The notes under the pieces were generated by a model that saw nothing but the letters and a program-made list of their open reading frames with translations, searched no databases and was not told the DNA's origin. Source: Glutamicibacter sp. JC586 (lineage in GTDB: Bacteria; Actinomycetota; Actinomycetes; Actinomycetales; Micrococcaceae). From it: DNA of 64,000 nucleotides. Of this stretch, positions 1-64,000 are shown in pieces (the first letter of the stretch is position 1; every line of letters begins with the position of its first letter). The stretch spans positions 1 through 64,000 of the forward strand of contig NZ_VHIN01000021.1 of the NCBI RefSeq assembly GCF_009805585.1. Reading direction: 5' to 3'. The position numbers were made by a program, and so were the translations under genes.

Positions 1-154
1 AATAGTGTTCACCTACTTCGACTAGTCGCTCGTCTGGGATGCCTCGCCCCGCAGTGACATTCTGCAGAAACGGAAGAACATCTTCATCTTTCTCCGGTCC
101 ACCGAAGGACATGAGGATGACTGCGTCGAAGGGGGTTAGGTTGATGCTTTCCAT
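1..154 (-). CDS. hemH: Ferrochelatase, N-terminal part (cut by window edge)
   Basis: Translating the minus strand from the ATG at 154 gives about 51 residues that begin [20 protein letters not shown] and continue with a stretch ending in GRGIP. The motif [10 protein letters not shown] near residue 12 and the R-G-I-P segment near 40 are the hallmark start of ferrochelatases. In actinobacteria these insert iron into coproporphyrin III in the haem pathway (also named cpfC). The rest lies to the left of the window. This is a core metabolic gene, so its presence next to plasmid-type DNA suggests either a chromosomal boundary or a gene carried on a large replicon. Family assignment is strong; whether the gene is complete cannot be seen. 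Confidence 0.85.
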
Positions 155-262
155 GCCTGAATTTTACATACTGTAGAAAAGCGTAAGTCCCTCATTCAGG
201 GTGTCTCCAGCTTTACTGAGTTTGCCGTTTCATTCTTGAAGTTGCCTGAGAGGATAACTAGA

Positions 263-284
263 GTGGTACCATATCTAGTACCAC
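263..284. promoter_or_regulatory. Palindromic operator upstream of yefM-yoeB
   Basis: A perfect 7-bp inverted repeat, GTGGTAC / GTACCAC, with an 8-bp centre lies 11 bp before the yefM start. YefM-type antitoxins repress their own operon by binding paired short palindromes around the promoter, so this is the likely autoregulatory operator. Binding itself is inferred. Confidence 0.55.
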
Positions 285-295
285 TAGGAGGCGGC

Positions 296-544
296 ATGGC
301 AATCACCACCAGCGAAGCGCGACGCGACTTGTTTGGTCTTATTGAACGAGTGAACCTGGACCACACCGAGGTTGAGATCATGTCCAAGCGTGGGTCCGCA
401 GTGCTCATGTCGAAAGACGAGTACGACTCCCTCGTTGAGACGAGCCACCTACTGCGCTCACCTAAAAACGCAGTACGTCTGCTCGCAGCCTTGGAAGCGG
501 CACGCAATGACCAGACTGCAGAACACGGGCTCATCGAACCGTGA
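296..544 (+). CDS. yefM: Antitoxin of the YefM/Phd family
   Basis: This 82-residue protein begins MAITTSEARRDLFGLIERVN, the standard Phd/YefM N-terminal fold that binds DNA, and continues with the E-I-M-S-K-R-G-S-A-V-L-M-S segment typical of the family. The ATG at 296 has a strong Shine-Dalgarno (AGGAGG, 5 bp upstream); an in-frame ATG at 236 lies upstream of the operator and is unlikely. The stop overlaps the GTG of the toxin gene by 4 bp, so the two are translationally coupled. Known role: neutralises the YoeB mRNA interferase and, alone or in complex with it, represses the operon. Likely contributes to stable maintenance of this accessory region. Confidence 0.9.
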   Translation: MAITTSEARRDLFGLIERVNLDHTEVEIMSKRGSAVLMSKDEYDSLVETSHLLRSPKNAVRLLAALEAARNDQTAEHGLIEP

Positions 545-807
545 GCGACAGGCTTCTGACCTGGACCGCCGGTGGATGGGAAGACTATGTCTACTGGCAG
601 ACCCAGGATCGCAAAACACTCAAACGAATCAACGTGCTGATCGAGGACGTGCTCCGCGACGATCCTTTCGAAGGCATCGGAAAGCCCGAACCGCTGAAGC
701 ATGCATTAGCTGGCGCCTGGTCGCGCCGCATCGATGACGTCAACCGACTGGTGTATATCGCTGATGACCGCGCAGTAACGATTCTTCAAGCCAAATACCA
801 CTACTGA
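541..807 (+). CDS. yoeB: mRNA interferase toxin, YoeB/Txe family
   Basis: This 88-residue protein starts at a GTG overlapping the yefM stop. It has the RelE-fold YoeB pattern: W-x-D-Y-x-x-W near residues 13-19, the G-K-P-E-P-L-K-H segment near 46 (catalytic Glu region), S-R-R-I-D near 65 (catalytic Arg) and the C-terminal K-Y-H-Y with the conserved His at 87. YoeB binds the ribosomal A site and cuts mRNA there, halting translation when YefM is degraded. Length matches the family (about 85 residues) and all expected active-site residues are visible, so it should be functional. Confidence 0.92.
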   Translation: MSDRLLTWTAGGWEDYVYWQTQDRKTLKRINVLIEDVLRDDPFEGIGKPEPLKHALAGAWSRRIDDVNRLVYIADDRAVTILQAKYHY

Positions 808-1112
808 CACCGTCTTTTGGCGATCTTGGTCTATCCCTGGTGCCCACTCCCCTGAGCGAATTCTCTGCGCCGATAACCTCCGTTATGTAAAGCTAAAGGC
901 GATTTATCCCGTAAAGCATGAACAGGCTCGTGTGCCTGCTCCGACCCTGGTCGGCTGAAGCGCGCCATGGTATCGCTGATATTCGGCGGATTTTTAGTCT
1001 AACCGTGGAATGTGCTCGTATTCTGAGGCGAAGTTTCTCCCGCGAATACTCTGATCCGAAAAGCTGTGCAAAGATTTACCCAGTTCTCAAATCTAAGCAT
1101 CCCGAGGGGCAC

Positions 1113-2981
1113 ATGAATTTTCACCGCACAACATTGGCCTTCAGCGCTGCGCTGGCTCTCGTTGTTGGAGGCCTCGCGCCGGCTGCTCAGGCGGCCCCAC
1201 CGCACAGTTGCTGGTCATGGAGCGATGAAGAAGATCGCCCGTTCCATATGGAATGCTCTGAGGTTGAATCATTGGCGGATCTGGATGTTCCCGCCACGGT
1301 GACCGAGCTGAGGATTCTGAACCAGGACGAATCAACCATAGCTGGGCTGGAGCGTCTGAAGGACATGCAACAGCTGACTTCTGTGGAAATCTACGGCGCC
1401 ACCAACGAGGCGGTTGCTGCTGTGGCTCAGTTGCCCAACCTGAAGAAGCTTTGGGTCACCTTCCTGCCAGCGTCCGGTGTCACTGATGCCACGCGGACTG
1501 CTCTGACCAAGATGAAAAAGCTAACCAGCTTGACCGTGCAAGACGCGGGCATCAAGGATTACTCCTGGGTGGCAGCTATGCCTCTGCTTGAAGAGTTCAA
1601 AGCCAATGAGACGGCTTCGCTTTCCAAGGGGTGGGTGGGCAAGACGCTGACCTTCGCACCAATTGTCGGTGTGGATGGCCGAGCCATCGTTCCGCACCGC
1701 CCTTCCTGGGCCGCTGATCCACAGCCCGTTTACACGAAATTTACTGCCACGTCCGTGCTGCCCATGGTGGCCGGCAGTAACGTCATGGTCGCAACTTCCG
1801 ATGCAACCACGGGTTCCTCCCTGGCCTCGTCTGATGTAGACGTTGTTTTGGTCACCGACGTATTTGATACCGCGAAGTCAAGCCCGTTGAGAGTCAACTA
1901 CCGCACAGCACGAAAGGACAATTCTGGCTCTCCTTTCGCTATCGTCGGTGATGAATTGGAGATACCTTGGGGCTCCTATGCGCAAAAGAACTTCCAGTGG
2001 TTTCGCAATGCTGTCGCGGTCCCTGGTGCTACCGGGCGCACTTATAAGCTGACCCCCGCTGATGCCGGGAAGAAGATCACCGCAAAGTACACCAGCGTTG
2101 AGAAAACTTCTTGGGACAAGAAGATTGTCTATGTCCCTTCCGCTAGCCTGTCCACCGGGTACGACCTACCGATCCCGGCCTCTGAGTCCGCTCACCCCCC
2201 TGCCAAGCTGACCGGCACCGGATTCGTGACGGAGAAACTCAGTGTTGCGTTGGATCCGACCGTGTTCCCCCATGCCCAGAAAACGTATCAGTGGTTCAAA
2301 GACGACACTACTGCGATCAAGGGCGCTACTGGTCCCACCTTCATCCCAGATGATTCCTTGAACTTGAAGCGGGTGCACGCCGTCGTAACTTTCGTTGGCG
2401 CACATGCGGAGCCGGTCGAGCTGATCTCCAAATCCGTAAAGATCGATCATGGCAATCTGAAATCCGGGAAACCGACCATCTCTGGCTCCGTTAAGGTGGG
2501 GTCGAAGCTGACGGCCAAACCGGGAACGGTATCCAAGCAGGATGCGAAACTTACTTACATCTGGCTGCGCAACGGAAAGGAAATTTTCCAGCAGAATCGC
2601 AGCACCTATACTCTTGTTCCCGCCGACTTGGGGAAGAAGATTAGCGTAAAAACACAGTTCACCCACCGTTATTACAACACCGTGGTCACTCAAAGTACAG
2701 CGACCAAGACAGTGGCACCGGGAACGCTAAAGGTGAGTAAGAAACCGACTCTCTCAGGCAAGAAGATCGTGGGGAAGACCGTAAAAGCGTCATCCGGCGC
2801 CTATAGCCCCATTGCTGAGAAAGTGACGTACCAGTGGCAACGCTCCGGCAAGAACATCAAAGGCGCAACCAAGAGCGGCTACAGGGTTACTAAAGCTGAC
2901 AAAGGCAAGAAGCTGACAGTCAAGGTGAGCGCAATAAAGAAGGGCTACACAACGAAGAGCACTGTAGTGACTGCCAACTAA
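1113..2981 (+). CDS. Secreted surface protein with LRR-like and repeated Ig-like domains
   Basis: The chosen ATG at 1113 gives a 622-residue protein with a clear signal peptide (two basic residues, a hydrophobic core, then A-Q-A-A cleavage near 30). The reading frame is open back to 918, but the upstream part lacks a signal-like character. Residues about 60-150 hold leucine-rich-repeat-like segments (L-x-x-L-x-x-L, e.g. QLPNLKKLWV). From about 320 on there are four repeats of about 85 residues carrying Y-Q-W-x-R/K...I-x-G-A-T...Y-x-x-x-x-A-D-x-G-K-K-I/L, a bacterial Ig-like module common in actinobacterial adhesins. No LPXTG sorting signal is visible, so it is probably secreted or loosely cell-associated. 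Function (adhesion or ligand binding) is inferred. Confidence 0.75.
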   Translation: MNFHRTTLAFSAALALVVGGLAPAAQAAPPHSCWSWSDEEDRPFHMECSEVESLADLDVPATVTELRILNQDESTIAGLERLKDMQQLTSVEIYGATNEAVAAVAQLPNLKKLWVTFLPASGVTDATRTALTKMKKLTSLTVQDAGIKDYSWVAAMPLLEEFKANETASLSKGWVGKTLTFAPIVGVDGRAIVPHRPSWAADPQPVYTKFTATSVLPMVAGSNVMVATSDATTGSSLASSDVDVVLVTDVFDTAKSSPLRVNYRTARKDNSGSPFAIVGDELEIPWGSYAQKNFQWFRNAVAVPGATGRTYKLTPADAGKKITAKYTSVEKTSWDKKIVYVPSASLSTGYDLPIPASESAHPPAKLTGTGFVTEKLSVALDPTVFPHAQKTYQWFKDDTTAIKGATGPTFIPDDSLNLKRVHAVVTFVGAHAEPVELISKSVKIDHGNLKSGKPTISGSVKVGSKLTAKPGTVSKQDAKLTYIWLRNGKEIFQQNRSTYTLVPADLGKKISVKTQFTHRYYNTVVTQSTATKTVAPGTLKVSKKPTLSGKKIVGKTVKASSGAYSPIAEKVTYQWQRSGKNIKGATKSGYRVTKADKGKKLTVKVSAIKKGYTTKSTVVTAN

Positions 2982-3483
2982 TACCATTTTGCGTCGAGAA
3001 GAACCTGCGGTGCTGCTATTGCGTAAAGTCAGCTGTCGAGTCGCTTCATTGCTGTTGTAGGGATCGTCGAGAACACGGCTGAGAGTTTAATTGTGTGCAC
3101 AAACAGCTTTCCTTGAGCCGATCCCCTATCGCTACAGCACAGGTCTAGATTCGGCAGCGCGGGCGCATCGCTGGACTGGAGCTCAGGAATTACTTTCGCT
3201 CCTATCGGTTGAAGCTGATAACCGAAGTTATGTCAAGTTGAGGCTGTTGTATCGTCGGAACATGCGAACTCACTGAAAGCATGCTGATGTGCTGAGGTGT
3301 CTGCGCAATAATAAGGCCGGAATGCCGTTTAAGGGGCACCTACTGCAATCAAATCGCGGCTACTAGCATGGCTAGGGGTACCGCGGCAAAGGATATTTTT
3401 GAACGGGGCCCCGCCTTCATAGGACAGTTGTGAGCAAGAGAGGTGCTAGCTGCACAACGTGTTTAGGGGTCAATTACATAAGC
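2982..3483. other. Intergenic, no gene recognised
   Basis: About 500 bases between the surface protein and the downstream minus-strand gene. A 61-codon plus-strand frame at 3091-3276 lacks a good ribosome binding site and resembles no family I know. I see no convincing terminator or RNA here. Confidence 0.4.
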
Positions 3484-5454
3484 TTAGGGTCTCTCAGACG
3501 TGGTTGATGGTTGAGCCTCGGCTGCTAAGCAGAACTCGTCATTGATCTTCAGGGTCAATGCCATGAGCAACCTGAGGAGCTGGAAATAGGACTGTCTATG
3601 CGTACTTATATCCTCGGGGTCGGCATTAGTCCCATGCGCGTACTTATTTCGCAAGTCCGGACCATTGCTGAATTCGCTCTTGTTCAAAAAATAGTTGAAG
3701 TAACTAGCTTCAGGTCTTGTCAACAGCGTCGAACTAAATTCGAGCCACCCCTTTTGCACCAGTGCTAGCGCCGCCGAAGCCTCATCCGTACCATAGTGAC
3801 CGTAAGCCGCGGCTTCACGGTTGTTGATGTCACTTAGCACCAGAACCTGCAGTGGCTGCGCAAATTCCAGCAGATCAGAGTCGACTACAACCAAACCTTC
3901 TTCGACCAACCAATCGAGAGATTCCTTCTGATGAGGGCGGATTAACTCGTAAGAAACTTCGTTCTCTGTTATCAGCTCGACGAAGTTCGAGGCCTTGAGT
4001 TCACTGCTTATATAGGTCATTCCAGACTGATCACTAAAAAGCAGATGCATAGCCCGATCACAACTATGATTGGTTCCCCTGTGCAAATATTTGCGCTCCG
4101 CAAAGCTTGGGATCGCAGCCCACGGCCGAGGCACAGAGGTCATTTGTAGAAGTTCAGGATCCAGGACACCTTCATCGCAGTATAAGCTGAATTGTCTTGC
4201 AATACTCTCCATCTCTGCGGAAATATGCCGACATCGCTCAAGGAACGAACTGCTAGGGCTAGACGCCGCGAAGTAGAAGTTAGTTACGCCGAACTTGTCA
4301 ACCAAATGCTCTCGGAAGAACCATGCTACGGAATCTTCTACTTCGATGTTGTGCTGATGTAGGAAATCTGAGTAAAAATGAGTCCCGTTAAGGGTGAGCG
4401 CATCAACATAGTTGAACGCGCTCCCTCGGGGGTATGCGTCTTTTCCTGAGATTAAGAGTGCACGGAGCGCTCCCAGCTGACCTTTGAACGATGGCATTGT
4501 GAGTAGTCCTCGTTCAACGAAGCCCAGCACCGAAGCGAAATTTAGAAGTATTCGCTCCGGATTCATGGAAGATAACAAATATTTTTCACTGAACGATCGG
4601 ACGTAGCTCACGCTGTTCTCGTTACGCTCAACGCGGTCGATCACTGGCTTTCGTTGTTCCGGATCCAGGCTGATTCCGTGATATGTATTCGTTGTATTGG
4701 TCCTCTTTTCGGCCAGGAGCTCCTCAATAAGGTCTTTATGACGCTTCTTCGCTTCCAACCGTATTTTCGGAGTTACACCAAAACTATCGTTGTCATTGCT
4801 CTCCGCAATCGCTTGAACATAATTGAGATGCGGAGAAGCACTTCCGATGTAAGCGCTCAAAAGCTGCTGCAAGTCCTCCCCGCTCAAGCTTGTGGGAAGA
4901 TGGTATGAAGGATTTGAATCTTTGACCAGCCGCATGCGGACCAGTAACTCTCCGTTTTGGGCATCGGAGAGCATCACCTCTCGAAGTCTCCGGTCGTTCC
5001 GGTTTACGAATTGACGATCTGCAAGCATGACCTCCAGAGGTAGTGCAAGATCTGACAGGGCCTCAAACAGCATTTGACCGCCAACCCTTTTAGCGACTCC
5101 ATGCCTTTCGATGAGGAGGAGCAGGTCGTCGGCATACTGAAAGTCCATCTTGTTCAAATGCTCTTTAAGGTTCGACGCTTCAATATTTGAGAAGAAAGAG
5201 GCGACTAGTCGTCGCGACTCACGCGCCGACAGACCTAACTCTGTACGGTCTTGCGTAGTCAGGAAATTCGGGAAGATGTTGTTCTTTTCAAATTCAAGCG
5301 CATTATGGAGTTCGAGAGCATCGTTAAGCGAAATGATCTTTCGCCCCGAGGAATAATTCTGGATTAAAGCGACTGCATTCTCCGCAAGCCACCCATTGGC
5401 TAAATCCCGTGTGCCATAGAACTTTATCCTCACGGGTGAATCCACATCTTCCAT
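3484..5454 (-). CDS. Large unknown protein with C-terminal HEPN-type R-x4-H motif
   Basis: A 656-residue soluble protein I cannot assign to a named family. The C-terminal 70 residues are helical and contain DLRNKYAHG: R602-N603-x3-H607. This is the R-polar-x3-H signature of HEPN domains, whose catalytic Arg and His cut RNA in many toxins and defence proteins. A DUF4209-like C-terminus is an alternative description that shares a similar R-N-x-x-x-H-G segment. The gene stands alone, flanked by non-coding DNA and close to a resolvase, the usual setting of single-gene defence cargo. The HEPN call rests on one motif and predicted helices; nuclease activity is inference. Confidence 0.5.
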   Translation of the reverse strand: MEDVDSPVRIKFYGTRDLANGWLAENAVALIQNYSSGRKIISLNDALELHNALEFEKNNIFPNFLTTQDRTELGLSARESRRLVASFFSNIEASNLKEHLNKMDFQYADDLLLLIERHGVAKRVGGQMLFEALSDLALPLEVMLADRQFVNRNDRRLREVMLSDAQNGELLVRMRLVKDSNPSYHLPTSLSGEDLQQLLSAYIGSASPHLNYVQAIAESNDNDSFGVTPKIRLEAKKRHKDLIEELLAEKRTNTTNTYHGISLDPEQRKPVIDRVERNENSVSYVRSFSEKYLLSSMNPERILLNFASVLGFVERGLLTMPSFKGQLGALRALLISGKDAYPRGSAFNYVDALTLNGTHFYSDFLHQHNIEVEDSVAWFFREHLVDKFGVTNFYFAASSPSSSFLERCRHISAEMESIARQFSLYCDEGVLDPELLQMTSVPRPWAAIPSFAERKYLHRGTNHSCDRAMHLLFSDQSGMTYISSELKASNFVELITENEVSYELIRPHQKESLDWLVEEGLVVVDSDLLEFAQPLQVLVLSDINNREAAAYGHYGTDEASAALALVQKGWLEFSSTLLTRPEASYFNYFLNKSEFSNGPDLRNKYAHGTNADPEDISTHRQSYFQLLRLLMALTLKINDEFCLAAEAQPSTTSERP

Positions 5455-5642
5455 CCGCTAATTGTACTCAACACGTGAGAAAGAAATTGTTGTGGAACCT
5501 TCATTCCAACTATCCCAGCAGATGATTGCTGGAAGAGTCACATCACGACAAATCGCAATAGATAAATGCTGCAAGACAAAAGTTCGCGTCTCACTATAGA
5601 TCGTTCTAGGTCTACTTGCCTACGATGTGCTTAAACCCTGAC

Positions 5643-5667
5643 GCATCCCGTGATGACTGCGGGATGC
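5643..5667. terminator. Hairpin, possible terminator
   Basis: An 8-bp perfect stem (GCATCCCG / CGGGATGC) with a 9-nt loop lies between two minus-strand genes, about 90 bp after the stop of the 5757-6461 gene. There is no strong T-run on either side, so it may be a weak terminator or simply a hairpin. Confidence 0.35.
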
Positions 5668-5756
5668 TTCAGTACGAAAAGACTGATTTTATAGTTATAA
5701 ACAAAACCAGAGGATAAGGCAGCATCCTAGCGCAGCCGCAGTTGCGGCCACGTCAT

Positions 5757-6461
5757 TTAACTACCAGGAACGAAAAGCTGCTTGATGATTTCACTGGCCG
5801 CCGCGCCCGAGGCTGACGTCATCCCAGCGGTCAAAACACCCCGCAATGTCGCTAGTGCCCCTTTAAGGCTCTTCTGGTCCGGCTCTTCCTTAGTAACTTC
5901 TTGCAGAATGACTGATCCTGCATCTCGACCAATCTCCTGATCATCCGGACCGAAATAATCCGAGGATTCCAGCAGGTCCAACGCACTCTGGACCGCAGCT
6001 ACCAGCTCGGTGAAGGCGGCAGGAACTTCCTCATGCTGCACCACATGCCCTCCGTGCGTGGCAATCGCCACCCGTGAGCCGGAAGCAACAATGGCGTGAT
6101 CTCCGTATATCACGGTGCCCGAATGTCCTCTTGGGGGTCTACTCTGGGGTGCTGAGGTGCTGAATGTCGCCTTGATATGGCTCATATCGGCTCGTATGCG
6201 TCCATCGGCCCGGTTCACTTCCACGTCGATGATATAAACACGCTGCACTCCACCGCGCGGATCGGGAATCTCCAACCGGTCGCCCTCATAGACCGGCGCA
6301 TCAACATCAAAGAAGGCCGCCTTGGGCTGCACCTGGGCTTCTACTTCAATACGCTCTTCTGTGCCATGCTCCGACTGATGAATGACCGTAACCATCTCGG
6401 TGCCAAAACTATTCCTGACCCAAGCGATGAATCCGTGCCCGTTTCCTGGAAGAGGTGCCAT
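5757..6461 (-). CDS. Hypothetical protein, beta-rich N-terminus and helical C-terminus
   Basis: A 234-residue protein starting at the ATG at 6461, preceded by AAGGAG at good spacing; an upstream in-frame ATG at 6500 has no such site. No signal peptide or transmembrane segment is apparent. The N-terminal two thirds looks beta-rich (alternating V/I residues, a segment YEGDRLEIPD, and GTVIYGDHAIV). The last 40 residues form an Ala/Gly-rich amphipathic helix (GALATLRGVLTAG...ASEIIKQLF), a type of tail seen in several bacterial conflict-system proteins. I do not recognise the family, and its neighbours suggest no pathway. Confidence 0.55.
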   Translation of the reverse strand: MAPLPGNGHGFIAWVRNSFGTEMVTVIHQSEHGTEERIEVEAQVQPKAAFFDVDAPVYEGDRLEIPDPRGGVQRVYIIDVEVNRADGRIRADMSHIKATFSTSAPQSRPPRGHSGTVIYGDHAIVASGSRVAIATHGGHVVQHEEVPAAFTELVAAVQSALDLLESSDYFGPDDQEIGRDAGSVILQEVTKEEPDQKSLKGALATLRGVLTAGMTSASGAAASEIIKQLFVPGS

Positions 6462-6943
6462 CTCACTCCTTCTTGCGCTCTGAAATCCGGTTGATTTCAC
6501 TTTCGTTCAGCATGACACACCCCGCCGAAACTTTTTATGGGGTCCGTTCGCGTCACAAGGTCACGTCCCACGATTCACCGCCGCTGGTGCTTGGGCACCT
6601 ACCCGCCGGCATCCACCGCGTGCTCAGCCAGTAGCAACGCTTCACAGATCCCCGCATCAGCTGATTATCAACCACCGTATAGAAAACCTTCATCCCGCCC
6701 GGGACGAGTCGTCACCAATCTAGACATGCGCAGTCTGCCCCGGTGCTGGCCGGCCTCGGACTGGGGTTGCTGTCCTACCCATCGAAAAATCGGAACCGTC
6801 AGGAAAACAGCAGAAAAACAAAGGGTCGGACATCAATCTCAAAAACTTTCGTTTTTGACACACCATCCTGCCAGCTGAGCTGAAGATCCTCGATAGTTGA
6901 AAAATCAACACATTTTTAAACGTGATTTGTCGCAAAACTCAGT
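6462..6943. other. Intergenic, no gene recognised
   Basis: About 480 bases upstream of the resolvase. Frames on both strands here lack start signals and family resemblance. The right end becomes A/T-rich and runs into the candidate res subsite. Confidence 0.4.
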
Positions 6944-6971
6944 GTCATAAACTATGTATCGAAATGGTGAC
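6944..6971. promoter_or_regulatory. Candidate resolvase binding subsite (res)
   Basis: A 28-bp segment bounded by GTCA and TGAC in inverted orientation lies 30 bp upstream of the resolvase start. Crossover subsites of Tn3-type resolvases are 28 bp with inverted ends of this kind, and res sites usually lie just upstream of the gene. The remaining subsites are not clear, so this is tentative. Confidence 0.35.
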
Positions 6972-7001
6972 CATCCCACGGGTATTGATACATTTAGATT
7001 C

Positions 7002-7568
7002 ATGGGACACCTCCTCGGATACGCCAGAGTTTCCACCGGCGACCAAGACGCACAACTCCAACACGATGCACTCACCGCCGCCGGCTGCTATCGCATTTTT
7101 ACAGACACTTCCTCCGGTGCCCTCGAGTCACGGCCAGAGCTCGATAAGCTCCTGGACCAGATTCGCCCCGGTGACACTCTCGTAGTCTGGCGCCTGGACC
7201 GACTCGGCCGATCCATCCGTCACCTGATTAACCACATGGACGCGCTGCAGCAACAAGGAATCGAGTTTAAATCCCTGCAGGAGAACATCGACACCAGCTC
7301 TTCCGGTGGCCGACTAGTGTTCAACATCTTTGCTTCCCTGGCAGAGTTTGAACGAGACCTCATCCGTGAGCGCACCAATGCCGGCTTAGCCGCGGCCCGC
7401 GCCCGTGGCCGTACCGGAGGCCGCCCCTCATCCCTCTCCCCCGACAAGCTGCGCACCGCGAAGAGGCTGTATGAGCAGAAGGACATGACGGTCGCGCAAA
7501 TTGGTGAAGTTCTGGGTGTCAGCCGCAGCACCGTATATCGGGCGCTGGGGCGCAACGCCAAAGAGTAA
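7002..7568 (+). CDS. Serine recombinase, resolvase/invertase family
   Basis: A 188-residue protein starting at the ATG at 7002 (MGHLLGYARVST); an in-frame ATG 48 bp upstream would add an unlikely leader. It has the resolvase catalytic domain with nucleophile S11 in YARVST, the R-L-D-R-L-G-R-S motif near 65-72, E-R-x-L-I-R-E-R-T and the E-helix region near 110-130, then GGRPSSL and a C-terminal helix-turn-helix (MTVAQIGEVLGVSRSTVYRAL). This architecture matches small serine resolvases and invertases that act on a res or inversion site. No transposase lies beside it, so it may be a plasmid dimer-resolution enzyme or the remnant of a transposon. Confidence 0.9.
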   Translation: MGHLLGYARVSTGDQDAQLQHDALTAAGCYRIFTDTSSGALESRPELDKLLDQIRPGDTLVVWRLDRLGRSIRHLINHMDALQQQGIEFKSLQENIDTSSSGGRLVFNIFASLAEFERDLIRERTNAGLAAARARGRTGGRPSSLSPDKLRTAKRLYEQKDMTVAQIGEVLGVSRSTVYRALGRNAKE

Positions 7569-7606
7569 GCATCTCTAATGCAGCGGCTACTCTTGGATCG
7601 AAATAA

Positions 7607-8176
7607 TCAGGTTCCGATCTCCGAATAACCGAGAATTTCTCCATGAACATCCTCGACCGTGATCTCCAACCGTAAACGTTCAATGAGTAGCTGGGCACCA
7701 AGGCCCCTCTGGACATGCTCTAAGACCTCCCGTTCGATCTGCTGAACGTTAGCTTCGGTGAGCATGCTGACGGTGCATCTAACCAGCCACTGAACATGAG
7801 GTATTTTCGTGTCCGTGGCCTTAACCTCGGTGTAGTTCAACTGGGCAGTTTGGGATCGCGAGAACTGCTGCCTAATGCTGCTGATGATCTCGCTCGCGGG
7901 GACACGTACAATTTCTCCCGTGTCGCGTGAGGCAGCTTCCCAAGTCCTCTGCATAGGTCGAAGTTTTGAAATCTTGGCCAGGACAGTGCTAGTTATGTCA
8001 GCGCCGTCGGCGGAGCGATCTTCGCCTCTAAGCTGATCCACGACAGTAGCGGTTTGGTCCTTGAGGCGGCGTCGTTCTTGATGGCACCATCGGCATTCGA
8101 GCTCATGCAGGTCTGGTGCGTCATCAAGCTTATGAAGTACGTCCTCTATCGTGCGTCCGCAGGGAAGATTTTTCAT
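7607..8176 (-). CDS. Anti-sigma factor with zinc-binding motif and Gls24-like C-terminal part
   Basis: A 189-residue cytoplasmic protein. Residues about 22-32 carry H-E-L-E-C-R-W-C, the H-x3-C-x2-C zinc anti-sigma (ZAS) signature, right after a helix starting C-G-R-T-I-E-D. The gene overlaps the sigma gene upstream by 4 bp (ATGA). The C-terminal two thirds shows the pattern S-E-I-I-S-S-I-R-Q and VQWLVRCTVSM...R-L-E-I-T-V-E-D-V-H, which resembles the alternating-strand Asp23/Gls24 fold of the proteins in the divergent operon. ZAS proteins hold their sigma factor inactive until a stress signal; here the C-terminal part could sense Asp23-type proteins. The zinc motif and gene pairing are seen; the sensing role is inference. 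Confidence 0.65.
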   Translation of the reverse strand: MKNLPCGRTIEDVLHKLDDAPDLHELECRWCHQERRRLKDQTATVVDQLRGEDRSADGADITSTVLAKISKLRPMQRTWEAASRDTGEIVRVPASEIISSIRQQFSRSQTAQLNYTEVKATDTKIPHVQWLVRCTVSMLTEANVQQIEREVLEHVQRGLGAQLLIERLRLEITVEDVHGEILGYSEIGT

Positions 8177-8715
8177 GACACCGCCTCAATGATTGCCTTG
8201 CGCGCCCGGGCGACCCGTCCGCGAATAGTGGATTCTGACGTGTCGGCGATTGCGGCTGCTTGCCCATAGGTCATTCCCTCAAGGCATACCAGAACAAAAG
8301 CCTGCTTCAAGGTCGAAGGAAGCTTAGCGACGATACCCCACGCCATGTCAACCTCGCTTCGTTGTACGGCCAAGTATTCGGGTGAAAGATGCTCCGGCGC
8401 CGGCTGGCCAGAGAATTCTTCAGCATCTACAACGTGAACCCGATTTTGAGCAGAACGAATTCGATCCAAGCAAACATTCCTTGCCATTCGGAAGATCCAC
8501 GTCTTGAAGGCACCATTAGCCTTGAGCGTATGCAGGTTCTTCCACGCTTTGATCCAAACTTCCTGCACAGCGTCGTCCGCGTCCTGCCAATTCGCAAAGA
8601 AGGAACGACAATATCTCCCGAGCCCCGGTGCTAATTCGGCAACAAGCACCCCGAAAGCTTCTGGATCGCCCTCACGGGATCGGCCCACGATCGCCAGCCG
8701 CTCTAATTCGTCCAC
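8173..8715 (-). CDS. ECF-type RNA polymerase sigma factor
   Basis: A 180-residue protein from a GTG at 8715 preceded by a purine-rich AAGGGGG. It shows sigma region 2 (GDPEAFGVLV...DADDAVQEVWIKAW...FKTWIFRMARNVCLD, residues about 16-88) and region 4 (LPSTLKQAFVLVCLEGMTYGQAAA...STIRGRVARARK, about 130-178) with a short linker, as in group IV sigma factors. It overlaps the anti-sigma gene by 4 bp and is divergent from the Asp23/Gls24 operon, which is its probable target. The inferred system is an envelope-stress regulator. The family is certain; the target regulon is inferred from position. Confidence 0.93.
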   Translation of the reverse strand: MDELERLAIVGRSREGDPEAFGVLVAELAPGLGRYCRSFFANWQDADDAVQEVWIKAWKNLHTLKANGAFKTWIFRMARNVCLDRIRSAQNRVHVVDAEEFSGQPAPEHLSPEYLAVQRSEVDMAWGIVAKLPSTLKQAFVLVCLEGMTYGQAAAIADTSESTIRGRVARARKAIIEAVS

Positions 8716-8827
8716 TCAACCCCCTTATGTGATGCAGATCACCTATCTTGTGTGTGAGGATATGGGTACGGACCTCGTCTGTATGAGTGTAAGCGAAAAA
8801 GTTTCCCTCGATAAAGGAGCGAAGAAC

Positions 8828-9334
8828 ATGGCACAGCCAATGTCGAACGACAAGATCATCAAGCCAACCGGCGAGGAACTGGAACGCCAGGAAAAGCGTC
8901 AAGGAAACCATGAAGCATCGGAGGAACAGCTTTCCGGTCCGCTGCACACCGAACTGGGTAAGACCACGATCGAAGACCGCGTGGTCCAGAAGATCGCCAG
9001 CATTGCAGCTCGGGAGGTGCCCGGCGTATACGCTATGGGCAATGCTGCCCGGCGAACTTTCAACTCACTTGCCGAACGCATCCCAGGAGCATCGGCAAAT
9101 ACTTCCGGTGGCGTAAGCGTTGAGAAGGGTGAGCAACAGACCGCGATCGATGTCTCCATCGTCATTTCTTACGGTTTCTCCATCGTGGAGGTTTCGAACG
9201 ACATCCGTTCCAACATTGTCTCTCAAGTTGAACGTGCCACCGGTTTGGAAGTCATTGAAGTGAATATCGATGTGACCGATGTGCACCTGCCAGAAGACGA
9301 CGAAGATGACGAGCCGCGCGAGGACCTGAAGTAG
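8828..9334 (+). CDS. Asp23/Gls24 family envelope stress protein
   Basis: A 168-residue protein starting at the ATG at 8828 after AAAGGAG. The first 50 residues are polar and likely disordered (GEELERQEKRQ). Residues 52-150 form the Asp23/Gls24 domain: I-E-D-R-V-V-Q-K-I-A-S-I-A-A-R-E-V-P-G-V, then I-D-V-S-I-V-I-S-Y-G and an amphipathic helix leading to V-I-E-V-N-I-D-V-T-D-V. The tail is strongly acidic. Asp23 proteins are abundant and sit at the membrane via the AmaP anchor, protecting against alkaline and cell-wall stress in Gram-positives. First gene of a five-gene operon divergent from the ECF sigma pair. Confidence 0.9.
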   Translation: MAQPMSNDKIIKPTGEELERQEKRQGNHEASEEQLSGPLHTELGKTTIEDRVVQKIASIAAREVPGVYAMGNAARRTFNSLAERIPGASANTSGGVSVEKGEQQTAIDVSIVISYGFSIVEVSNDIRSNIVSQVERATGLEVIEVNIDVTDVHLPEDDEDDEPREDLK

Positions 9335-9371
9335 GCCTTTGCACCACCGGTGAACAAAGAAAGGAAAAACC

Positions 9372-9548
9372 ATGAATCAGCTCAGGTGGGGACTAGTCGT
9401 AGGGCTAGTGGCCGGACTGCTCATAGCATTCGGCTCATTCACCCAGTTCATAGTCGTAGCATTCTTCGTGCTCATCGGTGGTGTGGTCGGCTGGTTTCTG
9501 CAGACGCGCGTCGACTGGGAGCGTGTTTTCATTAGCCGTCGGAGGTAA
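9372..9548 (+). CDS. Small membrane protein, DUF2273-like
   Basis: A 58-residue protein. ATG at 9372 preceded by AAAGGAAAAAC. It is mostly two adjoining hydrophobic segments (LVVGLVAGLLIAFGS and FIVVAFFVLIGGVVGWFL) followed by a basic tail ending in I-S-R-R-R. DUF2273 proteins of this size and hydrophobic pattern are regularly encoded between Asp23 and AmaP genes, which fits exactly here. It is probably a membrane partner of the Asp23 complex. Confidence 0.75.
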   Translation: MNQLRWGLVVGLVAGLLIAFGSFTQFIVVAFFVLIGGVVGWFLQTRVDWERVFISRRR

Positions 9549-9553
9549 CTCTC

Positions 9554-9925
9554 GTGGCAATAGATAACAATGGCGCAGGTTTAACAACTGTCGATACGCA
9601 GGTCTATTCAAAGATTGCCGCTAAGGCAGCTTCCAAGGTGCCTGGAGTCGGCGCCAGTTCCGGAGGGCTTCTGCATCTAAGCAAACCCGATGGTATCGAG
9701 GGAAAACCTGAGGCAACTGTTGAAGTACTTGGAAGCACTGTAGCCGTGGCACTCAAAGTTGGGATCCGCTACCCGCTCAACATTCCGCGTACTTGTGATG
9801 CGATTCGGCGACAAGTGATTGATGAGCTAACAAAGTACTTGGGGGTCGCATCAGTCCAAGTTGATATTCAGGTTGCCTGGCTTCATGCCAAACCGTCTAC
9901 AGCGAGGGAGAGGGTTTTACGATGA
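9554..9925 (+). CDS. Second Asp23/Gls24 family protein
   Basis: A 123-residue protein from a GTG at 9554, with the SD GGAGG formed by the end of the preceding gene. It lacks the polar leader of the first paralogue and consists of the domain itself: Y-S-K-I-A-A-K-A-A-S-K-V-P-G-V-G, a central A-V-A-L-K-V-G-I-R-Y-P strand, R-R-Q-V-I-D-E-L and S-V-Q-V-D-I-Q-V-A-W-L. The stop overlaps the next start by 4 bp. Two Asp23-type proteins with different partners in one operon is common in Micrococcales. Confidence 0.87.
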   Translation: MAIDNNGAGLTTVDTQVYSKIAAKAASKVPGVGASSGGLLHLSKPDGIEGKPEATVEVLGSTVAVALKVGIRYPLNIPRTCDAIRRQVIDELTKYLGVASVQVDIQVAWLHAKPSTARERVLR

Positions 9926-10473
9926 ATCGATTCTGGCATGTCCGGAGCGCTCGCACTGCGACCTTGGTGAGCACCTCTCTCGTGCTACTAGGAATTTCAG
10001 TAACCGCATTAGTCGTCTGCTTGATCCGGCTAACTAGTGGCGTATGGCCCGGCTGGATCTCGGGTGGGTTAGACGCCATTAAAAACACTGGGTGGGACGA
10101 TAACAGAGTTCTTGGAAGTGCCATTGGCGTGAGCATCCTAGGACTAGTTCTGCTTGTCGTAGCTTTGAGTCCGGGAAGGCGTAAGACGACCTTGCTGGCC
10201 TGGGACTCTCCAGCATCGCGTGAAGAATGGGTGCTCGAGAATCATGGTCTAACCCGCCTTGCACGATACGAAGCGCAACGCACCGACGGTGTACATGATG
10301 CGTCACCGGTGTTACGGGGAAACAGAATGCGCATCGCCATCTCAACGCCCGTTCATGAAACTAGCGCCATTTCAAAGGCGGTGCATGAGAACGTTAAAGC
10401 GGCGCTCGATGCTATCCCACTGGCACAGGACTTCAGCATCGAAACTCATACTAGCGCTCGAGGAGGGCAGTAG
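9922..10473 (+). CDS. Membrane protein of the Asp23 operon, DUF6286-like
   Basis: A 183-residue protein with two N-terminal membrane segments (residues about 13-36 and 67-85) and a cytoplasmic C-terminal domain that includes R-L-A-R-Y-E and N-R-M-R-I-A-I-S-T. This topology and position match actinobacterial DUF6286 proteins, which accompany Asp23 genes and probably act as AmaP-like anchors. It starts at an ATG overlapping the upstream stop (ATGA) and is followed within 2 bp by the next gene. Confidence 0.75.
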   Translation: MNRFWHVRSARTATLVSTSLVLLGISVTALVVCLIRLTSGVWPGWISGGLDAIKNTGWDDNRVLGSAIGVSILGLVLLVVALSPGRRKTTLLAWDSPASREEWVLENHGLTRLARYEAQRTDGVHDASPVLRGNRMRIAISTPVHETSAISKAVHENVKAALDAIPLAQDFSIETHTSARGGQ

Positions 10474-10475
10474 AT

Positions 10476-11066
10476 TTGTGGAAACCAAACGGTGTTCGTC
10501 AACGCGCCGTGCTGGCGTTGGTAGGTTTGCTTCTGCTCCTGGCGGGTGGCGCAATAGCGTGGACGAGTTGGACCTCTAGAACAGTTGAAAGCGCTCAAGG
10601 GCCTTCGCGTATCCGTGATTCACTGCCTATTCAGATGCCTGAATTGGCAACATTTACTGCCGGAGCACTAGCGGTACTAACCGTTCTCGCCTTGTTGAGT
10701 GTGCTTTCAGCGTTTCCACAAAAGCCCAGTAAGAGAACTTTCATTTACAGATCTGAAACTGGCGACGGTATAAGCAGCATGGAAACAGAAACCATCGCAC
10801 GTGCAGCACAGCAAGCTGCTCGGCACTCTTCGGAGATTAGTGATGCCGAAATCCGGATTAGCGGCAAAGCCCAGCATCCGGTGCTCTATGCTCGCTATAC
10901 CTTGCGCGTAGAGTCCCGGGCACTGGACGGAATGAACCTCATTCGGGAAACTCTCATTCCAGACTTGGAACAAGCCCTCGGTTCTCAGTTCGTAGAAAAG
11001 CACATCAGCATTGATTTTCTACCCAGGAAAGCCGAACCAAGCAACAAAATAACATTGTCTGTGTAA
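10476..11066 (+). CDS. AmaP-like Asp23 membrane anchor
   Basis: A 196-residue protein from a TTG at 10476 with GAGGAGG about 9 bp upstream. It has two hydrophobic helices (about 11-30 and 56-78) followed by a soluble domain with strand patterns similar to Asp23 (DAEIRISGKA, LYARYTLRVESRALDG, HISIDFLPRK). AmaP has two N-terminal membrane helices and an Asp23-like domain and tethers Asp23 to the membrane. It closes the operon; the strong terminator at 11195 lies about 130 bp downstream. Confidence 0.72.
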   Translation: MWKPNGVRQRAVLALVGLLLLLAGGAIAWTSWTSRTVESAQGPSRIRDSLPIQMPELATFTAGALAVLTVLALLSVLSAFPQKPSKRTFIYRSETGDGISSMETETIARAAQQAARHSSEISDAEIRISGKAQHPVLYARYTLRVESRALDGMNLIRETLIPDLEQALGSQFVEKHISIDFLPRKAEPSNKITLSV

Positions 11067-11194
11067 GTTCTGAGTCGAATTTTCCGAGACGAACCAACAC
11101 CCATCTCGCAAGAAATTCCATGGAGGAAGCCCAGGTCTCAGATACGGCCAAAGAACGAGTACGTCAAACTCCTGGTTTCCGTGAATCATTGATA

Positions 11195-11242
11195 CAAGAG
11201 GTCCTTACCGCTCTCAGCAGAGCGGTAAGGACCTCTTGTTTT
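11195..11242 (+). terminator. Strong intrinsic terminator of the Asp23 operon
   Basis: A perfect 20-bp stem (arms 11195-11214 and 11219-11238, loop CAGC) followed by a short T-tract. It ends the plus-strand Asp23 operon. Confidence 0.85.
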
Positions 11243-11524
11243 CTAGGGCTTCCATGTCCACTTGGAGGCTGGACACTGAAGCAAGACCACTGTTCTGGTT
11301 TCGACTAGGGGGAACGAAACCAAATGCCCGGTCTGGTCTGAGGCCAGGCTAGCAATAAGTCTGGCAACGCGGAATAAAAACTGTAGAGAATCTCGACATG
11401 ATTGCGCCTGGCACGCAGCGTTGAATGTCGCTCTACCTAAGGGTTGCGAGACGCCTCATCGAACACCGCTCCCCCAAATGAAAAATCCGCGGAAACTTCA
11501 CGATTCGAAATTCACGCAACCATG

Positions 11525-11572
11525 TGTCGCAACTACTGTCGTTGGACAGTGTCAACACCATTAGTTGCGAGA
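11525..11572. promoter_or_regulatory. Degenerate res site upstream of the dead resolvase
   Basis: Inverted arms TGTCGCAACTA and CCATTAGTTGCGAGA flank about 22 bp. They match the res site of the intact paralogue at 28311-28362, but the left arm has diverged (the intact copy reads GCAACTAATGG). Confidence 0.5.
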
Positions 11573-11586
11573 CTTTCGAAGGACCA

Positions 11587-12170
11587 ATGACCAAACTGAT
11601 CGGATATGCCCACGTATCGGCCAAAGCCCAGGACTCTGACCGGCGAATCCAAGACCTCCTTGCGGCTGGCATCCGCCGCGATGACCTCTACCTCGACCAC
11701 GTCCAGTCAGGCTCCCTCGCCAAACGCCCCGGCCTGGACGAAGCACTCGATGCGCTACACCCGGACGACACCTTGGTGATCACGAGCTTGGACCGGCTCG
11801 GGCGCTCCACCCAGAAAATGCTCGAACTGGCCGAAGAGCTGCGCAGCCGGGATATCGGGCTACGGGTGTTGAACCTCGGTGGCGGGGACACGGATACCAA
11901 AACTCCCATGTGGGCGCCATGGTCTTCACCTTCATGGCTGCCCTGGCCCAAATGGAGCTGGAGATCAAACGCGAACGCATCACCGACGCTGTCACCAAAC
12001 GCCGCACCAGCGGTGGTGATCTCGGCGGCCGACGCCCCACCTTCACCGACTCCCAAATCCGAACCGCAGCCAAGCTCCTCCAGACTGGCGAGCCAGCAAC
12101 CCAGGCCGCCAGAGACATGGAAATGTCCTGAGCGACACTCTATCGTCGAATCAAGAACCAGTGCCGATGA
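11587..12170 (+). pseudogene. Serine resolvase, frameshifted and with a nonsense codon
   Basis: The frame starting MTKLIGYAHVSAKAQD matches the intact resolvase at 27715-28296 almost residue for residue up to K-T-P-M (near 11909). There, two extra bases (ATGTGGGC where the intact gene has ATGGGC) shift the frame; homology resumes in another frame as G-A-M-V-F-T-F-M-A-A-L. Near the end a TGA at 12129-12131 replaces the Arg codon of M-S-R-A-T-L-Y, after which similarity continues to a stop at 12168-12170. Two independent lesions make this a clear pseudogene. Catalytic residues (S11, LDRLGRS) remain in the first part. Confidence 0.88.
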
Positions 12171-12671
12171 AGAGCACATCAGAAATGATTTGCTAGCTTG
12201 AAAAATGTTGATACTTCAAAGGCTTGCAATGCTGAACAGTAGCGGCATTTCGATGAGCTTGCGCCAATCCGCCGGATACTCGGGAAAGGAAGGGAAGTTC
12301 GCCGAGCTAGCGAAAACGTACATGCACTCACAAGAACTAAGGTGAACATCACCGAACAATGGCCATGATCGTGCTTGGTTTTCCCTCGTCGCCAGTGCTG
12401 TTCTGTGTGTAACTGATAATCGGAAACCGCATTATTTGAGATGGGTGCCAAAGTTCCCTGGATCGCACAGGCCATGCAGAGGAATAGGCCTGATCCTGTG
12501 CAGGTTTCCGGCGAATATACGCCGGCGTTATAAGGATTTGGTGTGGGCCATCACTTTTGCGCACTGAGTATCAGGAATTCCTAGCAATCATACGGACTCC
12601 GACAACGAAAAGTGGTGCCCAGTTCCAGTTACTGGACACTCACTTCGTCAGATTACAAACCCATGTTCACT
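12171..12671. other. Intergenic, no gene recognised
   Basis: About 500 bases between the dead resolvase and the OLD-family gene. Short frames on the minus strand have no start signals or family resemblance. No repeats or terminators stand out. Confidence 0.4.
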
Positions 12672-14498
12672 TTATGATCGAGCCATTTTGTGAAGATGTT
12701 CAAACCATCCTCTAACTTCGCCATCTGGATCACACTCATCTAGTTGTGCTGTTGTCATGCATCCAAAGCCTTGATCTGCAAGACGTCCCTTGACGTTGCC
12801 CTTTTTCATTGGACGGACGCCCGGCGTATTTTTTGTTGCTTCTGAAATTAGTTCCGGCACATTGCATTGGTCGCTAACCTGGATTCGAACGCCGAACGTT
12901 TGATAAATCGCTTCCGGATGCAGATAGTTTTCCATCATGAGTCGCTTTGTGACGATGCCGTATGATTCATCGTCGCGAGCGTTGACCGCTTCTGCCGCAG
13001 CTCTGTATTCCTCGACGTCACCGTCGTAGAGATGGAATTCTTTCCTGTCAAACCCCATGAGATAGCGATTGCTAACCCACTGTCCGAGAGTGCCACCGCC
13101 CTGCGGGACGAAGGCAAACCTAGGGTCTCTAGTGAGATTCGGATACTTTTCAGGATCACTATTGTGCAGAGTCTCGGACAGCCGTTGGAGCGATGTCACA
13201 TCGTGTGGGCCTTCCACGCAAATCAGGACAACCACACGGTTGTCCGGCTGCACTCCAAGCTCGTCGGCAAGCTCAGCCCAAGTCTCATCCGTGCCTTCGG
13301 AAACAGCCGGCACACCGGTATTGGGGTCCTTACGAACGTAACGAAGACTCTTCGCTGGCAGATGCGAAACAAAACCTGGGCTGTGGGAGGTGAGGATCAG
13401 CTGTGTTCCGGCTGCCTCTGCCATGGTGCTGAATGAGTCCAGTAGGATCCGCTGGTTACGCGGATGCTGAGATGTTTCTGGTTCTTCAAGAGCGTAGATT
13501 ACTGACGTCTTGTCGTTCTCTTCAAGCTTTCGTTTAGCCTCGGCTTTGAAGAAACTTACCAGGATCAAACGACGTACACCAGAACCGCGTTTGTTGATGG
13601 CAACACCATTAGAACCCTGCAATGCTATAGAAAACAAACTGTTCCAGCGTGGATCGCTCTTGAAATCTGGAATCAAGCCCTCAGCCAACGCTGGGTCTAT
13701 CTCAGCCAGAGCCGTGTGTGTGCGTGTGGCCAGTTCAGTAGCCCGCGTCCGTACAGCATCGACGATTTGCGTAAGGAGCTCCTTTACAGGTTCTTCGGCT
13801 AGGGCCGCAGCGATAGCCAACTTCATTGGTTCCTGGACCTCGTCGTCAGCATCGGTACTCTTCCGATCAGACTGGAACAAGGCGAAATGAGGAAGATAGG
13901 TGGCTAGTTTCTGCCAGATTTTCCCTCCGTCCTCCTTACTCAGCGGCACAGAAGTCTCTTCCAAAACCAACTCTTCAGTTCCCCAAAGCGCTGTCCGCAG
14001 TTGAGGATTAGTTGACTTGTTGACGGCTGCATAAGCTTCAGCGTCTAAGCGAACCTGGGCCAGCTTCTTGAGCGCGGCATTACCCAAAACAATCAGTTCA
14101 TTTAGACCGTCGTTCGTTGGATGCTGGCAGACCGCATGAATTTCTTCCTTTGGCTTCGCTCCAGTGCAAACCCACCGTCTCCTGATGTGCAGGTGCCCAT
14201 CAGCGTCAAGCAAGTGCTCCGCACCGAGAGTCGTTTCCGCCTGTGAATCCAGAATGAGGCTGGGAGGAAGCTCTGAGAATTTACAGCTGATTTCGAAGTA
14301 ATTGTCGTCTGTCAATACGTTCTTATCGGTGTTGTCCGCTTTCACAACACCGCCTCCGAAGAAAATGTCTAGCGCCTCAAGGATCGTGGACTTACCCGCG
14401 TCATTTCGTCCGACCACAGTGGTGAGATCGCCGAAGTCGATCCACTGCTCTTGCTGATACCCACGAAAATTCTTTAGCGAAACAGCAACCAGTCTCAT
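12672..14498 (-). CDS. OLD-family endonuclease (AAA ATPase + TOPRIM)
   Basis: A 608-residue protein. The N-terminus has the ABC/SMC-like ATPase start (LKNFRGYQQ) with Walker A G30-R-N-D-A-G-K-S-T38. Further on come the signature-like G-S-G-V-R-R-L, Walker B Y-A-L-E-E-P-E-T-S (about 345) and L-T-S-H-S-P. The C-terminal TOPRIM domain is marked by V-L-I-C-V-E-G-P-H-D (Glu) and L-Y-D-G-D-V (Asp pair). OLD proteins are ATP-regulated nucleases used in phage defence (P2 Old, GajA of Gabija, retron partners). No UvrD/GajB helicase gene is adjacent, so it is not a standard Gabija pair; the unknown gene 180 bp upstream on the same strand could be its partner. Confidence 0.88.
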   Translation of the reverse strand: MRLVAVSLKNFRGYQQEQWIDFGDLTTVVGRNDAGKSTILEALDIFFGGGVVKADNTDKNVLTDDNYFEISCKFSELPPSLILDSQAETTLGAEHLLDADGHLHIRRRWVCTGAKPKEEIHAVCQHPTNDGLNELIVLGNAALKKLAQVRLDAEAYAAVNKSTNPQLRTALWGTEELVLEETSVPLSKEDGGKIWQKLATYLPHFALFQSDRKSTDADDEVQEPMKLAIAAALAEEPVKELLTQIVDAVRTRATELATRTHTALAEIDPALAEGLIPDFKSDPRWNSLFSIALQGSNGVAINKRGSGVRRLILVSFFKAEAKRKLEENDKTSVIYALEEPETSQHPRNQRILLDSFSTMAEAAGTQLILTSHSPGFVSHLPAKSLRYVRKDPNTGVPAVSEGTDETWAELADELGVQPDNRVVVLICVEGPHDVTSLQRLSETLHNSDPEKYPNLTRDPRFAFVPQGGGTLGQWVSNRYLMGFDRKEFHLYDGDVEEYRAAAEAVNARDDESYGIVTKRLMMENYLHPEAIYQTFGVRIQVSDQCNVPELISEATKNTPGVRPMKKGNVKGRLADQGFGCMTTAQLDECDPDGEVRGWFEHLHKMARS

Positions 14499-14680
14499 AA
14501 TTTCCTTATGTTCAAAAGGGTTGGAGTAACCCAGTCAACCATCGTTTCTCGCTATAAACGAACCGTTTAGAAGAAACAACTGGTGAGAAATGCATTTTCA
14601 AAGAAAACAAGGCCGATGTTACGAAATAAAGAGACCCCATGCTAAGGCTCCTACACACACGGAACGTTGCAACACTCACG

Positions 14681-15415
14681 TCATATTTCAGCAGAGATCA
14701 TCCGCTGTACGTTGTAGACGTGGGGCTCCGTCTTGGCTAAAAGAGCAACGTCGATGACGGCGACCGTGGGGAGCGAAATCTCGCCGACGTCGAGTGTGGG
14801 TAACACCTTATAAGGCGTCACCCAGATGAAGCAGTCTACTCCAGATTGCACCATCACGTCTGTAAAGGCTGAATCGGCAAACCAATAGTGGGGTTTACCT
14901 TGTCCAGTTCGTCCAAATGAGCCCAACGATTCGAAATAAGCTGTGCTCTCGTCGAGAACGAGGAACCCGAGGTCGAACCCGCGTCGCTCTGCGTGGTACA
15001 CCTCCACTTTGCGAGCATGATCCGAAATGGTGCGCTTGAACTGGTAGATGTAGGACCGATAATTGTGGTCCTGGTCGGTAGGGAGTCCGCTGCTCACCGC
15101 TGCCACAACGGTCGCCTCTGAGTGGACGGCCAGCCCAAGCTCCTTAATTTCGCGAAGTACCGCACCTTCGCGTGCTCGCGTTTTGTCTTTCTTTCCTGGA
15201 CGCGGGTGGTCGTCCACGATCATCGATTCTAAGAGCAACGATGCAGAGAGGTCCTCGAAATCGGGGCGTTCACGTTGGTCAAGGTTCCCGCTTCGAAGAG
15301 ACGCCAGGAATTTGTGGGCCAATACGCTCTCCGCAGGATAGAAACACACAGCTGAATCATCGATGTGTGACACGAGGTTAACGATGTCCTGCTCGTTCTT
15401 GTATGTGAGCTTCAT
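14681..15415 (-). CDS. Unknown protein upstream of OLD nuclease
   Basis: A 244-residue soluble protein of no family I recognise. Visible features: an N-terminal half with a long helix (ESVLAHKFLASLRSG), an acidic E-R-P-D-F-E-D-L and a later block H-A-R-K-V-E-V-Y-H-A-E-R-R-G-F-D-L-G-F-L-V-L-D, whose alternation of strand and acidic/basic residues loosely recalls restriction-like nucleases, though no firm D-(D/E)-x-K is present. It lies 182 bp upstream of the OLD gene in the same direction, and the pair could be one transcriptional unit. Function unknown. Confidence 0.6.
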   Translation of the reverse strand: MKLTYKNEQDIVNLVSHIDDSAVCFYPAESVLAHKFLASLRSGNLDQRERPDFEDLSASLLLESMIVDDHPRPGKKDKTRAREGAVLREIKELGLAVHSEATVVAAVSSGLPTDQDHNYRSYIYQFKRTISDHARKVEVYHAERRGFDLGFLVLDESTAYFESLGSFGRTGQGKPHYWFADSAFTDVMVQSGVDCFIWVTPYKVLPTLDVGEISLPTVAVIDVALLAKTEPHVYNVQRMISAEI

Positions 15416-15515
15416 AGACCTAGTTTGCCTTCAAGAAGGCTGGAACTTCCACTATGTCTCCTGCAAGCAGGCCTTCAACTTGACAGGCTGTTGAAAAATT
15501 TTCCGTAATAGGATT

Positions 15516-15549
15516 GTGTACCCGTAGACAAGATTGTCTACGGGCACAC
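15516..15549. terminator. Hairpin, likely terminator/insulator
   Basis: Sixteen-bp arms (15516-15531 and 15534-15549, one wobble pair) are followed on the plus strand by CTTTTTA about 3 bp later. No plus-strand gene ends just before it, so it may insulate the membrane-protein gene at 15635 from upstream transcription. Confidence 0.5.
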
Positions 15550-15634
15550 AACTTTTTAAGAGCAAGCGATGCGCATTGATGACCTCGTGGTGAACGAATT
15601 TATGTGCTTCTACACGTAATAGATAGGAAAATAG

Positions 15635-16129
15635 TTGGCCACTCAGTCCGGTGCGCATGCCGAAAAAAACCTTGCGGAATTGAGCCCGCTTGAAAAATCA
15701 GTTCTGGCTCACAGGGACGAGTTGAAGAACCGTCGCGCCAGCTCACCAAACAGCAAGCCGTCGCATGAGGAAGAAATTTGGGATATGGTTCTCTCCCGCC
15801 TTTCAAACCAGCGGATAACCGAAGAAGCATCACAAAATGAGAAACACCGAGAGTTTGTCCTCAGCAACCAGCAAGCATTCTGTGCATTGTTACTTCTTAT
15901 AGCGATAACAGTCGCGGGCGTGGTGGTGCCAAGCCTCATCGGCAATGACATGCGAGAGGATTTTACATACTTGGCAATATCCGCCACGTTGATGGGTGTC
16001 ATCGCTGCCGGGTGTGGACTATGGGCCCACGAAGGTTCAAAAGCGGTCGACCTCTTAGGAAAAGGGTTGTGGTTTTCTTCGGCTATCATCGCTACGTACG
16101 CGGCGTTCGTACTAAATGGGCTCAAGTAG
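15635..16129 (+). CDS. Hypothetical membrane protein
   Basis: A 164-residue protein from a TTG at 15635 with AGGA about 7 bp before it. The first 80 residues are polar and charged (LSPLEKSVLAHRDELKNRR), followed by three hydrophobic segments (about 85-105, 115-132, 143-160). Topology suggests a cytoplasmic N-terminal arm and a membrane C-terminus. I do not recognise a family. It may be cargo near the OLD locus. Confidence 0.55.
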   Translation: MATQSGAHAEKNLAELSPLEKSVLAHRDELKNRRASSPNSKPSHEEEIWDMVLSRLSNQRITEEASQNEKHREFVLSNQQAFCALLLLIAITVAGVVVPSLIGNDMREDFTYLAISATLMGVIAAGCGLWAHEGSKAVDLLGKGLWFSSAIIATYAAFVLNGLK

Positions 16130-16275
16130 TCGATTCTTAATGGACTACTTGCGGTGTCCCGTAAGAGGAACCTGTCCCGGGTGGAGACGGTAACTGCGGA
16201 CCAGTTGACGCGAGGGGTGGCAAATCGCCGCAATGTGCCCCTGCGAAATCAGTAGTCTCTCCGCTGCACAGCATG

Positions 16276-16312
16276 CCCCGATCATTTCCTCTCGTCAGGG
16301 AAATGATCGGGG
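16276..16312. terminator. Strong hairpin after the membrane protein gene
   Basis: A perfect 14-bp stem (arms 16276-16289 and 16299-16312) with a 9-nt loop lies about 150 bp after the stop of the 15635-16129 gene. No clear T-run follows, but stem strength suggests a terminator. Confidence 0.5.
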
Positions 16313-16678
16313 TGCTTGCCGTTAATCCGCCAGGTTAGGCGTCGAACTCGTCCTTAGGTCTTAAACCTCTCGCCAACCCCAGCAACGATAGTCTGATTTT
16401 CTGCTGTATCTCAGATCCCCACCTGAGCAAAAATCATCCAGACCGTGAAATAGCGTACCCAATCGCTAAGGATAGAGATATGTCCCGAGAGGCTCTCTAC
16501 AACAGCAGCAAAGGCCAAACACACCATGGCCGAAATGAAAGAACTATTCACCATCAGCCGATCCACTGTCTGCCGCGCCATTACACCTAGCGAGCGCAGA
16601 AAAACTGGGATAACAGGTCTGTGCACTCCCTGAGCTGTCATGATGTTGTGAGACACGCGTTCGTAGGAGAATGAGTGC

Positions 16679-16972
16679 ATGACCAAACGTCAGAAGTTCA
16701 CCCCGGAATTCCGTGCCGAAGCGGTCGAGCTGGTGATCTCTTCACAGAAGAGCCTCATCGAGGTCGCAGCATCCCTAGGCATCAACGAAGGAACCCTGGG
16801 CAACTGGGTCCGTGCCTACCGCGCCGAGCACCCCGAAGCTGAAACCGAAGAGCGGAGTCCTGTGGAGTGGGCGCAATACGAGAAGCTGCGCAAGGAACTG
16901 CTGGAGGTGAAACGGGAGAACGAATTTTTAAAAGATGTCAGCGCCTATTTCGCGTCGAACAGCAAGAAATAA
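16679..16972 (+). CDS. IS3-family transposase OrfA
   Basis: A 97-residue protein with an N-terminal helix-turn-helix (KFTPEFRAEAVELVISS...LIEVAASLGINEGTLGNWV) and a C-terminal leucine-zipper-like coil (YEKLRKELLEVKRENEFLKD). In IS3 elements OrfA binds the inverted repeats and is joined to OrfB by a programmed -1 frameshift. A slippery run, TTTTTAAAAG, lies near 16925-16934 inside the overlap. Confidence 0.92.
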   Translation: MTKRQKFTPEFRAEAVELVISSQKSLIEVAASLGINEGTLGNWVRAYRAEHPEAETEERSPVEWAQYEKLRKELLEVKRENEFLKDVSAYFASNSKK

Positions 16973-17889
16973 GCGCCGTCTTCAACTTCATCAGAGCCCA
17001 TACCGGCCAGTATCCGGTGAAGTGGATGTGCCAGAAACTCAGCGTTTCCAGAGCTACTTACTATCGGTGGCTGAACCCCTCCGAACAGTTGAGCGAAGCT
17101 ACACTGTTGCGGGCGCACCGCACGAAACTAGTTCAAGACGAATACGAGGCGTTCAATCAGGTTGCTGGTGCCGGCCAATTAGTGGATTTGATCCGCAATA
17201 ACCAGGACGAAGAGATCCCGAAATCCACGGTTCTGTCGATCATGAAGGAACTGGGCATCCAGGCTAAGCGGATGTGCGCGTTCAAGACCACGACGGTGCG
17301 TGATCATCAGGCTCGGACGGCGCATATCAAGAACCATATGGTCGATAAGCTCGGCAAGCGTGACTTCCGTTCCTCACGTCCTGGCGCGAATTTGATTGGC
17401 GATATTACTTACCTGCGCACCGGGGAGGGCTGGTTGTATCTGGCGACGGTGATCGATTTGTACTCGCGTCGGATCGTGGGTTGGTCGATGGGCGAGAACA
17501 TGCAAACGCAGTTGGTCATTGACGCGATGGAAATGGCTGAATCGAGGGGTTTCATCCGTCTTGGCAGCGTTTTCCACAGCGATCGAGGCACGCAGTACAC
17601 CTCGGATGCCTTCCAGGGGTGGTGCGCGGAGCACGGGGTGCGGCAGTCAATGGGCCGCACTGGGGCGTGTTGGGATAACGCCGTAGCTGAGTCAGCGTTT
17701 TCAACGATCAAGAATGAGATGTTCCATCACCGGGCGTTCATCAGCCGCTTGGCGGCTCGGACTGCGGTAATGGAATACATCGAGACTTGGTACAACCGGA
17801 AGCGTCCTCATACGGCCAATGGTGGTTTGAGCCCTCAGGCGTTTCTGGATGTGTATGAGGAGAGGATTTCTCAGGCTGTTGCGGCTTGA
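16867..17889 (+). CDS. IS3-family transposase OrfB (integrase core), -1 frame
   Basis: The frame overlaps OrfA in the -1 phase and yields the rve integrase domain. DDE residues are visible: D in LIGDITYL, D in FHSDRGTQYTS and E in DNAVAESAFSTIKNE. The HTH_21 region (H-T-G-Q-Y-P-V-K-W-M-C) precedes it. The C-terminal Y-N-R-K-R-P-H-T-A-N-G-G-L-S-P is typical of the family. OrfB is normally made only as the OrfAB fusion, so its true N-terminus lies in OrfA. No lesion is seen. Confidence 0.93.
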   Translation: MGAIREAAQGTAGGETGERIFKRCQRLFRVEQQEISAVFNFIRAHTGQYPVKWMCQKLSVSRATYYRWLNPSEQLSEATLLRAHRTKLVQDEYEAFNQVAGAGQLVDLIRNNQDEEIPKSTVLSIMKELGIQAKRMCAFKTTTVRDHQARTAHIKNHMVDKLGKRDFRSSRPGANLIGDITYLRTGEGWLYLATVIDLYSRRIVGWSMGENMQTQLVIDAMEMAESRGFIRLGSVFHSDRGTQYTSDAFQGWCAEHGVRQSMGRTGACWDNAVAESAFSTIKNEMFHHRAFISRLAARTAVMEYIETWYNRKRPHTANGGLSPQAFLDVYEERISQAVAA

Positions 17890-18238
17890 GGGTACTTAGG
17901 AAAAATCAAAGATTGTGTCTCAGAAACTTGACCAGCTCACCCCTAGTACCTTTGAACGATAATGTGTGATTTCCATCTTTGGCCGACACTGCAAACGGTG
18001 TCGACAGGAATATCACTTTTCTCGAGCGAAACCCGGCCAAGGGTTCTCCTAGAGACGCTGTTAGCGTGAATTTCTGTATCGCTGTTTCTTAGAGTGCACT
18101 CTCTGTCAGCGACACATGCTGGTGATCTAGGGCTTTCTCCCCTACTTAAAGAGCTGATGAGAGGGAGTAACTGGAATCTTTAAAAAATTAAGCCGTGTCG
18201 CACACCTCTGCATGGTGGCGTCATCATAGGGTGGATGT

Positions 18239-18475
18239 ATGAGGAACCCACATGCTCGCGCGCGAGGCGCGCTGAAAGACCCAAAGCCATTGGGCTGGAA
18301 GGTCGAGAGCGAAAACAAAGACTACTTCGCGGCATTGGCCGAAAAGTCCGGATACTCTGCAGCAGCTTTCTTCGACCTAATGATTGAGACATTGGAACTC
18401 GATGAACGCGGTGTACCAACTTGGGTTCCCCAAAGCGATAGCAAGGAAGGCCAGCTGCCTATCGACAAGCCTTAA
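18239..18475 (+). CDS. Small plasmid protein upstream of rep
   Basis: A 78-residue protein, ATG at 18239 with GGTGGA close before it. The N-terminus is basic (NPHARARGALKDPKP), the middle has a helix pattern K-D-Y-F-A-A-L-A-E-K-S-G-Y-S-A-A-A-F-F-D-L-M-I-E, which could be a ribbon-helix-helix or HTH-like dimer, and the end is acidic. Position immediately before rep suggests a copy-number or transcriptional regulator, but this is inferred from context only. Confidence 0.55.
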   Translation: MRNPHARARGALKDPKPLGWKVESENKDYFAALAEKSGYSAAAFFDLMIETLELDERGVPTWVPQSDSKEGQLPIDKP

Positions 18476-18484
18476 ACAGAAAAG

Positions 18485-18501
18485 CCCGCGCAATGCGCGG
18501 G
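18485..18501 (-). terminator. Intrinsic terminator reading leftward
   Basis: A perfect 7-bp GC stem (CCCGCGC / GCGCGGG, loop AAT) is followed on the minus strand by GCTTTTCTG. The T-run is on the minus side, so it best fits a leftward transcript arising in the rep leader. It may also work weakly for the upstream small gene. Confidence 0.6.
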
Positions 18502-18621
18502 ACTGAAATTCTGAATCCGATCTGCCTACTCGCCAAAGTTCTCAGATCGCGATTTACCACTAAGCTTCCGGTTACCAAGCCGGACGCTCCCCTTCCTTTA
18601 CCCTCCTAAGAGAAAAGGACT
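18485..18621 (-). ncRNA. Candidate antisense RNA to the rep leader
   Basis: On the minus strand a possible promoter, TTGATT (18653-18658) and TATAGA (18628-18633) with 19-bp spacing, precedes about 125 bases that contain no minus-strand gene and end at the leftward terminator 18485-18501. Such a transcript would be complementary to the rep mRNA leader, including its ribosome binding site (AAAAGGA before the GTG at 18625). Antisense RNAs in this place control copy number in many plasmids. The elements are seen; transcription is inferred. Confidence 0.4.
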
Positions 18622-18624
18622 TAT

Positions 18625-20052
18625 GTGTCTATAGTAGCGCCTCCGCGCGCCCAATCAAGCACCAGCACCAAAGAAACGCCGCAAAACACCGCGATCCACG
18701 CCACAAAACCACGCTGGTGCACCCGCCCCACCGATGGCCGCATCGCCGCAATCCTCGACCACACCGCCAAAGGACACCGCCCTTTCACCAAGGCAGAAAC
18801 CCCCCAAACCTTCAGCGCCAAGGGGAAAACACAGTTCAACGCGGCCAAAGAAGCCCTCGCGACCAAACACGCCCACACCCCCGCCCCGGTACACATCAAG
18901 CGCGTTTCACGCGCCCAGGAAACCTCCCCCCGCGCGATTGCCTGGGCCATCCCTCACGGCAGCAAGAAGATCGATCACACCGCCCAAGCATGGCGCGCCA
19001 CACGATCCCTCGATGAACTGCTATGTCGCCGCGCGGACTGCAAACGCAACATCCTCGCCGTCCTCTGGGTACTCCTTCGCTACACCGACCACGACAGCAT
19101 GACCGTCCGCATCACCTGGGACACCATTGCCACCAAAGCACGCGTATCCCGCGCCACCGTAGGCAACGCCCTGCGCTTCCTGCGCACCCACGGCATCCTC
19201 GGCATCGTCGCCTCCGGCCGCAGCGCACAATACGCCGCCAAAGCAGGCCAACCAGCCACCAACGAAGCCCCCGTCTACGTCGTGTGCCGCCCCATCGGCC
19301 TCGGACTACGCCCCCAGGACGCCGAAGACACCACCACAACCCGCCCAACCCACCACACCCCCAACAACACGGCCTGTGGAAATAACTTAGAACCCCTCCC
19401 CGTAGGGGGGTTAACCACTTACGAAGTAAGTTCCTACACGCGCACGCGCGAGAAAAACACTCACAATGAGCCGCTACGCGGCACTGAAAACCTTTTTGGG
19501 CACGGCTCCGCCGTGCGAACTCACCACAGCGATAATCGACCAGTCGAACTGTGGCCAGCTCACAGAACGATCAGCTCTAGAGGACAGGGGCTATCAGCTG
19601 CCGCTGAAATCTTGCGTCGGATGCCAGATTTTGCCCGTTTTTCCAAGAAAAACGTGCTCAACATGTTCAAACCGTTCTTCTCCACCGGATGGACAATCTC
19701 AGATATCCAGTACGCCCTCGAATGGCGCACCACACCAGGCTTGCACGGCAAAGAAGCCTGGGGAGCACTCCCCCAGCACAACCATGAAACTCAGTCCTAC
19801 ATCGACTACTGCCGGATCTTGCGCGCAGCGATCCTGCACCGGCTCAACCAGTGGCGTACCGCCACCGGAGAAATTATGCTCAGCCGATCCCAACGAGCAG
19901 CAGCAGCCAGCAACCAAGCCCGCGCAGCCGCGCGGGCCGCAGCAGAACGCCGAGCCAAACACGCCGCCAACCAAACAAAACACCAAACCGCAGCAACACA
20001 CGGCGCAGCAAAAGTCAGAGCTGTCCTAGCAAAATCTCGTTCGGGAAAGTAA
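18625..20052 (+). CDS. rep: Plasmid replication initiator protein
   Basis: A 475-residue protein from a GTG at 18625 with AAAAGGA 6 bp upstream. The N-terminus is rich in T/P/H. Residues about 130-195 hold the conserved initiator core: L-A-V-L-W-V-L-L-R-Y-T-D, then a winged helix-turn-helix (VRITWDTIATKARVSRATVG...LRFLRTHGILG). A second conserved block, F-S-K-K-N-V-L-N-M-F-K-P-F-F, lies near 330, and the C-terminus is an Ala/Arg/Gln-rich coil. This matches Rep proteins of actinobacterial theta plasmids. The gene contains a row of short palindromes at 19391-19516, possibly the origin. It sits just before the par locus, the normal plasmid arrangement. Confidence 0.75.
   Translation: MSIVAPPRAQSSTSTKETPQNTAIHATKPRWCTRPTDGRIAAILDHTAKGHRPFTKAETPQTFSAKGKTQFNAAKEALATKHAHTPAPVHIKRVSRAQETSPRAIAWAIPHGSKKIDHTAQAWRATRSLDELLCRRADCKRNILAVLWVLLRYTDHDSMTVRITWDTIATKARVSRATVGNALRFLRTHGILGIVASGRSAQYAAKAGQPATNEAPVYVVCRPIGLGLRPQDAEDTTTTRPTHHTPNNTACGNNLEPLPVGGLTTYEVSSYTRTREKNTHNEPLRGTENLFGHGSAVRTHHSDNRPVELWPAHRTISSRGQGLSAAAEILRRMPDFARFSKKNVLNMFKPFFSTGWTISDIQYALEWRTTPGLHGKEAWGALPQHNHETQSYIDYCRILRAAILHRLNQWRTATGEIMLSRSQRAAAASNQARAAARAAAERRAKHAANQTKHQTAATHGAAKVRAVLAKSRSGK
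19391..19516. repeat. Cluster of short hairpins inside rep (possible origin)
   Basis: Within 126 bases of rep lie four clear palindromes: 19391-19412 (8 bp stem, C/G-rich), 19417-19431 (ACTTAC, loop GAA), 19470-19482 (GCCGC, loop TAC) and 19500-19516 (GCACGGC, loop TCC). The last three share 3-nt loops. They interrupt a poorly conserved part of the protein. Dense palindromes inside rep genes can mark replication origins, as in plasmids whose origin lies in the initiator gene. Confidence 0.45.
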
Positions 20053-20087
20053 AAGCCATAGGACTCGTATTCCGTGAGACACAACAG

Positions 20088-20120
20088 AGATTTCATGAAA
20101 TCTTTATTTATTTCATGAAA
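20088..20120. repeat. Centromere-like repeats, left of parA
   Basis: Two perfect TTTCATGAAA palindromes (20091-20100, 20111-20120) are spaced 20 bp centre to centre; the first extends to a 16-bp palindrome (20088-20103). The same TTTCATG core recurs at 20321-20364 and 21452-21467, all around parAB. They are likely binding sites of the small ParB-like protein (parS/parC). Confidence 0.6.
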
Positions 20121-20320
20121 GAATTATTGTATGTATGGATCTAACTGGACAGCATACGAAGGCGTGCAGGCGGGAACACCCCACCTGTCCGTTGATCGCC
20201 TTGAGCCAAGGCGCCTTCCCATATCTAGTAGGAGCTCTATGCAATTCGTGAAGAACTACATACCAATGCTTCCATGCGCGCTGCAAAATACTTGATTCCC
20301 CCGCTGTCTCCGATAACGTT

Positions 20321-20364
20321 CAATCTTTCATGCAATAAATATTTATTTATTGCATGAAAGATTG
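20321..20364. repeat. Long inverted repeat before parA (operator/centromere)
   Basis: A perfect 21-bp inverted repeat (20321-20341 and 20344-20364, 2-bp centre) ends 5 bp before the first parA start codon. Each arm contains CTTTCATG. It may serve as both centromere and autoregulatory operator, as is usual for parFG/parA-parB systems with ribbon-helix-helix partners. Confidence 0.65.
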
Positions 20365-20369
20365 ATTTC

Positions 20370-21155
20370 ATGTACGATCAAACCATGCAAACGATCATGG
20401 TTTATAGCGAGTCTGGTGGCGTATCCAAAACAACCACTGCTGTTTCGCTCGCGATGGTGGCTGCCGAAGCTGGTAAGAATGTGTTGCTGATTGACCTGGA
20501 TCCTAGAGCGGCCACCACGAAATGGACGGCGGTTCAACCACGCGAGTCAGGATTGGATGTCGGTGCAATACTTGCGGATGAAGATCCCGAGGGCTGGGCC
20601 GATGAGTTGGCCGTATCTTCTCATTGGAGCCCAAATTTGCGTGTGCTGCCTTCATCGAGATCGGTATCCAACCGCGAGAAGGACACCTCCGACCACCTGG
20701 AGATACGATTGAAAACTTCACTGCTCGGCTCCTCAGCGGATCTAGTAGTAATTGATTGCCCTAACCGTCAAGGTGGCCCCCTTACTCAAAGTGCTTTGAA
20801 CGCTTCTGACACCGTCGTATACGCCGCTAAGCCGACCGTTGATGGAATAGACGGATTTGAGGGCGCCAAAATCACAGTCGATAAGTTCTTGGCCAGTCGG
20901 AAACGCCTCGGTTTAACCGCAGGATTGAGGGAAGCTGGGATTGTTGTCGGAGGATATAAAGACACGATCACACCGCGGGCAGCAATCAGCTCTGTAGATG
21001 AGCTTCGCGAAACGGGACTGCTCTTGACCCCGCTTGTTCCAGAACGGACCATCGTTCAAGATGTTCGCTTGGCGGGGGAGTGGTATGGGAACTACCGCAA
21101 GGGCGCTCCGGTCTTAGCAGCTTATAAGGAACTAGCAAGGACAATTATCAAATGA
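20370..21155 (+). CDS. parA: ParA-type plasmid partition ATPase
   Basis: A 261-residue ParA/MinD family ATPase. The Walker A loop reads Y-S-E-S-G-G-V-S-K-T-T-T, followed by V-L-L-I-D-L-D-P-R (A') and L-V-V-I-D-C-P (Walker B). The deviant-Walker signature lysine (K-G-G) is replaced by Ser (S-G-G), a variant also known from some actinobacterial plasmid ParA proteins. Either ATG 20370 or ATG 20385 may start it; neither has a clear SD, so a leaderless or short-leader mRNA is possible. ParA forms dynamic structures that segregate plasmid copies. It overlaps parB by 4 bp. Confidence 0.9.
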   Translation: MYDQTMQTIMVYSESGGVSKTTTAVSLAMVAAEAGKNVLLIDLDPRAATTKWTAVQPRESGLDVGAILADEDPEGWADELAVSSHWSPNLRVLPSSRSVSNREKDTSDHLEIRLKTSLLGSSADLVVIDCPNRQGGPLTQSALNASDTVVYAAKPTVDGIDGFEGAKITVDKFLASRKRLGLTAGLREAGIVVGGYKDTITPRAAISSVDELRETGLLLTPLVPERTIVQDVRLAGEWYGNYRKGAPVLAAYKELARTIIK

Positions 21156-21445
21156 ACCAAGAACTACCGGAACGCCCAGCTTCGGGGAGGCGCCGCGTGC
21201 CACGCCCTGCCCCTGATGTAAACGTAGATCCTGTCGAATCTGCGCCGACACCGGAGAAGCAGATAGCGAAACCAGTTGCGGTATCACCTGAGCGAAAAGT
21301 CGTGCGGGTGCCTTTCAGTAACAGATTGTCCGAAAAAACGATGGATACCCTGGCAAGAGTTAAAGCTGAGGCTAAGATCCCCATTTATGAAGCAATTGAA
21401 CTAGCAGTTGCAGAAAAGTGGGCCGAGTTCGAAAGAAAGAAATAA
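21152..21445 (+). CDS. parB: ParB-like partner, ribbon-helix-helix type
   Basis: A 97-residue protein overlapping parA (ATGA). The first 45 residues are basic and Pro-rich, a flexible arm. Residues about 50-93 (V-V-R-V-P-F-S-N-R-L-S-E-K-T-M-D-T-L-A) then I-Y-E-A-I-E-L-A-V-A-E-K-W have the strand-helix-helix pattern of RHH centromere-binding proteins. Size and position match ParG-type partners of short ParA proteins. Presumably binds the TTTCATG repeats and stimulates ParA ATPase through its arm. Confidence 0.75.
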   Translation: MNQELPERPASGRRRVPRPAPDVNVDPVESAPTPEKQIAKPVAVSPERKVVRVPFSNRLSEKTMDTLARVKAEAKIPIYEAIELAVAEKWAEFERKK

Positions 21446-21451
21446 ATATTT

Positions 21452-21467
21452 CTTTCATGAATGAAAG
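21452..21467. repeat. Centromere-like inverted repeat after parB
   Basis: CTTTCAT / ATGAAAG with a 2-bp centre, 7 bp after the parB stop. It shares the core of the repeats before parA, so sites flank the operon on both sides. Confidence 0.5.
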
Positions 21468-21688
21468 ATTGAATAGGGTGGACTAGCAAACCCACCATTT
21501 TGCTTGTTCTGATCCTCCGCGACTCGACGATTCCCCGTAGAAATTGCGATGGGCGATGACTTTTCTTGGCTCTGTGTATCTCAGCGCGCATTCTTTAAAA
21601 GCACAAATGGGGAAGTCTTCGGAACCTGTTTACCAGCTCATTAGTTTGGTTCCGAAGCTCTCCACCACCCCCACCAAGGAAAAGAGCC

Positions 21689-21913
21689 ATGACGCGCAAC
21701 GCCTCAGAGATCTACGAAGACCTCAAAGCGCTGGCCGACGAGCTGGAAGCCCTCGCTAAGACCGGGCGCATCACCATGAGCACCGACTCATGGAACAAGG
21801 ACTACCCGGACACCAAACAGGCCGTCTCCTACGCCCTAGATGCGTTGCAGACGGCGATTAACGCTACATGCTGGATGGAAACCCTGCCCTCACCTGAACC
21901 CACTGCCAAGTAA
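21689..21913 (+). CDS. Small hypothetical protein
   Basis: A 74-residue protein, ATG at 21689 after AAGGAAAAG. Predicted to be largely helical and acidic (EIYEDLKALADELEALAKTG), then Y-P-D-T-K-Q-A-V-S-Y-A-L-D-A-L. No family recognised. It stands between par and the first copy of the inverted 168-bp repeat. Confidence 0.6.
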   Translation: MTRNASEIYEDLKALADELEALAKTGRITMSTDSWNKDYPDTKQAVSYALDALQTAINATCWMETLPSPEPTAK

Positions 21914-21929
21914 CCCAGGCCACGCGGTT

Positions 21930-22097
21930 AAGCCTCCTTCCCACCTGTGCACAGCAAAAGCCCAATCGCTGCGCTGCTTTTCCTGCACCCACGTGGACAG
22001 CAGGAACCAAACGACCACCCGCACACAAGCCACAAGCTGCGGTACCTGAGTTCGCCTACGACAGGGGATCGTGGCTCATGCACGGCCTCTAATAATG
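21930..22097 (-). repeat. 168-bp repeat, copy A (inverted relative to copy at 39.4 kb)
   Basis: The minus strand matches 39389-39557 over its whole length with scattered substitutions, including a 36-base block identical in both (22018-22053 versus 39433-39468). It contains no good open frame. Copy B lies just before the mobilisation genes. Conserved length, position in non-coding DNA and inverted placement suggest a functional site (oriT, recombination site or structured RNA) rather than a transposon. Confidence 0.65.
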
Positions 22098-22136
22098 AGC
22101 ATGGAAACGACAAGAAAAATGGGAGGTACGCAGAAG

Positions 22137-22490
22137 ATGCGGCAAAGTAAAGCAGGCAGAGTCAGCGAAAAGCACGCGCGCCGTACTAACCAAGAACTCC
22201 AAGCGCTCAGCGAACCACCGATGAACGATCCCTTCGAACACCTCATTGCCAAAACCGAATTCGACTCCGGAGCTTACGACCAAATAAGCAAAGCCTTCAC
22301 CTTGATTCTGGCTGGGGTAGCAATTTTGTTCGCGGGCGGAAGCCTCGCTGGCGTGGCTCCCAGCATTTGGGTTTTGGTGCTGTGGTCAGGGCTGGTTGTT
22401 GTGCTAGGGCTACTGGGCTTCGTGGGACTCGGCGCAAGTATTAGTGCAAAGCGCGCGGCCATAGCCGTCTATAAACATCGCTACCCTTAG
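22137..22490 (+). CDS. Hypothetical protein with two membrane helices
   Basis: A 117-residue protein. I chose the ATG at 22137 because GGGAGG precedes it by about 10 bp; in-frame ATGs at 22071, 22095 and 22101 lie partly in the 168-bp repeat. The N-terminal half is polar ([17 protein letters not shown]) and is followed by two adjoining membrane segments (about 57-76 and 80-103). Its stop overlaps the convergent umuC stop by 4 bp. Function unknown. Confidence 0.55.
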
Positions 22491-23800
22491 GCTGCTTTCA
22501 CTGTCAGTAGCTCACGCCAGTGCGTGGTGTAGCGCGGGCTCATCATCTCCCGCCGCATCTCCCACGCCGGCCCCTGCTGTAGGCCGGCAGCGCCTAAACC
22601 GATCGACTTCACACCGTGCTCGGAGCGAATCTGCTGGATCAAAGGACCGATCTGTTTGGCCTCATGCGCTGAAATGAACGGGTCAAAAGTTTCCTGCATG
22701 GCCCAGGGTTGCAGGTCCATGACCACCACGCCAGCGCGCGCGTACTTCACTCCCACCAGGATCTGGGGGAGTAGCTGTTTCGCTGCGCGGGTGAGCACTA
22801 CCGGATCAGCCGTGGGTCCTGGCAGTTTCACCGTGATCGCCGGCTGGTGATCCTGATGCTGGTTGTAGTAGCTGGTCATCGCCCACGCCGAGAGGATCTT
22901 GGCTTGCTTCTGGTGCTTGTGCAGTCGTGCTGAGGCTTGCTGCGCATAGATCCCCATGACCTGCTCCATCACCACTCGGTCGGTGATCGGATCAGAAAAG
23001 CTGCGGGAGAAGATCAACTGATCCTTAATCACCCGTTCTTCTTCCATCGGGATGCAGGGAATCCCGCGCAGTTCTAAAACGGTGCGCATCTGCACGATAG
23101 AGAACTTATCCCTGATTCTTATCTCGTTCGCATCGCGCAGGTCTTTAGCCGTCCAGATCCCCAGCGCTCGCAGCCGCTTGGTCAGCCGAGCGCCGATGCC
23201 CCACACCTCCACTACCGGTAGACGCGCCAGCAGGTTCTCGGTGGTCTGTGCGGGGGCGCGATCCCACACGCACACCCCGCCCAGTTCTTTGATGTGCTTG
23301 GCGGTCTTGTTCGCCATTTTCGCCAGTGTCTTGGACTTGGCGATCCCCACGCACACCGGCAACCCGGTCAGCCGGAACACCTCCGCTTTGATCCGCTCAC
23401 CGAGGGCTTGCAGCTCATCCAAGGTGCCGGACACACCCAGGAACGCCTCGTCAATGGAATAGACCTCCACCCAAGCCGAGAAGCGGCCCAAAAGCTTCAT
23501 GACGCGGGCCGACATTTCCCCATACAATTCGTAATTAGAGGACTTCGCAACCAGCCCGAGGCGCTCAGCGCCGGCAACGAGTTTGAACCAGGGCGCACCC
23601 ATCTCAATGCCTAAGGTTTTGGCTTCGCTGCTGCGCGCGACCGCGCAGCCATCATTATTGGACAGCACGATCACTGGGCGGGCTTCGAGCTTCGGGTCAA
23701 AGACCCGTTCGCAGGAGACATAGAAGCTGTTCACGTCCACGTGCGCGATGTATTCGCCCCGCTGTGCCGGGTCGGGGGAGTCTAGAGGTGATGGAGGCAT
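22487..23800 (-). CDS. umuC: Y-family DNA polymerase, UmuC-like
   Basis: A 437-residue protein. Motifs: [11 protein letters not shown] (metal-binding Asp), [21 protein letters not shown] (catalytic Asp-Glu) and the helix-hairpin-helix [13 protein letters not shown]. The C-terminal little finger is followed by a DUF4113-like tail (S-P-R-Y-T-T-H-W). It overlaps umuD by 19 bp, so both are made as one operon. The polymerase copies past DNA damage after activation by cleaved UmuD. Plasmid-borne umuDC is common and raises mutation rate under stress. Confidence 0.95.
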
Positions 23801-24213
23801 GTGGTGGCTACACCCCAAATCCTAAAGTCTGACAATTCCGCCACGCGCAGGTCGGGATAATCCGGGTTCTCTGCTTTCAGCACCACCCCGGCAGGGCCAG
23901 TGGAGAGACGCTTGACGGTCATTTCCCCGTCGATCACTGCAATCACCACGTGCCCATCGCGTGGCTGCACACTGCGGTCAACGATCAGTTCATCCCCATC
24001 GCTGATCCCCGCGCCCTGCATCGACTCACCAGACACCCGCACAATGAACGTGGAGACTTGATCGCGGATCAGCATCTCTGATAGATCAATCTTCGTATCT
24101 GAGTAGTCCTGGGCTGGGGAAGGGTAGCCCGCCGGGACACGGTCCAGAGCCATTGCGAGCACCCGTTGCGGCGGGTCCGCCAGCTCACATACCTGTATAC
24201 GATCAATTTTCAT
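23782..24213 (-). CDS. umuD: UmuD-like SOS protease subunit
   Basis: A 143-residue S24 peptidase. The A-G cleavage site lies in V-P-A-G-Y-P-S-P, the catalytic Ser in V-S-G-E-S-M-Q-G and the Lys in E-M-T-V-K-R-L. All residues needed for RecA-aided self-cleavage are present. ATG 24213 is chosen over a GTG one codon upstream. I find no classical actinobacterial LexA box upstream; a direct repeat TCTATAT-TCTATAT at 24234-24247 may belong to the promoter. Precedes and overlaps umuC. Confidence 0.93.
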
Positions 24214-24315
24214 CACAGCACACTTTCTTAGAATCTATATTCTATATTGTGTAGGCTATGGGGCTCACCCGACAGAAAGATATGCATTTTTCATTTGGGG
24301 CCTAGGGTTGGATCT

Positions 24316-25689
24316 ATGAAGAACAAGACGAACAATGTCACGGAAGAGTGGGTGGCTAAGATTCGCGCCATCGGCATCGATACCAATGCTATGGGGCGAG
24401 GTCATTTCAACATAAAGGCGCTGAAGACCCTTAGCGTTCAGGCTAAGCTTCACGGCGAAATGGAAATCTGGATCGCTGAACCGGTGATCTGGGAATGGGC
24501 GCAGCACTTACATGAAGCGCGGGGTAAGTTCAACGATCAAGCGACCATCTTAAACAAAGCCGGGTATGAAATTTCTCATCAACCGGCGGAGCTCGCTAGC
24601 GCGCTTGATTATGTGGAAAGCGAAGTGAAGTCACTTGGCCCGCACGTGTCTATCCTGCCAATCAATGAGGTCGCCTCAGACGCCTTGAAAGATCAAATAT
24701 TACTTCGAGCTCCGGGTCGACAACGCGAAACTAAAGCTAAAGAGGGTCGAGTCAAAACCGGCGCAGCAGATAGCGCCATTTACCGTGCGTATTATCAGCG
24801 CGCTGGTGAGCAAGCTGATGAGTATGTAATCCTCAGTAGAGATAAAGATCTTAAAAGTGCTCTGGACGAGTGGAAATACTCAGTCAAATCGTTTCCTGAG
24901 CCACGACCTCTCCAAGAGCAGTTGTTTAAGATGGGACCGGCGTCGGACGCGCTGATCAAAAGCTGTGTCTTACACCTTATGAACCATCTTGAAGATTTGA
25001 AGATGGAATCGTTTGAAGCCAAACTCTACGGGATCCCTGGTGATCCAATAAGCTCACTGACTGCTCTCGGCCAACGTTACCTAGCTGGCTTCTATAATGT
25101 GCGAGTTGATCCGGTAGCGGGACTCGTGTTTGCCGATACTTGCCTTGTGACAAATGTGCTCGCACCATCCTTTAGATGGATTTCTGCAGACGAGGTGGAG
25201 ATTCTCGAAAGGCAGCAGGATCTTCGTCAACATGCTTCGGTGTACGGAGAGGTCAGATTCGAAATCTCTGACTTGGGGATCAAATCGGTTGAGCTTGTTG
25301 AAGTGAAAGAAGTCGAAATTGCTCAACTTTCAGATGCGATCGATGCTGATGAAATGCTCCTGATCCTGTTGGAGAATCTGGAGATCGTGCCGGGTCTTGA
25401 GCATCTGGGGATGGAATCGAGTCCTTATGTTGAGCAGCATCGGTCACTTGTTCTAGGCGGAGAAACCGCGGACGTTGAGTATCGAGGAAGTTTTAATGAT
25501 GTACAGCAGTTAATGGTCGCGTTCGAAGATGCTCAAGTCGCAGTATGGGGAAGGGATGAGACGGCAAATTACCCTGTCGAGGAGTATGAAGGAGTAAATG
25601 TCGCGGAGCTTTTCACGGATTCCGATGTGGTTCCTGCTAACCCGAAGATGGCTCTTAACGTATTCCTTATGAGCAGGCTCTATAAGTGA
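24316..25689 (+). CDS. PIN-domain protein (probable ribonuclease)
   Basis: A 457-residue protein from the ATG at 24316. Residues 18-180 show the PIN arrangement: G-I-D-T-N-A-M (D22), E-P-V-I-W-E-W (E60), K-T-G-A-A-D-S-A-I-Y and Y-V-I-L-S-R-D-K-D-L, i.e. four acidic residues in the correct order (DUF4935-like). The remaining 270 residues, with several E/V-rich strands, are unassigned. PIN enzymes cleave RNA; standalone long versions are found in defence islands and as large toxins without a recognisable antitoxin. No small partner gene is adjacent. Confidence 0.7.
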   Translation: MKNKTNNVTEEWVAKIRAIGIDTNAMGRGHFNIKALKTLSVQAKLHGEMEIWIAEPVIWEWAQHLHEARGKFNDQATILNKAGYEISHQPAELASALDYVESEVKSLGPHVSILPINEVASDALKDQILLRAPGRQRETKAKEGRVKTGAADSAIYRAYYQRAGEQADEYVILSRDKDLKSALDEWKYSVKSFPEPRPLQEQLFKMGPASDALIKSCVLHLMNHLEDLKMESFEAKLYGIPGDPISSLTALGQRYLAGFYNVRVDPVAGLVFADTCLVTNVLAPSFRWISADEVEILERQQDLRQHASVYGEVRFEISDLGIKSVELVEVKEVEIAQLSDAIDADEMLLILLENLEIVPGLEHLGMESSPYVEQHRSLVLGGETADVEYRGSFNDVQQLMVAFEDAQVAVWGRDETANYPVEEYEGVNVAELFTDSDVVPANPKMALNVFLMSRLYK

Positions 25690-25742
25690 AGGCAGGACTA
25701 GTCCTGAGCATTTACCACTAACGATCGTTTTTGGGATGAAAA

Positions 25743-25779
25743 ATCGCGCCATCCGAGCTGAGTGCTTGAATGGCGCGAT
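25743..25779. terminator. Hairpin terminator after PIN gene
   Basis: A perfect 10-bp stem (ATCGCGCCAT / ATGGCGCGAT) 53 bp downstream of the PIN gene stop, in the convergent gap with the HNH gene. Confidence 0.55.
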
Positions 25780-25904
25780 CGCGCCGTTATTAGATTCCCG
25801 AAACCTGGTGCCGATATTGCTATGTCCCACTATGTTGCGTTAGCGATTTTGGGACTCGGTGGGCATGGTTGCTCGTAAGGTGCTGAATCATAGAAGTCTC
25901 CTCG

Positions 25905-26705
25905 TTAGCAGTACTGCTTCAACACTTCTTTGCTTTTCTCGTGCTCGGCGGCGGTCATCCATAGGCCGTATTTATGTTTGACCGTGACTTGGGAACTCAC
26001 ATATTGGCACCAATAGTCCCTTTGGGGTGGTAACCATGACGCTGCATCGCTGTCGCTCTTTGCGGCATTGGTCGGCCCATCGACTGCAATAAGGTTGATT
26101 GGGTCGTTGGCGAGCTCTATTCTTCGCTGCGCGGGGAGCTGTTGCGCTCCTTTTTGCCAGGCGTCGGATAACGCCACAATATGGTCAATCTGTACGTCGT
26201 TGCTGGTGCCTTGCCCTCGCTGGAAATCGATTGTCTTACCGGTGTATGGATCTTGCAAGATGCCAGTGAGGACTACACAATCTCGTGTCCCCTGCTTGTA
26301 GGAGCTCACCATAAGGTCGCGGCCCAGGATGTCATTTCGCGTGTCGCATCCGTTATGGTCTGGATCGCCCCAGCCGTTTCCGAACAAATCGCGGTCGTAT
26401 CCCGTTTGTGGAGCTCGGCCTTTGACCACGATTTCATCGAGAAGATCCAATGCTGTTTCCGCATTCGATGTTGGCGCCGTGCTCTTGATTGGTCCAAGCG
26501 TTGATGGTGCTTCGTTCTTTGTCGCGGGTGCGGTGGATGCTTCGGTGGAGATCGTGATTTCTGGAGCTTCAGCTCGAATCACTATTTCGGGGAACTGAGC
26601 GGATGCCTCGGTAGGGGCCACCTCGATGCTTGCCGCAGGCGCGGTACAGCCCGCTAAAAGCATCGAGGTGAGAACTAGCCTTACTAGTGTTGGTTTTACT
26701 CGCAA
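25905..26705 (-). CDS. Secreted lipoprotein nuclease, HNH (DUF1524) family
   Basis: A 266-residue protein with a lipoprotein signal (L-L-A-G-C near 20), a Thr/Pro/Ala-rich linker, then a DUF1524 domain from about 100. It shows Y-D-R-D-L-F-G-x-G-W, C-D-T-R-N-D-I-L, I-D-H-I-V-A-L-S-D-A-W (the DH of the beta-beta-alpha metal finger) and N-L-I-A-V-D-G-P-T-N-A-A-K. Related proteins are secreted actinobacterial nucleases for nutrient acquisition or competition. Its start overlaps the end of the Excalibur gene by 10 bp. Confidence 0.9.
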   Translation of the reverse strand: MRVKPTLVRLVLTSMLLAGCTAPAASIEVAPTEASAQFPEIVIRAEAPEITISTEASTAPATKNEAPSTLGPIKSTAPTSNAETALDLLDEIVVKGRAPQTGYDRDLFGNGWGDPDHNGCDTRNDILGRDLMVSSYKQGTRDCVVLTGILQDPYTGKTIDFQRGQGTSNDVQIDHIVALSDAWQKGAQQLPAQRRIELANDPINLIAVDGPTNAAKSDSDAASWLPPQRDYWCQYVSSQVTVKHKYGLWMTAAEHEKSKEVLKQYC

Positions 26706-27595
26706 CCTACGCCGTCGCCATCACGGTCCAGCTTGCGGGAATAGCCTGGGTCTCCAGCATAGATTGGTGCAGCACCTGCAGCCCGGACTGCGGTGCAGTT
26801 CGCGTAGTAGGCGTTGCTCGGAGCCTTTGCCGGGGCTTTATATACTTCTTCCTTAGATTCGATTTCTGCCAACCGGGCAGCTTCTTCAGCAGCTTCCTGA
26901 GCTTCTGCTTTTTCCGCGGCTTTCTTCGCCGCAGCTTTCTCTTCAGCTTTCTTCTTCGCGGCTGCTTCTTGTTGCGCCTTTTTCTTTTCAGCTGCAGCCT
27001 TCTCAGAAGCCTTTTTCTCGGCGGCCGCTTTTCGCTCGGCTTCGGCTTTTTGTTCGGCCTCCTTGGCAGCTGCTATTGCCGCGTCGTGATCCTCGGAACT
27101 AGTCCATACCAGGGTCTTTGCCGCGTTTTGATCGCAGAACAATTTATCTGGTCCCTGCTCCATGACGAGCTCATCGCCCTCGCATGATTGCCCGAGGAAA
27201 TCAGCAAGCATGGTTTCGGAAGGGGTCGGAGTGGGTGATTCTGCGGTCACAGCGATGGCCGGGGCCTCTGGCTGAGCCACGGCAGGGGCTGGGTCTGTTG
27301 TCCCTAAGCGAAGACCCAAACTCGTTAACGCCATCAGGAGCAGGACAAAAGTGCTGCCCAGCACCGCTGCGACGCGTTTTCTGTTAGTAACGCCGGGAAT
27401 GGGGAGTTTGCCAATGAACAGACCGATCAAGGCCGCGATGAAACCGACGACCATAAAAAAGATCAGGGCGCCCGGAACAAAGATCAGCAGAACGAGAACT
27501 AAAACTGCAGTTAGGATGCCGAAGATGAGTGGCCTGTTTCCCCCCTTTTTTTTGGGATTGCGGTCAGGTGGCATGGGGCTGGGAAATTGTGTCAT
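26696..27595 (-). CDS. Membrane protein with coiled coil and C-terminal Excalibur domain
   Basis: A 299-residue protein. It has a basic start, two or three membrane helices (about 23-40, 41-60, 77-95), a Pro/Thr linker, then a long charged coiled coil of Ala/Glu/Lys repeats (about 172-240), and ends with an Excalibur calcium-binding motif (Y-A-N-C-T-A-V-R-A-A-G... then D-R-D-G-D-G-V-G-C-E). Excalibur domains often accompany extracellular nucleases; here the next gene in the operon is one, so the two probably act together at the cell surface. Confidence 0.88.
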   Translation of the reverse strand: MTQFPSPMPPDRNPKKKGGNRPLIFGILTAVLVLVLLIFVPGALIFFMVVGFIAALIGLFIGKLPIPGVTNRKRVAAVLGSTFVLLLMALTSLGLRLGTTDPAPAVAQPEAPAIAVTAESPTPTPSETMLADFLGQSCEGDELVMEQGPDKLFCDQNAAKTLVWTSSEDHDAAIAAAKEAEQKAEAERKAAAEKKASEKAAAEKKKAQQEAAAKKKAEEKAAAKKAAEKAEAQEAAEEAARLAEIESKEEVYKAPAKAPSNAYYANCTAVRAAGAAPIYAGDPGYSRKLDRDGDGVGCE

Positions 27596-27714
27596 GAATC
27601 CTTCAAAAAAGGGTGCGAGTGAGTGATTCTCCTAGTTTGACGATGCGTATGAATAAATGCAATTCATCAGACGCAATGGCCCGATGGCGAAGTAAAGGAG
27701 AATACTGTACTGCC

Positions 27715-28296
27715 CTAGACTCCCTGCTCTTTGATGCGCCGGTAGAGGGTCGCGCGGGACATCCCCATATCCTTAGCGACCTGGGTTGCCGGCTCGCCGG
27801 CCTGGATAAGTTTTGCTGCGGTGCGGATTTGCGATTCGGTGAAGGTCGGCCGTCGACCGCCGAGGTCCCCTCCGGTGGTGCGCCGTTTGGTCACGGAATC
27901 GTTGATGCGTTCGCGTTTGATCTCTAACTCCATTTGGGCCAAGGCTGCCATAACGGTGAAGACCATGGCGCCCATAGGTGTTTTGGTGTCCACGTCGCCG
28001 CCGCCAAGGTTCAGCACCCGTAACCCGATATTCCGTTCGCGTAGCTGTTCGGCGAGTTCGAGCATTTTCTGGGTGGAGCGCCCGAGTCGATCCAAAGTGG
28101 TGATCACGAGGGTGTCCTCCGGGTACAGTGCATCGAGGGCGTTGTCTAGGCCGGGTCGTTTGGCTAGTGCCCCGGATTGGCCATGGTCGGTGTAGAGGTC
28201 GTCGCGGCGGACGCCGGCGGCGAGGAGGTCTTGGATTTGCCGATCGGCATCTTGGGCTTTGGTGGATACGCGCGCGTAGCCGATCAGTTTGGTCAT
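27715..28296 (-). CDS. Serine resolvase (intact paralogue)
   Basis: A 193-residue protein starting MTKLIGYARVSTKAQ; catalytic S11, L-D-R-L-G-R-S at about 67-73, G-G-R-R-P-T-F and a C-terminal HTH with A-T-Q-V-A-K-D-M-G-M-S-R-A-T-L-Y-R-R-I. All residues expected for activity are present. It is the intact relative of the pseudogene at 11587-12170, in the opposite orientation, and a res site lies just upstream. No transposase gene is nearby. Confidence 0.92.
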   Translation of the reverse strand: MTKLIGYARVSTKAQDADRQIQDLLAAGVRRDDLYTDHGQSGALAKRPGLDNALDALYPEDTLVITTLDRLGRSTQKMLELAEQLRERNIGLRVLNLGGGDVDTKTPMGAMVFTVMAALAQMELEIKRERINDSVTKRRTTGGDLGGRRPTFTESQIRTAAKLIQAGEPATQVAKDMGMSRATLYRRIKEQGV

Positions 28297-28310
28297 TGGT
28301 CCTTCAAAAG

Positions 28311-28362
28311 TGTCTCGCAACTAATGGTGCAGACATGATTCTACGCCATTAGTTGCGACACA
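28311..28362. promoter_or_regulatory. res site of the intact resolvase
   Basis: Seventeen-bp arms (28311-28327 and 28346-28362, one mismatch) with the core CGCAACTAATGG flank an 18-bp centre, directly upstream of the resolvase start. A further GTTGCGAG half-site follows at about 28365. Probably both recombination site and promoter/operator. Confidence 0.6.
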
Positions 28363-28537
28363 TAGTTGCGAGAATGTTAGACGTTTGAGTTTCCGCGAAC
28401 TTTTCGGTGGGGGAGTGATGCGCGGTGAGACGTCTTGCAACCTATGGGATGTAAGACGATCGATCAAGGCACCCTTGAAATTCACACTGCTTGTGCAATA
28501 TTGAGTCGATAGGTGCCCCGCGGGCGCCATTTAGTGG

Positions 28538-29170
28538 CTAGAGCAGGTGACTCGGCTTGTCTGGCTGTGGGTACTTTCTATATCCCTTTTCGAACATTAG
28601 CCGTAGCTGGTGCTCTAGTCCGTTCGCCTGTGTATCTTTCTTCCAATGCCCCGGATGATTGCTCATCGTTATGAACTTATTTGTAAGAATTCCCGTGTGG
28701 ATACTCAGAACTTTTAGTCCGGTCCAGTGTTCCCGTTCGTCGAGGAGGGCTCGTAGTACAAATTCTGAGGATTGCCCGGGAATCAAATGGGGCAATTCTT
28801 CAGTAGTAAAGCGCACGTATCGCGTGACTACGCTTCGCCCTGGTATCACGTAGGCGTGAGCGAAATCTTCGAATGATTCGTCGGTAGCGTCAAGTGTTTT
28901 TTGAAATGACTGAGCTTCCATGTGGAATACCTTCGAGTCCGCGTCTGTAGCACGTAGTTGTAGATGTCGGATTACGTAAGGCTTAGCACCGGTGTTGTGA
29001 ATTACTATAGGCAACTGGAGCCGAAGTCCGTCCAGTCTTATGAAGCCACCGAAGGTAGTTACTGCGAAGACCTTCAGCTTTCCAGGCCGTTCATTCAGCC
29101 ACCAAAATGACACGACCGTAAATATCAAAGCGCAGCCTGCGATTATCCAGGTCAAAGGTGAGGATTGCAT
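28538..29170 (-). CDS. Hypothetical membrane-anchored protein
   Basis: A 210-residue protein with one N-terminal membrane helix (TWIIAGCALIFTVVSFWWL) followed by a soluble part with beta-strand character (L-Q-L-P-I-V-I-H-N-T-G-A-K-P-Y-V-I, V-V-T-R-Y-V-R-F). The ATG at 29170 is used; a TTG six codons upstream is possible, and neither has a clear SD. No family recognised. Confidence 0.55.
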   Translation of the reverse strand: MQSSPLTWIIAGCALIFTVVSFWWLNERPGKLKVFAVTTFGGFIRLDGLRLQLPIVIHNTGAKPYVIRHLQLRATDADSKVFHMEAQSFQKTLDATDESFEDFAHAYVIPGRSVVTRYVRFTTEELPHLIPGQSSEFVLRALLDEREHWTGLKVLSIHTGILTNKFITMSNHPGHWKKDTQANGLEHQLRLMFEKGYRKYPQPDKPSHLL

Positions 29171-29260
29171 ATTATAAAATCTACCCAATAACCATCGTGA
29201 TAAATCAATTCACGATGGTTGAGCGGTGGCCGAGAGTATGGATTCATCATGCGCGGATTA

Positions 29261-29665
29261 TCAGCCGATTGTCTGTTCAATGAGCAGAGTACAGAAAGGT
29301 ACGATCACTGCGGCTCCTACAAGTAAGATCGCTGCCCAAGACATCCGCCGGTTGAAGCTCTGTTGCTTTTCTTCGAAGACCTTCGTGCGTCTTTGCTCAC
29401 GCGCCAAATCCTCGCTGAGCTTTCTCATAACCGCGAGCGTATTGAACTGATCGCTACAGAGCGTTCCAAGTGCGGCTAGCAGTTCCGTCTGCGCGACTAG
29501 CTGAGCTTCCGCTCGCGCTGTTGATTGATCCTTGCGGTTTTGTCTAATGAATTCTCAGCTAGCATCCATTTGTCGCTGATTTTCGGACTCTGCCCGTTCT
29601 GCTGCTATTTGCGCTGCATTGATTGCTGAAGCGCTTCCTAAATTTCCAAATCCGTTGTTCAACAT
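29261..29665 (-). pseudogene. Small membrane protein gene interrupted by an in-frame TGA
   Basis: From the ATG at 29665 a frame of 135 codons runs to a stop at 29261-29263 but is broken by TGA at 29555-29557 (codon 37). The sequence reads logically on both sides: an Ala/Glu/Gln-rich helix (AINAAQIAAERAESEN), then after the stop a coiled region (SEDLAREQRRTKVFEEKQQ) and one membrane helix (WAAILLVGAAVIVPF). Overall it resembles a small coiled-coil membrane protein. A nonsense mutation is the simplest explanation; sequencing error or readthrough are alternatives. Confidence 0.6.
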
Positions 29666-29861
29666 GGCTCCGCTTTCAATTCAGTGTTCATTGCTCTAAG
29701 GTTACGTGTCGCGCAACGAATAGGGTGCAAGATACCAGGAGCGGAAAGTGCAGCAGACGAACCCTGGATCGGACTTGAAATTTGGGTCTCGAACAAGGCT
29801 CTGTGGACCCCGTTTATAGCAATTTTTAGGCCTGCGACACTAAGTGGCTCTCACATGGAAA

Positions 29862-31409
29862 TCAGCCCTTGAATGGCTGCTGGGATTTTCTAACGTTGCT
29901 GCTCGCCTGGATATATCCTCCCTGCTTAAGCATTCCTTGCATGGTTCGAACGATGCTGTCATTCGGAATGGGTGAGCAACGGAGTCCCTTCAAAGGGAGG
30001 GGCTGATCACCTTCGGCTGAGGAAGTCATAACGTGCAGTACTGGCACTATGGACCTGCGCCCGTGTTCGTAATGTACGGAATCGAATGTTGTGAAGTTCG
30101 TTGTGATCCACCGAACTTCCCGTTCGTCTTTGAATGCCTCGTGCTTCATCACTGATGCAAGAATAATTGCTTGCTTCCGAAGTTCTTGCTCAAGATCAGA
30201 TCGGTCTCGTACAGCGGTTTTGCCGATGTCTGCTATGGCGCTTTTGATGAACTCTTGTGCTAATTTCTGCTTTTCGCGCTTCTTGTAGCTGACCCGGTAC
30301 CAACCGCTGATCAGAGGAACGTCAGCGCGGATATGTTCGCCGTCCTTCGCCTCATCAACAGCATTCCCCTCGGCGGACAATTCGACGGTGGTATCAATGC
30401 CAATAGCGAACCCATCACCATCAGCGTAGTTCCTCCACAAAGTCAGGCTATCGTGTTCTGCGGACGCAGAAATATAATAGACATCGTTGATGATGCTGTC
30501 GAAATAGCCCTTGTTCAACACCTCAGAAAGCACCGTTTCCACCGTGCTCCTTTTATCTGGATCGTAGTCTGGATCGTTCTTCGCTTCCTCCATCTTGTTG
30601 CGGAAGGCTTCCGTAATGACGTCAAAGCCGTGCGTCATTTCTGAAGAGTCATTGAGGTTCTCGGGGCTGGAAGCCCATAGTTTTCCGTTTCTGATGATGG
30701 AGAGCAAGGCATGTCCGTTCGTGTAGTGCCACACCGGTCGGTTCCAGCGGTAGCGGAGTGCGGCGTCAGTCGTAAGGAATTCCTGAGTATTAGTGGCGAA
30801 GCCTGCGATTTGCGCAGCACGAGCATAACCTTGCAGGGTTTCCCTCATCCGATCGAAAGTATGCATTAGCGAAGGCGTCGATTTAAGAAATTCCTGGTTT
30901 GGTGCAGTGAAGTTTCGGATTGCCCTCAATGTTTCGGCGCTAAACGCCACACCGGCTGGTAGATTTTTTGAAAAGTTTGAAGCGAACGATGACTGAATCG
31001 TGTTCCAGGATTTTTGGGGAGCAAAATTTTTTTTGAAGTTCTGCACAATGCTCGATGTTTGGGATTCGAACATATCGTTGGCAACGTATGTCTGGAGCCA
31101 GGGTTTCAGGATAACTCTTTGAAATTGAGCTAGTGTTTCTGCGTCGAAGGACTCTTGGATTTTTTCCACGGCTTCCCGTTCTTCATCCGTGTAGTCACCA
31201 TCCCGTCCTTCTTCAATTGCCTTCTCGACTTGTTCATATTTTTCAATTGACATGCCTTCGGCTTCAGCGGCGGTTTGGGTTTTCTTCCGGACCTCGGCTT
31301 TGATGTCATCTATGTGGACTATGTGCTTGGGCTTGTGTTTGGAATCATGCTTAGGATCATCCTTGTCGCGGGACGTCTTGTGGGAATCGGCTTGATCATC
31401 GTTGCTCAT
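29862..31409 (-). CDS. DUF2971 domain protein
   Basis: A 515-residue protein. The first 35 residues are highly charged (KDDPKHDSKHKPKH), followed by a long helical region. From about 225 the DUF2971 pattern appears: V-W-H-Y-T-N-G-H-A-L-L-S-I-I, G-K-L-W-A-S-S-P-E-N-L-N-D, then S-L-T-L-W-R-N-Y-A-D-G-D-G-F-A-I-G-I-D and F-K-D-E-R-E-V-R-W-I. The family is widespread on mobile DNA, and its H...Y/N-D...E residues have led to suggestions of an ADP-ribosyltransferase-like fold. The molecular role here is unknown. Confidence 0.75.
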   Translation of the reverse strand: MSNDDQADSHKTSRDKDDPKHDSKHKPKHIVHIDDIKAEVRKKTQTAAEAEGMSIEKYEQVEKAIEEGRDGDYTDEEREAVEKIQESFDAETLAQFQRVILKPWLQTYVANDMFESQTSSIVQNFKKNFAPQKSWNTIQSSFASNFSKNLPAGVAFSAETLRAIRNFTAPNQEFLKSTPSLMHTFDRMRETLQGYARAAQIAGFATNTQEFLTTDAALRYRWNRPVWHYTNGHALLSIIRNGKLWASSPENLNDSSEMTHGFDVITEAFRNKMEEAKNDPDYDPDKRSTVETVLSEVLNKGYFDSIINDVYYISASAEHDSLTLWRNYADGDGFAIGIDTTVELSAEGNAVDEAKDGEHIRADVPLISGWYRVSYKKREKQKLAQEFIKSAIADIGKTAVRDRSDLEQELRKQAIILASVMKHEAFKDEREVRWITTNFTTFDSVHYEHGRRSIVPVLHVMTSSAEGDQPLPLKGLRCSPIPNDSIVRTMQGMLKQGGYIQASSNVRKSQQPFKG

Positions 31410-32147
31410 GGAATCATCTTAGATTCTTGCCAAAGCACACACGGGCCTTTTCCTTTACCGGGAGTTACAGGGCATCTAAACTCCCTGATCCTTACGGGTT
31501 GGATAATGAGTAGCCGCAGCCATGTGTTCTTGTTCCCGCTGGTTCTCGAGGCGAGTCGTTCGAATTCCTTTGTTTCCGAGAATTGTAGCCAGCCCGAGGC
31601 GCGCCGTCATGGGCGCCCTTCGGAGATTGGGTGCCTTCCCGATCAATCCAGGCTTCAGCAGTGCGGACGGCTTCTGAAAATAACACCCGAGAAGGTGTCT
31701 AATGGGTCTGAATGTATCAATACTCGTGCGAGCAGAGGTGTATCGGCATATAGTTTTTGGCATTGAGTTTTGCGACGAAACGAGCCTCCAAAGCAGTTGA
31801 TTTTTCAACTGTCGAAGATTTTGCGCCCAGCATGCGGATGAGCGTGTCATAAACGACTGTTTTTGCAACCGAGCACTCAAATATTTCCAGATTAAAAAAA
31901 TCCACAACGCCATATTCTTTTGGCCACTAAGAAAAAAATTAAAAATAGGTCTTGAAATTATCCAAAAGCGTCATAGTATTAGTTTTGTCGATTGATAAAA
32001 ATCTTTCCTCATGGTTGCTGGTTAGCATAAGGCCCTAGTCAAATTGGTAATTACTGATACTTTTCAGGTAACTAGCCGCCGCCTTTCCGTAAGTTTTTTA
32101 TCCACGACATGGATAGAGTGTCGCATCTACGCATTGGAGTTCACCTG
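31410..32147. other. Intergenic, only fragmentary frames
   Basis: About 740 bases with rising A/T content to the right. On the minus strand a 62-codon frame (31717-31905, beginning MDFFNLEIFECSVAKT) looks protein-like but is followed by stops and a low-complexity frame, so it may be the remnant of a lost gene. No RNA or terminator is evident. Confidence 0.35.
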
Positions 32148-32891
32148 ATGAAAAAACGTCAGATTGTGGCGGGGCTGGCTGCTTCTAGTCTTCTCGTCAT
32201 CGGCTCGGCATTTCCTGCATTAGCATCGACGGAGAGCAGCTCACTTGAAGAACTGGTTAAGCTGAATCCGGGAGCCACAGCGTCCGAATTGAAAGCATCT
32301 CTGAGCGAGGTCGCTTCCGATGAAGGTATAACTCTGAACCAGGCCATTGATAAGGCTCTGAGCGAAAGCCAGGAATCCGTCGCAGAAGCCACGTCCCCTT
32401 CGCCAATTGACGGAGTGGGAACACCAGCAAGCGGTAGCGGAGGCGGAACGCTGGTGTTAGGCTCTGCTAGCCGTAAAGGCGACGTTTTCGTTACCCCTGC
32501 ATCGACGTTGGGTTACCCGCATGGACACACGGGAATCTACTACAACACAACAACCATCGTTGAGGCCCCAGGAACTGACAAAGTCAGTCGATCCATCTCA
32601 GCAAGCTCCGTGAAGGTAGCTAAAGGCGCCGTGAAGCAGTACATCAAGACGACTACCACCAAGCGATCCGCTGCGGCTGACCACTCCTACAAGTATCTTC
32701 GCGGCAGGGAATACAGCAGCAGCTTTGCTTCGAACAAGTACATCAATACTCCGAAAATGAATTGTTCCCAGCTGGTTTGGGCAGCCTACAAGGCTGCTTC
32801 AGGCATCGACCTAGATGGCAATGGTGGTCTGGGGGTCTATCCTTTCAACATCAAGGATTCTTCCCTGACCATCACCTACAAGACCCTCTAA
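32148..32891 (+). CDS. Secreted cysteine amidase-like protein (YiiX/NlpC-P60 superfamily)
   Basis: A 247-residue protein, ATG at 32148 after GGAG. Signal peptide ends at A-L-A near 28. An acidic helical segment follows, then from about 95 a permuted papain-like domain: R-K-G-D-V-F-V-T, Y-P-H-G-H-T-G-I-Y (catalytic His region), T-I-V-E-A-P-G-T (Glu), and M-N-C-S-Q-L-V-W-A-A-Y (catalytic Cys), ending with Y-P-F-N-I-K-D-S. The His-Glu-Cys order is that of YiiX/YaeF-type enzymes, which act on amide bonds of lipids or peptidoglycan. Probably extracellular; monocistronic or with the next lipoprotein gene. Confidence 0.78.
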   Translation: MKKRQIVAGLAASSLLVIGSAFPALASTESSSLEELVKLNPGATASELKASLSEVASDEGITLNQAIDKALSESQESVAEATSPSPIDGVGTPASGSGGGTLVLGSASRKGDVFVTPASTLGYPHGHTGIYYNTTTIVEAPGTDKVSRSISASSVKVAKGAVKQYIKTTTTKRSAAADHSYKYLRGREYSSSFASNKYINTPKMNCSQLVWAAYKAASGIDLDGNGGLGVYPFNIKDSSLTITYKTL

Positions 32892-32910
32892 AGTCTTCAA
32901 CCAAGCTTGG

Positions 32911-32943
32911 ACTGGGCCAGCTCCCTACCGGGGCTGGCCCAGT
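32911..32943. terminator. Hairpin between amidase and lipoprotein genes
   Basis: An 11-bp perfect stem (ACTGGGCCAGC / GCTGGCCCAGT), loop 11 nt, 19 bp after the amidase stop. No T-run, so it may only partly terminate and allow read-through. Confidence 0.5.
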
Positions 32944-32966
32944 CGCCATCAGATTGGACACTTCTC

Positions 32967-34139
32967 ATGAACCGCAGAAGAGCGGCTACAGCTATCCTAG
33001 TTACGCTTTCCGCGCTTGGCATGGGGCTCTCAGGCTGTTCCTCCAGCGTTTGGGGAGCCCCAGAAGCTGAAAAACTAGGCGAAGGGAAATATGCCCTTTG
33101 CTTCAGTAAACAAAGCTCGGCAATGGACGGGAAGCACCAGGACGGCAAGTTGGTCATTGCGAACCAAGACGGCTCCTTCTCAGAAATTAAGACATGGGGC
33201 ATGGATACCTGCTCCATGGCATGGAACGAAGCAGGGCTGTTTTTCAGTGATACAAGAAACGACTACCGGTTAGATAATGCTGGCCTGACAACAATCAGCA
33301 GTGAGAAAACCGACAGCCAATACGGAATGTTGGCCACCTCTTCCGATACAGCAGTCGGCATCTATAACTTGGGCTTCAGCGAAACGGGCTACACTACCCA
33401 GGTCGTCACCACATCTGGAACCACCAGCACCAAAAAAGAAATCGAAGGCGGGTACTTCATTGTTTCCCAATGCGATGGGGCCGTTTACGGGATGGGAATT
33501 GGCACAGGACCATACTCCACCACAGGTAACCCCGAAACGGAACCCATGGTCTTGAATCAACTCACGGGAACTGCGGACGGGAAAGAAAAGAATGTGGGTA
33601 GCTCTAACGAGGCCCGTGAAGGCATCACCCTTGAAGACGCTCCTTGTATAGGCGGGAAGATCTACTATATCTCCGATGCCAAGCGCGGTGGGCTGGATGC
33701 TTCCGCGCAACCAGTACTGTCCAGCTGGGATGTAGACACCGGAAAGTACGAAAGCCACCCACTAGTCACAGAGGATAAGAACCTGACACTGTTTCGCCAA
33801 GATGGAACGGGATTCCCTTATGTCGCCAGCGGCTCGGTAAACAACGGCGCATTGGAATGGCTTGGCGCCGGGAACTCAATCATGTCTACAGACCTGAAAA
33901 ATGGAAACACCAAACAACGGTTCACCGTTGAGGGGTACAGGAATGACAGTGCCACGTCCAAGGCCGTCTTCACTAAGAATGAAGTGATTGTCTTGGCAGA
34001 TAACAATGACGGGACGAATTTTCGAATTGTCCGCTACGACAGGATCACGGGCAAGGAGCTAGGCAGAACCGTCCTTGACGTCCGTCCGGACAAGCTCAGT
34101 GACGGCATGTTCTTCCGCGGTTTTGCAGCTAAACCATAG
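32967..34139 (+). CDS. Lipoprotein with beta-propeller-like sequence
   Basis: A 390-residue protein from the ATG at 32967; signal peptide with lipobox (L-S-G-C near 23). The body is beta-rich with repeated D/G-turn segments (KLVIANQDGSFSEI, VSQCDGAVYGMG, KIYYISDAKRGG, LSSWDVDTGKY), suggesting a WD/PQQ-like propeller, though no canonical motif is repeated exactly. Located 76 bp after the amidase gene. Function unknown. Confidence 0.65.
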   Translation: MNRRRAATAILVTLSALGMGLSGCSSSVWGAPEAEKLGEGKYALCFSKQSSAMDGKHQDGKLVIANQDGSFSEIKTWGMDTCSMAWNEAGLFFSDTRNDYRLDNAGLTTISSEKTDSQYGMLATSSDTAVGIYNLGFSETGYTTQVVTTSGTTSTKKEIEGGYFIVSQCDGAVYGMGIGTGPYSTTGNPETEPMVLNQLTGTADGKEKNVGSSNEAREGITLEDAPCIGGKIYYISDAKRGGLDASAQPVLSSWDVDTGKYESHPLVTEDKNLTLFRQDGTGFPYVASGSVNNGALEWLGAGNSIMSTDLKNGNTKQRFTVEGYRNDSATSKAVFTKNEVIVLADNNDGTNFRIVRYDRITGKELGRTVLDVRPDKLSDGMFFRGFAAKP

Positions 34140-34637
34140 CGAGGCCGCAGAGAAACTGAGGCCAACTTATAGCCACTGCGGCATTATTGTTACTGATGAG
34201 AAAGAGCAATCGGCTACAGACAGCGGACGTCGGTAGTACCGCTGCCAGTAAGAGCGCAGATTGGTGTGGACCGCGTCATCGCGTACTAAATTCTAAGACT
34301 AGAGAGGCCGCAACATATGCGGCCTCTCTTTTATATAAAGATCGATCGAACGACTCTATGCTCGAAGCAAAAGCGACCGTTTATGATCCGACTTTAGCTT
34401 TCCGTATTGGCAAAGTATCGCTAGATTTCGGACTGCAAAAGCCTACAGTCAGAGGTCCTACCAAATTGGCTTTGGTTCCATGCATCCGAAAGATCGCACC
34501 ATTTGTCAGTTTCCGAAGTCGTCAGCACTTCTGTCCATAGTCAACAGCACTGCCGCCCGTAAGAGGAACCCTCACCGGGACGGTGCAAGGTAGATGCGGA
34601 GCGCCACTCAATTTCTGAGGAGACTCGGCATCGGACC
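34140..34637. other. Intergenic with terminator, no gene recognised
   Basis: Holds the terminator at 34301 and, at 34556-34570, a 15-base sequence (CCCGTAAGAGGAACC) also present at 16158-16172. Frames here are not convincing. Confidence 0.35.
34301..34333 (+). terminator. Intrinsic terminator
   Basis: A perfect 12-bp stem (arms 34301-34312 and 34318-34329, loop ACATA) followed by TTTTAT. It ends plus-strand transcription of the lipoprotein gene about 165 bp upstream. Confidence 0.82.
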
Positions 34638-34910
34638 CTAGTCGAGCTTCCCAAAGGGGCCGGCAGCGTCGAGCGGAATCCGCTCTGACCTCCTGGACAT
34701 GATCAAGAACGATACCCCTACGAGGAGTACGGAAATGGCAAGGCCAAGTAGGCCCAAATCATTTGATGTCGCAGGACAGCCCGCAGAACTGTCATCAATC
34801 TCAGGACAGCTCCTCCACGGCTGCAAGAACATCACGAAACCACCTGCCGCTCCTGCGAGCGTCAGCAGGAGTCCCAACATCATGTAAACAGTATTTCTGG
34901 AAGCTTTCAC
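34638..34910 (-). CDS. Small membrane protein
   Basis: A 90-residue protein from a GTG at 34910. It has two membrane helices (about 9-30 and 51-70) joined by a loop with two Cys (R-S-C-P-E-I-D-D-S-S-A-G-C-P) that could form an extracytoplasmic disulfide. Basic residues R-R-S-E-R follow the second helix. No family recognised. Confidence 0.55.
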   Translation of the reverse strand: MKASRNTVYMMLGLLLTLAGAAGGFVMFLQPWRSCPEIDDSSAGCPATSNDLGLLGLAISVLLVGVSFLIMSRRSERIPLDAAGPFGKLD

Positions 34911-35231
34911 GCTTCATTCAAACACAGCAATGCTTGCCTTGTTCATCGCACCGTATGAGGAACGCTAACCGGCGCATGCTAGGCGTTAGTCAGAAGTGGA
35001 ATGCCACACGAAACACAGGATTCCTGACATCAGGATATAGCCCGTCATGGCTGTAATCTGGCATTTGATCTCGTATGTGAGGGCTAGGAAGGTTCCGGCG
35101 TAGGGCTATGTTGGCAGGGTTTGCGGTGCGTAGCAACCGGCGACAACACCATGGTTCCTGTGTTCTGGGGGTCTGACTAGCTATAGTCGTGCCGAAGCGG
35201 CAGAAATCCGAATGCAAGGGGAAGGATAGGT

Positions 35232-36080
35232 ATGTCGGTTAGGCATGAGTCGGCTTCGGGGCTGATTTGGAACAACAAAGTGGAAAAAGTCCGCATGTCC
35301 GAGGACGCCTATGCAAGGCTTCGGTTCGCCAAGATCCGACGGCTGCCCGAAACTGGTTTGTTCGCGGACGAGGTCGGTGCCATTGCGCCGGATGTTCAAG
35401 CTGTTTCAATCGACTTGGATGATGGCGGCAACGTTGACCTGACGGGTATTGAGAACCTGCCGTTACTCTCGTGGCTAATCGTTCATGATTGCGACGGCGT
35501 CCTATCTTATGGCGGTGCGGGACGTGGGGTCATGGCATTGACTCGATTGCTCATTCCGTACGCGCGAGGAGTCACCGAGCGGCTCGTTGCGTCTCCCCGC
35601 TTGCAAGATATCGAGATCGAAGGAGGAACTCTCGATCTGCTCAAGCACATGCCGGAAACAGTACGCGAGGTGGCGTTGCGACGCGTGAAGAGCGCCTCAG
35701 ATCCCACATCCTGGGACCGGCTGAGCCAGCTGGACCAGGTCGCGATCTATCAGTCGGGGACCATAGCGGTCGTGGCACCTGCTGGCGGTTGGCCCGAGGT
35801 CGTAAGTTTCATCATGATTGGCTCGCTCAAGGGGATCGTGCAAGCGTCAAAGACCCGCCCGTTTCAGTACCTGTATTTTGAAGGGGTTCGCTTATTCGAC
35901 CCGGGCGCGTCGTTCTGGGAACTGGAAGCTAAAAGAGTCACCGTCGGATACTCGACCAAGCCGCCAAAATGGCTGGTTGAGGCGTGGCCTCACAGGCCGG
36001 AGGATTGGGACGAGAGATTCAGCATTGCGTCGCATCGGCTGCTTCCTGGATCCGAGGAACCCTACTTCGACGAACTCTGA
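35232..36080 (+). CDS. Hypothetical protein with leucine-rich-repeat-like segments
   Basis: A 282-residue soluble protein, ATG at 35232 after GAAGGA. Irregular L/V/I periodicity (IENLPLLSWLIVHDCDG, RLQDIEIEGGTLDLLKHM, VREVALRRV) resembles degenerate LRRs. The C-terminus is rich in Trp/Pro (PPKWLVEAWPHRPEDWDERF). Similar proteins occur as immunity-like or orphan genes in actinobacteria, but no toxin is next to it. Function unknown. Confidence 0.6.
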   Translation: MSVRHESASGLIWNNKVEKVRMSEDAYARLRFAKIRRLPETGLFADEVGAIAPDVQAVSIDLDDGGNVDLTGIENLPLLSWLIVHDCDGVLSYGGAGRGVMALTRLLIPYARGVTERLVASPRLQDIEIEGGTLDLLKHMPETVREVALRRVKSASDPTSWDRLSQLDQVAIYQSGTIAVVAPAGGWPEVVSFIMIGSLKGIVQASKTRPFQYLYFEGVRLFDPGASFWELEAKRVTVGYSTKPPKWLVEAWPHRPEDWDERFSIASHRLLPGSEEPYFDEL

Positions 36081-36228
36081 TCTCTTGCTCAGAGCGACCT
36101 CTGAAAGCGAAGACCTTCTATCGCGGTTGCGTTCACACGACGTCTACACATCTCTTCCGTGCGCGATGGGGAATTCTTAACGGGTGGGTACATGTCCGAC
36201 AGTTCAAAATCGGTCTGGTGCAATCGGC

Positions 36229-36882
36229 TTAAGTTTCGAGTTCGAAGTAGCCCATCTGAAGATCATGTTCGATCTGAGCGCGAAGGTTCGCGATCACGTG
36301 CAGGAGATCGTTGAAGTGGTAGACGACAGCTTGTAACGCTGATTCGATACTCACGTTCTCTATGCGCGCTAGACGCTCGTCGTCCTCGTGCAGAGCAATC
36401 CCGTAGATGTAATCCATCGCGATCAAATCGCTGCCGAGCAAGATGCCAGGACCCAATCCATTGTCCATCTCCAGGCGGCCCGAGTGAAATATCGGGCCTG
36501 ACGAGCCAATGCGCGAATCTGTGACTACTTGAGCGACATGCTGCTTTAAGAAGCGCCTAGCCTTTGCCTGCTCGGGCGTGACGAGACTTTGAAGCGCTGT
36601 GACAATCCCTGGCAGATGACAGTCCTCGCCCTGGGTGAAGAACACGCGGCACTCAACGATTGTGGAGTCCACTAGTCGCTTGTCGAGTTGATGCTCTTCG
36701 ATCCCGCTGATGCGCCAGGTATCGTCGTCGAGCCGGATCCAAGTGAGTTCGATAATCGGGATGCGACCGCTCTCGTCCCTCAGGCTGGTAATTGGCTCAC
36801 CCAATCCAGGCCTGGAGCGTTTGAGGAACTTTGAGAGTTTGCGGCGGGAGTTTTCTTGAACACTCGGAGGGATTGTGGACAT
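36229..36882 (-). CDS. Hypothetical protein
   Basis: A 217-residue soluble protein, ATG at 36882 with AGGATG upstream. Basic N-terminus (RRKLSKFLKRSRPG), a middle with beta strands (TWRISGIEEHQLD) and a helical C-terminus (ALQAVVYHFNDLLHVIANLRAQIEHDLQ). No family or active-site motif recognised. Convergent with the preceding gene. Confidence 0.55.
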   Translation of the reverse strand: MSTIPPSVQENSRRKLSKFLKRSRPGLGEPITSLRDESGRIPIIELTWIRLDDDTWRISGIEEHQLDKRLVDSTIVECRVFFTQGEDCHLPGIVTALQSLVTPEQAKARRFLKQHVAQVVTDSRIGSSGPIFHSGRLEMDNGLGPGILLGSDLIAMDYIYGIALHEDDERLARIENVSIESALQAVVYHFNDLLHVIANLRAQIEHDLQMGYFELET

Positions 36883-37140
36883 AGTCGCATCCTATCTTTC
36901 GCTGCCTGCCGGTTAGCACCAGGTGATTATTTTAGGTACGCCCTTAAGACGGTCCTCATACGAAACACACAAGACGTTGATTTGGAAGCTGGTCGAAACT
37001 CCGAGTTCTCAAAGATGTCGCATTCTCGTATACCCCGCCCAAGAAAAAGCCCCATGACCGGGCGGCAAACGAAACAACCGGCTAAGCCATCATGGCAAAT
37101 AGTCTTGTCCTGAAATCGGTCGTTATTGAAACGCGCAGCG

Positions 37141-37168
37141 AACCCCGGCGACACGCCGGGGTTTTTTG
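37141..37168 (+). terminator. Intrinsic terminator without an obvious upstream gene
   Basis: A perfect 10-bp stem (AACCCCGGCG / CGCCGGGGTT, loop ACA) followed by a T6 run. The nearest plus-strand gene upstream ends at 36080, with a minus-strand gene between, so this may end a small RNA or be left from a lost gene. Confidence 0.75.
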
Positions 37169-37228
37169 TTTCAGAAACGTCTTTCAAAACTGATTCATTG
37201 CACAACCTGGCTGTGTACCGTTTTTGAT

Positions 37229-37798
37229 ATGGCAGTCATTGGATATGCGCGAGTTAGTACGCGCGAGCAGAACCCGGAGTCGCAGGCGGCCGAGCTGCGC
37301 GCGGCCGGAGCAGGGCAGATATTTACTGACCGTGGGGAGTCGAGCAGGGAGGCTGCGCGGCCGCAGTGGGTGGCGTGCAAGGCGCAATTGAAGCCGGGGG
37401 ATACGCTGATCATCCGTGCCCTGGATCGCGTGGCCGGTGAAGAGCGAATGGCCATTGAGATTATCCGCGAGCTGGGGGAGCGTGGCGTGAGGATCAAAAG
37501 TCTTACTGAGCCGTTTTTGGACGTGGACATATCTACGCCGATGGGCGAAGCCATTGTGGGCATCATGGCGGTTATGGCGCAGCTGCGCGTTTCTATGATC
37601 CGGGAGAACACCCGCCGGGGTTTGGCGCATGCGCGCGCCCAGGGCCGCGTCGGAGGCCGGCCGCGCGTCATGGATGCAGACCGCATCGACACAGCGCGGC
37701 AGCTGCGCGAAGAGGGGAAGAGTTATGCGCAGATCGGCAAGATTCTTGGTGTCAGTGCAGCGAGTATTTACCGTTCGTTATCGAGCGAAAATCGTTGA
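37229..37798 (+). CDS. Serine recombinase with altered active-site motif
   Basis: A 189-residue protein beginning MAVIGYARVSTREQ (S10 nucleophile). Conserved parts: F-T-D-R-G-E-S-S, D-T-L-I-I-R-A-L-D-R, S-M-I-R-E-N-T-R-R-G-L and a C-terminal HTH (YAQIGKILGVSAASIYRSL). Where nearly all resolvases have L-D-R-L-G-R-S, it reads L-D-R-V-A-G-E, so the second Arg of that motif is replaced by Gly. Such forms exist on actinobacterial plasmids. It may be a plasmid resolvase with modified activity. It ends 68 bp before the antitoxin/zeta pair. Confidence 0.85.
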   Translation: MAVIGYARVSTREQNPESQAAELRAAGAGQIFTDRGESSREAARPQWVACKAQLKPGDTLIIRALDRVAGEERMAIEIIRELGERGVRIKSLTEPFLDVDISTPMGEAIVGIMAVMAQLRVSMIRENTRRGLAHARAQGRVGGRPRVMDADRIDTARQLREEGKSYAQIGKILGVSAASIYRSLSSENR

Positions 37799-37803
37799 TT
37801 TAG

Positions 37804-37825
37804 AAATATAACCAATGTTATATTT
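37804..37825. promoter_or_regulatory. Palindromic operator upstream of the antitoxin gene
   Basis: A perfect 9-bp inverted repeat (AAATATAAC / GTTATATTT) with a 4-bp centre, 41 bp before the antitoxin start. Likely autoregulatory operator and promoter of the zeta module. Confidence 0.55.
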
Positions 37826-37865
37826 GAAGTGAGGAAATGTTCGTTTCGAGGTTTAGGAGGTTGTT

Positions 37866-38324
37866 ATGAGCCAGCTAATGGAACGTCCGCAGCATGATGG
37901 AATGCGCGCGCTGTTGTTGAGGGCGCGGCAACGTGTAGAGGTTGATGCACTGGACTATAAGCGCACTTTGAAGGCTGCTGCGGGTGGTATGACTCAGCGC
38001 GAGATGGCGGCGCTACTGGGCATGTCTCAGCCAGCGGTGGCGAAGGCGTTGCAGCGTGCCCAGGCGGTACCGGAAGTGGTGGGCGAGTTCAACGCTGCAA
38101 GTCCTTATGAGGTGTGCCAGCGGTACGCGGCCGGGTATATCAGCCGTGAGGAGCTGGTGCGTGTGCTGGTCGCGTGGCCGTACAAGCCGACCCCTTGGGC
38201 GAACGAGTATGGTGAGTACGAAGAGAGCCTGGACGGTACGTGGGAAGAAGTAGGCGACGCGCTGCGGCATGAGCTGATTGATGCAGCTACTTACGATGAA
38301 GTGTTGACGAAAACGGCCGATTAG
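37866..38324 (+). CDS. Probable antitoxin with helix-turn-helix, partner of zeta toxin
   Basis: A 152-residue protein, ATG at 37866 after TTAGGAGG. An HTH is visible at about 41-62 (GGMTQREMAALLGMSQPAVAKAL), which resembles sigma-70-like or Xre domains. The C-terminal half contains acidic helical segments (SREELVRVLVAWPYKPTPW, DEVLTKTAD). It precedes the zeta gene by 26 bp. Classical epsilon antitoxins are small helical bundles; this is a different type in which DNA binding and neutralisation are joined, as known for several actinobacterial zeta modules. The antitoxin role is inferred from position. Confidence 0.65.
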   Translation: MSQLMERPQHDGMRALLLRARQRVEVDALDYKRTLKAAAGGMTQREMAALLGMSQPAVAKALQRAQAVPEVVGEFNAASPYEVCQRYAAGYISREELVRVLVAWPYKPTPWANEYGEYEESLDGTWEEVGDALRHELIDAATYDEVLTKTAD

Positions 38325-38350
38325 GCGGCGAGCAACCGAAGGGCGGATCG

Positions 38351-39349
38351 TTGGCTAACGACGAATCAATAGAACGACATTACGCGGCCCTGCGCCAGGT
38401 GCTGGCTGATCCTGATATGAATCCGCGCGGGGCATACTCGACGATCAGGCAAGGGCAGTATTTCATCCAAAGCGGATCGCGGCCTCGTGCCACATCGGAA
38501 CGGGAACTCTTGCACAAGAAGTGGATGCAAGAAGTGATTGAGGACTCTGCTAAGCGCGGAGAAATCAAGCACGAGGGAAAAGCTATTGTGATGGCTGGGC
38601 CGCCCGGAGCTGGCAAAGGCACTGTGCAGCGCGAACGCTTGAATGATGTTCCTGGTTACGTTCAGTGCGACCCGGATATTTTCAAGGAGAAGATCATCCA
38701 GCACGAGCTGGATAGCGGAAACCTGGATCGTCTGAAAACGCCATTGGTGAAAGAGCTTGAAGCCCAGGGGCACAAGTTCGCTCCAATGGAGTTTGCTGCG
38801 TTGGTGCATGAAGAATCGTCCATGCTCAGCGCCAAGCTACAGAAAGACTTGCGCAAGGACGGCACGAACTATGTCATTGATACGGTGCTCAAATCGCAAG
38901 GGTCGGCGCAGGAAGTTGCCGCTACTTTGGACAAGCGCGGCTACACCTACGATGTGGTGAGCGTGCAGGCCTCATTCGAGGAGTCCAAGGCCGGAATTTA
39001 TGGCCGGTGGCAGGCCGGGCGCGATGCTTTTGAACGCGGAGAGAGTCAGCTTGGCGGCCGTCCGGTGCCATCTGATTTTGCGAATAATTTGGTCACGCCG
39101 GAGGGCAAGTCTGCTACCGAGGAAGCGGCAAGGTGGTTGGCTGAGAATGGCAAGGGGGTTGCCAGTTTCAAGCAGTTCCGTCGAGGTTCTGCGATCCCTG
39201 AGATTGATCAAGTGAAGCAGGATGGCAAGCTCATGGCGCGTCGTGCAGCGACGGCACGGCAAGGTTTTCCCAAGGGCCACGGGGTGCCGAAAACTATCGG
39301 GAAGTCTAATCGATCCGGCCGGGATCGAGGTACTGGAATCGGAGAATAA
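38351..39349 (+). CDS. Zeta toxin family kinase
   Basis: A 332-residue protein from a TTG at 38351 with GAAGGGCGG before it. P-loop G83-P-P-G-A-G-K-G-T91 and Y-V-Q-C-D-P-D-I-F (D107, proposed catalytic/substrate Asp) are in place; R-W-Q-A-G-R-D-A-F near 225 resembles the lid. Zeta toxins phosphorylate UDP-N-acetylglucosamine and block wall synthesis, causing loss of plasmid-free cells. The N-terminal 75 residues and basic C-terminal tail exceed the core. With its upstream partner it forms a plasmid addiction module next to the mobilisation genes. Confidence 0.87.
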   Translation: MANDESIERHYAALRQVLADPDMNPRGAYSTIRQGQYFIQSGSRPRATSERELLHKKWMQEVIEDSAKRGEIKHEGKAIVMAGPPGAGKGTVQRERLNDVPGYVQCDPDIFKEKIIQHELDSGNLDRLKTPLVKELEAQGHKFAPMEFAALVHEESSMLSAKLQKDLRKDGTNYVIDTVLKSQGSAQEVAATLDKRGYTYDVVSVQASFEESKAGIYGRWQAGRDAFERGESQLGGRPVPSDFANNLVTPEGKSATEEAARWLAENGKGVASFKQFRRGSAIPEIDQVKQDGKLMARRAATARQGFPKGHGVPKTIGKSNRSGRDRGTGIGE

Positions 39350-39388
39350 AGTCCGAACGATTCAGGGAGCTTTATCCTGGCGGGTTGC

Positions 39389-39557
39389 CATTACTAGAGG
39401 CCGTGCACGGGCCGCGATCACTCGTCGTAAGTGAACTCAGGTACCGCAGCTTGTGGCTTGTGTGCGGGCGGTCGATTGGTTCCTGCTGTCCATCATGTGT
39501 GCGAAAAAAGCAGCGGAGCGGGAGGGCTTTTTTCGTGCCCATGTGGGCAGGAGGCTA
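39389..39557 (+). repeat. 168-bp repeat, copy B
   Basis: Matches the minus strand of 21930-22097; the core 39433-39468 is identical there. It follows the zeta gene by 40 bp and precedes the mobilisation region. No open frame of note. See copy A. Confidence 0.65.
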
Positions 39558-39581
39558 CCTAACGTAACCAGGTTTAAAAAG

Positions 39582-39617
39582 TGGGCCGGTACTCACCTTT
39601 GGGTGAGTGCCGGCCCA
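39582..39617 (-). terminator. Intrinsic terminator for the leftward small gene
   Basis: A 16-bp stem (arms 39582-39597 and 39602-39617, one wobble) that on the minus strand is followed by CTTTTTAAA. It lies 16 bp after the stop of the 39633-39899 gene. Confidence 0.78.
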
Positions 39618-39632
39618 TTGCCATGTGCTCGT

Positions 39633-39899
39633 TTAACTCTCTGCTGGTGCAGCCGTTTGGTCGGCCTTCTTGCGAGGCCGGCGACGGGATGGCGAGCCGA
39701 TTTTGTTCAGCTCGGTTTGCGTCCATCCCTTCTTCAATGCAGCGGCGAAAGCTTGCTTTTCGGTGGCCTTGGCTTGCTCTAGCTGCTGCTCGGCTTCCAC
39801 ACGCGCGGCGACGGCTTGGGCGATGTCGTTGGCGGCTTGCATGCGCAGGTCGTTTTGCGCTTGGAGCTGTTCGAGGATGCGGCTTGCTGCGTCACTCAT
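39633..39899 (-). CDS. Small helical plasmid protein
   Basis: An 88-residue protein, ATG at 39899. It is almost wholly alpha-helical with Ala/Gln/Glu heptads (ILEQLQAQNDLRMQAANDI, EAEQQLEQAKATEKQAFAAAL), then W-T-Q-T-E-L-N-K-I-G and a basic tail (SRRRPRKKA). The end resembles a DNA-binding AT-hook or HTH remnant. Similar small genes lie divergent from mobilisation operons on actinobacterial plasmids, so an accessory relaxosome role is possible. Confidence 0.6.
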   Translation of the reverse strand: MSDAASRILEQLQAQNDLRMQAANDIAQAVAARVEAEQQLEQAKATEKQAFAAALKKGWTQTELNKIGSPSRRRPRKKADQTAAPAES

Positions 39900-40015
39900 G
39901 GCTTGAACCTTCCGATAGGACTACGCCACCTCGGCTAGGCCGATCTGGCGAACTGGTGATGCTTCCAGCGTAGCGCGGGCATCTTCTGATGCCAACGCAT
40001 GTTGCACCCGCTAAA

Positions 40016-40115
40016 GACGAAGTGCCCCGCCGACCAGGCGGAGCAAGCTATAGACTTAGCATAGCTAAGTCGGCTTGCCGCTTTACTGCGTGCAGCGGGC
40101 ATGGGACACTTGAAT
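40016..40115. other. Candidate oriT region upstream of mobC
   Basis: In the gap between the divergent small gene and mobC lie two dyads: 40053-40071 (GACTTAGC / GCTAAGTC, loop ATA) and 40076-40101 (TGCCGCT / AGCGGGCA with an inner CTGC/GCAG). Transfer origins are normally just upstream of the MobC-relaxase operon and contain hairpins before the nick. No nick site is recognisable from sequence alone; the 168-bp repeat copy B is an alternative candidate. Confidence 0.4.
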
Positions 40116-40158
40116 CAGTTGATTCTTGTGGTGTTGCACTGGGCTGGAAGGAATGATT

Positions 40159-40542
40159 GTGGCTGAGCGGAAACGTCAGGCGAACATCGGCGGTGGCCGT
40201 AGGGTCGTTCGCCAGTTGAAGCTTTCCGTCGCCCAGGACACCGCTTTACGCGTTCACGCCGACGAACTTGGAGTGAGCGTTCAGCGGCTTCTTGTTGAAT
40301 CAACCTTGTCCGCTTTTCAGGGTGAAACGGTCACCGAACGGCGGGACTTGTTGACAGCCTTGTTCCAGTTGCAGCGCGGCCTTGCCGCTGCGGGAAACAA
40401 CATTAACCAAATTGCCCGTGTCGCAAATGCAACCGGTGAAATCAAGGACGAGCTGCATGGCTCCTTGGAGCATCTGCGTGCGACGGTGGCGCGCATTGAT
40501 GAGGTCTTGGAGTCGTTGAAGATCGTGGGAGAGCCGTCATGA
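40159..40542 (+). CDS. mobC: MobC-like relaxosome protein
   Basis: A 127-residue protein. The GTG at 40159 has GGAAGGA at proper distance; an ATG at 40153 would be too close to it. Basic N-terminus, then a ribbon-helix-helix-like part (R-Q-L-K-L-S-V-A-Q-D-T-A-L-R-V-H-A-D-E-L-G-V) and the MobC signature L-F-Q-L-Q-R-G-L-A-A-A-G-N-N-I-N-Q-I-A-R. MobC opens DNA around the nick site and helps the relaxase. Its stop overlaps the relaxase ATG (ATGA). Confidence 0.85.
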   Translation: MAERKRQANIGGGRRVVRQLKLSVAQDTALRVHADELGVSVQRLLVESTLSAFQGETVTERRDLLTALFQLQRGLAAAGNNINQIARVANATGEIKDELHGSLEHLRATVARIDEVLESLKIVGEPS

Positions 40543-42041
40543 TTCCGAATGTCACTCGTGGTGGCCGCATGGCCGGTTTGATGAATTACCTGGTCGGGCC
40601 TGGCCGCTCTAATGAGCATGAAAATCAGCGGCTCATTGCCGGAGATGATCGCGTGACTTTCGCTTACGCTCCTGGCGCTGAATTGTCGAAGTACGATGCT
40701 TTTGAAATTGCCGAGCTGCTGGATGCGCCGCGCAAAGTGCACGGGACGGAAGTGACCAAGCCGGTGTATGCGAAAGACGAAGAATCCGGCGAGTTCTTCA
40801 AGGATGAAAACGGCAAGAAGATCCGCACCGGGTCGAAGGATGCGCACGTGTGGCATTGCTCCCTGGCTGTTGAATCCGGGTACGGTTCAGTGCCCGATGA
40901 ACAATGGGAAAAGATCGCGGCATCCTTCGTGGAAAAGATGGGTTTCATTGACCCGGACGGTGCGAAATCATCGCGCTGGGTAGCGATTCATCACGGCGCA
41001 TCGAAGAACGGCAACGACCACCTTCACTTGGTGGTGTCGATGGTCCGTGAGGACGGGAGCAAGGCGAACACACATAATGATTTTCACCGCGCCCAGGTCG
41101 CGTGCCGCGAACTAGAAGTTGAGTACGGGTCGCCACGTTTGGAGTCCCAGGAACACGGCAAGGGGCTGGCAGGGGAGAAGCCGGCAGAACGTGCGAGGGC
41201 CGAGCGCGGAAGTAACGCGCTGTCGGATAAGTTCGAGTTGCGTCGTCGTTTGCGGGCCGCATTATCCACCGCGAACAGTGCGGAAGAGTATGTTCGTCAT
41301 GCCCAAGATTTGGGCGTGCGAATCGCTCCGAGCTTCAAGCCTGGATCGAACAGTGAAGTGCGCGGCTATCGTGTGTCTCTAGGTGAACGTGGCAGCGATG
41401 ACAAGGTGATTTGGTATGCACCATCCAAGCTCGATTCCACACTGGCTTGGAATGATATTCACGCCCGGTACGGGAATAGGGATCGGGCTGCGGGGGACGC
41501 GTATTTGGTGTCTTTGCATTCCTCGAACCAGTCGCGCGAGCATCGCAAGGCGGTGGCTCGTCCGGTGTCTGCGGAGCAACTGGATCGGATGATGAGTCAC
41601 AAGACGGGACCGGATACGTTGGCGAATGTTTATGCCCGCTTGTCGTTGCAGTTCGAGCGCAACAAGCCAGGGACTTTCAACCAGCTTTCCGAGTCCTACG
41701 CACGTGCTGCGCAGGGCGGTGGCAACGTACGGTATGCGGCTCGTTTGAATGAACGGTTCAGGTCTGGTCGCGGTTATGGTTGGGTTGCTTTGGCGAAGCA
41801 AGCTGGGCGTTTAGGCCGCGTGATGATGCAGAACCATATGGCCACGGATCGGCCCCGTTTTGTCGCTGGGGTTGATCGGCTGATCAATGATGCTGAAAGC
41901 ATCGTGAATGCTGAAATGAAACGTATCCAGGCGCAGGACGCACAGAAAGTGGGTGCGCCGAAGCAGCCACATGTGCCCTACCGGGATTGGGACGCCGGGG
42001 CACAGCCTGGACCAGGGAATGACCAAGGTTACGAACGATAG
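40539..42041 (+). CDS. Mobilisation relaxase
   Basis: A 500-residue protein. Candidate motif I Tyr17 lies in L-M-N-Y-L-V-G-P-G; motif III is A-I-H-H-G-A-S-K-N-G-N-D-H-L-H-L-V-V (H151/H152, H161, H163), the metal-binding His triad of rolling-circle relaxases. The middle and C-terminal parts are charged helices. Such relaxases cut one strand at oriT, bind it covalently and are pumped by a coupling ATPase such as TraG. This makes the element mobilisable. It is followed by two further transfer-associated genes. Confidence 0.88.
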   Translation: MIPNVTRGGRMAGLMNYLVGPGRSNEHENQRLIAGDDRVTFAYAPGAELSKYDAFEIAELLDAPRKVHGTEVTKPVYAKDEESGEFFKDENGKKIRTGSKDAHVWHCSLAVESGYGSVPDEQWEKIAASFVEKMGFIDPDGAKSSRWVAIHHGASKNGNDHLHLVVSMVREDGSKANTHNDFHRAQVACRELEVEYGSPRLESQEHGKGLAGEKPAERARAERGSNALSDKFELRRRLRAALSTANSAEEYVRHAQDLGVRIAPSFKPGSNSEVRGYRVSLGERGSDDKVIWYAPSKLDSTLAWNDIHARYGNRDRAAGDAYLVSLHSSNQSREHRKAVARPVSAEQLDRMMSHKTGPDTLANVYARLSLQFERNKPGTFNQLSESYARAAQGGGNVRYAARLNERFRSGRGYGWVALAKQAGRLGRVMMQNHMATDRPRFVAGVDRLINDAESIVNAEMKRIQAQDAQKVGAPKQPHVPYRDWDAGAQPGPGNDQGYER

Positions 42042-42067
42042 GCCCAAACCTAACGAGAGGAAACGCC

Positions 42068-42919
42068 ATGGAAAACCAAGAAGAATCAGAAATGATGCAA
42101 GACTTCGGCAGCATAGTCCGAGCTGTGATGGGTTCGGGAATGCAAATGGCCGAGAACGCCCAGCGCCGAGCACAAATGCGGCTGTCCGAGGCCAATGCGG
42201 AAGCAGAGCGTGAACGCAACGTGGCTCAGATGGTTCACCGAGATTTATCCTCAGCGCAGTTCTGGAAGAGCGCTGGCAGCGAGGCGATTGCCGACAGGAT
42301 GATCGTGGCCAGCGAACTTGCTGGACGGCACGAAGCAGCTTCCCAGGCGTTCATGGTTGGTGCTGACCGTATCCGCAACCAGTTCGGCATCAACGTGGAA
42401 GACATTAACCGGGATCACCCCACGGCGGCCACTGACCGGCACCAAGCCTTGCGTGATGCGCTGGATGACTACCTGGCCGGCCAGCGGGAGAACGCCGAAG
42501 GCAACCCGGTAGCAGCCGAGCAGGCGCAGGAGAACGAAGAAGCTCACCAGGCAGTGGCTGAGCGCGCAACAGGTGAAGAACAGGCTGATGAGGCTCACGC
42601 TGACGCGGCCGAGCAGCGCACCGAGCAAGAGCCGGTGCTTGGCGGCAAAGAACAGGGTGAGCCAACTGAAAATTCTGCGGCTCCCGCAGCTCCTGGTCAT
42701 GCCGATGGGGCAAAACCTGGTTCTGTTGATGCAGCGCAGAACCAGAACAGCCCCGCTGCTCAACGGCTGCTGACGGTATGGAAAGAGAAGGGCGGCAAAG
42801 ACGCTGATTTCCCATTGGCACCAACCACCGCTAACCCCCAGACAGCCATGAAGAACCGCAAACGAGTCATGGCCGGGGCCGCGTCCGCACGGACTCAGGG
42901 ACAGGAGCTGTCGCGATGA
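42068..42919 (+). CDS. Mobilisation-associated helical protein
   Basis: A 283-residue protein, ATG at 42068 after GAGAGGAAA. The first 140 residues form long helices (MGSGMQMAENAQRRAQMRLSE, R-M-I-V-A-S-E-L-A-G-R-H-E-A). The rest is a Glu/Ala/Gln-rich disordered region, ending with a short conserved-looking K-N-R-K-R-V-M-A-G. No named family. Its overlap with DUF4913 and spacing from the relaxase place it in the transfer operon. Confidence 0.65.
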   Translation: MENQEESEMMQDFGSIVRAVMGSGMQMAENAQRRAQMRLSEANAEAERERNVAQMVHRDLSSAQFWKSAGSEAIADRMIVASELAGRHEAASQAFMVGADRIRNQFGINVEDINRDHPTAATDRHQALRDALDDYLAGQRENAEGNPVAAEQAQENEEAHQAVAERATGEEQADEAHADAAEQRTEQEPVLGGKEQGEPTENSAAPAAPGHADGAKPGSVDAAQNQNSPAAQRLLTVWKEKGGKDADFPLAPTTANPQTAMKNRKRVMAGAASARTQGQELSR

Positions 42920-43371
42920 TCGGAATTCCCCCGAACGATGACGAGCTGGATCTGGATGGCGGACAGGATAGCGAGCCAGCACCCGGGCCATCAGCGGCCG
43001 GCCAGGAGGCAGCGGAACGTTCCTTCGTCTATGAGGACGCGGAACAGTGGCTGCATGGGTATGCGCTGCCGCGTTACCTGCGCAAGCAGGGGCCGTCAGG
43101 ACGCGCGTGGGCACCGAATTGGTACGAGTACCCGGAAGTGTATTCGGTGGTTACCGCGTTGTGGGAGACGTGGGAGCAGATGCGGTGGGATGGCCCGCAG
43201 CAGATCCTGGTGTTCTATCGGGACTACTTCTACCCGCTGATGGACAGGCTCACCGCGCAGGATGGCCCGTTCCACGCGTACGACAAGGTGATGCACCCGG
43301 AGCTTCCCGAGATGTTCTCAGTGCATCAAGCACCGGACGGATACTTCCGTTCCATTGGTAGCTCGCGCTGA
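42916..43371 (+). CDS. DUF4913 protein
   Basis: A 151-residue protein overlapping the upstream gene (ATGA). It has an acidic disordered start, then from about 38 the DUF4913 pattern: F-V-Y-E-D-A-E-Q-W-L, Y-L-R-K-Q-G...W-A-P-N-W-Y-E-Y-P-E-V, L-W-E-T-W-E-Q-M-R, W-Y/F-R-D-Y-F-Y-P-L-M-D-R-L-T. The family occurs on actinobacterial conjugative and mobilisable elements, often beside TraG-type genes. Here the only TraG-like gene lies 20 kb away. Function unknown. Confidence 0.85.
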   Translation: MIGIPPNDDELDLDGGQDSEPAPGPSAAGQEAAERSFVYEDAEQWLHGYALPRYLRKQGPSGRAWAPNWYEYPEVYSVVTALWETWEQMRWDGPQQILVFYRDYFYPLMDRLTAQDGPFHAYDKVMHPELPEMFSVHQAPDGYFRSIGSSR

Positions 43372-43592
43372 TATTTCTCTCGACAGTTCTTGACCACGGC
43401 GGATGAGTTCATGAGTTTGAGCACCAATAGCCTGCGCCGTGAGCGCCTTGTGACTAGGTCATGTCTTAGCTGGACTCGAAAAGGTATTGCTGCGGACTCG
43501 TATGGAGAAAAGTGATGCACAAGCCTTGCGTGCTGAGGATTCAGTGAGTGCTAAAGCGTCGAGATGAGGGGGTTTCGCCTAAAATGATAGGT

Positions 43593-44288
43593 ATGCATCA
43601 GAGTTCCGGTAGCACTTCTGCAAATATTTCTGAAGTGCTATACCAAGAGATTATTAGCGGCAAGTATAAGCCCGGCATGATGCTCCCTTCCCAGCGGGAT
43701 CTTGCAAGTCAGTTTGAGGCTTCAATGGCCAGTGAGCGTACAGCCTTAAGCTCTTTAGCTGGGGTTGGTTTGTTTCAGACAAAGCCAGGCAAAGGGTCGT
43801 TGGTACTGAGTGTGAGTACCGGTAAGTCACATTTTGATGGTTGGCTCGGTGCTGCTTAATCTCCTCAAGAGATGCTGGTATCTATTGGATACGCGATTGA
43901 TACTAGAGTGCTAGTACATCGAATGCGTTGCCGAGGGAATTTTCGGCGAAGCCAAAAACGGATTATCCAGGCCGTTGATCGAATGGCTGAGTCCGCACAT
44001 AGTCTTGAAGCTTTTGAACAAGCCGATGTTGAGTTTCATTTGGCCTTGGCGACGGCAGCTAATAACAGTGTTAACTTAAGGATTTTCCAGGCAGTACGTA
44101 CGCCGGTACACAAGACTCTTCGTGTAACAAATCGCGGGTATTTGAAGGGTCATGGAGACCTGTCCGAACCCATTCTGAACCATAAAAAGTTGGTTGACTT
44201 CGCTTTATCCGGCGATGCGAAAGTAGCGATAGAGGTACTAGAGAACATGATTAAACGTTCCCGGGCTAGAGTCCTCAACAACATGTAA
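43593..44288 (+). pseudogene. GntR (FadR subfamily) regulator, broken
   Basis: The N-terminal part (M-H-Q-S-S-G) has the GntR winged helix: L-Y-Q-E-I-I-S-G-K-Y-K-P-G-M-M-L-P-S-Q-R-D-L-A and L-F-Q-T-K-P-G-K-G-S. A TAA at 43857-43859 stops it, but the same frame continues with an FCD-like domain (A-D-V-E-F-H-L-A-L-A-T-A-A-N-N, H-K-K-L-V-D-F-A-L-S-G-D-A). The stretch just after the stop (about 43900-43960) fits the family poorly, hinting at further small frame changes. A GntR regulator destroyed at the border between the plasmid and the catabolic island. Confidence 0.72.
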
Positions 44289-44307
44289 ACGAGACGTGCA
44301 ACTGTGA

Positions 44308-44383
44308 CGTCTCACCAGTGAGACGACAAACAAGGGTGATCTTGAAACGAATTTCTATCGTTTCAAGCCCACTCTTGTTTGTC
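44308..44383. repeat. Nested inverted repeats, probable terminator
   Basis: First CGTCTCAC / GTGAGACG (44308-44325), then a long nested structure: outer arms 44325-44338 and 44370-44383 (one mismatch) enclosing CTTGAAACGA / TCGTTTCAAG (44341-44350, 44358-44367). It lies in the convergent gap between the GntR pseudogene and the SDR fragment and may act as a bidirectional terminator. Confidence 0.6.
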
Positions 44384-44386
44384 CTG

Positions 44387-44590
44387 CTAGATGCTTGGTA
44401 CGTATCTGTCATCGACCCGAATTACCGAACCTGTGACATATGAGGATTGGTTGCTGGACAGGAAAGCAACCACACTTGCATATTCCTCAGGAGTCCCATA
44501 GCGAGCCATAGGGATTTGTTCGTGGCTTTCGGCTGTGACGTTTTGAACGCTCTTGGATTCGCGCTCCGCCTTCTTCACACCCCAACTGAG
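44387..44590 (-). pseudogene. C-terminal fragment of a short-chain dehydrogenase
   Basis: About 65 residues on the minus strand match the end of classical SDRs: H-E-Q-I-P-M-A-R-Y-G-T-P-E-E-Y-A, V-A-F-L-S-S-N-Q-S-S-Y-V-T-G-S-V-I-R-V-D, with D-R in place of the usual G-G. The catalytic and NAD-binding parts are missing, and upstream sequence is unrelated, next to the LysR start. A deletion remnant. Confidence 0.7.
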
Positions 44591-44661
44591 CGAAAGCTTC
44601 CGCTGGGCACTTATCGGCAAACGCTGTTCCCCGCGGGACATTTGGAACATAAGATTAAATT

Positions 44662-45630
44662 ATGACGCTGACGCAACTCGAAGCATTTCTATGCGCTTCT
44701 GAACTGGGGACTTTCACGGCCGCAGCCGCCCACCTGGATATGAGCCAACCAGCGATTTCAGACCTCATCCGCAGGCTTGAACAGGAACTCAAAGCCCCAC
44801 TGTTCCATCGAGGTTCTCGTTCTCTGGTGTTGACCGCTGCCGGCGAGCAGCTTCTGCCACATGCGCGACAATCGGTAGCCTCCGCTGCGCAAGGGCGAGA
44901 AGCGGTCCTGTCGCAGATGAGTTTGGCCGGTGGAACAGCGACCTTCGGCCTCTTGCGAAACGCCGACTACTATCTCAAAACTGATCTGGCGATGAAGTTC
45001 CGGCGTCAGTACCCAAAGGTCAACATTCGTCTGGTCGGCCAAAACAGTTCCGAAACTGCGTCAGACGTAGCATCCGGAGTTCTGGAAGCCGGTCTGCTCA
45101 CCCTCCCAATTGATGATGAGGGACTCGAAATCCTGCCAATTGCCAGGGACGAGCTTCTGTGCGCCAGCGCCTCGAAACAACGAGTAAGCTCGGCTCGTGC
45201 ATTCGAGGATTTTTTGGCCACTGATCTGGTTTTGTACGATGCTCACTACCCGTCGACCGATCCCGTGCGACGCCAGCTAAATGAACAAGCCCAGTTGATT
45301 GGTAAGTCGGTCATGCCAGAAATCGAAGTTGAGTACCTCTCAACAGCGATTTCATTGGTTGCTGCGGGCTTCGGCGACACGATCTTATGCCAAGCCTCTG
45401 TTTCATCCCTAGATCAAGGTCTTGGAATTCACACGATTCCCTTTGAGACCCCAATTTTTGATGTGCTCGCGCTAGTCAAACGCACTGGAACTATACTCTC
45501 TCCCGCTACCCGTGAGTTGGCACGCCTGGCAGTTGACTCCTTAATGGAGCATCAAAAGGGCAAGGATGGAACGGCAGAAATTCTGGCTACAGAAAACCAA
45601 ATCGAGCGCTTCCTAGATGTCACCCTTTAA
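44662..45630 (+). CDS. LysR-family regulator 1 of the catabolic island
   Basis: A 322-residue protein. N-terminal HTH begins M-T-L-T-Q-L-E-A-F-L and includes G-T-F-T-A-A-A-A-H-L-D-M-S-Q-P-A-I-S-D-L-I-R-R-L-E; the C-terminal part is a LysR substrate domain. It is clearly paralogous to the regulator at 52278 (same L-x-x-R-Y-P-K-V, V-R-L-V-G and D-A motifs). It converges with aspA across a strong terminator. LysR proteins respond to small molecules, typically pathway intermediates. Confidence 0.92.
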   Translation: MTLTQLEAFLCASELGTFTAAAAHLDMSQPAISDLIRRLEQELKAPLFHRGSRSLVLTAAGEQLLPHARQSVASAAQGREAVLSQMSLAGGTATFGLLRNADYYLKTDLAMKFRRQYPKVNIRLVGQNSSETASDVASGVLEAGLLTLPIDDEGLEILPIARDELLCASASKQRVSSARAFEDFLATDLVLYDAHYPSTDPVRRQLNEQAQLIGKSVMPEIEVEYLSTAISLVAAGFGDTILCQASVSSLDQGLGIHTIPFETPIFDVLALVKRTGTILSPATRELARLAVDSLMEHQKGKDGTAEILATENQIERFLDVTL

Positions 45631-45647
45631 CCTGTACAGTTAAATGC

Positions 45648-45684
45648 CACAGCATCCGGCCGAAATAATCGGCCGGATGCTGTG
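45648..45684. terminator. Strong bidirectional terminator
   Basis: A perfect 16-bp stem (arms 45648-45663 and 45669-45684, loop AATAA) between the convergent LysR gene and aspA. Confidence 0.8.
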
Positions 45685-45700
45685 ATGTCATTCGTGCTCG

Positions 45701-47086
45701 TTACCCGGGAATTGGGCTAAGCGCACGCTCTACAAAGTGGTCAACTTCTTCGCGTGTGAGCAGCCCCTGTTCCACAATCAGATCGGTCACCCGAGAATCG
45801 GTGGCCAACGCCTCGGCTGCGATGGCCGTGGACGTGGTGTAACCGAGTACCGGTGAAAAGACCGTCACCATGCCAATATTGGCTTCGGCCAGTTCCCTAA
45901 GCCGCTGTGGATGCGCCATAATTCCGCTCACGCAATCTACCGCCAAGGAATCAGCTGCTATTGCCAAATGCGTCAAGCCACGTAGCAAGCTGTAGGCGAT
46001 GATCGGCTCAAATGCGTTGAGCTGCAGTTGCCCTGCTTCGGCAGCCATGGAGATGGTCATGTCATTTCCGATAATGGAGAACGCCACCTGATTCACCATT
46101 TCGGGAATGACCGGGTTCACCTTACCGGGCATGATGCTGGATCCTGCTTGCATCGCCGGCAGGCTAATCTCACCAAAACCGGTTCGTGGTCCAGAGGACA
46201 GCAACCGTAAATCATTACAGACCTTGGAGAGCTTAATAGCAGTACGTTTCAGCGTCCCTGACATGAGTACAAAAGCACCACAGTCCTGGGTCGACTCGAT
46301 GAGATTAGGCGCGGTCAATAACGGAAGACCAGAAATTTTCCTCAAGTGTTCTCGCACTGCCGGAGCAAAATCTGGATGCGCGTTGATTCCCGTGCCGATA
46401 GCTGTTGCACCTAGATTAATCTCATGAAGATGCGCCAGCGCCTCGCGTAGCCGTGCGATATCTTCAAGAATCATGACCTGGTAGGCCCCAAACTCTTGGC
46501 CCATGGTCATCGGTACCGCGTCTTGCAGCTGGGTACGACCCACCTTCACCACGTCGGCGAATTCATCGGCTTTCACCTTGAATGCCGCTGCCAGCCGTTC
46601 CAAGGAATCAATCAAGAGGTGTGTCGTGTAGATCGTCGAGAGCTTCAGCGCCGTGGGATACACGTCGTTGGTCGACTGTCCTTGATTTACATGCTCGTTG
46701 GGGTGCAGCACCGAGTACTGTCCAAAACTGTGACCAAGATGCTCCAACGCGGCATTGGCAATAACCTCATTGGCATTCATATTGGTCGAGGTGCCAGCAC
46801 CACCCTGGATCAGACTCACCGGGAACTGGTCGTCCAGTTCCCCGTCAATCACTCGTTGGCAAGCAGCAGCGATGGGCGCAACCGTCGATTCGTCAAGCAC
46901 TCCCAAGTCTCGATTGGCCAGTGCGGCAGCCAACTTGACCTGGCCCAAAGCACGGACTAGTTCCCTGCTCTGACCCACCGTTTCAACGGGTAAAGGGAAG
47001 TTCTCGGTGGCACGTAGCGTGTGAATTCCCCAGTAGGCAGAGTCCGGGACCTCTCGTGTACCGAGCAGGTCATGCTCTTGGCGCAC
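45701..47086 (-). CDS. aspA: Aspartate ammonia-lyase
   Basis: A 461-residue member of the aspartase/fumarase superfamily. Motifs: E-H-D-L-L-G...Y-W-G-I-H-T-L-R-A, S-T-N-M-N-A-N-E-V, H-P-N-E-H-V-N-Q-G-Q-S-T-N-D-V and the flexible loop G-S-S-I-M-P-G-K-V-N-P-V with the catalytic Ser. G-I-H-T-L-R-A near the start favours aspartase over fumarase. I chose the GTG at 47086, whose first base is the last base of the hisD stop (TAG/GTG) and which has AAGGA upstream; an ATG at 47113 is possible. It deaminates aspartate to fumarate and ammonia. Tight coupling to a HisD-type dehydrogenase suggests it handles that enzyme's product. Confidence 0.9.
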   Translation of the reverse strand: MRQEHDLLGTREVPDSAYWGIHTLRATENFPLPVETVGQSRELVRALGQVKLAAALANRDLGVLDESTVAPIAAACQRVIDGELDDQFPVSLIQGGAGTSTNMNANEVIANAALEHLGHSFGQYSVLHPNEHVNQGQSTNDVYPTALKLSTIYTTHLLIDSLERLAAAFKVKADEFADVVKVGRTQLQDAVPMTMGQEFGAYQVMILEDIARLREALAHLHEINLGATAIGTGINAHPDFAPAVREHLRKISGLPLLTAPNLIESTQDCGAFVLMSGTLKRTAIKLSKVCNDLRLLSSGPRTGFGEISLPAMQAGSSIMPGKVNPVIPEMVNQVAFSIIGNDMTISMAAEAGQLQLNAFEPIIAYSLLRGLTHLAIAADSLAVDCVSGIMAHPQRLRELAEANIGMVTVFSPVLGYTTSTAIAAEALATDSRVTDLIVEQGLLTREEVDHFVERALSPIPG

Positions 47087-48399
47087 TATGCACGGTCCTT
47101 GGCTGCAGCCCACTCTGGCAGGGTGTCTGCTGCGCGAGCTGCGCGAGCGTCGCCGGAACGAGCGTGGCCTTCAAAGTTTTCAGCGCGAGCGGCACGCCCC
47201 AACAGCACACCAAGCTCAGCCGAGGCATCCAAGCTGGTCACTTCCTGATAGGTGACGGTCTTGAGGAACTTGCCGACCCACAGGCCGCCGGTGTAGCGAG
47301 CAGCGTGACGGGTAGGAAGCACGTGGTTGGTGCCGATGACCTTGTCGCCGTAGGAGACACAGGTGTTCTCGCCCAAGAAGAGGGCACCGTAGTTGGTGAG
47401 CTTCTCTAGGGCGTCGCGCAGGTCCTCGGTGAAGATCTGCACGTGCTCGCTGGCGAACTCATCGGAGATCTTGTAGGCCTCTGCAAGATCGTCGGCGACG
47501 ATGACCTGGCCGTGATCGCGCCATGCAGCTCCCGCGATTTCAGCGGTTGGTAGGTTCTTGAGCTGCTCGTCGATTTCGGCGAGAACTTCATGGCCAACTC
47601 GCTCGGAGGTGGTGACCAGGATTGCTGGTGAATCTGGCCCGTGCTCTGCCTGGCTGAGCAGGTCTACTGCGGTTAGGAATGGATCTGCCGAGTCATCGGT
47701 CAGGATTAGCACTTCGGTCGGACCTGCGAACAGGTCGATGCCCACTTCACCGAACAGCTGGCGCTTGGCTTCGGCAACAAAGGCGTTACCCGGGCCTACC
47801 AGAACGTCGACGCGGTCGATGCTTTCGGTTCCAACAGCCAGTGCTGCTACTGCCTGCACGCCGCCGAGCAGGTAGATCTCATCGGCACCGGCCAGGTGAA
47901 TCGCGGCGATCGATGCATCTGGAATCTTTCCGTCTGGCGCTGGGGTGGCAGCAGCAACGCGCTGAACACCGGCAACCTTGGCGGTCACGATGGTCATATG
48001 TGCTGAGGCCAGCAGCGGGTAACGGCCGCCAGGGATGTAGGCGCCAACGGAGTTCACTGGGATGTTCTTCTGGCCCAGGAAAACACCTGGCTGAACTTCA
48101 GCTTCAAAGTCGGTCAGCGACTCACGCTGAAGCTTTGCGAAGCGGCGCACGTTCTCCTGCGCGGTTTTGATGTCCTCGATGGTCTGCGCTGGAACGCGTG
48201 CGATCGCAGCGCTGATTTCTTCTTGGCTCAAGCGCAATGTGCCCGGAGTGAACTTGTCGAACTTTTGCGAGTATTCGCGCACGGCTTCGTCGCCACGCTC
48301 GCGAATGTCGGCAATGACCGAAGCGACAGTTTCACGCACCGAGTCCGAAGAAGTGGTTGCGATTACCTCGACCTGGGCGTTTTTAATGTTGGTAGCCAT
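47086..48399 (-). CDS. Histidinol dehydrogenase family enzyme 1
   Basis: A 437-residue HisD-family protein outside any histidine operon. Residues corresponding to the Zn ligands and bases of HisD are present: S-Q-A-E-H-G (Gln, His), A-S-E-H-V-Q (Glu-His base pair), Y-G-D-K-V-I-G-T-N-H-V-L-P-T (Asp) and E-G-H-A-R-S near the end (His). HisD makes a four-electron NAD-dependent oxidation of an amino alcohol to an amino acid; relatives oxidise other alcohols, e.g. sulfopropanediol (HpsN). Location with aspartase and a permease points to a catabolic amino-alcohol or hydroxy-amino-acid substrate. Substrate unknown. Confidence 0.88.
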   Translation of the reverse strand: MATNIKNAQVEVIATTSSDSVRETVASVIADIRERGDEAVREYSQKFDKFTPGTLRLSQEEISAAIARVPAQTIEDIKTAQENVRRFAKLQRESLTDFEAEVQPGVFLGQKNIPVNSVGAYIPGGRYPLLASAHMTIVTAKVAGVQRVAAATPAPDGKIPDASIAAIHLAGADEIYLLGGVQAVAALAVGTESIDRVDVLVGPGNAFVAEAKRQLFGEVGIDLFAGPTEVLILTDDSADPFLTAVDLLSQAEHGPDSPAILVTTSERVGHEVLAEIDEQLKNLPTAEIAGAAWRDHGQVIVADDLAEAYKISDEFASEHVQIFTEDLRDALEKLTNYGALFLGENTCVSYGDKVIGTNHVLPTRHAARYTGGLWVGKFLKTVTYQEVTSLDASAELGVLLGRAARAENFEGHARSGDARAARAADTLPEWAAAKDRA

Positions 48400-48465
48400 G
48401 GATGGTTCCTTTTCTTGCTCAGACCAGCTGGGCTGGTCAATGGTTTTGTAAAAATTCAGGGGTAG

Positions 48466-49929
48466 TTAGTTCGCTGAAACTGAAATTTTCGAACGACGCT
48501 GAACGATGAAGCCAGCGATGACAGCCAGCACGGTGACAACGGCGCTGGTCAGAATCTCCAGCAGTCGCTGCTCGCCGGCGAAGAACATGTACACCAGCAG
48601 TGCACTCAGCGCACAAATCACGATCCAGTTCACGACCGGGAAGCCCCACATACGGATGACTCCCGAGACCGTATGCACATCCACTCCGTGGGACAGCAGG
48701 ATCTTGCGGCTTCGTAGCTGTGATACCGCGATGACGATCCAGAACAAGATGGCCAGAGCACCGGTGGAGTTGACCAAGAAGGTGAAGACATAATCTGGTG
48801 CGGTGTAGTTCAAGACCACGCAGATCAGTCCTAGGAGTACCGAGAACCATATGGCCGCCGCCGGCGCTCCACGTTTGGAGACCTTGGCCAAAATTGCCGG
48901 TCCCTCCTTGCGTGCGGATAAAGAGAAGGCCATACGCGAGGAGGTGTAGAGCGAAGCGTTGAGCGTGGAGAGAATTGCGGTCAGAACGATGGCATCCATC
49001 ACGGTGCCAGCCCAACCAATACCTGCAACATTCAACGCAGTGACAAATGGGCTGGTTCCCGAGGTGAATGAATCCCACGGAACCACTATCAGCAACACGA
49101 TCATTGAGCCGATGTAGAACAGTAAGATACGGGTAACAACCGAATTGACCGCCTTGCGGACCGCCTGTTGCGGGTGCTCAGATTCACCGGCGGCAATCGT
49201 CGCCACTTCGGCTCCGAACATCGAGAAAACCACAGGAAGCAGAGCGGCCAGCAAACCGCTGATACCAAAGGGAAGGAATCCTCCGTGACCTTCGCCGCGA
49301 ATGTTTCCTAGGGTGGCAGAGTCATTCGGGATGATATGGAAGATCAACATCAACCCCACCATAAGGAAGACCACAATAGCGGCGATCTTGATGGAGGAGA
49401 GCCAGAATTCCAGCTCGCCGAAGGACCTAACCGAGGCAAGATTGATCCCGAGGAAAACGAGAGTGACGACCAGCGCAGCTACCCACTGAGGGAAATCCGG
49501 TAGCCAGGTGGAGATGATGTTGGCTGCTGCCGTTGCCTCGATACCGACGACGACTCCCCAGTACCACCAGTACAACCAACCCACCGAGGTACCTGCCCAA
49601 CGGCCAATAAAACGGCCCGCGTAGGCGGAGAACGATCCGGTTTCAGGTGAAACTGATGCCATTTCACCCAACATGCGCATCACCAGAACGACCAGCACAC
49701 CCGCCACGAGATAGGTCAAGATAACGCCGGGGCCCGCAGAGAGAATGGCGGTGCTAGAAGCCACCAATAGACCTGCTCCAATGACTCCGCCCAAAGCGAT
49801 CATCGAAAGATGCCGTGGCTTGAGAGTATGTGCCAGACCATTGGACCGGGGGTGCTTGTGTCCTTCGATTTCGGTGGTCACCTGACGGCTCCCGCGCTGA
49901 GATTCATCCCAGTCTTGTTGCTGTGTCAT
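48466..49929 (-). CDS. Amino acid permease, APC superfamily
   Basis: A 487-residue protein with twelve predicted membrane segments. The start R-H-L-S-M-I-A-L-G-G-V-I-G-A-G-L-L and the E-x-A-S/S-P-E-T-G-S-F-S pattern are typical of the AAT/GABA-permease group. The first 35 residues are polar and cytoplasmic. It lies 66 bp upstream of the HisD-1 gene in the same direction, so permease-hisD-aspA form one operon. Predicted import of an amino acid or amine that this pathway degrades. Confidence 0.9.
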   Translation of the reverse strand: MTQQQDWDESQRGSRQVTTEIEGHKHPRSNGLAHTLKPRHLSMIALGGVIGAGLLVASSTAILSAGPGVILTYLVAGVLVVLVMRMLGEMASVSPETGSFSAYAGRFIGRWAGTSVGWLYWWYWGVVVGIEATAAANIISTWLPDFPQWVAALVVTLVFLGINLASVRSFGELEFWLSSIKIAAIVVFLMVGLMLIFHIIPNDSATLGNIRGEGHGGFLPFGISGLLAALLPVVFSMFGAEVATIAAGESEHPQQAVRKAVNSVVTRILLFYIGSMIVLLIVVPWDSFTSGTSPFVTALNVAGIGWAGTVMDAIVLTAILSTLNASLYTSSRMAFSLSARKEGPAILAKVSKRGAPAAAIWFSVLLGLICVVLNYTAPDYVFTFLVNSTGALAILFWIVIAVSQLRSRKILLSHGVDVHTVSGVIRMWGFPVVNWIVICALSALLVYMFFAGEQRLLEILTSAVVTVLAVIAGFIVQRRSKISVSAN

Positions 49930-50080
49930 TTTTGCTCCATCTTCGGTATCGCAGATCTGTGCCCTTGTGTGGCAGACAAATTATTCGGCGCCGGCAACTA
50001 CGATGTGGCACTGAACACTTTTTGAAGTGTACAGATTTGCACTTACATAAGACAACGGACAGTTATCTTAGAAAAGGCAT

Positions 50081-50102
50081 AAGTTAAACTTATGTTTAAC
50101 TT
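50081..50102. promoter_or_regulatory. Inverted repeat operator upstream of the permease operon
   Basis: A perfect 9-bp inverted repeat (AAGTTAAAC / GTTTAACTT, 4-bp centre) about 150 bp before the permease start; a second overlapping dyad CATAAGT / ACTTATG covers 50078-50094. It is probably an operator for one of the nearby LysR regulators or for the lost GntR protein. The rest of 49930-50393 holds no recognisable gene. Confidence 0.5.
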
Positions 50103-50326
50103 TATGCATCATTTTCCGCTCTTACTGCTCAAGACCCTGATCGCCCACCTCCGGCCATCCAGCGATTTTGCTTATAATTGATGGTTTATGTTGCAGTAGA
50201 TCGCCACGCATTTTGCTTGGAAAATATCAGCCGAACGACGGTCTTCTGGACTCTGCAGAGACTTGAATTTTTCTTGCGTAACCTCCAGGGCAAAGAAAAG
50301 AGCGCCCACTATGGAGGCTCAGATCG

Positions 50327-50347
50327 TCCACTGAGATAAACAGTGGA
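50327..50347. terminator. Small hairpin after the Cys-rich peptide gene
   Basis: A 7-bp stem (TCCACTG / CAGTGGA, loop AGATAAA) 47 bp downstream of the small peptide gene on the minus strand. Weak terminator candidate. Confidence 0.35.
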
Positions 50348-50393
50348 AGCGTAATCAGATTAATTAAGACATGCAACGGACTGTTGCTAAGAA

Positions 50394-50513
50394 CTAGTCG
50401 CTTTCCGGACCGGTGCAGAAATGACAGTCATCGTCACAGACGATAACTTCCTCATGCTGCGACGCATCATCTGAGCGCGACTCGATGGTCTGCACTGCGT
50501 TTAAAGAGGACAT
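50394..50513 (-). CDS. Tiny acidic Cys-rich peptide
   Basis: A 39-residue frame from the ATG at 50513, with a strong SD (AGGAG, 7 bp spacing). The N-terminal half is polar (MSSLNAVQTIESRSDD), and the last 15 residues contain three Cys among acidic residues: V-C-D-D-D-C-H-F-C-T-G-P-E-S-D. It lies 199 bp downstream of HisD-2 in the same direction and 580 bp before the permease operon. The leader-plus-Cys-core layout resembles a ribosomally made, modified peptide precursor, but no modifying enzyme is seen; a metal-binding mini-protein is an alternative. Confidence 0.55.
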   Translation of the reverse strand: MSSLNAVQTIESRSDDASQHEEVIVCDDDCHFCTGPESD

Positions 50514-50711
50514 AAGATACTCCTAGAAATTCGGAATTCGACGGCGCCTTAGCTCAGGCGCGTGTTTCTGCGTCCGATCGCGAATAAAATAACAACTCAC
50601 AGGCGGTCGGATGCTCCTGCTAAAATCGGCTAATAAAACCAACAGGCAAGCCAAGTGATCCGCAGGAGGCACAAATCCAAAGCTTGCCCGTTGGCAACTC
50701 AAGCCGCTCAA

Positions 50712-52031
50712 TTAGCTATTGAATCGGTCCAAACGCAGGGTAGCGGTCGCACGGTGCGCCTCCATACCTTCAAACTCGGAGATTGAGGCAACATAGTTGG
50801 CCAGGCGAGGGGTGGCTTCCTTCTCCACACGCTGGAACGTCAATGGCTTCAAGAAGCGCGACACCGACAAGCCAGCTGATGACTTAGCACCGCGACCGGT
50901 TGGAAGGACATGGTTGGTGCCCGAAATTCCCTTATCCGAGTAGGCAACGGTGGACCATGCACCCAGGAAAATGGAACCGTAGTTTTTCAGATTGTCGTGG
51001 TACCACGCGTCATCTGAGGTCTGGATTTCCAGGTGCTCCGGGGCCAACATATCCATGATCTCAGCTGCGGTTTCGCGATTCTCGGCCAGATATACGGTGC
51101 CGTAATCACGCCATGCTGGGCCTGCGATGTTGCGGGTCGCCAGCGTCTCTAGCTGTTTCTCGATCTGCTTGATGACTGCTTCGCCAAAGGTGCGATCGGT
51201 GGTGACCAGCGATGCCGGGGACAGAACTCCGTGCTCGGCCTGACCAAGCAGGTCGGCTGCAACCAGTTCTGGGTCGGCGGTTTCATCAGCGATGACTGCA
51301 ACTTCGGATGGACCGGCTAACAGGTCGATACCAACGCGACCGAAGAGCTGACGCTTAGCCTCGGTGACATAGGCATTGCCTGCGCCTACCAAGATATCGG
51401 CAGGTTGCTCCCCGAGCAGGCCAAAGGCCATAGCGGCCAAGGCCTGGACACCGCCTACAGCGAAAGCACGGTCAACGCCGGACAGGTACGCAGAGTGCAG
51501 AACTGCCGGGTGACCACCGGTTGGGCTGGTTGGAGGAGTACATGCGATCACCGTTGGTACGCCGGCAGCCTTCGCGACACCCACCGTCATGAATGCGCTG
51601 GCCAAGATCGGGAACTGACCTGCAGGCAGGTATGCTCCCACGCGTGGAACCGGGGTGTAACGCTGTCCAGCGAAGACGCCGGGAAGAATCTCGGTCTCAA
51701 AGTCGGTCAGGTGCTCTCGCTGTTCAACAGCGAACAACCGAGTTCGCTCTGCACCCGCGGCCAACGCCTCGCGCAGCTGAGGAGAAAGCTCATCGCCAGT
51801 CTTCGCAAGCTGTGCCTGGCTGATTTCGATATCTTTCCCCTCCCACCCATCTAGCTTCTGCGAATACTTGATTACGGCATCGATGCCGTTCTTTTCAATG
51901 TCGCTGAGCATTGCTGAAACCGTTTCGATCACGGCTGGCAGACGTTGGGCAGGAACGCCACCAACCTCTGGAGTCTTGAGAGCTTCGAATTTTCCGTTGA
52001 TGAATGCCTTGTCGGCTTCGTTGATTTGCAT
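50712..52031 (-). CDS. Histidinol dehydrogenase family enzyme 2
   Basis: A 439-residue HisD paralogue from the ATG at 52031 (an in-frame GTG lies 36 bp upstream). It keeps the family residues: G-Q-A-E-H-G, A-P-E-H-L-E-I, Y-S-D-K-G-I-S-G-T-N-H-V-L-P-T, and E-A-H-R-A-T near the C-terminus. It differs widely from HisD-1, so the two likely act on different steps or stereoisomers. It is divergent from LysR-2, its probable regulator. Confidence 0.88.
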   Translation of the reverse strand: MQINEADKAFINGKFEALKTPEVGGVPAQRLPAVIETVSAMLSDIEKNGIDAVIKYSQKLDGWEGKDIEISQAQLAKTGDELSPQLREALAAGAERTRLFAVEQREHLTDFETEILPGVFAGQRYTPVPRVGAYLPAGQFPILASAFMTVGVAKAAGVPTVIACTPPTSPTGGHPAVLHSAYLSGVDRAFAVGGVQALAAMAFGLLGEQPADILVGAGNAYVTEAKRQLFGRVGIDLLAGPSEVAVIADETADPELVAADLLGQAEHGVLSPASLVTTDRTFGEAVIKQIEKQLETLATRNIAGPAWRDYGTVYLAENRETAAEIMDMLAPEHLEIQTSDDAWYHDNLKNYGSIFLGAWSTVAYSDKGISGTNHVLPTGRGAKSSAGLSVSRFLKPLTFQRVEKEATPRLANYVASISEFEGMEAHRATATLRLDRFNS

Positions 52032-52277
52032 GGCACTAACGCTAAGGAAGACTCGACAATCGCACAACCCGATATTTCACTATAGAAACCATCGGGTGAA
52101 ACGATGGAAATTCAACCTTCATCGACCCATGAACCGCTCAAATTTGCGGGAAAATCAAGTCAGTTAACCTCAATTAGACCATGTCCCAGCTCACTACAAA
52201 TGCGGTCTTTTGGCGATTGCTTCATCAAAAACTTTTCTCATCAACAGAAAGTTGAGCCTCTGTCATAGACTTTTGCC

Positions 52278-53201
52278 GTGACACTCACCCAGCTCAAGGC
52301 CTTTCTCGCCTCTTACGACCTCGGCTCATTTACTGCTGCCGCAAACCACTTGGATACCAGTCAGGCCTCGGTGTCGGAACTGATCTCGCGCCTGGAACAA
52401 GAAGTGGGCCTGAGTCTGTTCACCCGAGGAAGTCGACGCCTCAAACCCACCAATGCGGCAGTCGAACTGCGTGAGCACGCCCAACAGGCAGTGACCGCAT
52501 TCGATAACGGGATTCAGGCGCTCAAGTCCATATCCTCCCTTGACGGCGGCGTATGCACTTTCGGAGTGATGCGGAATGCTAGTTATTACGACCTTTCTGA
52601 CTTGGTGCAGCGATTTCACAAGCGCTACCCCAAGGTCAAGGTTCGCCTAGTTGGCCTGAACTCATCGGTCGTAGCCGAGTCAGTAGCCAACGGAGAGATT
52701 GAGGCAGGACTGGTAGTCCTGCCTGTTCCGGACGAAGACCTGGTGATCAAACCGCTGTTCCGCGATGAGGTGGTTTACGTGTCAACCACTCGAAGCCCAC
52801 GCCAAGGACCGATGAGCATCGAGGAGTTCGCCTCCTCCAAGGTTGTGCTCTACGACGCCTACGCCGGATGGAATGACCCAACCCGAAAGCAGCTTCAGGA
52901 ACGCGCTAGCCTCAAAGGGCTCCGTCTGGATCCTGACATTGAGGTCGAGCATGTTGAAACGGCTCTCAGCCTGGCATCCACCGGGGCGGCTGGCACCATC
53001 GTTTGTCGAACAATCGCCGAGGGACCAGGTTTTCCAAAAAACCTGAAGATTGTTCCTTTTTCAGAACCGCTCTACGACACTCTCGCATTGGTGCAGCGTG
53101 AGTCCTCCTATCTCTCCCCTGCCACTCAAAAAATTGCACAGTTGGCCGAGGGCACACTGATGGCCAAGGTTCGCCCCGAACAAGAACTGCCGATTCGCTA
53201 A
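52278..53201 (+). CDS. LysR-family regulator 2 of the catabolic island
   Basis: A 307-residue protein from a GTG at 52278, starting M-T-L-T-Q-L-K-A-F-L-A-S-Y-D-L-G-S-F-T with HTH T-S-Q-A-S-V-S-E-L-I-S-R-L-E. Paralogue of LysR-1. Divergent from HisD-2 with about 245 bp between starts, the standard arrangement for a LysR protein controlling its neighbour and perhaps the downstream transporter operon. Confidence 0.92.
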   Translation: MTLTQLKAFLASYDLGSFTAAANHLDTSQASVSELISRLEQEVGLSLFTRGSRRLKPTNAAVELREHAQQAVTAFDNGIQALKSISSLDGGVCTFGVMRNASYYDLSDLVQRFHKRYPKVKVRLVGLNSSVVAESVANGEIEAGLVVLPVPDEDLVIKPLFRDEVVYVSTTRSPRQGPMSIEEFASSKVVLYDAYAGWNDPTRKQLQERASLKGLRLDPDIEVEHVETALSLASTGAAGTIVCRTIAEGPGFPKNLKIVPFSEPLYDTLALVQRESSYLSPATQKIAQLAEGTLMAKVRPEQELPIR

Positions 53202-53783
53202 AACAATGTCAGCGTGCTTCGTTACGGTGACCAGCGCAATTGTGACTCGCCGGAACCTGTGCCGGTTAACCCTTCTGCTCATCGTCCCGTGAGCTTTTCT
53301 AGCGCCGAAATTTGGCGTGAATGATTAGTGGGTACGACTTTGCCCAAAATTGATCCTGCCCCGGCGAAACTGTTCAATACATAGGCTCACCCTATGCTTT
53401 TCATCGTATCTAACGGGCTTGTGCCGGGGGAATGATCGCTTTACGCTGAGTGACATGCATTACCCGTCACCGTCCTACGAATCAGCCTACAATGGTTCGC
53501 AATCCTAAATTCCTGCTGAGTTAACCCAAAACTGTAAATGGAAAACGAGCAGGTGAAACCCCGTTCGCAAACTTGAAACGCAGTTAGTTTATGAATTTAA
53601 AAGGGTTCGCATCCGAGCCCAACGTCTCCAAATCTCAGGAGAATCGCAGGGGTTTGGATGGGCTTTAGCTCTAGTTGGATGACAAGAAGTCTTGATTGCA
53701 ATACCAAGCCATATCAACCTTGAGCTCTCCATTGGTCACCGCTGGTGATCCCTTGGAAACGAAGATAAACAAAGGAACTGAAC
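53202..53783. promoter_or_regulatory. Long leader of the transporter operon with structured elements
   Basis: About 580 bases without a clear gene. A dyad CATAGG / CCTATG lies at 53380-53396. At about 53615-53663 two consecutive stems pair across an asymmetric loop (GCCCA...TGGGC enclosing CCAAATC...GGTTTGG) followed by a short T-stretch, which could be an attenuator or RNA switch. A 25-codon frame overlaps it. No known riboswitch class is recognised. Confidence 0.4.
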
Positions 53784-55331
53784 ATGTCAGCATTCTCAAA
53801 TGCCCTCACCTCTCGCGGGAGTACAAAACGCCAGCGTCGAACATTCAAGACCACCGGAACGCTCTTGGCACTGGCAGGCTTGCTGGCAGTCAGCGCCTGC
53901 AGCGGACCAAGCGCCACCACGACCGATTCCACTGACGGAACCATCAAGGTGGGCGTCGGTGCTTTGATGACAAACTTGGATCCAGCGCAAAACTTCTCTA
54001 TTGCCACGGTTGGCATAGCAAATCTCTTTGGCGGAACCCTCACCACCCTAAATCCCGACGGTAAGGATGTCAGCATGGGGCTGGCTGAGTCAGTAACCGA
54101 AGGAGATGATCAGTACGTCGTCAAGCTAAAGAAGGGCCTGAAGTTTTCCGACGGCAGTGCGTTGACCGCCAAAGATGTGGAAGCCTCATTCAAACACTAT
54201 CTGGCGGATGAAACCAACGGTTACGGTTATACCCTTGCGCCAATTAAAAAGGTTACTGCCACCGACGACCTCACAGTTACCTTCGACCTGAAGTATCCAT
54301 ACCCCTCACTGGGTTACGCGCTGTCATTGCCTGGGTCTATCATCGTTCCCGCCTCGGAAATCAAAGCGCGCGGCCAGAAGCTGTACCAGGGTGAGCCACT
54401 GCCAAGCTCTGGCAAATTCAAAATCCAGAAAAACTCTCCAACTGAGATGATTCTGGAGGCCAACGAGAACTACCCGGCACCCGCACCAGAAACGAAGACT
54501 ATCGTCTTCCAGAAGGTTGTCGACCCGGTGTCCCGGCTGGCCCAAGTCCAATCCGGTCAGCTTGACTACGCCGAAGAGATCGCTCCAAAACAGATCCCAC
54601 AATTAACCGACCCAGTTGAGGCTCGCGCAACCTATGCCGCAAACGGTCAATCCTTCATGGTGTTGAATAACCGCAAAAACAGTGTTCTCAGCGATGCAAA
54701 TATCAGGAAGGCCATCTCTGCAGCAACTGACCGCGAGCAGATCAACAAGATCGTCTCGGCTGGCATGAACCGCATGGGGCTCGGATTATTCGCGAGCCAG
54801 TCCGACTATAATACGCCCTTCTTGAAAAGCACTGCAGATATTGAAGCTGCTAAAGCGTTCTTGAAGGGAACCAAATGCGAAAACGGTTGTTCCCTACGAT
54901 TCATTACCTCTGGTGATAGTGACAGTGCGTTGATCGTCCAGCAGAACCTCAAGCCACTTGGAATCGATGTGAAAATTGAGAATATTGAGCAGGCAGTCTT
55001 TAACCAGGCTGCTCTAGACGGCAACTTCGACATCTTGGCAAGCGGCAACTTCGAACAGGGAGACTACCCAGCCATTTCCCTGCAGTTCACTCTTGGCCCC
55101 ACCATCGAAGCATTGCGTTCAGGCTATGAGAACCCCAAAATGCTGGAATTGCTTGAGAGGCTGAAAGTCGAATCCGGAGACGAGTTGGCCGCAACCTTGG
55201 AACAGGTAAAGACCCTCTTTGAAGAAGATCTACCCTTAGTGCCGATTGCCGACTTTATGGTGGTTTCCGCCAGCCGAATCCCAGCTGAAGACTTCGGTCT
55301 GAACGCCAACTTGTTCTATCATGTTCGCTAA
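53784..55331 (+). CDS. Peptide ABC transporter, substrate-binding lipoprotein
   Basis: A 515-residue protein, ATG at 53784 after AAAGGAAC. It has a signal peptide with lipobox (A-V-S-A-C near 38) and an SBP_bac_5 domain: T-N-L-D-P-A-Q-N, L-K-K-G-L-K-F-S-D-G-S-A-L-T-A-K-D-V, F-D-L-K-Y-P-Y-P-S and N-I-R-K-A-I-S-A-A-T-D-R. The family binds peptides, nickel or opines. It is the first gene of a five-gene importer operon. Confidence 0.93.
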   Translation: MSAFSNALTSRGSTKRQRRTFKTTGTLLALAGLLAVSACSGPSATTTDSTDGTIKVGVGALMTNLDPAQNFSIATVGIANLFGGTLTTLNPDGKDVSMGLAESVTEGDDQYVVKLKKGLKFSDGSALTAKDVEASFKHYLADETNGYGYTLAPIKKVTATDDLTVTFDLKYPYPSLGYALSLPGSIIVPASEIKARGQKLYQGEPLPSSGKFKIQKNSPTEMILEANENYPAPAPETKTIVFQKVVDPVSRLAQVQSGQLDYAEEIAPKQIPQLTDPVEARATYAANGQSFMVLNNRKNSVLSDANIRKAISAATDREQINKIVSAGMNRMGLGLFASQSDYNTPFLKSTADIEAAKAFLKGTKCENGCSLRFITSGDSDSALIVQQNLKPLGIDVKIENIEQAVFNQAALDGNFDILASGNFEQGDYPAISLQFTLGPTIEALRSGYENPKMLELLERLKVESGDELAATLEQVKTLFEEDLPLVPIADFMVVSASRIPAEDFGLNANLFYHVR

Positions 55332-55355
55332 CCCAGCAGTACCGGAGCTCAAATA

Positions 55356-56306
55356 ATGATTGCCATTGTTCGCACATTTTGGGGGCGTATCCTGCAGATC
55401 GTACTCGTGGCACTGTTCGTAACTATCGGTACTACCGTGTTGATCCGCCTCGTTCCTGGAGATCCCGCCCGGTCCATACTCGGTGCGCGAGCTTCCGATG
55501 AGTCGGTCAAGGCGCTGAATAGTGAACTTGGGCTGGATTTGCCACTATTTGAACAACTGACGAATGCAGTACTCAACCTCTTTCGCGGTGACCTCGGAAC
55601 TTCATTTGCCTTCCGCGGTCAGGATGTCATTTCACTGATTCTTCCGTCCCTATCGGTCACCGCAGCCCTGGCGGCCATCGCCCTAACGCTCTCCGCGGTG
55701 AGCGGCATCGCCGTAGGCCTGGCGCTCGCCTTGACCAAACGACCAGAACTCGATTTGGCTGGCCGATTAGTCATGACCGTTCTGCTTGCTACCCCAGGGT
55801 TCATGGCGGGGTTGGTCTTGCTCTACATCTTTGCCATCAATTTAGGGATAGCCCCGGCCGGTGGTTGGGCTGGAGAGTGGCCGGATAACGCAAAGTACCT
55901 CTGGCTTCCCGCTTTGGCCCTGACCGCCTACCTCGGCTCGCTGGTGGCGCGGGCGGTACGTCAAGCTGCGTTGGAAACCATTGGTGAATCATTTGTCCAG
56001 GCTGCCCGCACGCGAGGTGTACCCCGGCGTCGCATCGTGATGCGCCACGTACTTCCAAATGCCATACTGCCGGTGATCCCTCTCTTGGGATTGAACGCGG
56101 GTGCTTTGGTTAGCGGGGCGGTAATCGTTGAGGCTGTCTTTACCTTGCCAGGGCTCGGATCGAGACTGGTAGAAGCCATGGCTAGCCGTGACCTTCCAGT
56201 GGTTCAAGGCATCGCGTTGCTCGCTGCCGTCTCCATCGTGGTATTCAACCTGCTGGCCGACCTGTCAAATATGGCCGCCGACCCTCGCTTAAGAAAGACC
56301 CACTGA
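55356..56306 (+). CDS. Peptide ABC transporter permease 1 (DppB type)
   Basis: A 316-residue permease with six predicted membrane helices. The N-terminal V-R-L-V-P-G-D-P-A and the EAA loop (E-S-F-V-Q-A-A-R-T-R-G-V-P-R-R-R-I) match DppB/OppB. Its stop and the next ATG overlap (TGATG). Confidence 0.93.
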   Translation: MIAIVRTFWGRILQIVLVALFVTIGTTVLIRLVPGDPARSILGARASDESVKALNSELGLDLPLFEQLTNAVLNLFRGDLGTSFAFRGQDVISLILPSLSVTAALAAIALTLSAVSGIAVGLALALTKRPELDLAGRLVMTVLLATPGFMAGLVLLYIFAINLGIAPAGGWAGEWPDNAKYLWLPALALTAYLGSLVARAVRQAALETIGESFVQAARTRGVPRRRIVMRHVLPNAILPVIPLLGLNAGALVSGAVIVEAVFTLPGLGSRLVEAMASRDLPVVQGIALLAAVSIVVFNLLADLSNMAADPRLRKTH

Positions 56307-57193
56307 TGACTGCAGCAGCCCAAGTCCCAGGCTTGGCCTCCGCGCAACCTACAACCCGTCCCAAGCAATTGGAGCTTCGGGTAGGCATCACACTGATTGC
56401 GCTGGTGGTTCTCGCCTCCATTTTTATCCCGATATTTAACACCACTGACCCGAATGCCCTCGTGGCGGCCCCGCTTGAGCCACCGTCCCTGGCACATCCA
56501 TTCGGCACCGATACAGTCGGGCGCGATGTGTTCATCCGCGTCTTCACGGCCGGTCGACTGGATCTGACCTTGGCGGTACTGGGGGTTATTGTTCCGCTGG
56601 TCTTCGGAACGATACTGGGCACAGTAATAGGCGCGAGCCGTAAGAAGGCGCTCGACGTGGTGGTCATGCGCTTCACCGACGGACTGATCGCCTTTCCATT
56701 CATCATCCTGGTACTCATGATCGTATTGATTGTTGGTCCAGAAGCGACCATACCGCCCTTGCCGCCAGGCGCGCCTTCGGTGCTGGCCGCCACCTGGCTG
56801 GTGAACTGGACCACCTATGCTCGACTGGCTCGTTTGCGTACACATATCTTGCGACAAGAAGACTTCATTTCGGCCACAGGGTTGCTCGGCTATTCGCGCA
56901 CGCGTGTGATTACTAAGCACTTGTTACCTTCTGTATGGCCTACCACCGCCACCTTTGCGGTCTCTGACCTCCTAAGTATTGTGGCCCTCATCGCGGCGCT
57001 ACCATTCTTGGGAGGCGGTATCCAACCGCCTACCGCTGAGTGGGGCAGCATCATGTACGAAGGTCGCGGGGTAATCTCCCAGGCCTGGTGGATCTCATTC
57101 TCCACTGTCGGGGTCGTACTGCTTCTCGGCACGGGAGTCATGATGGTCGTCGATTCGCTTGTTTCCACTTCAAGAAGGGCCCTGTTGCCATGA
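56306..57193 (+). CDS. Peptide ABC transporter permease 2 (DppC type)
   Basis: A 295-residue permease with the DppC-type segment L-A-H-P-F-G-T-D-T-V-G-R-D-V-F and EAA loop (F-I-S-A-T-G-L-L-G-Y-S-R-T-R-V). Six predicted helices. It ends in a 4-bp overlap with the first ATPase gene. Confidence 0.93.
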   Translation: MTAAAQVPGLASAQPTTRPKQLELRVGITLIALVVLASIFIPIFNTTDPNALVAAPLEPPSLAHPFGTDTVGRDVFIRVFTAGRLDLTLAVLGVIVPLVFGTILGTVIGASRKKALDVVVMRFTDGLIAFPFIILVLMIVLIVGPEATIPPLPPGAPSVLAATWLVNWTTYARLARLRTHILRQEDFISATGLLGYSRTRVITKHLLPSVWPTTATFAVSDLLSIVALIAALPFLGGGIQPPTAEWGSIMYEGRGVISQAWWISFSTVGVVLLLGTGVMMVVDSLVSTSRRALLP

Positions 57194-58170
57194 CCAACAC
57201 CTTATTGGAAGCCTCAGAACTCGCGATTGAAATCGATGGTCGCCAACTTGTTTCTAGCGTTAATTTCAGCGTCGGCAAGGGAAGCGCTGTCGGGATTGTG
57301 GGCGAGACGGGTTCTGGCAAGAGCCTTACCTGTCGCGCCGTAGCCGGTTCCTTGTCCACCATTGGTGGGCGCATCAGCGCGGGTAACTTAAAGTTGAACG
57401 GCAAAGACCTGACCGATCCGAAGGCCTATGCGAAGCTTTACGGTCGGATCATTGGGTTGGTACCACAGAATTCACTGTCGGCGCTGAATCCACTCATGCG
57501 CATCGGCACCCACTTGATTGAAACAATTAAGATCTTGGGTACCGGGGGCGGGATTGGTACCAAAGATCGTGCCATTGATTTGTTGGCAAGAGTTGGCTTG
57601 CATAAGCCAGAACACGTGATGAAGCAGTATCCGCATCAGCTCTCCGGCGGCATGCGTCAACGCGTGATGATCGCGTTGGCCATCGCCGGGCGTCCAGAAC
57701 TACTGATCGCCGACGAACCTACTACTGCCCTGGATGTCTCGGTGCAGAAGGATATTATCGAGCTGCTCGGGCAGCTGACACGTGAAGAAAATATGGCGCT
57801 AATCTTGGTGAGCCATGACCTAGGCGTTGTTTCGGCGGCCACAGAGAATGTTGCCGTGATGTATTCGGGCATGGTTGTCGAATATGGCCCCACCAAGGAA
57901 CTGCTACAAAATCCACGGCATCCGTACACCAAGGCCCTCCTCGCAGCTCGGCCCTCACTGGAACACACCGGACGACTCATCGGCATCCCTGGCACACCGG
58001 CCACCCCCGATGCCTGGCCTACCGGCTGTCGTTTTGCCCCGCGCTGTCAGTTCGTACAAGATTCCTGTCTTCAGAACGTGCCCACGCTTCAAAGCGTCGG
58101 CTCCTCACATCAGGTGGCTTGTTACCGAGCAGATGAAATCGAAATATTAGACAACGCAGGTGAAGTATGA
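57190..58170 (+). CDS. Peptide ABC transporter ATPase 1 (DppD type)
   Basis: A 326-residue ATPase starting at the ATG overlapping the permease stop. Walker A G-E-T-G-S-G-K-S, signature L-S-G-G-M-R-Q-R, Walker B L-L-I-A-D-E-P-T-T-A and the oligopeptide C-terminal domain with four Cys (C-R-F-A-P-R-C-Q...C...C). This tail is typical of peptide importers. Confidence 0.94.
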   Translation: MTNTLLEASELAIEIDGRQLVSSVNFSVGKGSAVGIVGETGSGKSLTCRAVAGSLSTIGGRISAGNLKLNGKDLTDPKAYAKLYGRIIGLVPQNSLSALNPLMRIGTHLIETIKILGTGGGIGTKDRAIDLLARVGLHKPEHVMKQYPHQLSGGMRQRVMIALAIAGRPELLIADEPTTALDVSVQKDIIELLGQLTREENMALILVSHDLGVVSAATENVAVMYSGMVVEYGPTKELLQNPRHPYTKALLAARPSLEHTGRLIGIPGTPATPDAWPTGCRFAPRCQFVQDSCLQNVPTLQSVGSSHQVACYRADEIEILDNAGEV

Positions 58171-58925
58171 AACACGCTACTGATGAACCAGTCCTACTCG
58201 CCTCAGACGTTAGTTTTGCCTACGGATCCGGTCCAACAGTTCTACACAACATCAACCTTGCCCTTCACGCAGGCGGAGCCATCGGGATCGTGGGCGAAAG
58301 TGGGTCGGGCAAGAGCACACTGGCCGGCTTGCTGGTTGGCATGTCCACCCCGACCTCAGGATCTGTCACGGTGCACGGTCGACCATGGAAGTCTGTACGT
58401 CGCCGTGATCCGCAGCGGCTCGCGGTACAGATGGTCTTCCAAAACCCCTACACCGCTTTGAACCCCCGACTAACCATCCTCAATACGGTGGCAGAGGTTT
58501 TTCAGGTCAGCGAGAAATCCAGTAAAGCCGAATCCTTAGAACGTGCACGTGACATGTTGTCGCAGGTGGGACTCACCGGATCGGTACTGAACAAACGTCC
58601 TGAGGACCTGAGCGGTGGACAATGCCAACGCGTCGGAATCGCCCGTGCTCTGGCCGCCAAGCCATCAGTCATTGTGGCCGACGAGCCAACCTCTGCACTC
58701 GATGTTTCGGTTCAAGCGCAGATCCTGAACCAGCTGCGCGACCTACGTGAAGAACAGGACATCGGGCTCATCTTGATCTCTCATGATCTGAACGTGGTCA
58801 GCTACCTGACCGATTCAGCGATCGTCATGCAGCACGGCAAGGTCGTTGAACAGGGCCCCACCGCGCAATTGTTGAACGCCCCGGCCCACTCTTACACCCA
58901 GAATCTTGTGGACTCGGTCTTCTAA
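58167..58925 (+). CDS. Peptide ABC transporter ATPase 2 (DppF type)
   Basis: A 252-residue ATPase overlapping the previous gene. Walker A G-E-S-G-S-G-K-S, signature L-S-G-G-Q-C-Q-R, Walker B V-I-V-A-D-E-P-T-S-A. It lacks the C-terminal Cys domain and is therefore shorter than its partner, which is common for one of the two ATPases. Confidence 0.94.
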   Translation: MKHATDEPVLLASDVSFAYGSGPTVLHNINLALHAGGAIGIVGESGSGKSTLAGLLVGMSTPTSGSVTVHGRPWKSVRRRDPQRLAVQMVFQNPYTALNPRLTILNTVAEVFQVSEKSSKAESLERARDMLSQVGLTGSVLNKRPEDLSGGQCQRVGIARALAAKPSVIVADEPTSALDVSVQAQILNQLRDLREEQDIGLILISHDLNVVSYLTDSAIVMQHGKVVEQGPTAQLLNAPAHSYTQNLVDSVF

Positions 58926-58964
58926 GCTCCTTCCACGACGCTCACCCATGAAAGGCCCAATAAC

Positions 58965-60101
58965 TTGAACATCTCTTCAATCCCTAACCCTGATCTGGCA
59001 GTCACCTTTGACGACAAGCCCAACTGGGAAGTCTCGGACAATCGCCGTGCGGGTTGGCATAATCTGCCCACGACCACCCGCTATTCAATGACTCTGCGCG
59101 CCGAAGGTATTAGTCCGTTGAGCAAGGAGATTAACTGGAAGATTGGCGACCGCTCAGATGTGTCACGGTTCCTCGCGGTATCGCATTTCTCTGCCTTCGC
59201 CGTGGTCCGTGGCGACCGGGTAATTTTTGAGTCTTATGCCCCAGATTTTGGCCCCCAGCAAACTCATTCCGTCCAGTCCATCACGAAAACCCACCTGAAC
59301 CTCATGCTCGGTCGGGTGGTTGCCGACGGCCTGGTTGACCTTGATGAAAAGGTCGGTATCTATCTTCCAGAAATCGGTTCTGCCTACGCCAATGCCACGG
59401 TACGCGATGTGTCGAATATGAACATCGAGAACGACTACACCGAGGACTGGAGTGATCCAAACTCTTTGGTCTTTGATATGGATGCTGCCATCGGCTGGCG
59501 ACCACCACGCGAAGGCCAGAATGAGAAGCCGCTGCGTGAGTTCCTGTGTGGGCTCACCGGCAGCGATCTGACGAACCATGGCGGGGAGCTGAACTACAAG
59601 TCCGCCAATACCGAGATTTTAGCCTGGATTGTCGAGCGTGTAAGTGGCCGTCCGCTGCGGGATTGGCTGCTCGAAATTGTTGAAGCGGCCGGATATGAAG
59701 GGTGCTTCCATATCAGCTGCGACCGCGTCGGGGTTCCCATCCTTGCCGGCGGAGTTGCACTGACAGCCCGAGACCTGGCCCGCTATGGTTTGCTCTTTGC
59801 CCGAGGCGGCGAAGGTGTTGATGGGCGGAAGGTTGGAGACGCTCAATTCATAGAAGAAACCCGCAAGTCAACCGTGGGTCCAACGTGGGAAACTGCCAGT
59901 GGTTACATGCGCTACAACCGTGCCATGTTCACCAATGGCACATTCCTCGGTCACGGCGGCTGGGGCGGCCAGTACCTGCTAGTCAACCCTGATACTGATA
60001 CCGCGGTAGTTTACTTCAGCGTGCTCGAAAATCGCACCGCTGAGGACCTAGAATTCTTTGCGCCTTTGATCGAAATGATGGACTCCGTCGCCGCCAGCTA
60101 G
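58965..60101 (+). CDS. Serine hydrolase of the beta-lactamase/NylB type
   Basis: A 378-residue cytoplasmic protein from a TTG at 58965 with GAAAGG upstream. Motifs: S105-I-T-K108 (nucleophile Ser, base Lys), Y211-K-S and H-G-G-W-G-G-Q near 330, which together match class C beta-lactamase-like amidases and esterases such as 6-aminohexanoate-dimer hydrolase. No signal peptide. Located right after the importer genes, it probably splits the imported compound at an amide or ester bond. Confidence 0.87.
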   Translation: MNISSIPNPDLAVTFDDKPNWEVSDNRRAGWHNLPTTTRYSMTLRAEGISPLSKEINWKIGDRSDVSRFLAVSHFSAFAVVRGDRVIFESYAPDFGPQQTHSVQSITKTHLNLMLGRVVADGLVDLDEKVGIYLPEIGSAYANATVRDVSNMNIENDYTEDWSDPNSLVFDMDAAIGWRPPREGQNEKPLREFLCGLTGSDLTNHGGELNYKSANTEILAWIVERVSGRPLRDWLLEIVEAAGYEGCFHISCDRVGVPILAGGVALTARDLARYGLLFARGGEGVDGRKVGDAQFIEETRKSTVGPTWETASGYMRYNRAMFTNGTFLGHGGWGGQYLLVNPDTDTAVVYFSVLENRTAEDLEFFAPLIEMMDSVAAS

Positions 60102-60195
60102 GTAAGGCAAACACCGGTGAAGGCGCTGTAGAGAATCACCCTGGACAGCGCCTTCTCTTTACCCACCAACCTCAACGATTGAAGGATGAGACACC

Positions 60196-61482
60196 TTGCA
60201 CCCCTGGCGCATCAAAGATCTGCAAGCCCAAGACCTCGACTCACTGATCGAACTATGGCACGCATCGCGTGACGGGCACCTGCACTCTGTGTACAGCATT
60301 TCCGATGTATTGACTGCCGGAGTTCAAGGCCATAGCGTTGGGGCCTTCGTTGGCACCGAACTAGTGGGCGCAGCCATCGCCCGAATCCAAGAAGATCGAG
60401 CGTGGATCCTCATGCTCGGTCAGGCCCCGGCATGGCGAAACCAGGGTCTTGGTAGCTGCCTGCTCAACGCACTCGAAGAAACTTTTAGTGGCACCAAAGT
60501 CGCCAAACTATGCGCCCTACTACCAGCGAGCGAAGACCGTTTTCAGGCCTTTCACAACAGCGGATTTGAACCCCAGGAAGAGGTGGTCTACTTTGAACAC
60601 TCGGTGCCGGTACCCCCACAAACCACCCAGACTCTTTTAAGGCTCGGTGGCACGCTGATGCCCCGCGGGCTATGGGATGAAGTTGCCGGAATGCGTGCGG
60701 AAAAAGAACTGATCGAGCGACGACTCATCCTTCCCTTGGCTCAAGAGGAACTCGCCAAGTCGCTCGGGGTTATCCCACCGCGAGCCGTTGCGCTCTTCGG
60801 GCCTCCTGGGACAGGAAAGACCACCTTCGCCAAGGCCGTAGCCTCCCGCTTGGGCTGGCCCTTTATCGAGGTTTTCCCCTCCCGTCTGGCAGCCGATCCG
60901 TCCGGACTCGCCGCGGCCCTGCGCCAGACCTTTAGCGAGATCGCACACCTAGAACATGCTGTGGTGTTCATCGACGAGGTCGAGGAGATCGCCGCACGAC
61001 GCAGCGAAACTTCGCCTTCCCCCCTGCAGTCAGTGACCAACGAACTGCTCAAGACCATCCCGGCCTTCCGTGCCAAGGAGGGACGGTTGCTGATCTGTGC
61101 CACCAACTTCATCCGGTCTCTGGATCATGCATTCTTGCGCCACGGCAGATTCGACTATGTCATTCCCATCGGACTTCCCGATTTTGCCGCACGCCAAGCT
61201 ATCTGGGCTCGATACATCCCAGAATCCGCTCGTGATCTGGTAAATCTAGCCATCCTCGCCCAGCACACCGAGCGTTTTTCCCCGGCCGATATTGAGTTTG
61301 CGGCCCGCAAGGCCTCCCAATGTGCCCTCGAAGAGTCCGTCTACGGCACTGCCAAGAACGATGCCCCGGAACTATTGCATACCGCTAACTATCTCGAAGC
61401 CATCGCACAAACGCAGGCCACCGCCAGCGAAGAAACCATCAACGACTTCCGCGCAGACATCACGGCTCTCGGTCGAATCTAG
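60196..61482 (+). CDS. GNAT acetyltransferase-AAA+ ATPase fusion
   Basis: A 428-residue protein from a TTG at 60196 with GAAGGATGA upstream. Residues about 1-135 are a GNAT domain (strands E-L-V-G-A-A-I-A-R-I and I-L-M-L-G-Q; acetyl-CoA loop R81-N-Q-G-L-G86; F-Q-A-F-H-N-S-G-F-E). After a linker, residues about 160-420 are an AAA+ module: Walker A G202-P-P-G-T-G-K-T, Walker B V-F-I-D-E-V-E-E (D260, E261), sensor-1 A-T-N (N304), R315/R318 as Arg-finger candidates and a C-terminal lid. It resembles the CDC48/FtsH/Rubisco-activase class. A fused GNAT-AAA+ is unusual. Role may be ATP-driven remodelling of a partner enzyme together with acetylation. Confidence 0.85.
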   Translation: MHPWRIKDLQAQDLDSLIELWHASRDGHLHSVYSISDVLTAGVQGHSVGAFVGTELVGAAIARIQEDRAWILMLGQAPAWRNQGLGSCLLNALEETFSGTKVAKLCALLPASEDRFQAFHNSGFEPQEEVVYFEHSVPVPPQTTQTLLRLGGTLMPRGLWDEVAGMRAEKELIERRLILPLAQEELAKSLGVIPPRAVALFGPPGTGKTTFAKAVASRLGWPFIEVFPSRLAADPSGLAAALRQTFSEIAHLEHAVVFIDEVEEIAARRSETSPSPLQSVTNELLKTIPAFRAKEGRLLICATNFIRSLDHAFLRHGRFDYVIPIGLPDFAARQAIWARYIPESARDLVNLAILAQHTERFSPADIEFAARKASQCALEESVYGTAKNDAPELLHTANYLEAIAQTQATASEETINDFRADITALGRI

Positions 61483-61529
61483 CTGCCACAGCTGTTCCAC
61501 CCATCACACCATCACATCTAGGAGGCACA

Positions 61530-63344
61530 ATGCTGTATCTCAAACGACGATTGCTGGCGATAGCAGTCCTAGCGGCCATGGCCACGACCTGCACCGTTGC
61601 TATCAGCCCGGCCATTGCACAACCTCGCCAGGTCGAGAAAATACCCACCGCCACCGGCTATGGTGGATCGGTCAGCACCGTGGACCCTGAAGCCTCGGCG
61701 GCCGCGATGAGCATACTACGCAAGGGAGGTAACGCGGTTGATGCTGCGGTCGCGGCGGCTGCCACTTTGGGCGTCACCGAACCCTACAGCGCTGGCATAG
61801 GAGGCGGCGGCTACTTTGTATACTACAACGCCAAAACCGGCAAGGTCAGAACCATCGACGGTCGCGAAACCTCTCCATCGGCAATGCCCACGGATGCCTT
61901 CAACGATCCTGCCACCGGGGCACCCTACAATTTCACCCCGGAGTTGGTCACCAGCGGGGTGGCAGTGGGCGTACCAGGAACCCCAGCCACGTGGGACCGT
62001 GCGCTAAAACGTTGGGGAACGATGAGTTTGTCCCAGACCCTGAAGCCGGCCATCAAGGTCGCGAAAGCAGGATTTGTGGTTGATCAAACCTTCCGCGATC
62101 AGACCCTCGAAAATAAGCTGCGCTTCAATACTTTCACTTCTACCCAGGACCTGTTCTTGCCCGGAGGTGACGCACCTGCCGTCGGCAGCATTTTCAAGAA
62201 TCCCGACATCGCCAAGACCTACAGCCTGCTGGCCAAAAAGGGAACGGACGCGTTCTACACCGGCCAGGTGGCCCAAGACATCGTGGATTCGGTGACCCGT
62301 CCACCGCTCTCTGGAGACACCGATCTGCCTGTACCGGTGGGCTTCATGTCCACCGATGATCTTGCCGCATACAAGAGCATCGACCGCGCCCCGACCCATG
62401 TGTCATATCGCGGACTGGACGTATACGGCATGGCTCCTTCCAGTAGCGGTGGGACCACGGTAGGTGAGGCCTTGAATATTCTGGAAGGTTATGACCTGAA
62501 GAGCATGCCGACCGAGGAAGTCCTTCACCACTACGTTGAGGCCGCCTCGCTGGCCTTCGCGGACCGGGCTGCTTACGTCGCCGACCCCGCGTTCGTCAAC
62601 ATTCCGCAAAAGGCCCTGACCGACCAGCTCTTCGGCCAGGAACGCGCCTGCAACATTGATTCGGCGACCGCCGGGACCAAACCATTCGCCCCGGGTGATG
62701 TCACCTCCTACGACGGCAAATGCCCGACCTCGACGGTGGCATCCGGCGATGAGACGGACACTGAAAACATCTCCACCACTAACCTGACCGTCGCTGACCG
62801 ATGGGGCAACGTCGTTGAATATACGTTGACCATCGAACAGACCGGCGGATCAGGCATCGTTGTCCCTGAACGTGGTTTCCTGCTGAATAATGAACTCACC
62901 GACTTTAGCCCGACCGGACCTAACCGGATCGAGCCGAATAAGCGCCCCCGTTCCTCTATGTCACCAACGATCGTGCTGAAAGATGGCGCACCATACCTGG
63001 CCCTGGGCTCGCCTGGTGGATCGACCATTATTACTACCGTGCTGCAAACGCTGGTGAACCGTGTAGATCGTGGAATGAACATTTCCCAGGCCGTCGCTGC
63101 CCCTCGCGCAGCACCTTGGAATGGACCAAGCGTCACCGCCGAACCAGAGTTCATCGAACAGTACGCAAGCAAACTAAAACTCTTCGGCCACGATTTCTAC
63201 CCGTCGGGTGATTCCTTTACCGCCGAAGCCGAAATTGGTGCGGCCACCGCCATCGAGTTCGGTCCGAACGGGTTGCAAACCGCCGTTGCTGAACCCACTC
63301 GTCGTGGTGGCGGATCGGCATTGGTTCTGAAACCAGCTAAGTAG
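61530..63344 (+). CDS. ggt: Secreted gamma-glutamyltransferase
   Basis: A 604-residue protein, ATG at 61530 after TAGGAGG. Signal peptide ends at A-I-A near 30. GGT hallmarks: R-K-G-G-N-A-V-D-A-A-V-A, G-I-G-G-G-G-Y-F-V, S-S-S-G-G-T-T-V-G-E, and the N-terminal nucleophile region E-N-I-S-T-T-N-L-T-V-A-D where the precursor is cut before Thr. The G-S-P-G-G-S-T-I oxyanion motif is present. GGT hydrolyses or transfers gamma-glutamyl groups outside the cell, e.g. from glutathione or gamma-glutamyl amines. Confidence 0.94.
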   Translation: MLYLKRRLLAIAVLAAMATTCTVAISPAIAQPRQVEKIPTATGYGGSVSTVDPEASAAAMSILRKGGNAVDAAVAAAATLGVTEPYSAGIGGGGYFVYYNAKTGKVRTIDGRETSPSAMPTDAFNDPATGAPYNFTPELVTSGVAVGVPGTPATWDRALKRWGTMSLSQTLKPAIKVAKAGFVVDQTFRDQTLENKLRFNTFTSTQDLFLPGGDAPAVGSIFKNPDIAKTYSLLAKKGTDAFYTGQVAQDIVDSVTRPPLSGDTDLPVPVGFMSTDDLAAYKSIDRAPTHVSYRGLDVYGMAPSSSGGTTVGEALNILEGYDLKSMPTEEVLHHYVEAASLAFADRAAYVADPAFVNIPQKALTDQLFGQERACNIDSATAGTKPFAPGDVTSYDGKCPTSTVASGDETDTENISTTNLTVADRWGNVVEYTLTIEQTGGSGIVVPERGFLLNNELTDFSPTGPNRIEPNKRPRSSMSPTIVLKDGAPYLALGSPGGSTIITTVLQTLVNRVDRGMNISQAVAAPRAAPWNGPSVTAEPEFIEQYASKLKLFGHDFYPSGDSFTAEAEIGAATAIEFGPNGLQTAVAEPTRRGGGSALVLKPAK

Positions 63345-63373
63345 AAATTCTCAGCGGATCAGACTCATCTATC

Positions 63374-63446
63374 GACAGTTGCTGAGCAGCAAGCCACGTT
63401 GCTCGGCAACTGTCACCATTAGAGCTGCCCAGGGGGGCTCTAATGG
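63374..63446. terminator. Two hairpins between ggt and traG
   Basis: First a 15-bp stem with one wobble (arms 63374-63388 and 63400-63414), then a perfect 10-bp stem (CCATTAGAGC / GCTCTAATGG, 63416-63425 and 63437-63446). They lie in the convergent gap and can stop transcription from both sides. Confidence 0.7.
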
Positions 63447-63455
63447 CGGAACCTC

Positions 63456-64000
63456 TTAGCTGATGCTGCGTTCAACAGCAGTTTGTTCATAGTATTTTTG
63501 CGAGTCCTTCACATCCTGGGTGTAAGGCTTGGCCGAGTAATGCTGCAACTCGATGAGCCCTGCGGGCAGGCCGGAGCTGGTGAGGATTGCCCGACCTCGT
63601 GGCAAGGCAGCCAAGTCGGCCACGTCCAAGATCCGTTCGCGTTGCATCGAACTGGATACCGACCGCCCGGTGCGGTTACTGGTGCTGGAGGAGCGTTTGG
63701 GTACGTCGCGTTCACCGACGAGCTGGGCGAGGAACGGCAAGAACTTATCGTCAGACAAGCCGCTACCGGCGACTCGGATATTGGCCGCGCCCCAGAGCTT
63801 GTTCATACCCTTTTCGCCGTAGGCTTCCACGCCTTGGCTGTAGGACTGGAAGAACGTGGAGACGACGATGCCACGGGAACCGTAGTGTGAATACACGTCC
63901 GGTAGTTCGCGCCAGCGCACCACGTTCGCGGCTTCATCCAACACGGCCGTCAGTGGGGTTTTTAGCCGGCCCCCAGGCTGGCTGGCTGCGGTTTTCTCCG
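63456..64000 (-). CDS. traG: TraG/VirD4-type coupling ATPase, C-terminal part (cut by window edge)
   Basis: The visible 181 residues include L-D-E-A-A-N-V (Walker B like), Y-G-S-R-G-I-V-V-S-T-F-F-Q-S, W-G-A-A-N-I-R and S-G-L-S-D-D-K-F-L, then a tail with L-P-R-G-R-A-I-L. This is the C-terminal ATPase half of type IV coupling proteins (TraM-recognition/TraG-D family), which bring the relaxase-DNA complex to the transfer channel. The frame is open to the right edge; the rest is outside. Together with the MobC-relaxase set it indicates conjugative or mobilisable DNA on both sides of the catabolic island. Confidence 0.88.
   Translation of the reverse strand, partial: EKTAASQPGGRLKTPLTAVLDEAANVVRWRELPDVYSHYGSRGIVVSTFFQSYSQGVEAYGEKGMNKLWGAANIRVAGSGLSDDKFLPFLAQLVGERDVPKRSSSTSNRTGRSVSSSMQRERILDVADLAALPRGRAILTSSGLPAGLIELQHYSAKPYTQDVKDSQKYYEQTAVERSIS

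Follow-up and report, generated by a model that had tools for sequence, protein, structure and literature searches.

The protein encoded at positions 60196-61482 of the window (the whole 64,000-nucleotide stretch of a Glutamicibacter contig that was analysed) joins a GNAT acetyltransferase to a classic AAA ATPase, and is almost certainly a member of an actinobacterial GNAT-AAA family. As carrier counts and existing plasmid annotation indicate, this fusion is an established and already named family that is common in actinobacteria. The reading we favour, tentatively and with somewhat less than even confidence, is that of a ring resembling Cdc48 and PAN in which a GNAT protein acetyltransferase serves as the N-domain and ATP would serve to remodel protein substrates, or to present them, by a route other than canonical threading.

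Architecture and distribution of the fusion

The gene and the features recognized in its product are the following.

60196-61482 (+): GNAT-AAA fusion gene, 428 amino acids, TTG start (reading frame and Pfam)
60196-60609 (+): GNAT domain, approximately residues 1-138, RimI/Ard1-like fold (Pfam, separate model, fold and profile searches)
60436-60453 (+): predicted acetyl-CoA pyrophosphate loop R81-N-Q-G-L-G86 (sequence and alignment)
60658-61479 (+): classic AAA module with lid and C-terminal helix, residues 155-428 (Pfam, sequence search, model and fold search)
60799-60822 (+): Walker A GPPGTGKT, residues 202-209 (alignment)
60871-60909 (+): pore-loop-1 region, residues 226-238 (VFPSRLAADPSGL), without aromatic-hydrophobic-glycine (alignment)
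60973-60978 (+): Walker B D260-E261 (alignment)
61105-61155 (+): sensor-1 N304 and the SRH arginines R315 and R318, to D320 (alignment)
61474-61476 (+): R427, second-last residue, Arg in all 137 aligned members (alignment)

The reading frame is complete, running from TTG to TAG over 428 open codons, and its start codon agrees with the homologues, which begin at approximately the same residue. Pfam identified a GNAT domain (PF00583, residues 43-104, 29.3 bits, cut-off 20.7) and a single AAA stretch in the 428 residues (PF00004, residues 199-326, 92.8 bits, cut-off 21.2), i.e. no tandem modules, the AAA lid (PF17862) scoring below threshold (24.8 bits, cut-off 27.2). An AlphaFold model computed from 31 aligned sequences (mean pLDDT 77.4, pTM 0.62) predicted by its secondary structure a whole GNAT domain (approximately residues 1-138), a linker, and the AAA module (155-428). 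The motifs that a sequence-only reading had listed in this one protein, namely a GNAT loop, Walker A and B, a sensor-1 asparagine and Arg-finger candidates, are indeed all present and aligned with those of its relatives (R81-N-Q-G-L-G86, GPPGTGKT, D260-E261, N304, R315, R318). Sequence and model alike support the view that one protein combines a complete classic AAA ATPase with what is plausibly an acetyltransferase.

Family-wide comparisons were based on an alignment of 137 members, comprising the window protein and 80 near, 28 phylum and 28 family loci; L081 (the window itself) and L116 (partial) were left out, and L103, whose N-terminus is lost at a contig end, lacks its first 50 or so residues. 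The best 80 relatives share 54-61% identity with the window protein and are all collinear with it (start at residue 1 or 4, end at 427 or 428). In a diverse set of 29 members, Pfam AAA was matched in 29 and Pfam Acetyltransf_1 in 28 (E 0.01), loop-lost members included. Pairwise identities of the two halves correlate at 0.96 across the 137 members, and the alignment establishes that the GNAT and AAA domains have been inherited jointly.

The combination had been described from the sequence as an unfamiliar pattern, a view the genome surveys overturn. Whole-genome searches at E 1e-40, in which the window's own genome was counted each time, identified the fusion in 54 of 197 genomes (13 of 32 genera) of the family, or about a quarter, and in 29 of 396 genomes (26 of 237 genera) of the phylum sample, or 7%, while within the genus the only carrier among 18 genomes was that of the window. 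At least 590 pattern matches were found among species genomes, and 550 of these encode a relative of some kind, possibly with AAA-only proteins among them. Furthermore, 22 plasmid records cover at least 80% of the fusion; three of the 60 plasmid matches listed carry the automatic name 'bifunctional GNAT family N-acetyltransferase/ATP-binding protein', while others are named GNAT family N-acetyltransferase. From this annotated actinobacterial family, with approximately the same length, the same domain order and 36-63% identity, the window protein differs in nothing structural, its distinction being that of a divergent lineage on a plasmid-like contig. We know of no published function for the GNAT-AAA fusion. 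A full-text literature search, beyond whose reach most subscription papers lie, returned no study of the family. A review of GNAT proteins, searched by word, contained no mention of AAA, ATPase, ATP-binding, TmcA or fused (PMC4964394).

The acetyltransferase head and the AAA motor

Among the matches listed for the full-length fusion (the best 60 of 295 and the best 50 of 1981), only AAA proteins occurred, and the GNAT half was therefore folded and searched alone. Its separate model (mean pLDDT 81.0) found its best fold matches in Ard1 (Sulfolobus, Thermoplasma), RimI and a NatC subunit (Z 17.3-16.9), the top matches of the VIA search having an rmsd of 1.9-2.3 over 130-136 residues; as the match at rank 50 still reached Z 15.2, this amounts to a weak preference. 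A profile search against PDB sequences placed YpeA first, followed mainly by N-alpha-acetyltransferases, with N-alpha-acetyltransferases 30 and 60, Ard1 and the GNAT domain of S. lividans PAT among the further matches. Fold likeness does not give the substrate, but the models make a protein amino group the likeliest target of the domain. The fold and the acetyl-CoA loop are common to the fusion, to YpeA and to the N-alpha-acetyltransferases of the RimI, Ard1 and NatC type, whereas in the fusion the GNAT domain is joined to a motor and the loop has been lost in one lineage.

The window loop RNQGLG fits the acetyl-CoA consensus R/Q-x-x-G-x-G/A. With R, Q, H or K accepted at position 81, G at 84 and G or A at 86, the loop was kept in 124 of the 137 members. 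Loss of binding residues in homologues, which the sequence-only reading had named as evidence against itself, thus applies to its acetyl-CoA part, the loop being degenerate in 13 members, and not to the ATP site, whose residues are kept. Nine of the 13 belong to one deep clade (support 100, thinned tree), and the others are L095, L108, L013 and L147, the last two retaining both glycines and failing at the first loop position only; on the full 137-row tree the losses need four changes. Acetyl-CoA binding through the usual loop has probably gone in one lineage of the family, and the degenerate loops suggest that some members probably serve a function other than acetylation.

The ATP site, by contrast with the degenerate acetyl-CoA loops, is invariant: Walker A from G202 to K208, D260, E261, N304, R315 and R318 are identical in all 137 members, and T209 in 136, with Ser in one. 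Mean pairwise identity is 0.62 in the GNAT domain and 0.76 in the AAA module, with one and 41 invariant columns, respectively. These identities, the invariant AAA residues and the loop losses indicate a tighter constraint on the motor than on the acetyltransferase.

The AAA part found its best match in a VCP-like ATPase by sequence and in proteasomal ATPase, Cdc48/p97 and PAN chains by fold, in each case among the matches listed. The AAA core, the SRH and the C-terminal helix are common to these proteins (Cdc48/p97, VCP-like ATPase, PAN) and the fusion, which differs from them in having one AAA module, a GNAT domain for the N-domain and no aromatic pore loop. Indeed, the aromatic-hydrophobic-Gly motif of pore loop 1 was found in none of the 137 members. 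The window has AADPSGL where another protein of the same genome (L082), which we take to be FtsH-like and which is the one control on which the comparison rests, has EMFVGVG (MFVG). The sole aromatic at residues 230-240 across the family is a Tyr in L093, and P228 is the same in all 137 members. Judging from known AAA mechanisms, this absence makes a conventional substrate grip through pore loop 1 unlikely in the GNAT-AAA family. The fusion thereby differs from the threading unfoldases FtsH, Mpa and PAN, which have an aromatic pore loop 1, and from the HbYX proteasome activators, whose C-terminal motif (hydrophobic-Tyr-X) occurs in none of the 137 members; the chain always ends one residue after the invariant second-last Arg (61474-61479 in the window).

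Proposed mechanism and related machines

In the reading we favour, the AAA modules, a single one of Cdc48/PAN type per chain, would form a ring carrying the GNAT domains on its N-terminal face, in place of the N-domain. The GNAT domains would bind protein substrates, with acetylation of an amino group in most lineages, and ATP hydrolysis would remodel or present the bound proteins. The missing aromatic pore loop suggests that whole chains would not be threaded as in FtsH, Mpa and p97. It counts against this proposal that numerous small molecules are likewise acetylated by GNAT folds, that the acetyl-CoA loop is degenerate in 13 members, and that no partner gene pointing to a substrate was conserved in the loci examined. 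Were ATP-dependent protein acetylation true, remodelling would be tied to acetylation, and we know of no bacterial link of that kind.

A bolder version, which we consider unlikely, makes the GNAT domain the head of an AAA machine of a new type, where it would read the substrate or a cofactor. Remodelling driven by ATP, through a pore lacking an aromatic grip, would be gated by acetyl-CoA binding or acetylation, and in one deep lineage the head would have become a pseudo-acetyltransferase that binds substrate only.

A different role, rather improbable in our estimation, would be that of a non-canonical proteasome-associated ATPase like Mpa or Cpa, with the GNAT domain as substrate receptor. The distribution of the 20S beta subunit lends it some weight, although the counts are raw and ignore phylogeny and genome size: the subunit was found in 50 of 54 carriers and 56 of 143 non-carriers of the family set (Fisher p 1.8e-12), and in 23 of 29 carriers and 132 of 367 non-carriers of the phylum set (p 6e-6), the excess being modest when family-set genera are counted (11 of 13 against 8 of 19, p 0.028). 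A control gene, narG, examined in the family set only, showed no clear excess (27 of 54 against 57 of 143, p 0.26; genera 9 of 13 against 9 of 19, p 0.29). This co-occurrence is suggestive, but a proteasome is not required, since the beta subunit is absent from the window's genome and from eight other carriers (three in the family set and five in the phylum set). In genus g257, some of whose genomes are incomplete, two carriers lack the subunit, three proteasome-bearing genomes lack the fusion, and one genome has both. The lack of HbYX ends and of an aromatic pore loop also speaks against such a role. In its favour, Cpa was reported to interact with the proteasome although its orthologues lack the HbYX motif (PMC6017811). 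Cpa is described there as an actinobacterial Cdc48-like protein with an N-domain, two AAA modules and no HbYX (PMC6017811); the fusion, likewise actinobacterial, Cdc48-related and without HbYX, has one AAA module.

The logic of TmcA, Kre33 and NAT10, in which a Walker-type ATPase and an acetyltransferase also share one chain, raises the prospect of an ATP-driven acetyltransferase of RNA or small molecules, which appears distinctly improbable. There is precedent for ATP dependence: when Walker A is mutated in Kre33/Nat10, RNA acetylation is reported to be reduced or lost (PMC6770127). The same study describes these enzymes as having a helicase-type motor, with the acetyltransferase after the motor, and RNA (tRNA and rRNA) as substrate (PMC6770127), so that both domain order and motor type differ from those of the fusion. 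Besides that, no TmcA-type domain (helicase, N-terminal) was matched among 11 Pfam families at E 0.001, and the nearest GNAT folds are, by a small margin, N-terminal protein acetyltransferases.

Genomic neighbourhood and origin of the window copy

Three features flank the fusion gene.

58965-60101 (+): beta-lactamase-fold serine hydrolase, upstream neighbour (Pfam; PDB sequence search)
60119-60155 (+): terminator-like hairpin between hydrolase and fusion, with perfect 11-base arms (GAAGGCGCTGT / ACAGCGCCTTC) and TCTTTA after it
61530-63344 (+): gamma-glutamyltransferase (GGT), downstream neighbour (Pfam, NCBIfam)

The position between a hydrolase and a GGT is as the sequence-only reading gave it. 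Its placement of the fusion inside a catabolic operon holds insofar as the three genes lie on the same strand, but the hairpin parts the hydrolase from the fusion. This hairpin is strong (-22.6 kcal/mol, z -4.24, none of 200 shuffles as stable), although its U-tract is weak and a consensus scan restricted to loops of at most 8 did not report it; given its position, the fusion and GGT may form a transcription unit apart from the hydrolase. The closest PDB sequence to the hydrolase is 6-aminohexanoate-dimer hydrolase, a nylon-oligomer hydrolase (124.8 bits). As a separate observation, the hydrolase gene adjoins a family-5 solute-binding ABC transporter, and an amide or oligomer catabolic cluster is possible. 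A second GGT, 67% identical to that of the window, lies on another contig of the genome (G000:C12:169212-171011).

That the fusion is a dedicated chaperone-modifier of a neighbouring enzyme, e.g. the GGT, as the sequence-only reading had proposed, is very unlikely. In the window GGT begins 47 bases downstream, and in 16 of the 80 near relatives, which do not group with the window, a GGT lies upstream and divergent, 202-1279 bases off by tblastn match ends. However, in the other 64 near loci tblastn found no GGT beside the fusion; six of them hold less than 2.5 kb upstream, and in L036 a weak GGT-like match lies at a greater distance. The 20 longer-flank phylum loci gave no GGT either. Moreover, the window GGT starts with what by eye is a signal-like hydrophobic stretch and is probably exported, whereas the fusion shows none.

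Neighbours otherwise vary from genome to genome among the loci listed, and no conserved partner gene was found in the 80 near and 20 distant longer-flank loci. Even among the listed gene families present in at least 8 loci, none immediately adjoined the fusion on either side in more than 14 of 77 loci, by a crude caller of neighbouring reading frames that missed the fusion itself in three of the 80 near loci and in L121, L124 and L125. A relative of the window's lyase gene occurs somewhere in the locus in 23 of the 80 near relatives. The comparison of domain order and neighbours that had been suggested thus finds the fusion common beside differing genes, and HisD, named as a possible partner, is no close neighbour in the window, the nearer of two HisD genes lying 8 kb away on the other strand. 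A dedicated role of the fusion in GGT or hydrolase function is not supported.

Both trees were built by a quick method and differ on the history of GGT adjacency. A thinned tree of 70 of the 137 rows, flagged for long branches, grouped the 16 chromosomal GGT-adjacent loci in one clade (98), with two changes for adjacency. Similar rows (difflib ratio of 0.90 or more to a retained row) had been dropped from it, while all 16 GGT-adjacent loci, the 28 phylum rows and six others were kept by choice, so that this tree favoured one GGT clade. On the full 137-row tree adjacency needs four changes, the 16 loci falling inside a set of 22 rows (16 with, two without and four unknown) with the window outside. 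In that count six short-flank near loci and 28 family loci (1.5 kb flanks) were unscored, and the 28 phylum rows were scored as without GGT, longer flanks covering 20 of them. The pairing of GGT with the fusion in separate lineages and different orientations is a minor point for which we have no explanation.

An IetA-type anti-phage ATPase is scarcely credible: the AAA part is matched by the PADLOC model of IetA at 98.3 bits (residues 178-401), by that of TRIP13 at 68.2 bits and by the NCBIfam anti-phage ATPase model at 92.6 bits, but the last score is far below the curated cut-off of 510, generic models score higher (PAN 133, CDC48 126, FtsH 108 bits), and the adjacent hydrolase and GGT provide no protease partner, which IetA-kind systems have. 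We rejected a defence-system identity, the PADLOC and NCBIfam matches being confined to the generic AAA part.

The contig itself carries three genes of interest.

20370-21155: ParA-like ATPase
40539-42041: relaxase
63456-63998: TraG/TraD-type coupling protein, partial (Pfam)

With these three genes, the contig looks like a plasmid or an integrated mobile element. The genome holds one full-length copy of the fusion, its other matches being to the AAA part only. The window copy represents a divergent lineage by its identities, its nearest relatives being L137 (63%) and L001-L004 (59-61%), which form with it a set of six on the thinned tree (SH-aLRT 95). Three assemblies hold both a member of this lineage and a common-lineage copy: Arthrobacter sp. 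ISL-65 (L001 and L067), Arthrobacter sp. ISL-28 (L003 and L054) and A. pascens DSM 20545 (L004 and L042). Their second copies are 93-95% identical to the common-lineage L021 and 59-60% identical to the first copies. The window copy is of plasmid type and probably laterally acquired, and we infer a lateral spread of this accessory lineage. Beyond its family membership on a plasmid-like contig, the window copy itself adds little.

Two records of the survey deserve separate mention. The fusion of a record titled Sporosarcina (Bacillota; L080) is nested among Arthrobacter in the tree, its assembly being probably mislabelled or contaminated, and identical fusion proteins (L106 and L107) occur in genomes of different families (f9 and f18), possibly through a binning error in one. 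On the contig, reading frames resembling serine recombinases of resolvase type were noted by eye at 6954-7568, 11524-12201, 27715-28320 and 37166-37798. Two genes of the histidinol-dehydrogenase family share the stretch 44662-53201 with those for an amino-acid permease, a fumarase/aspartase-type lyase and a LysR-type regulator, and by eye another LysR-like gene lies at 52278-53201.
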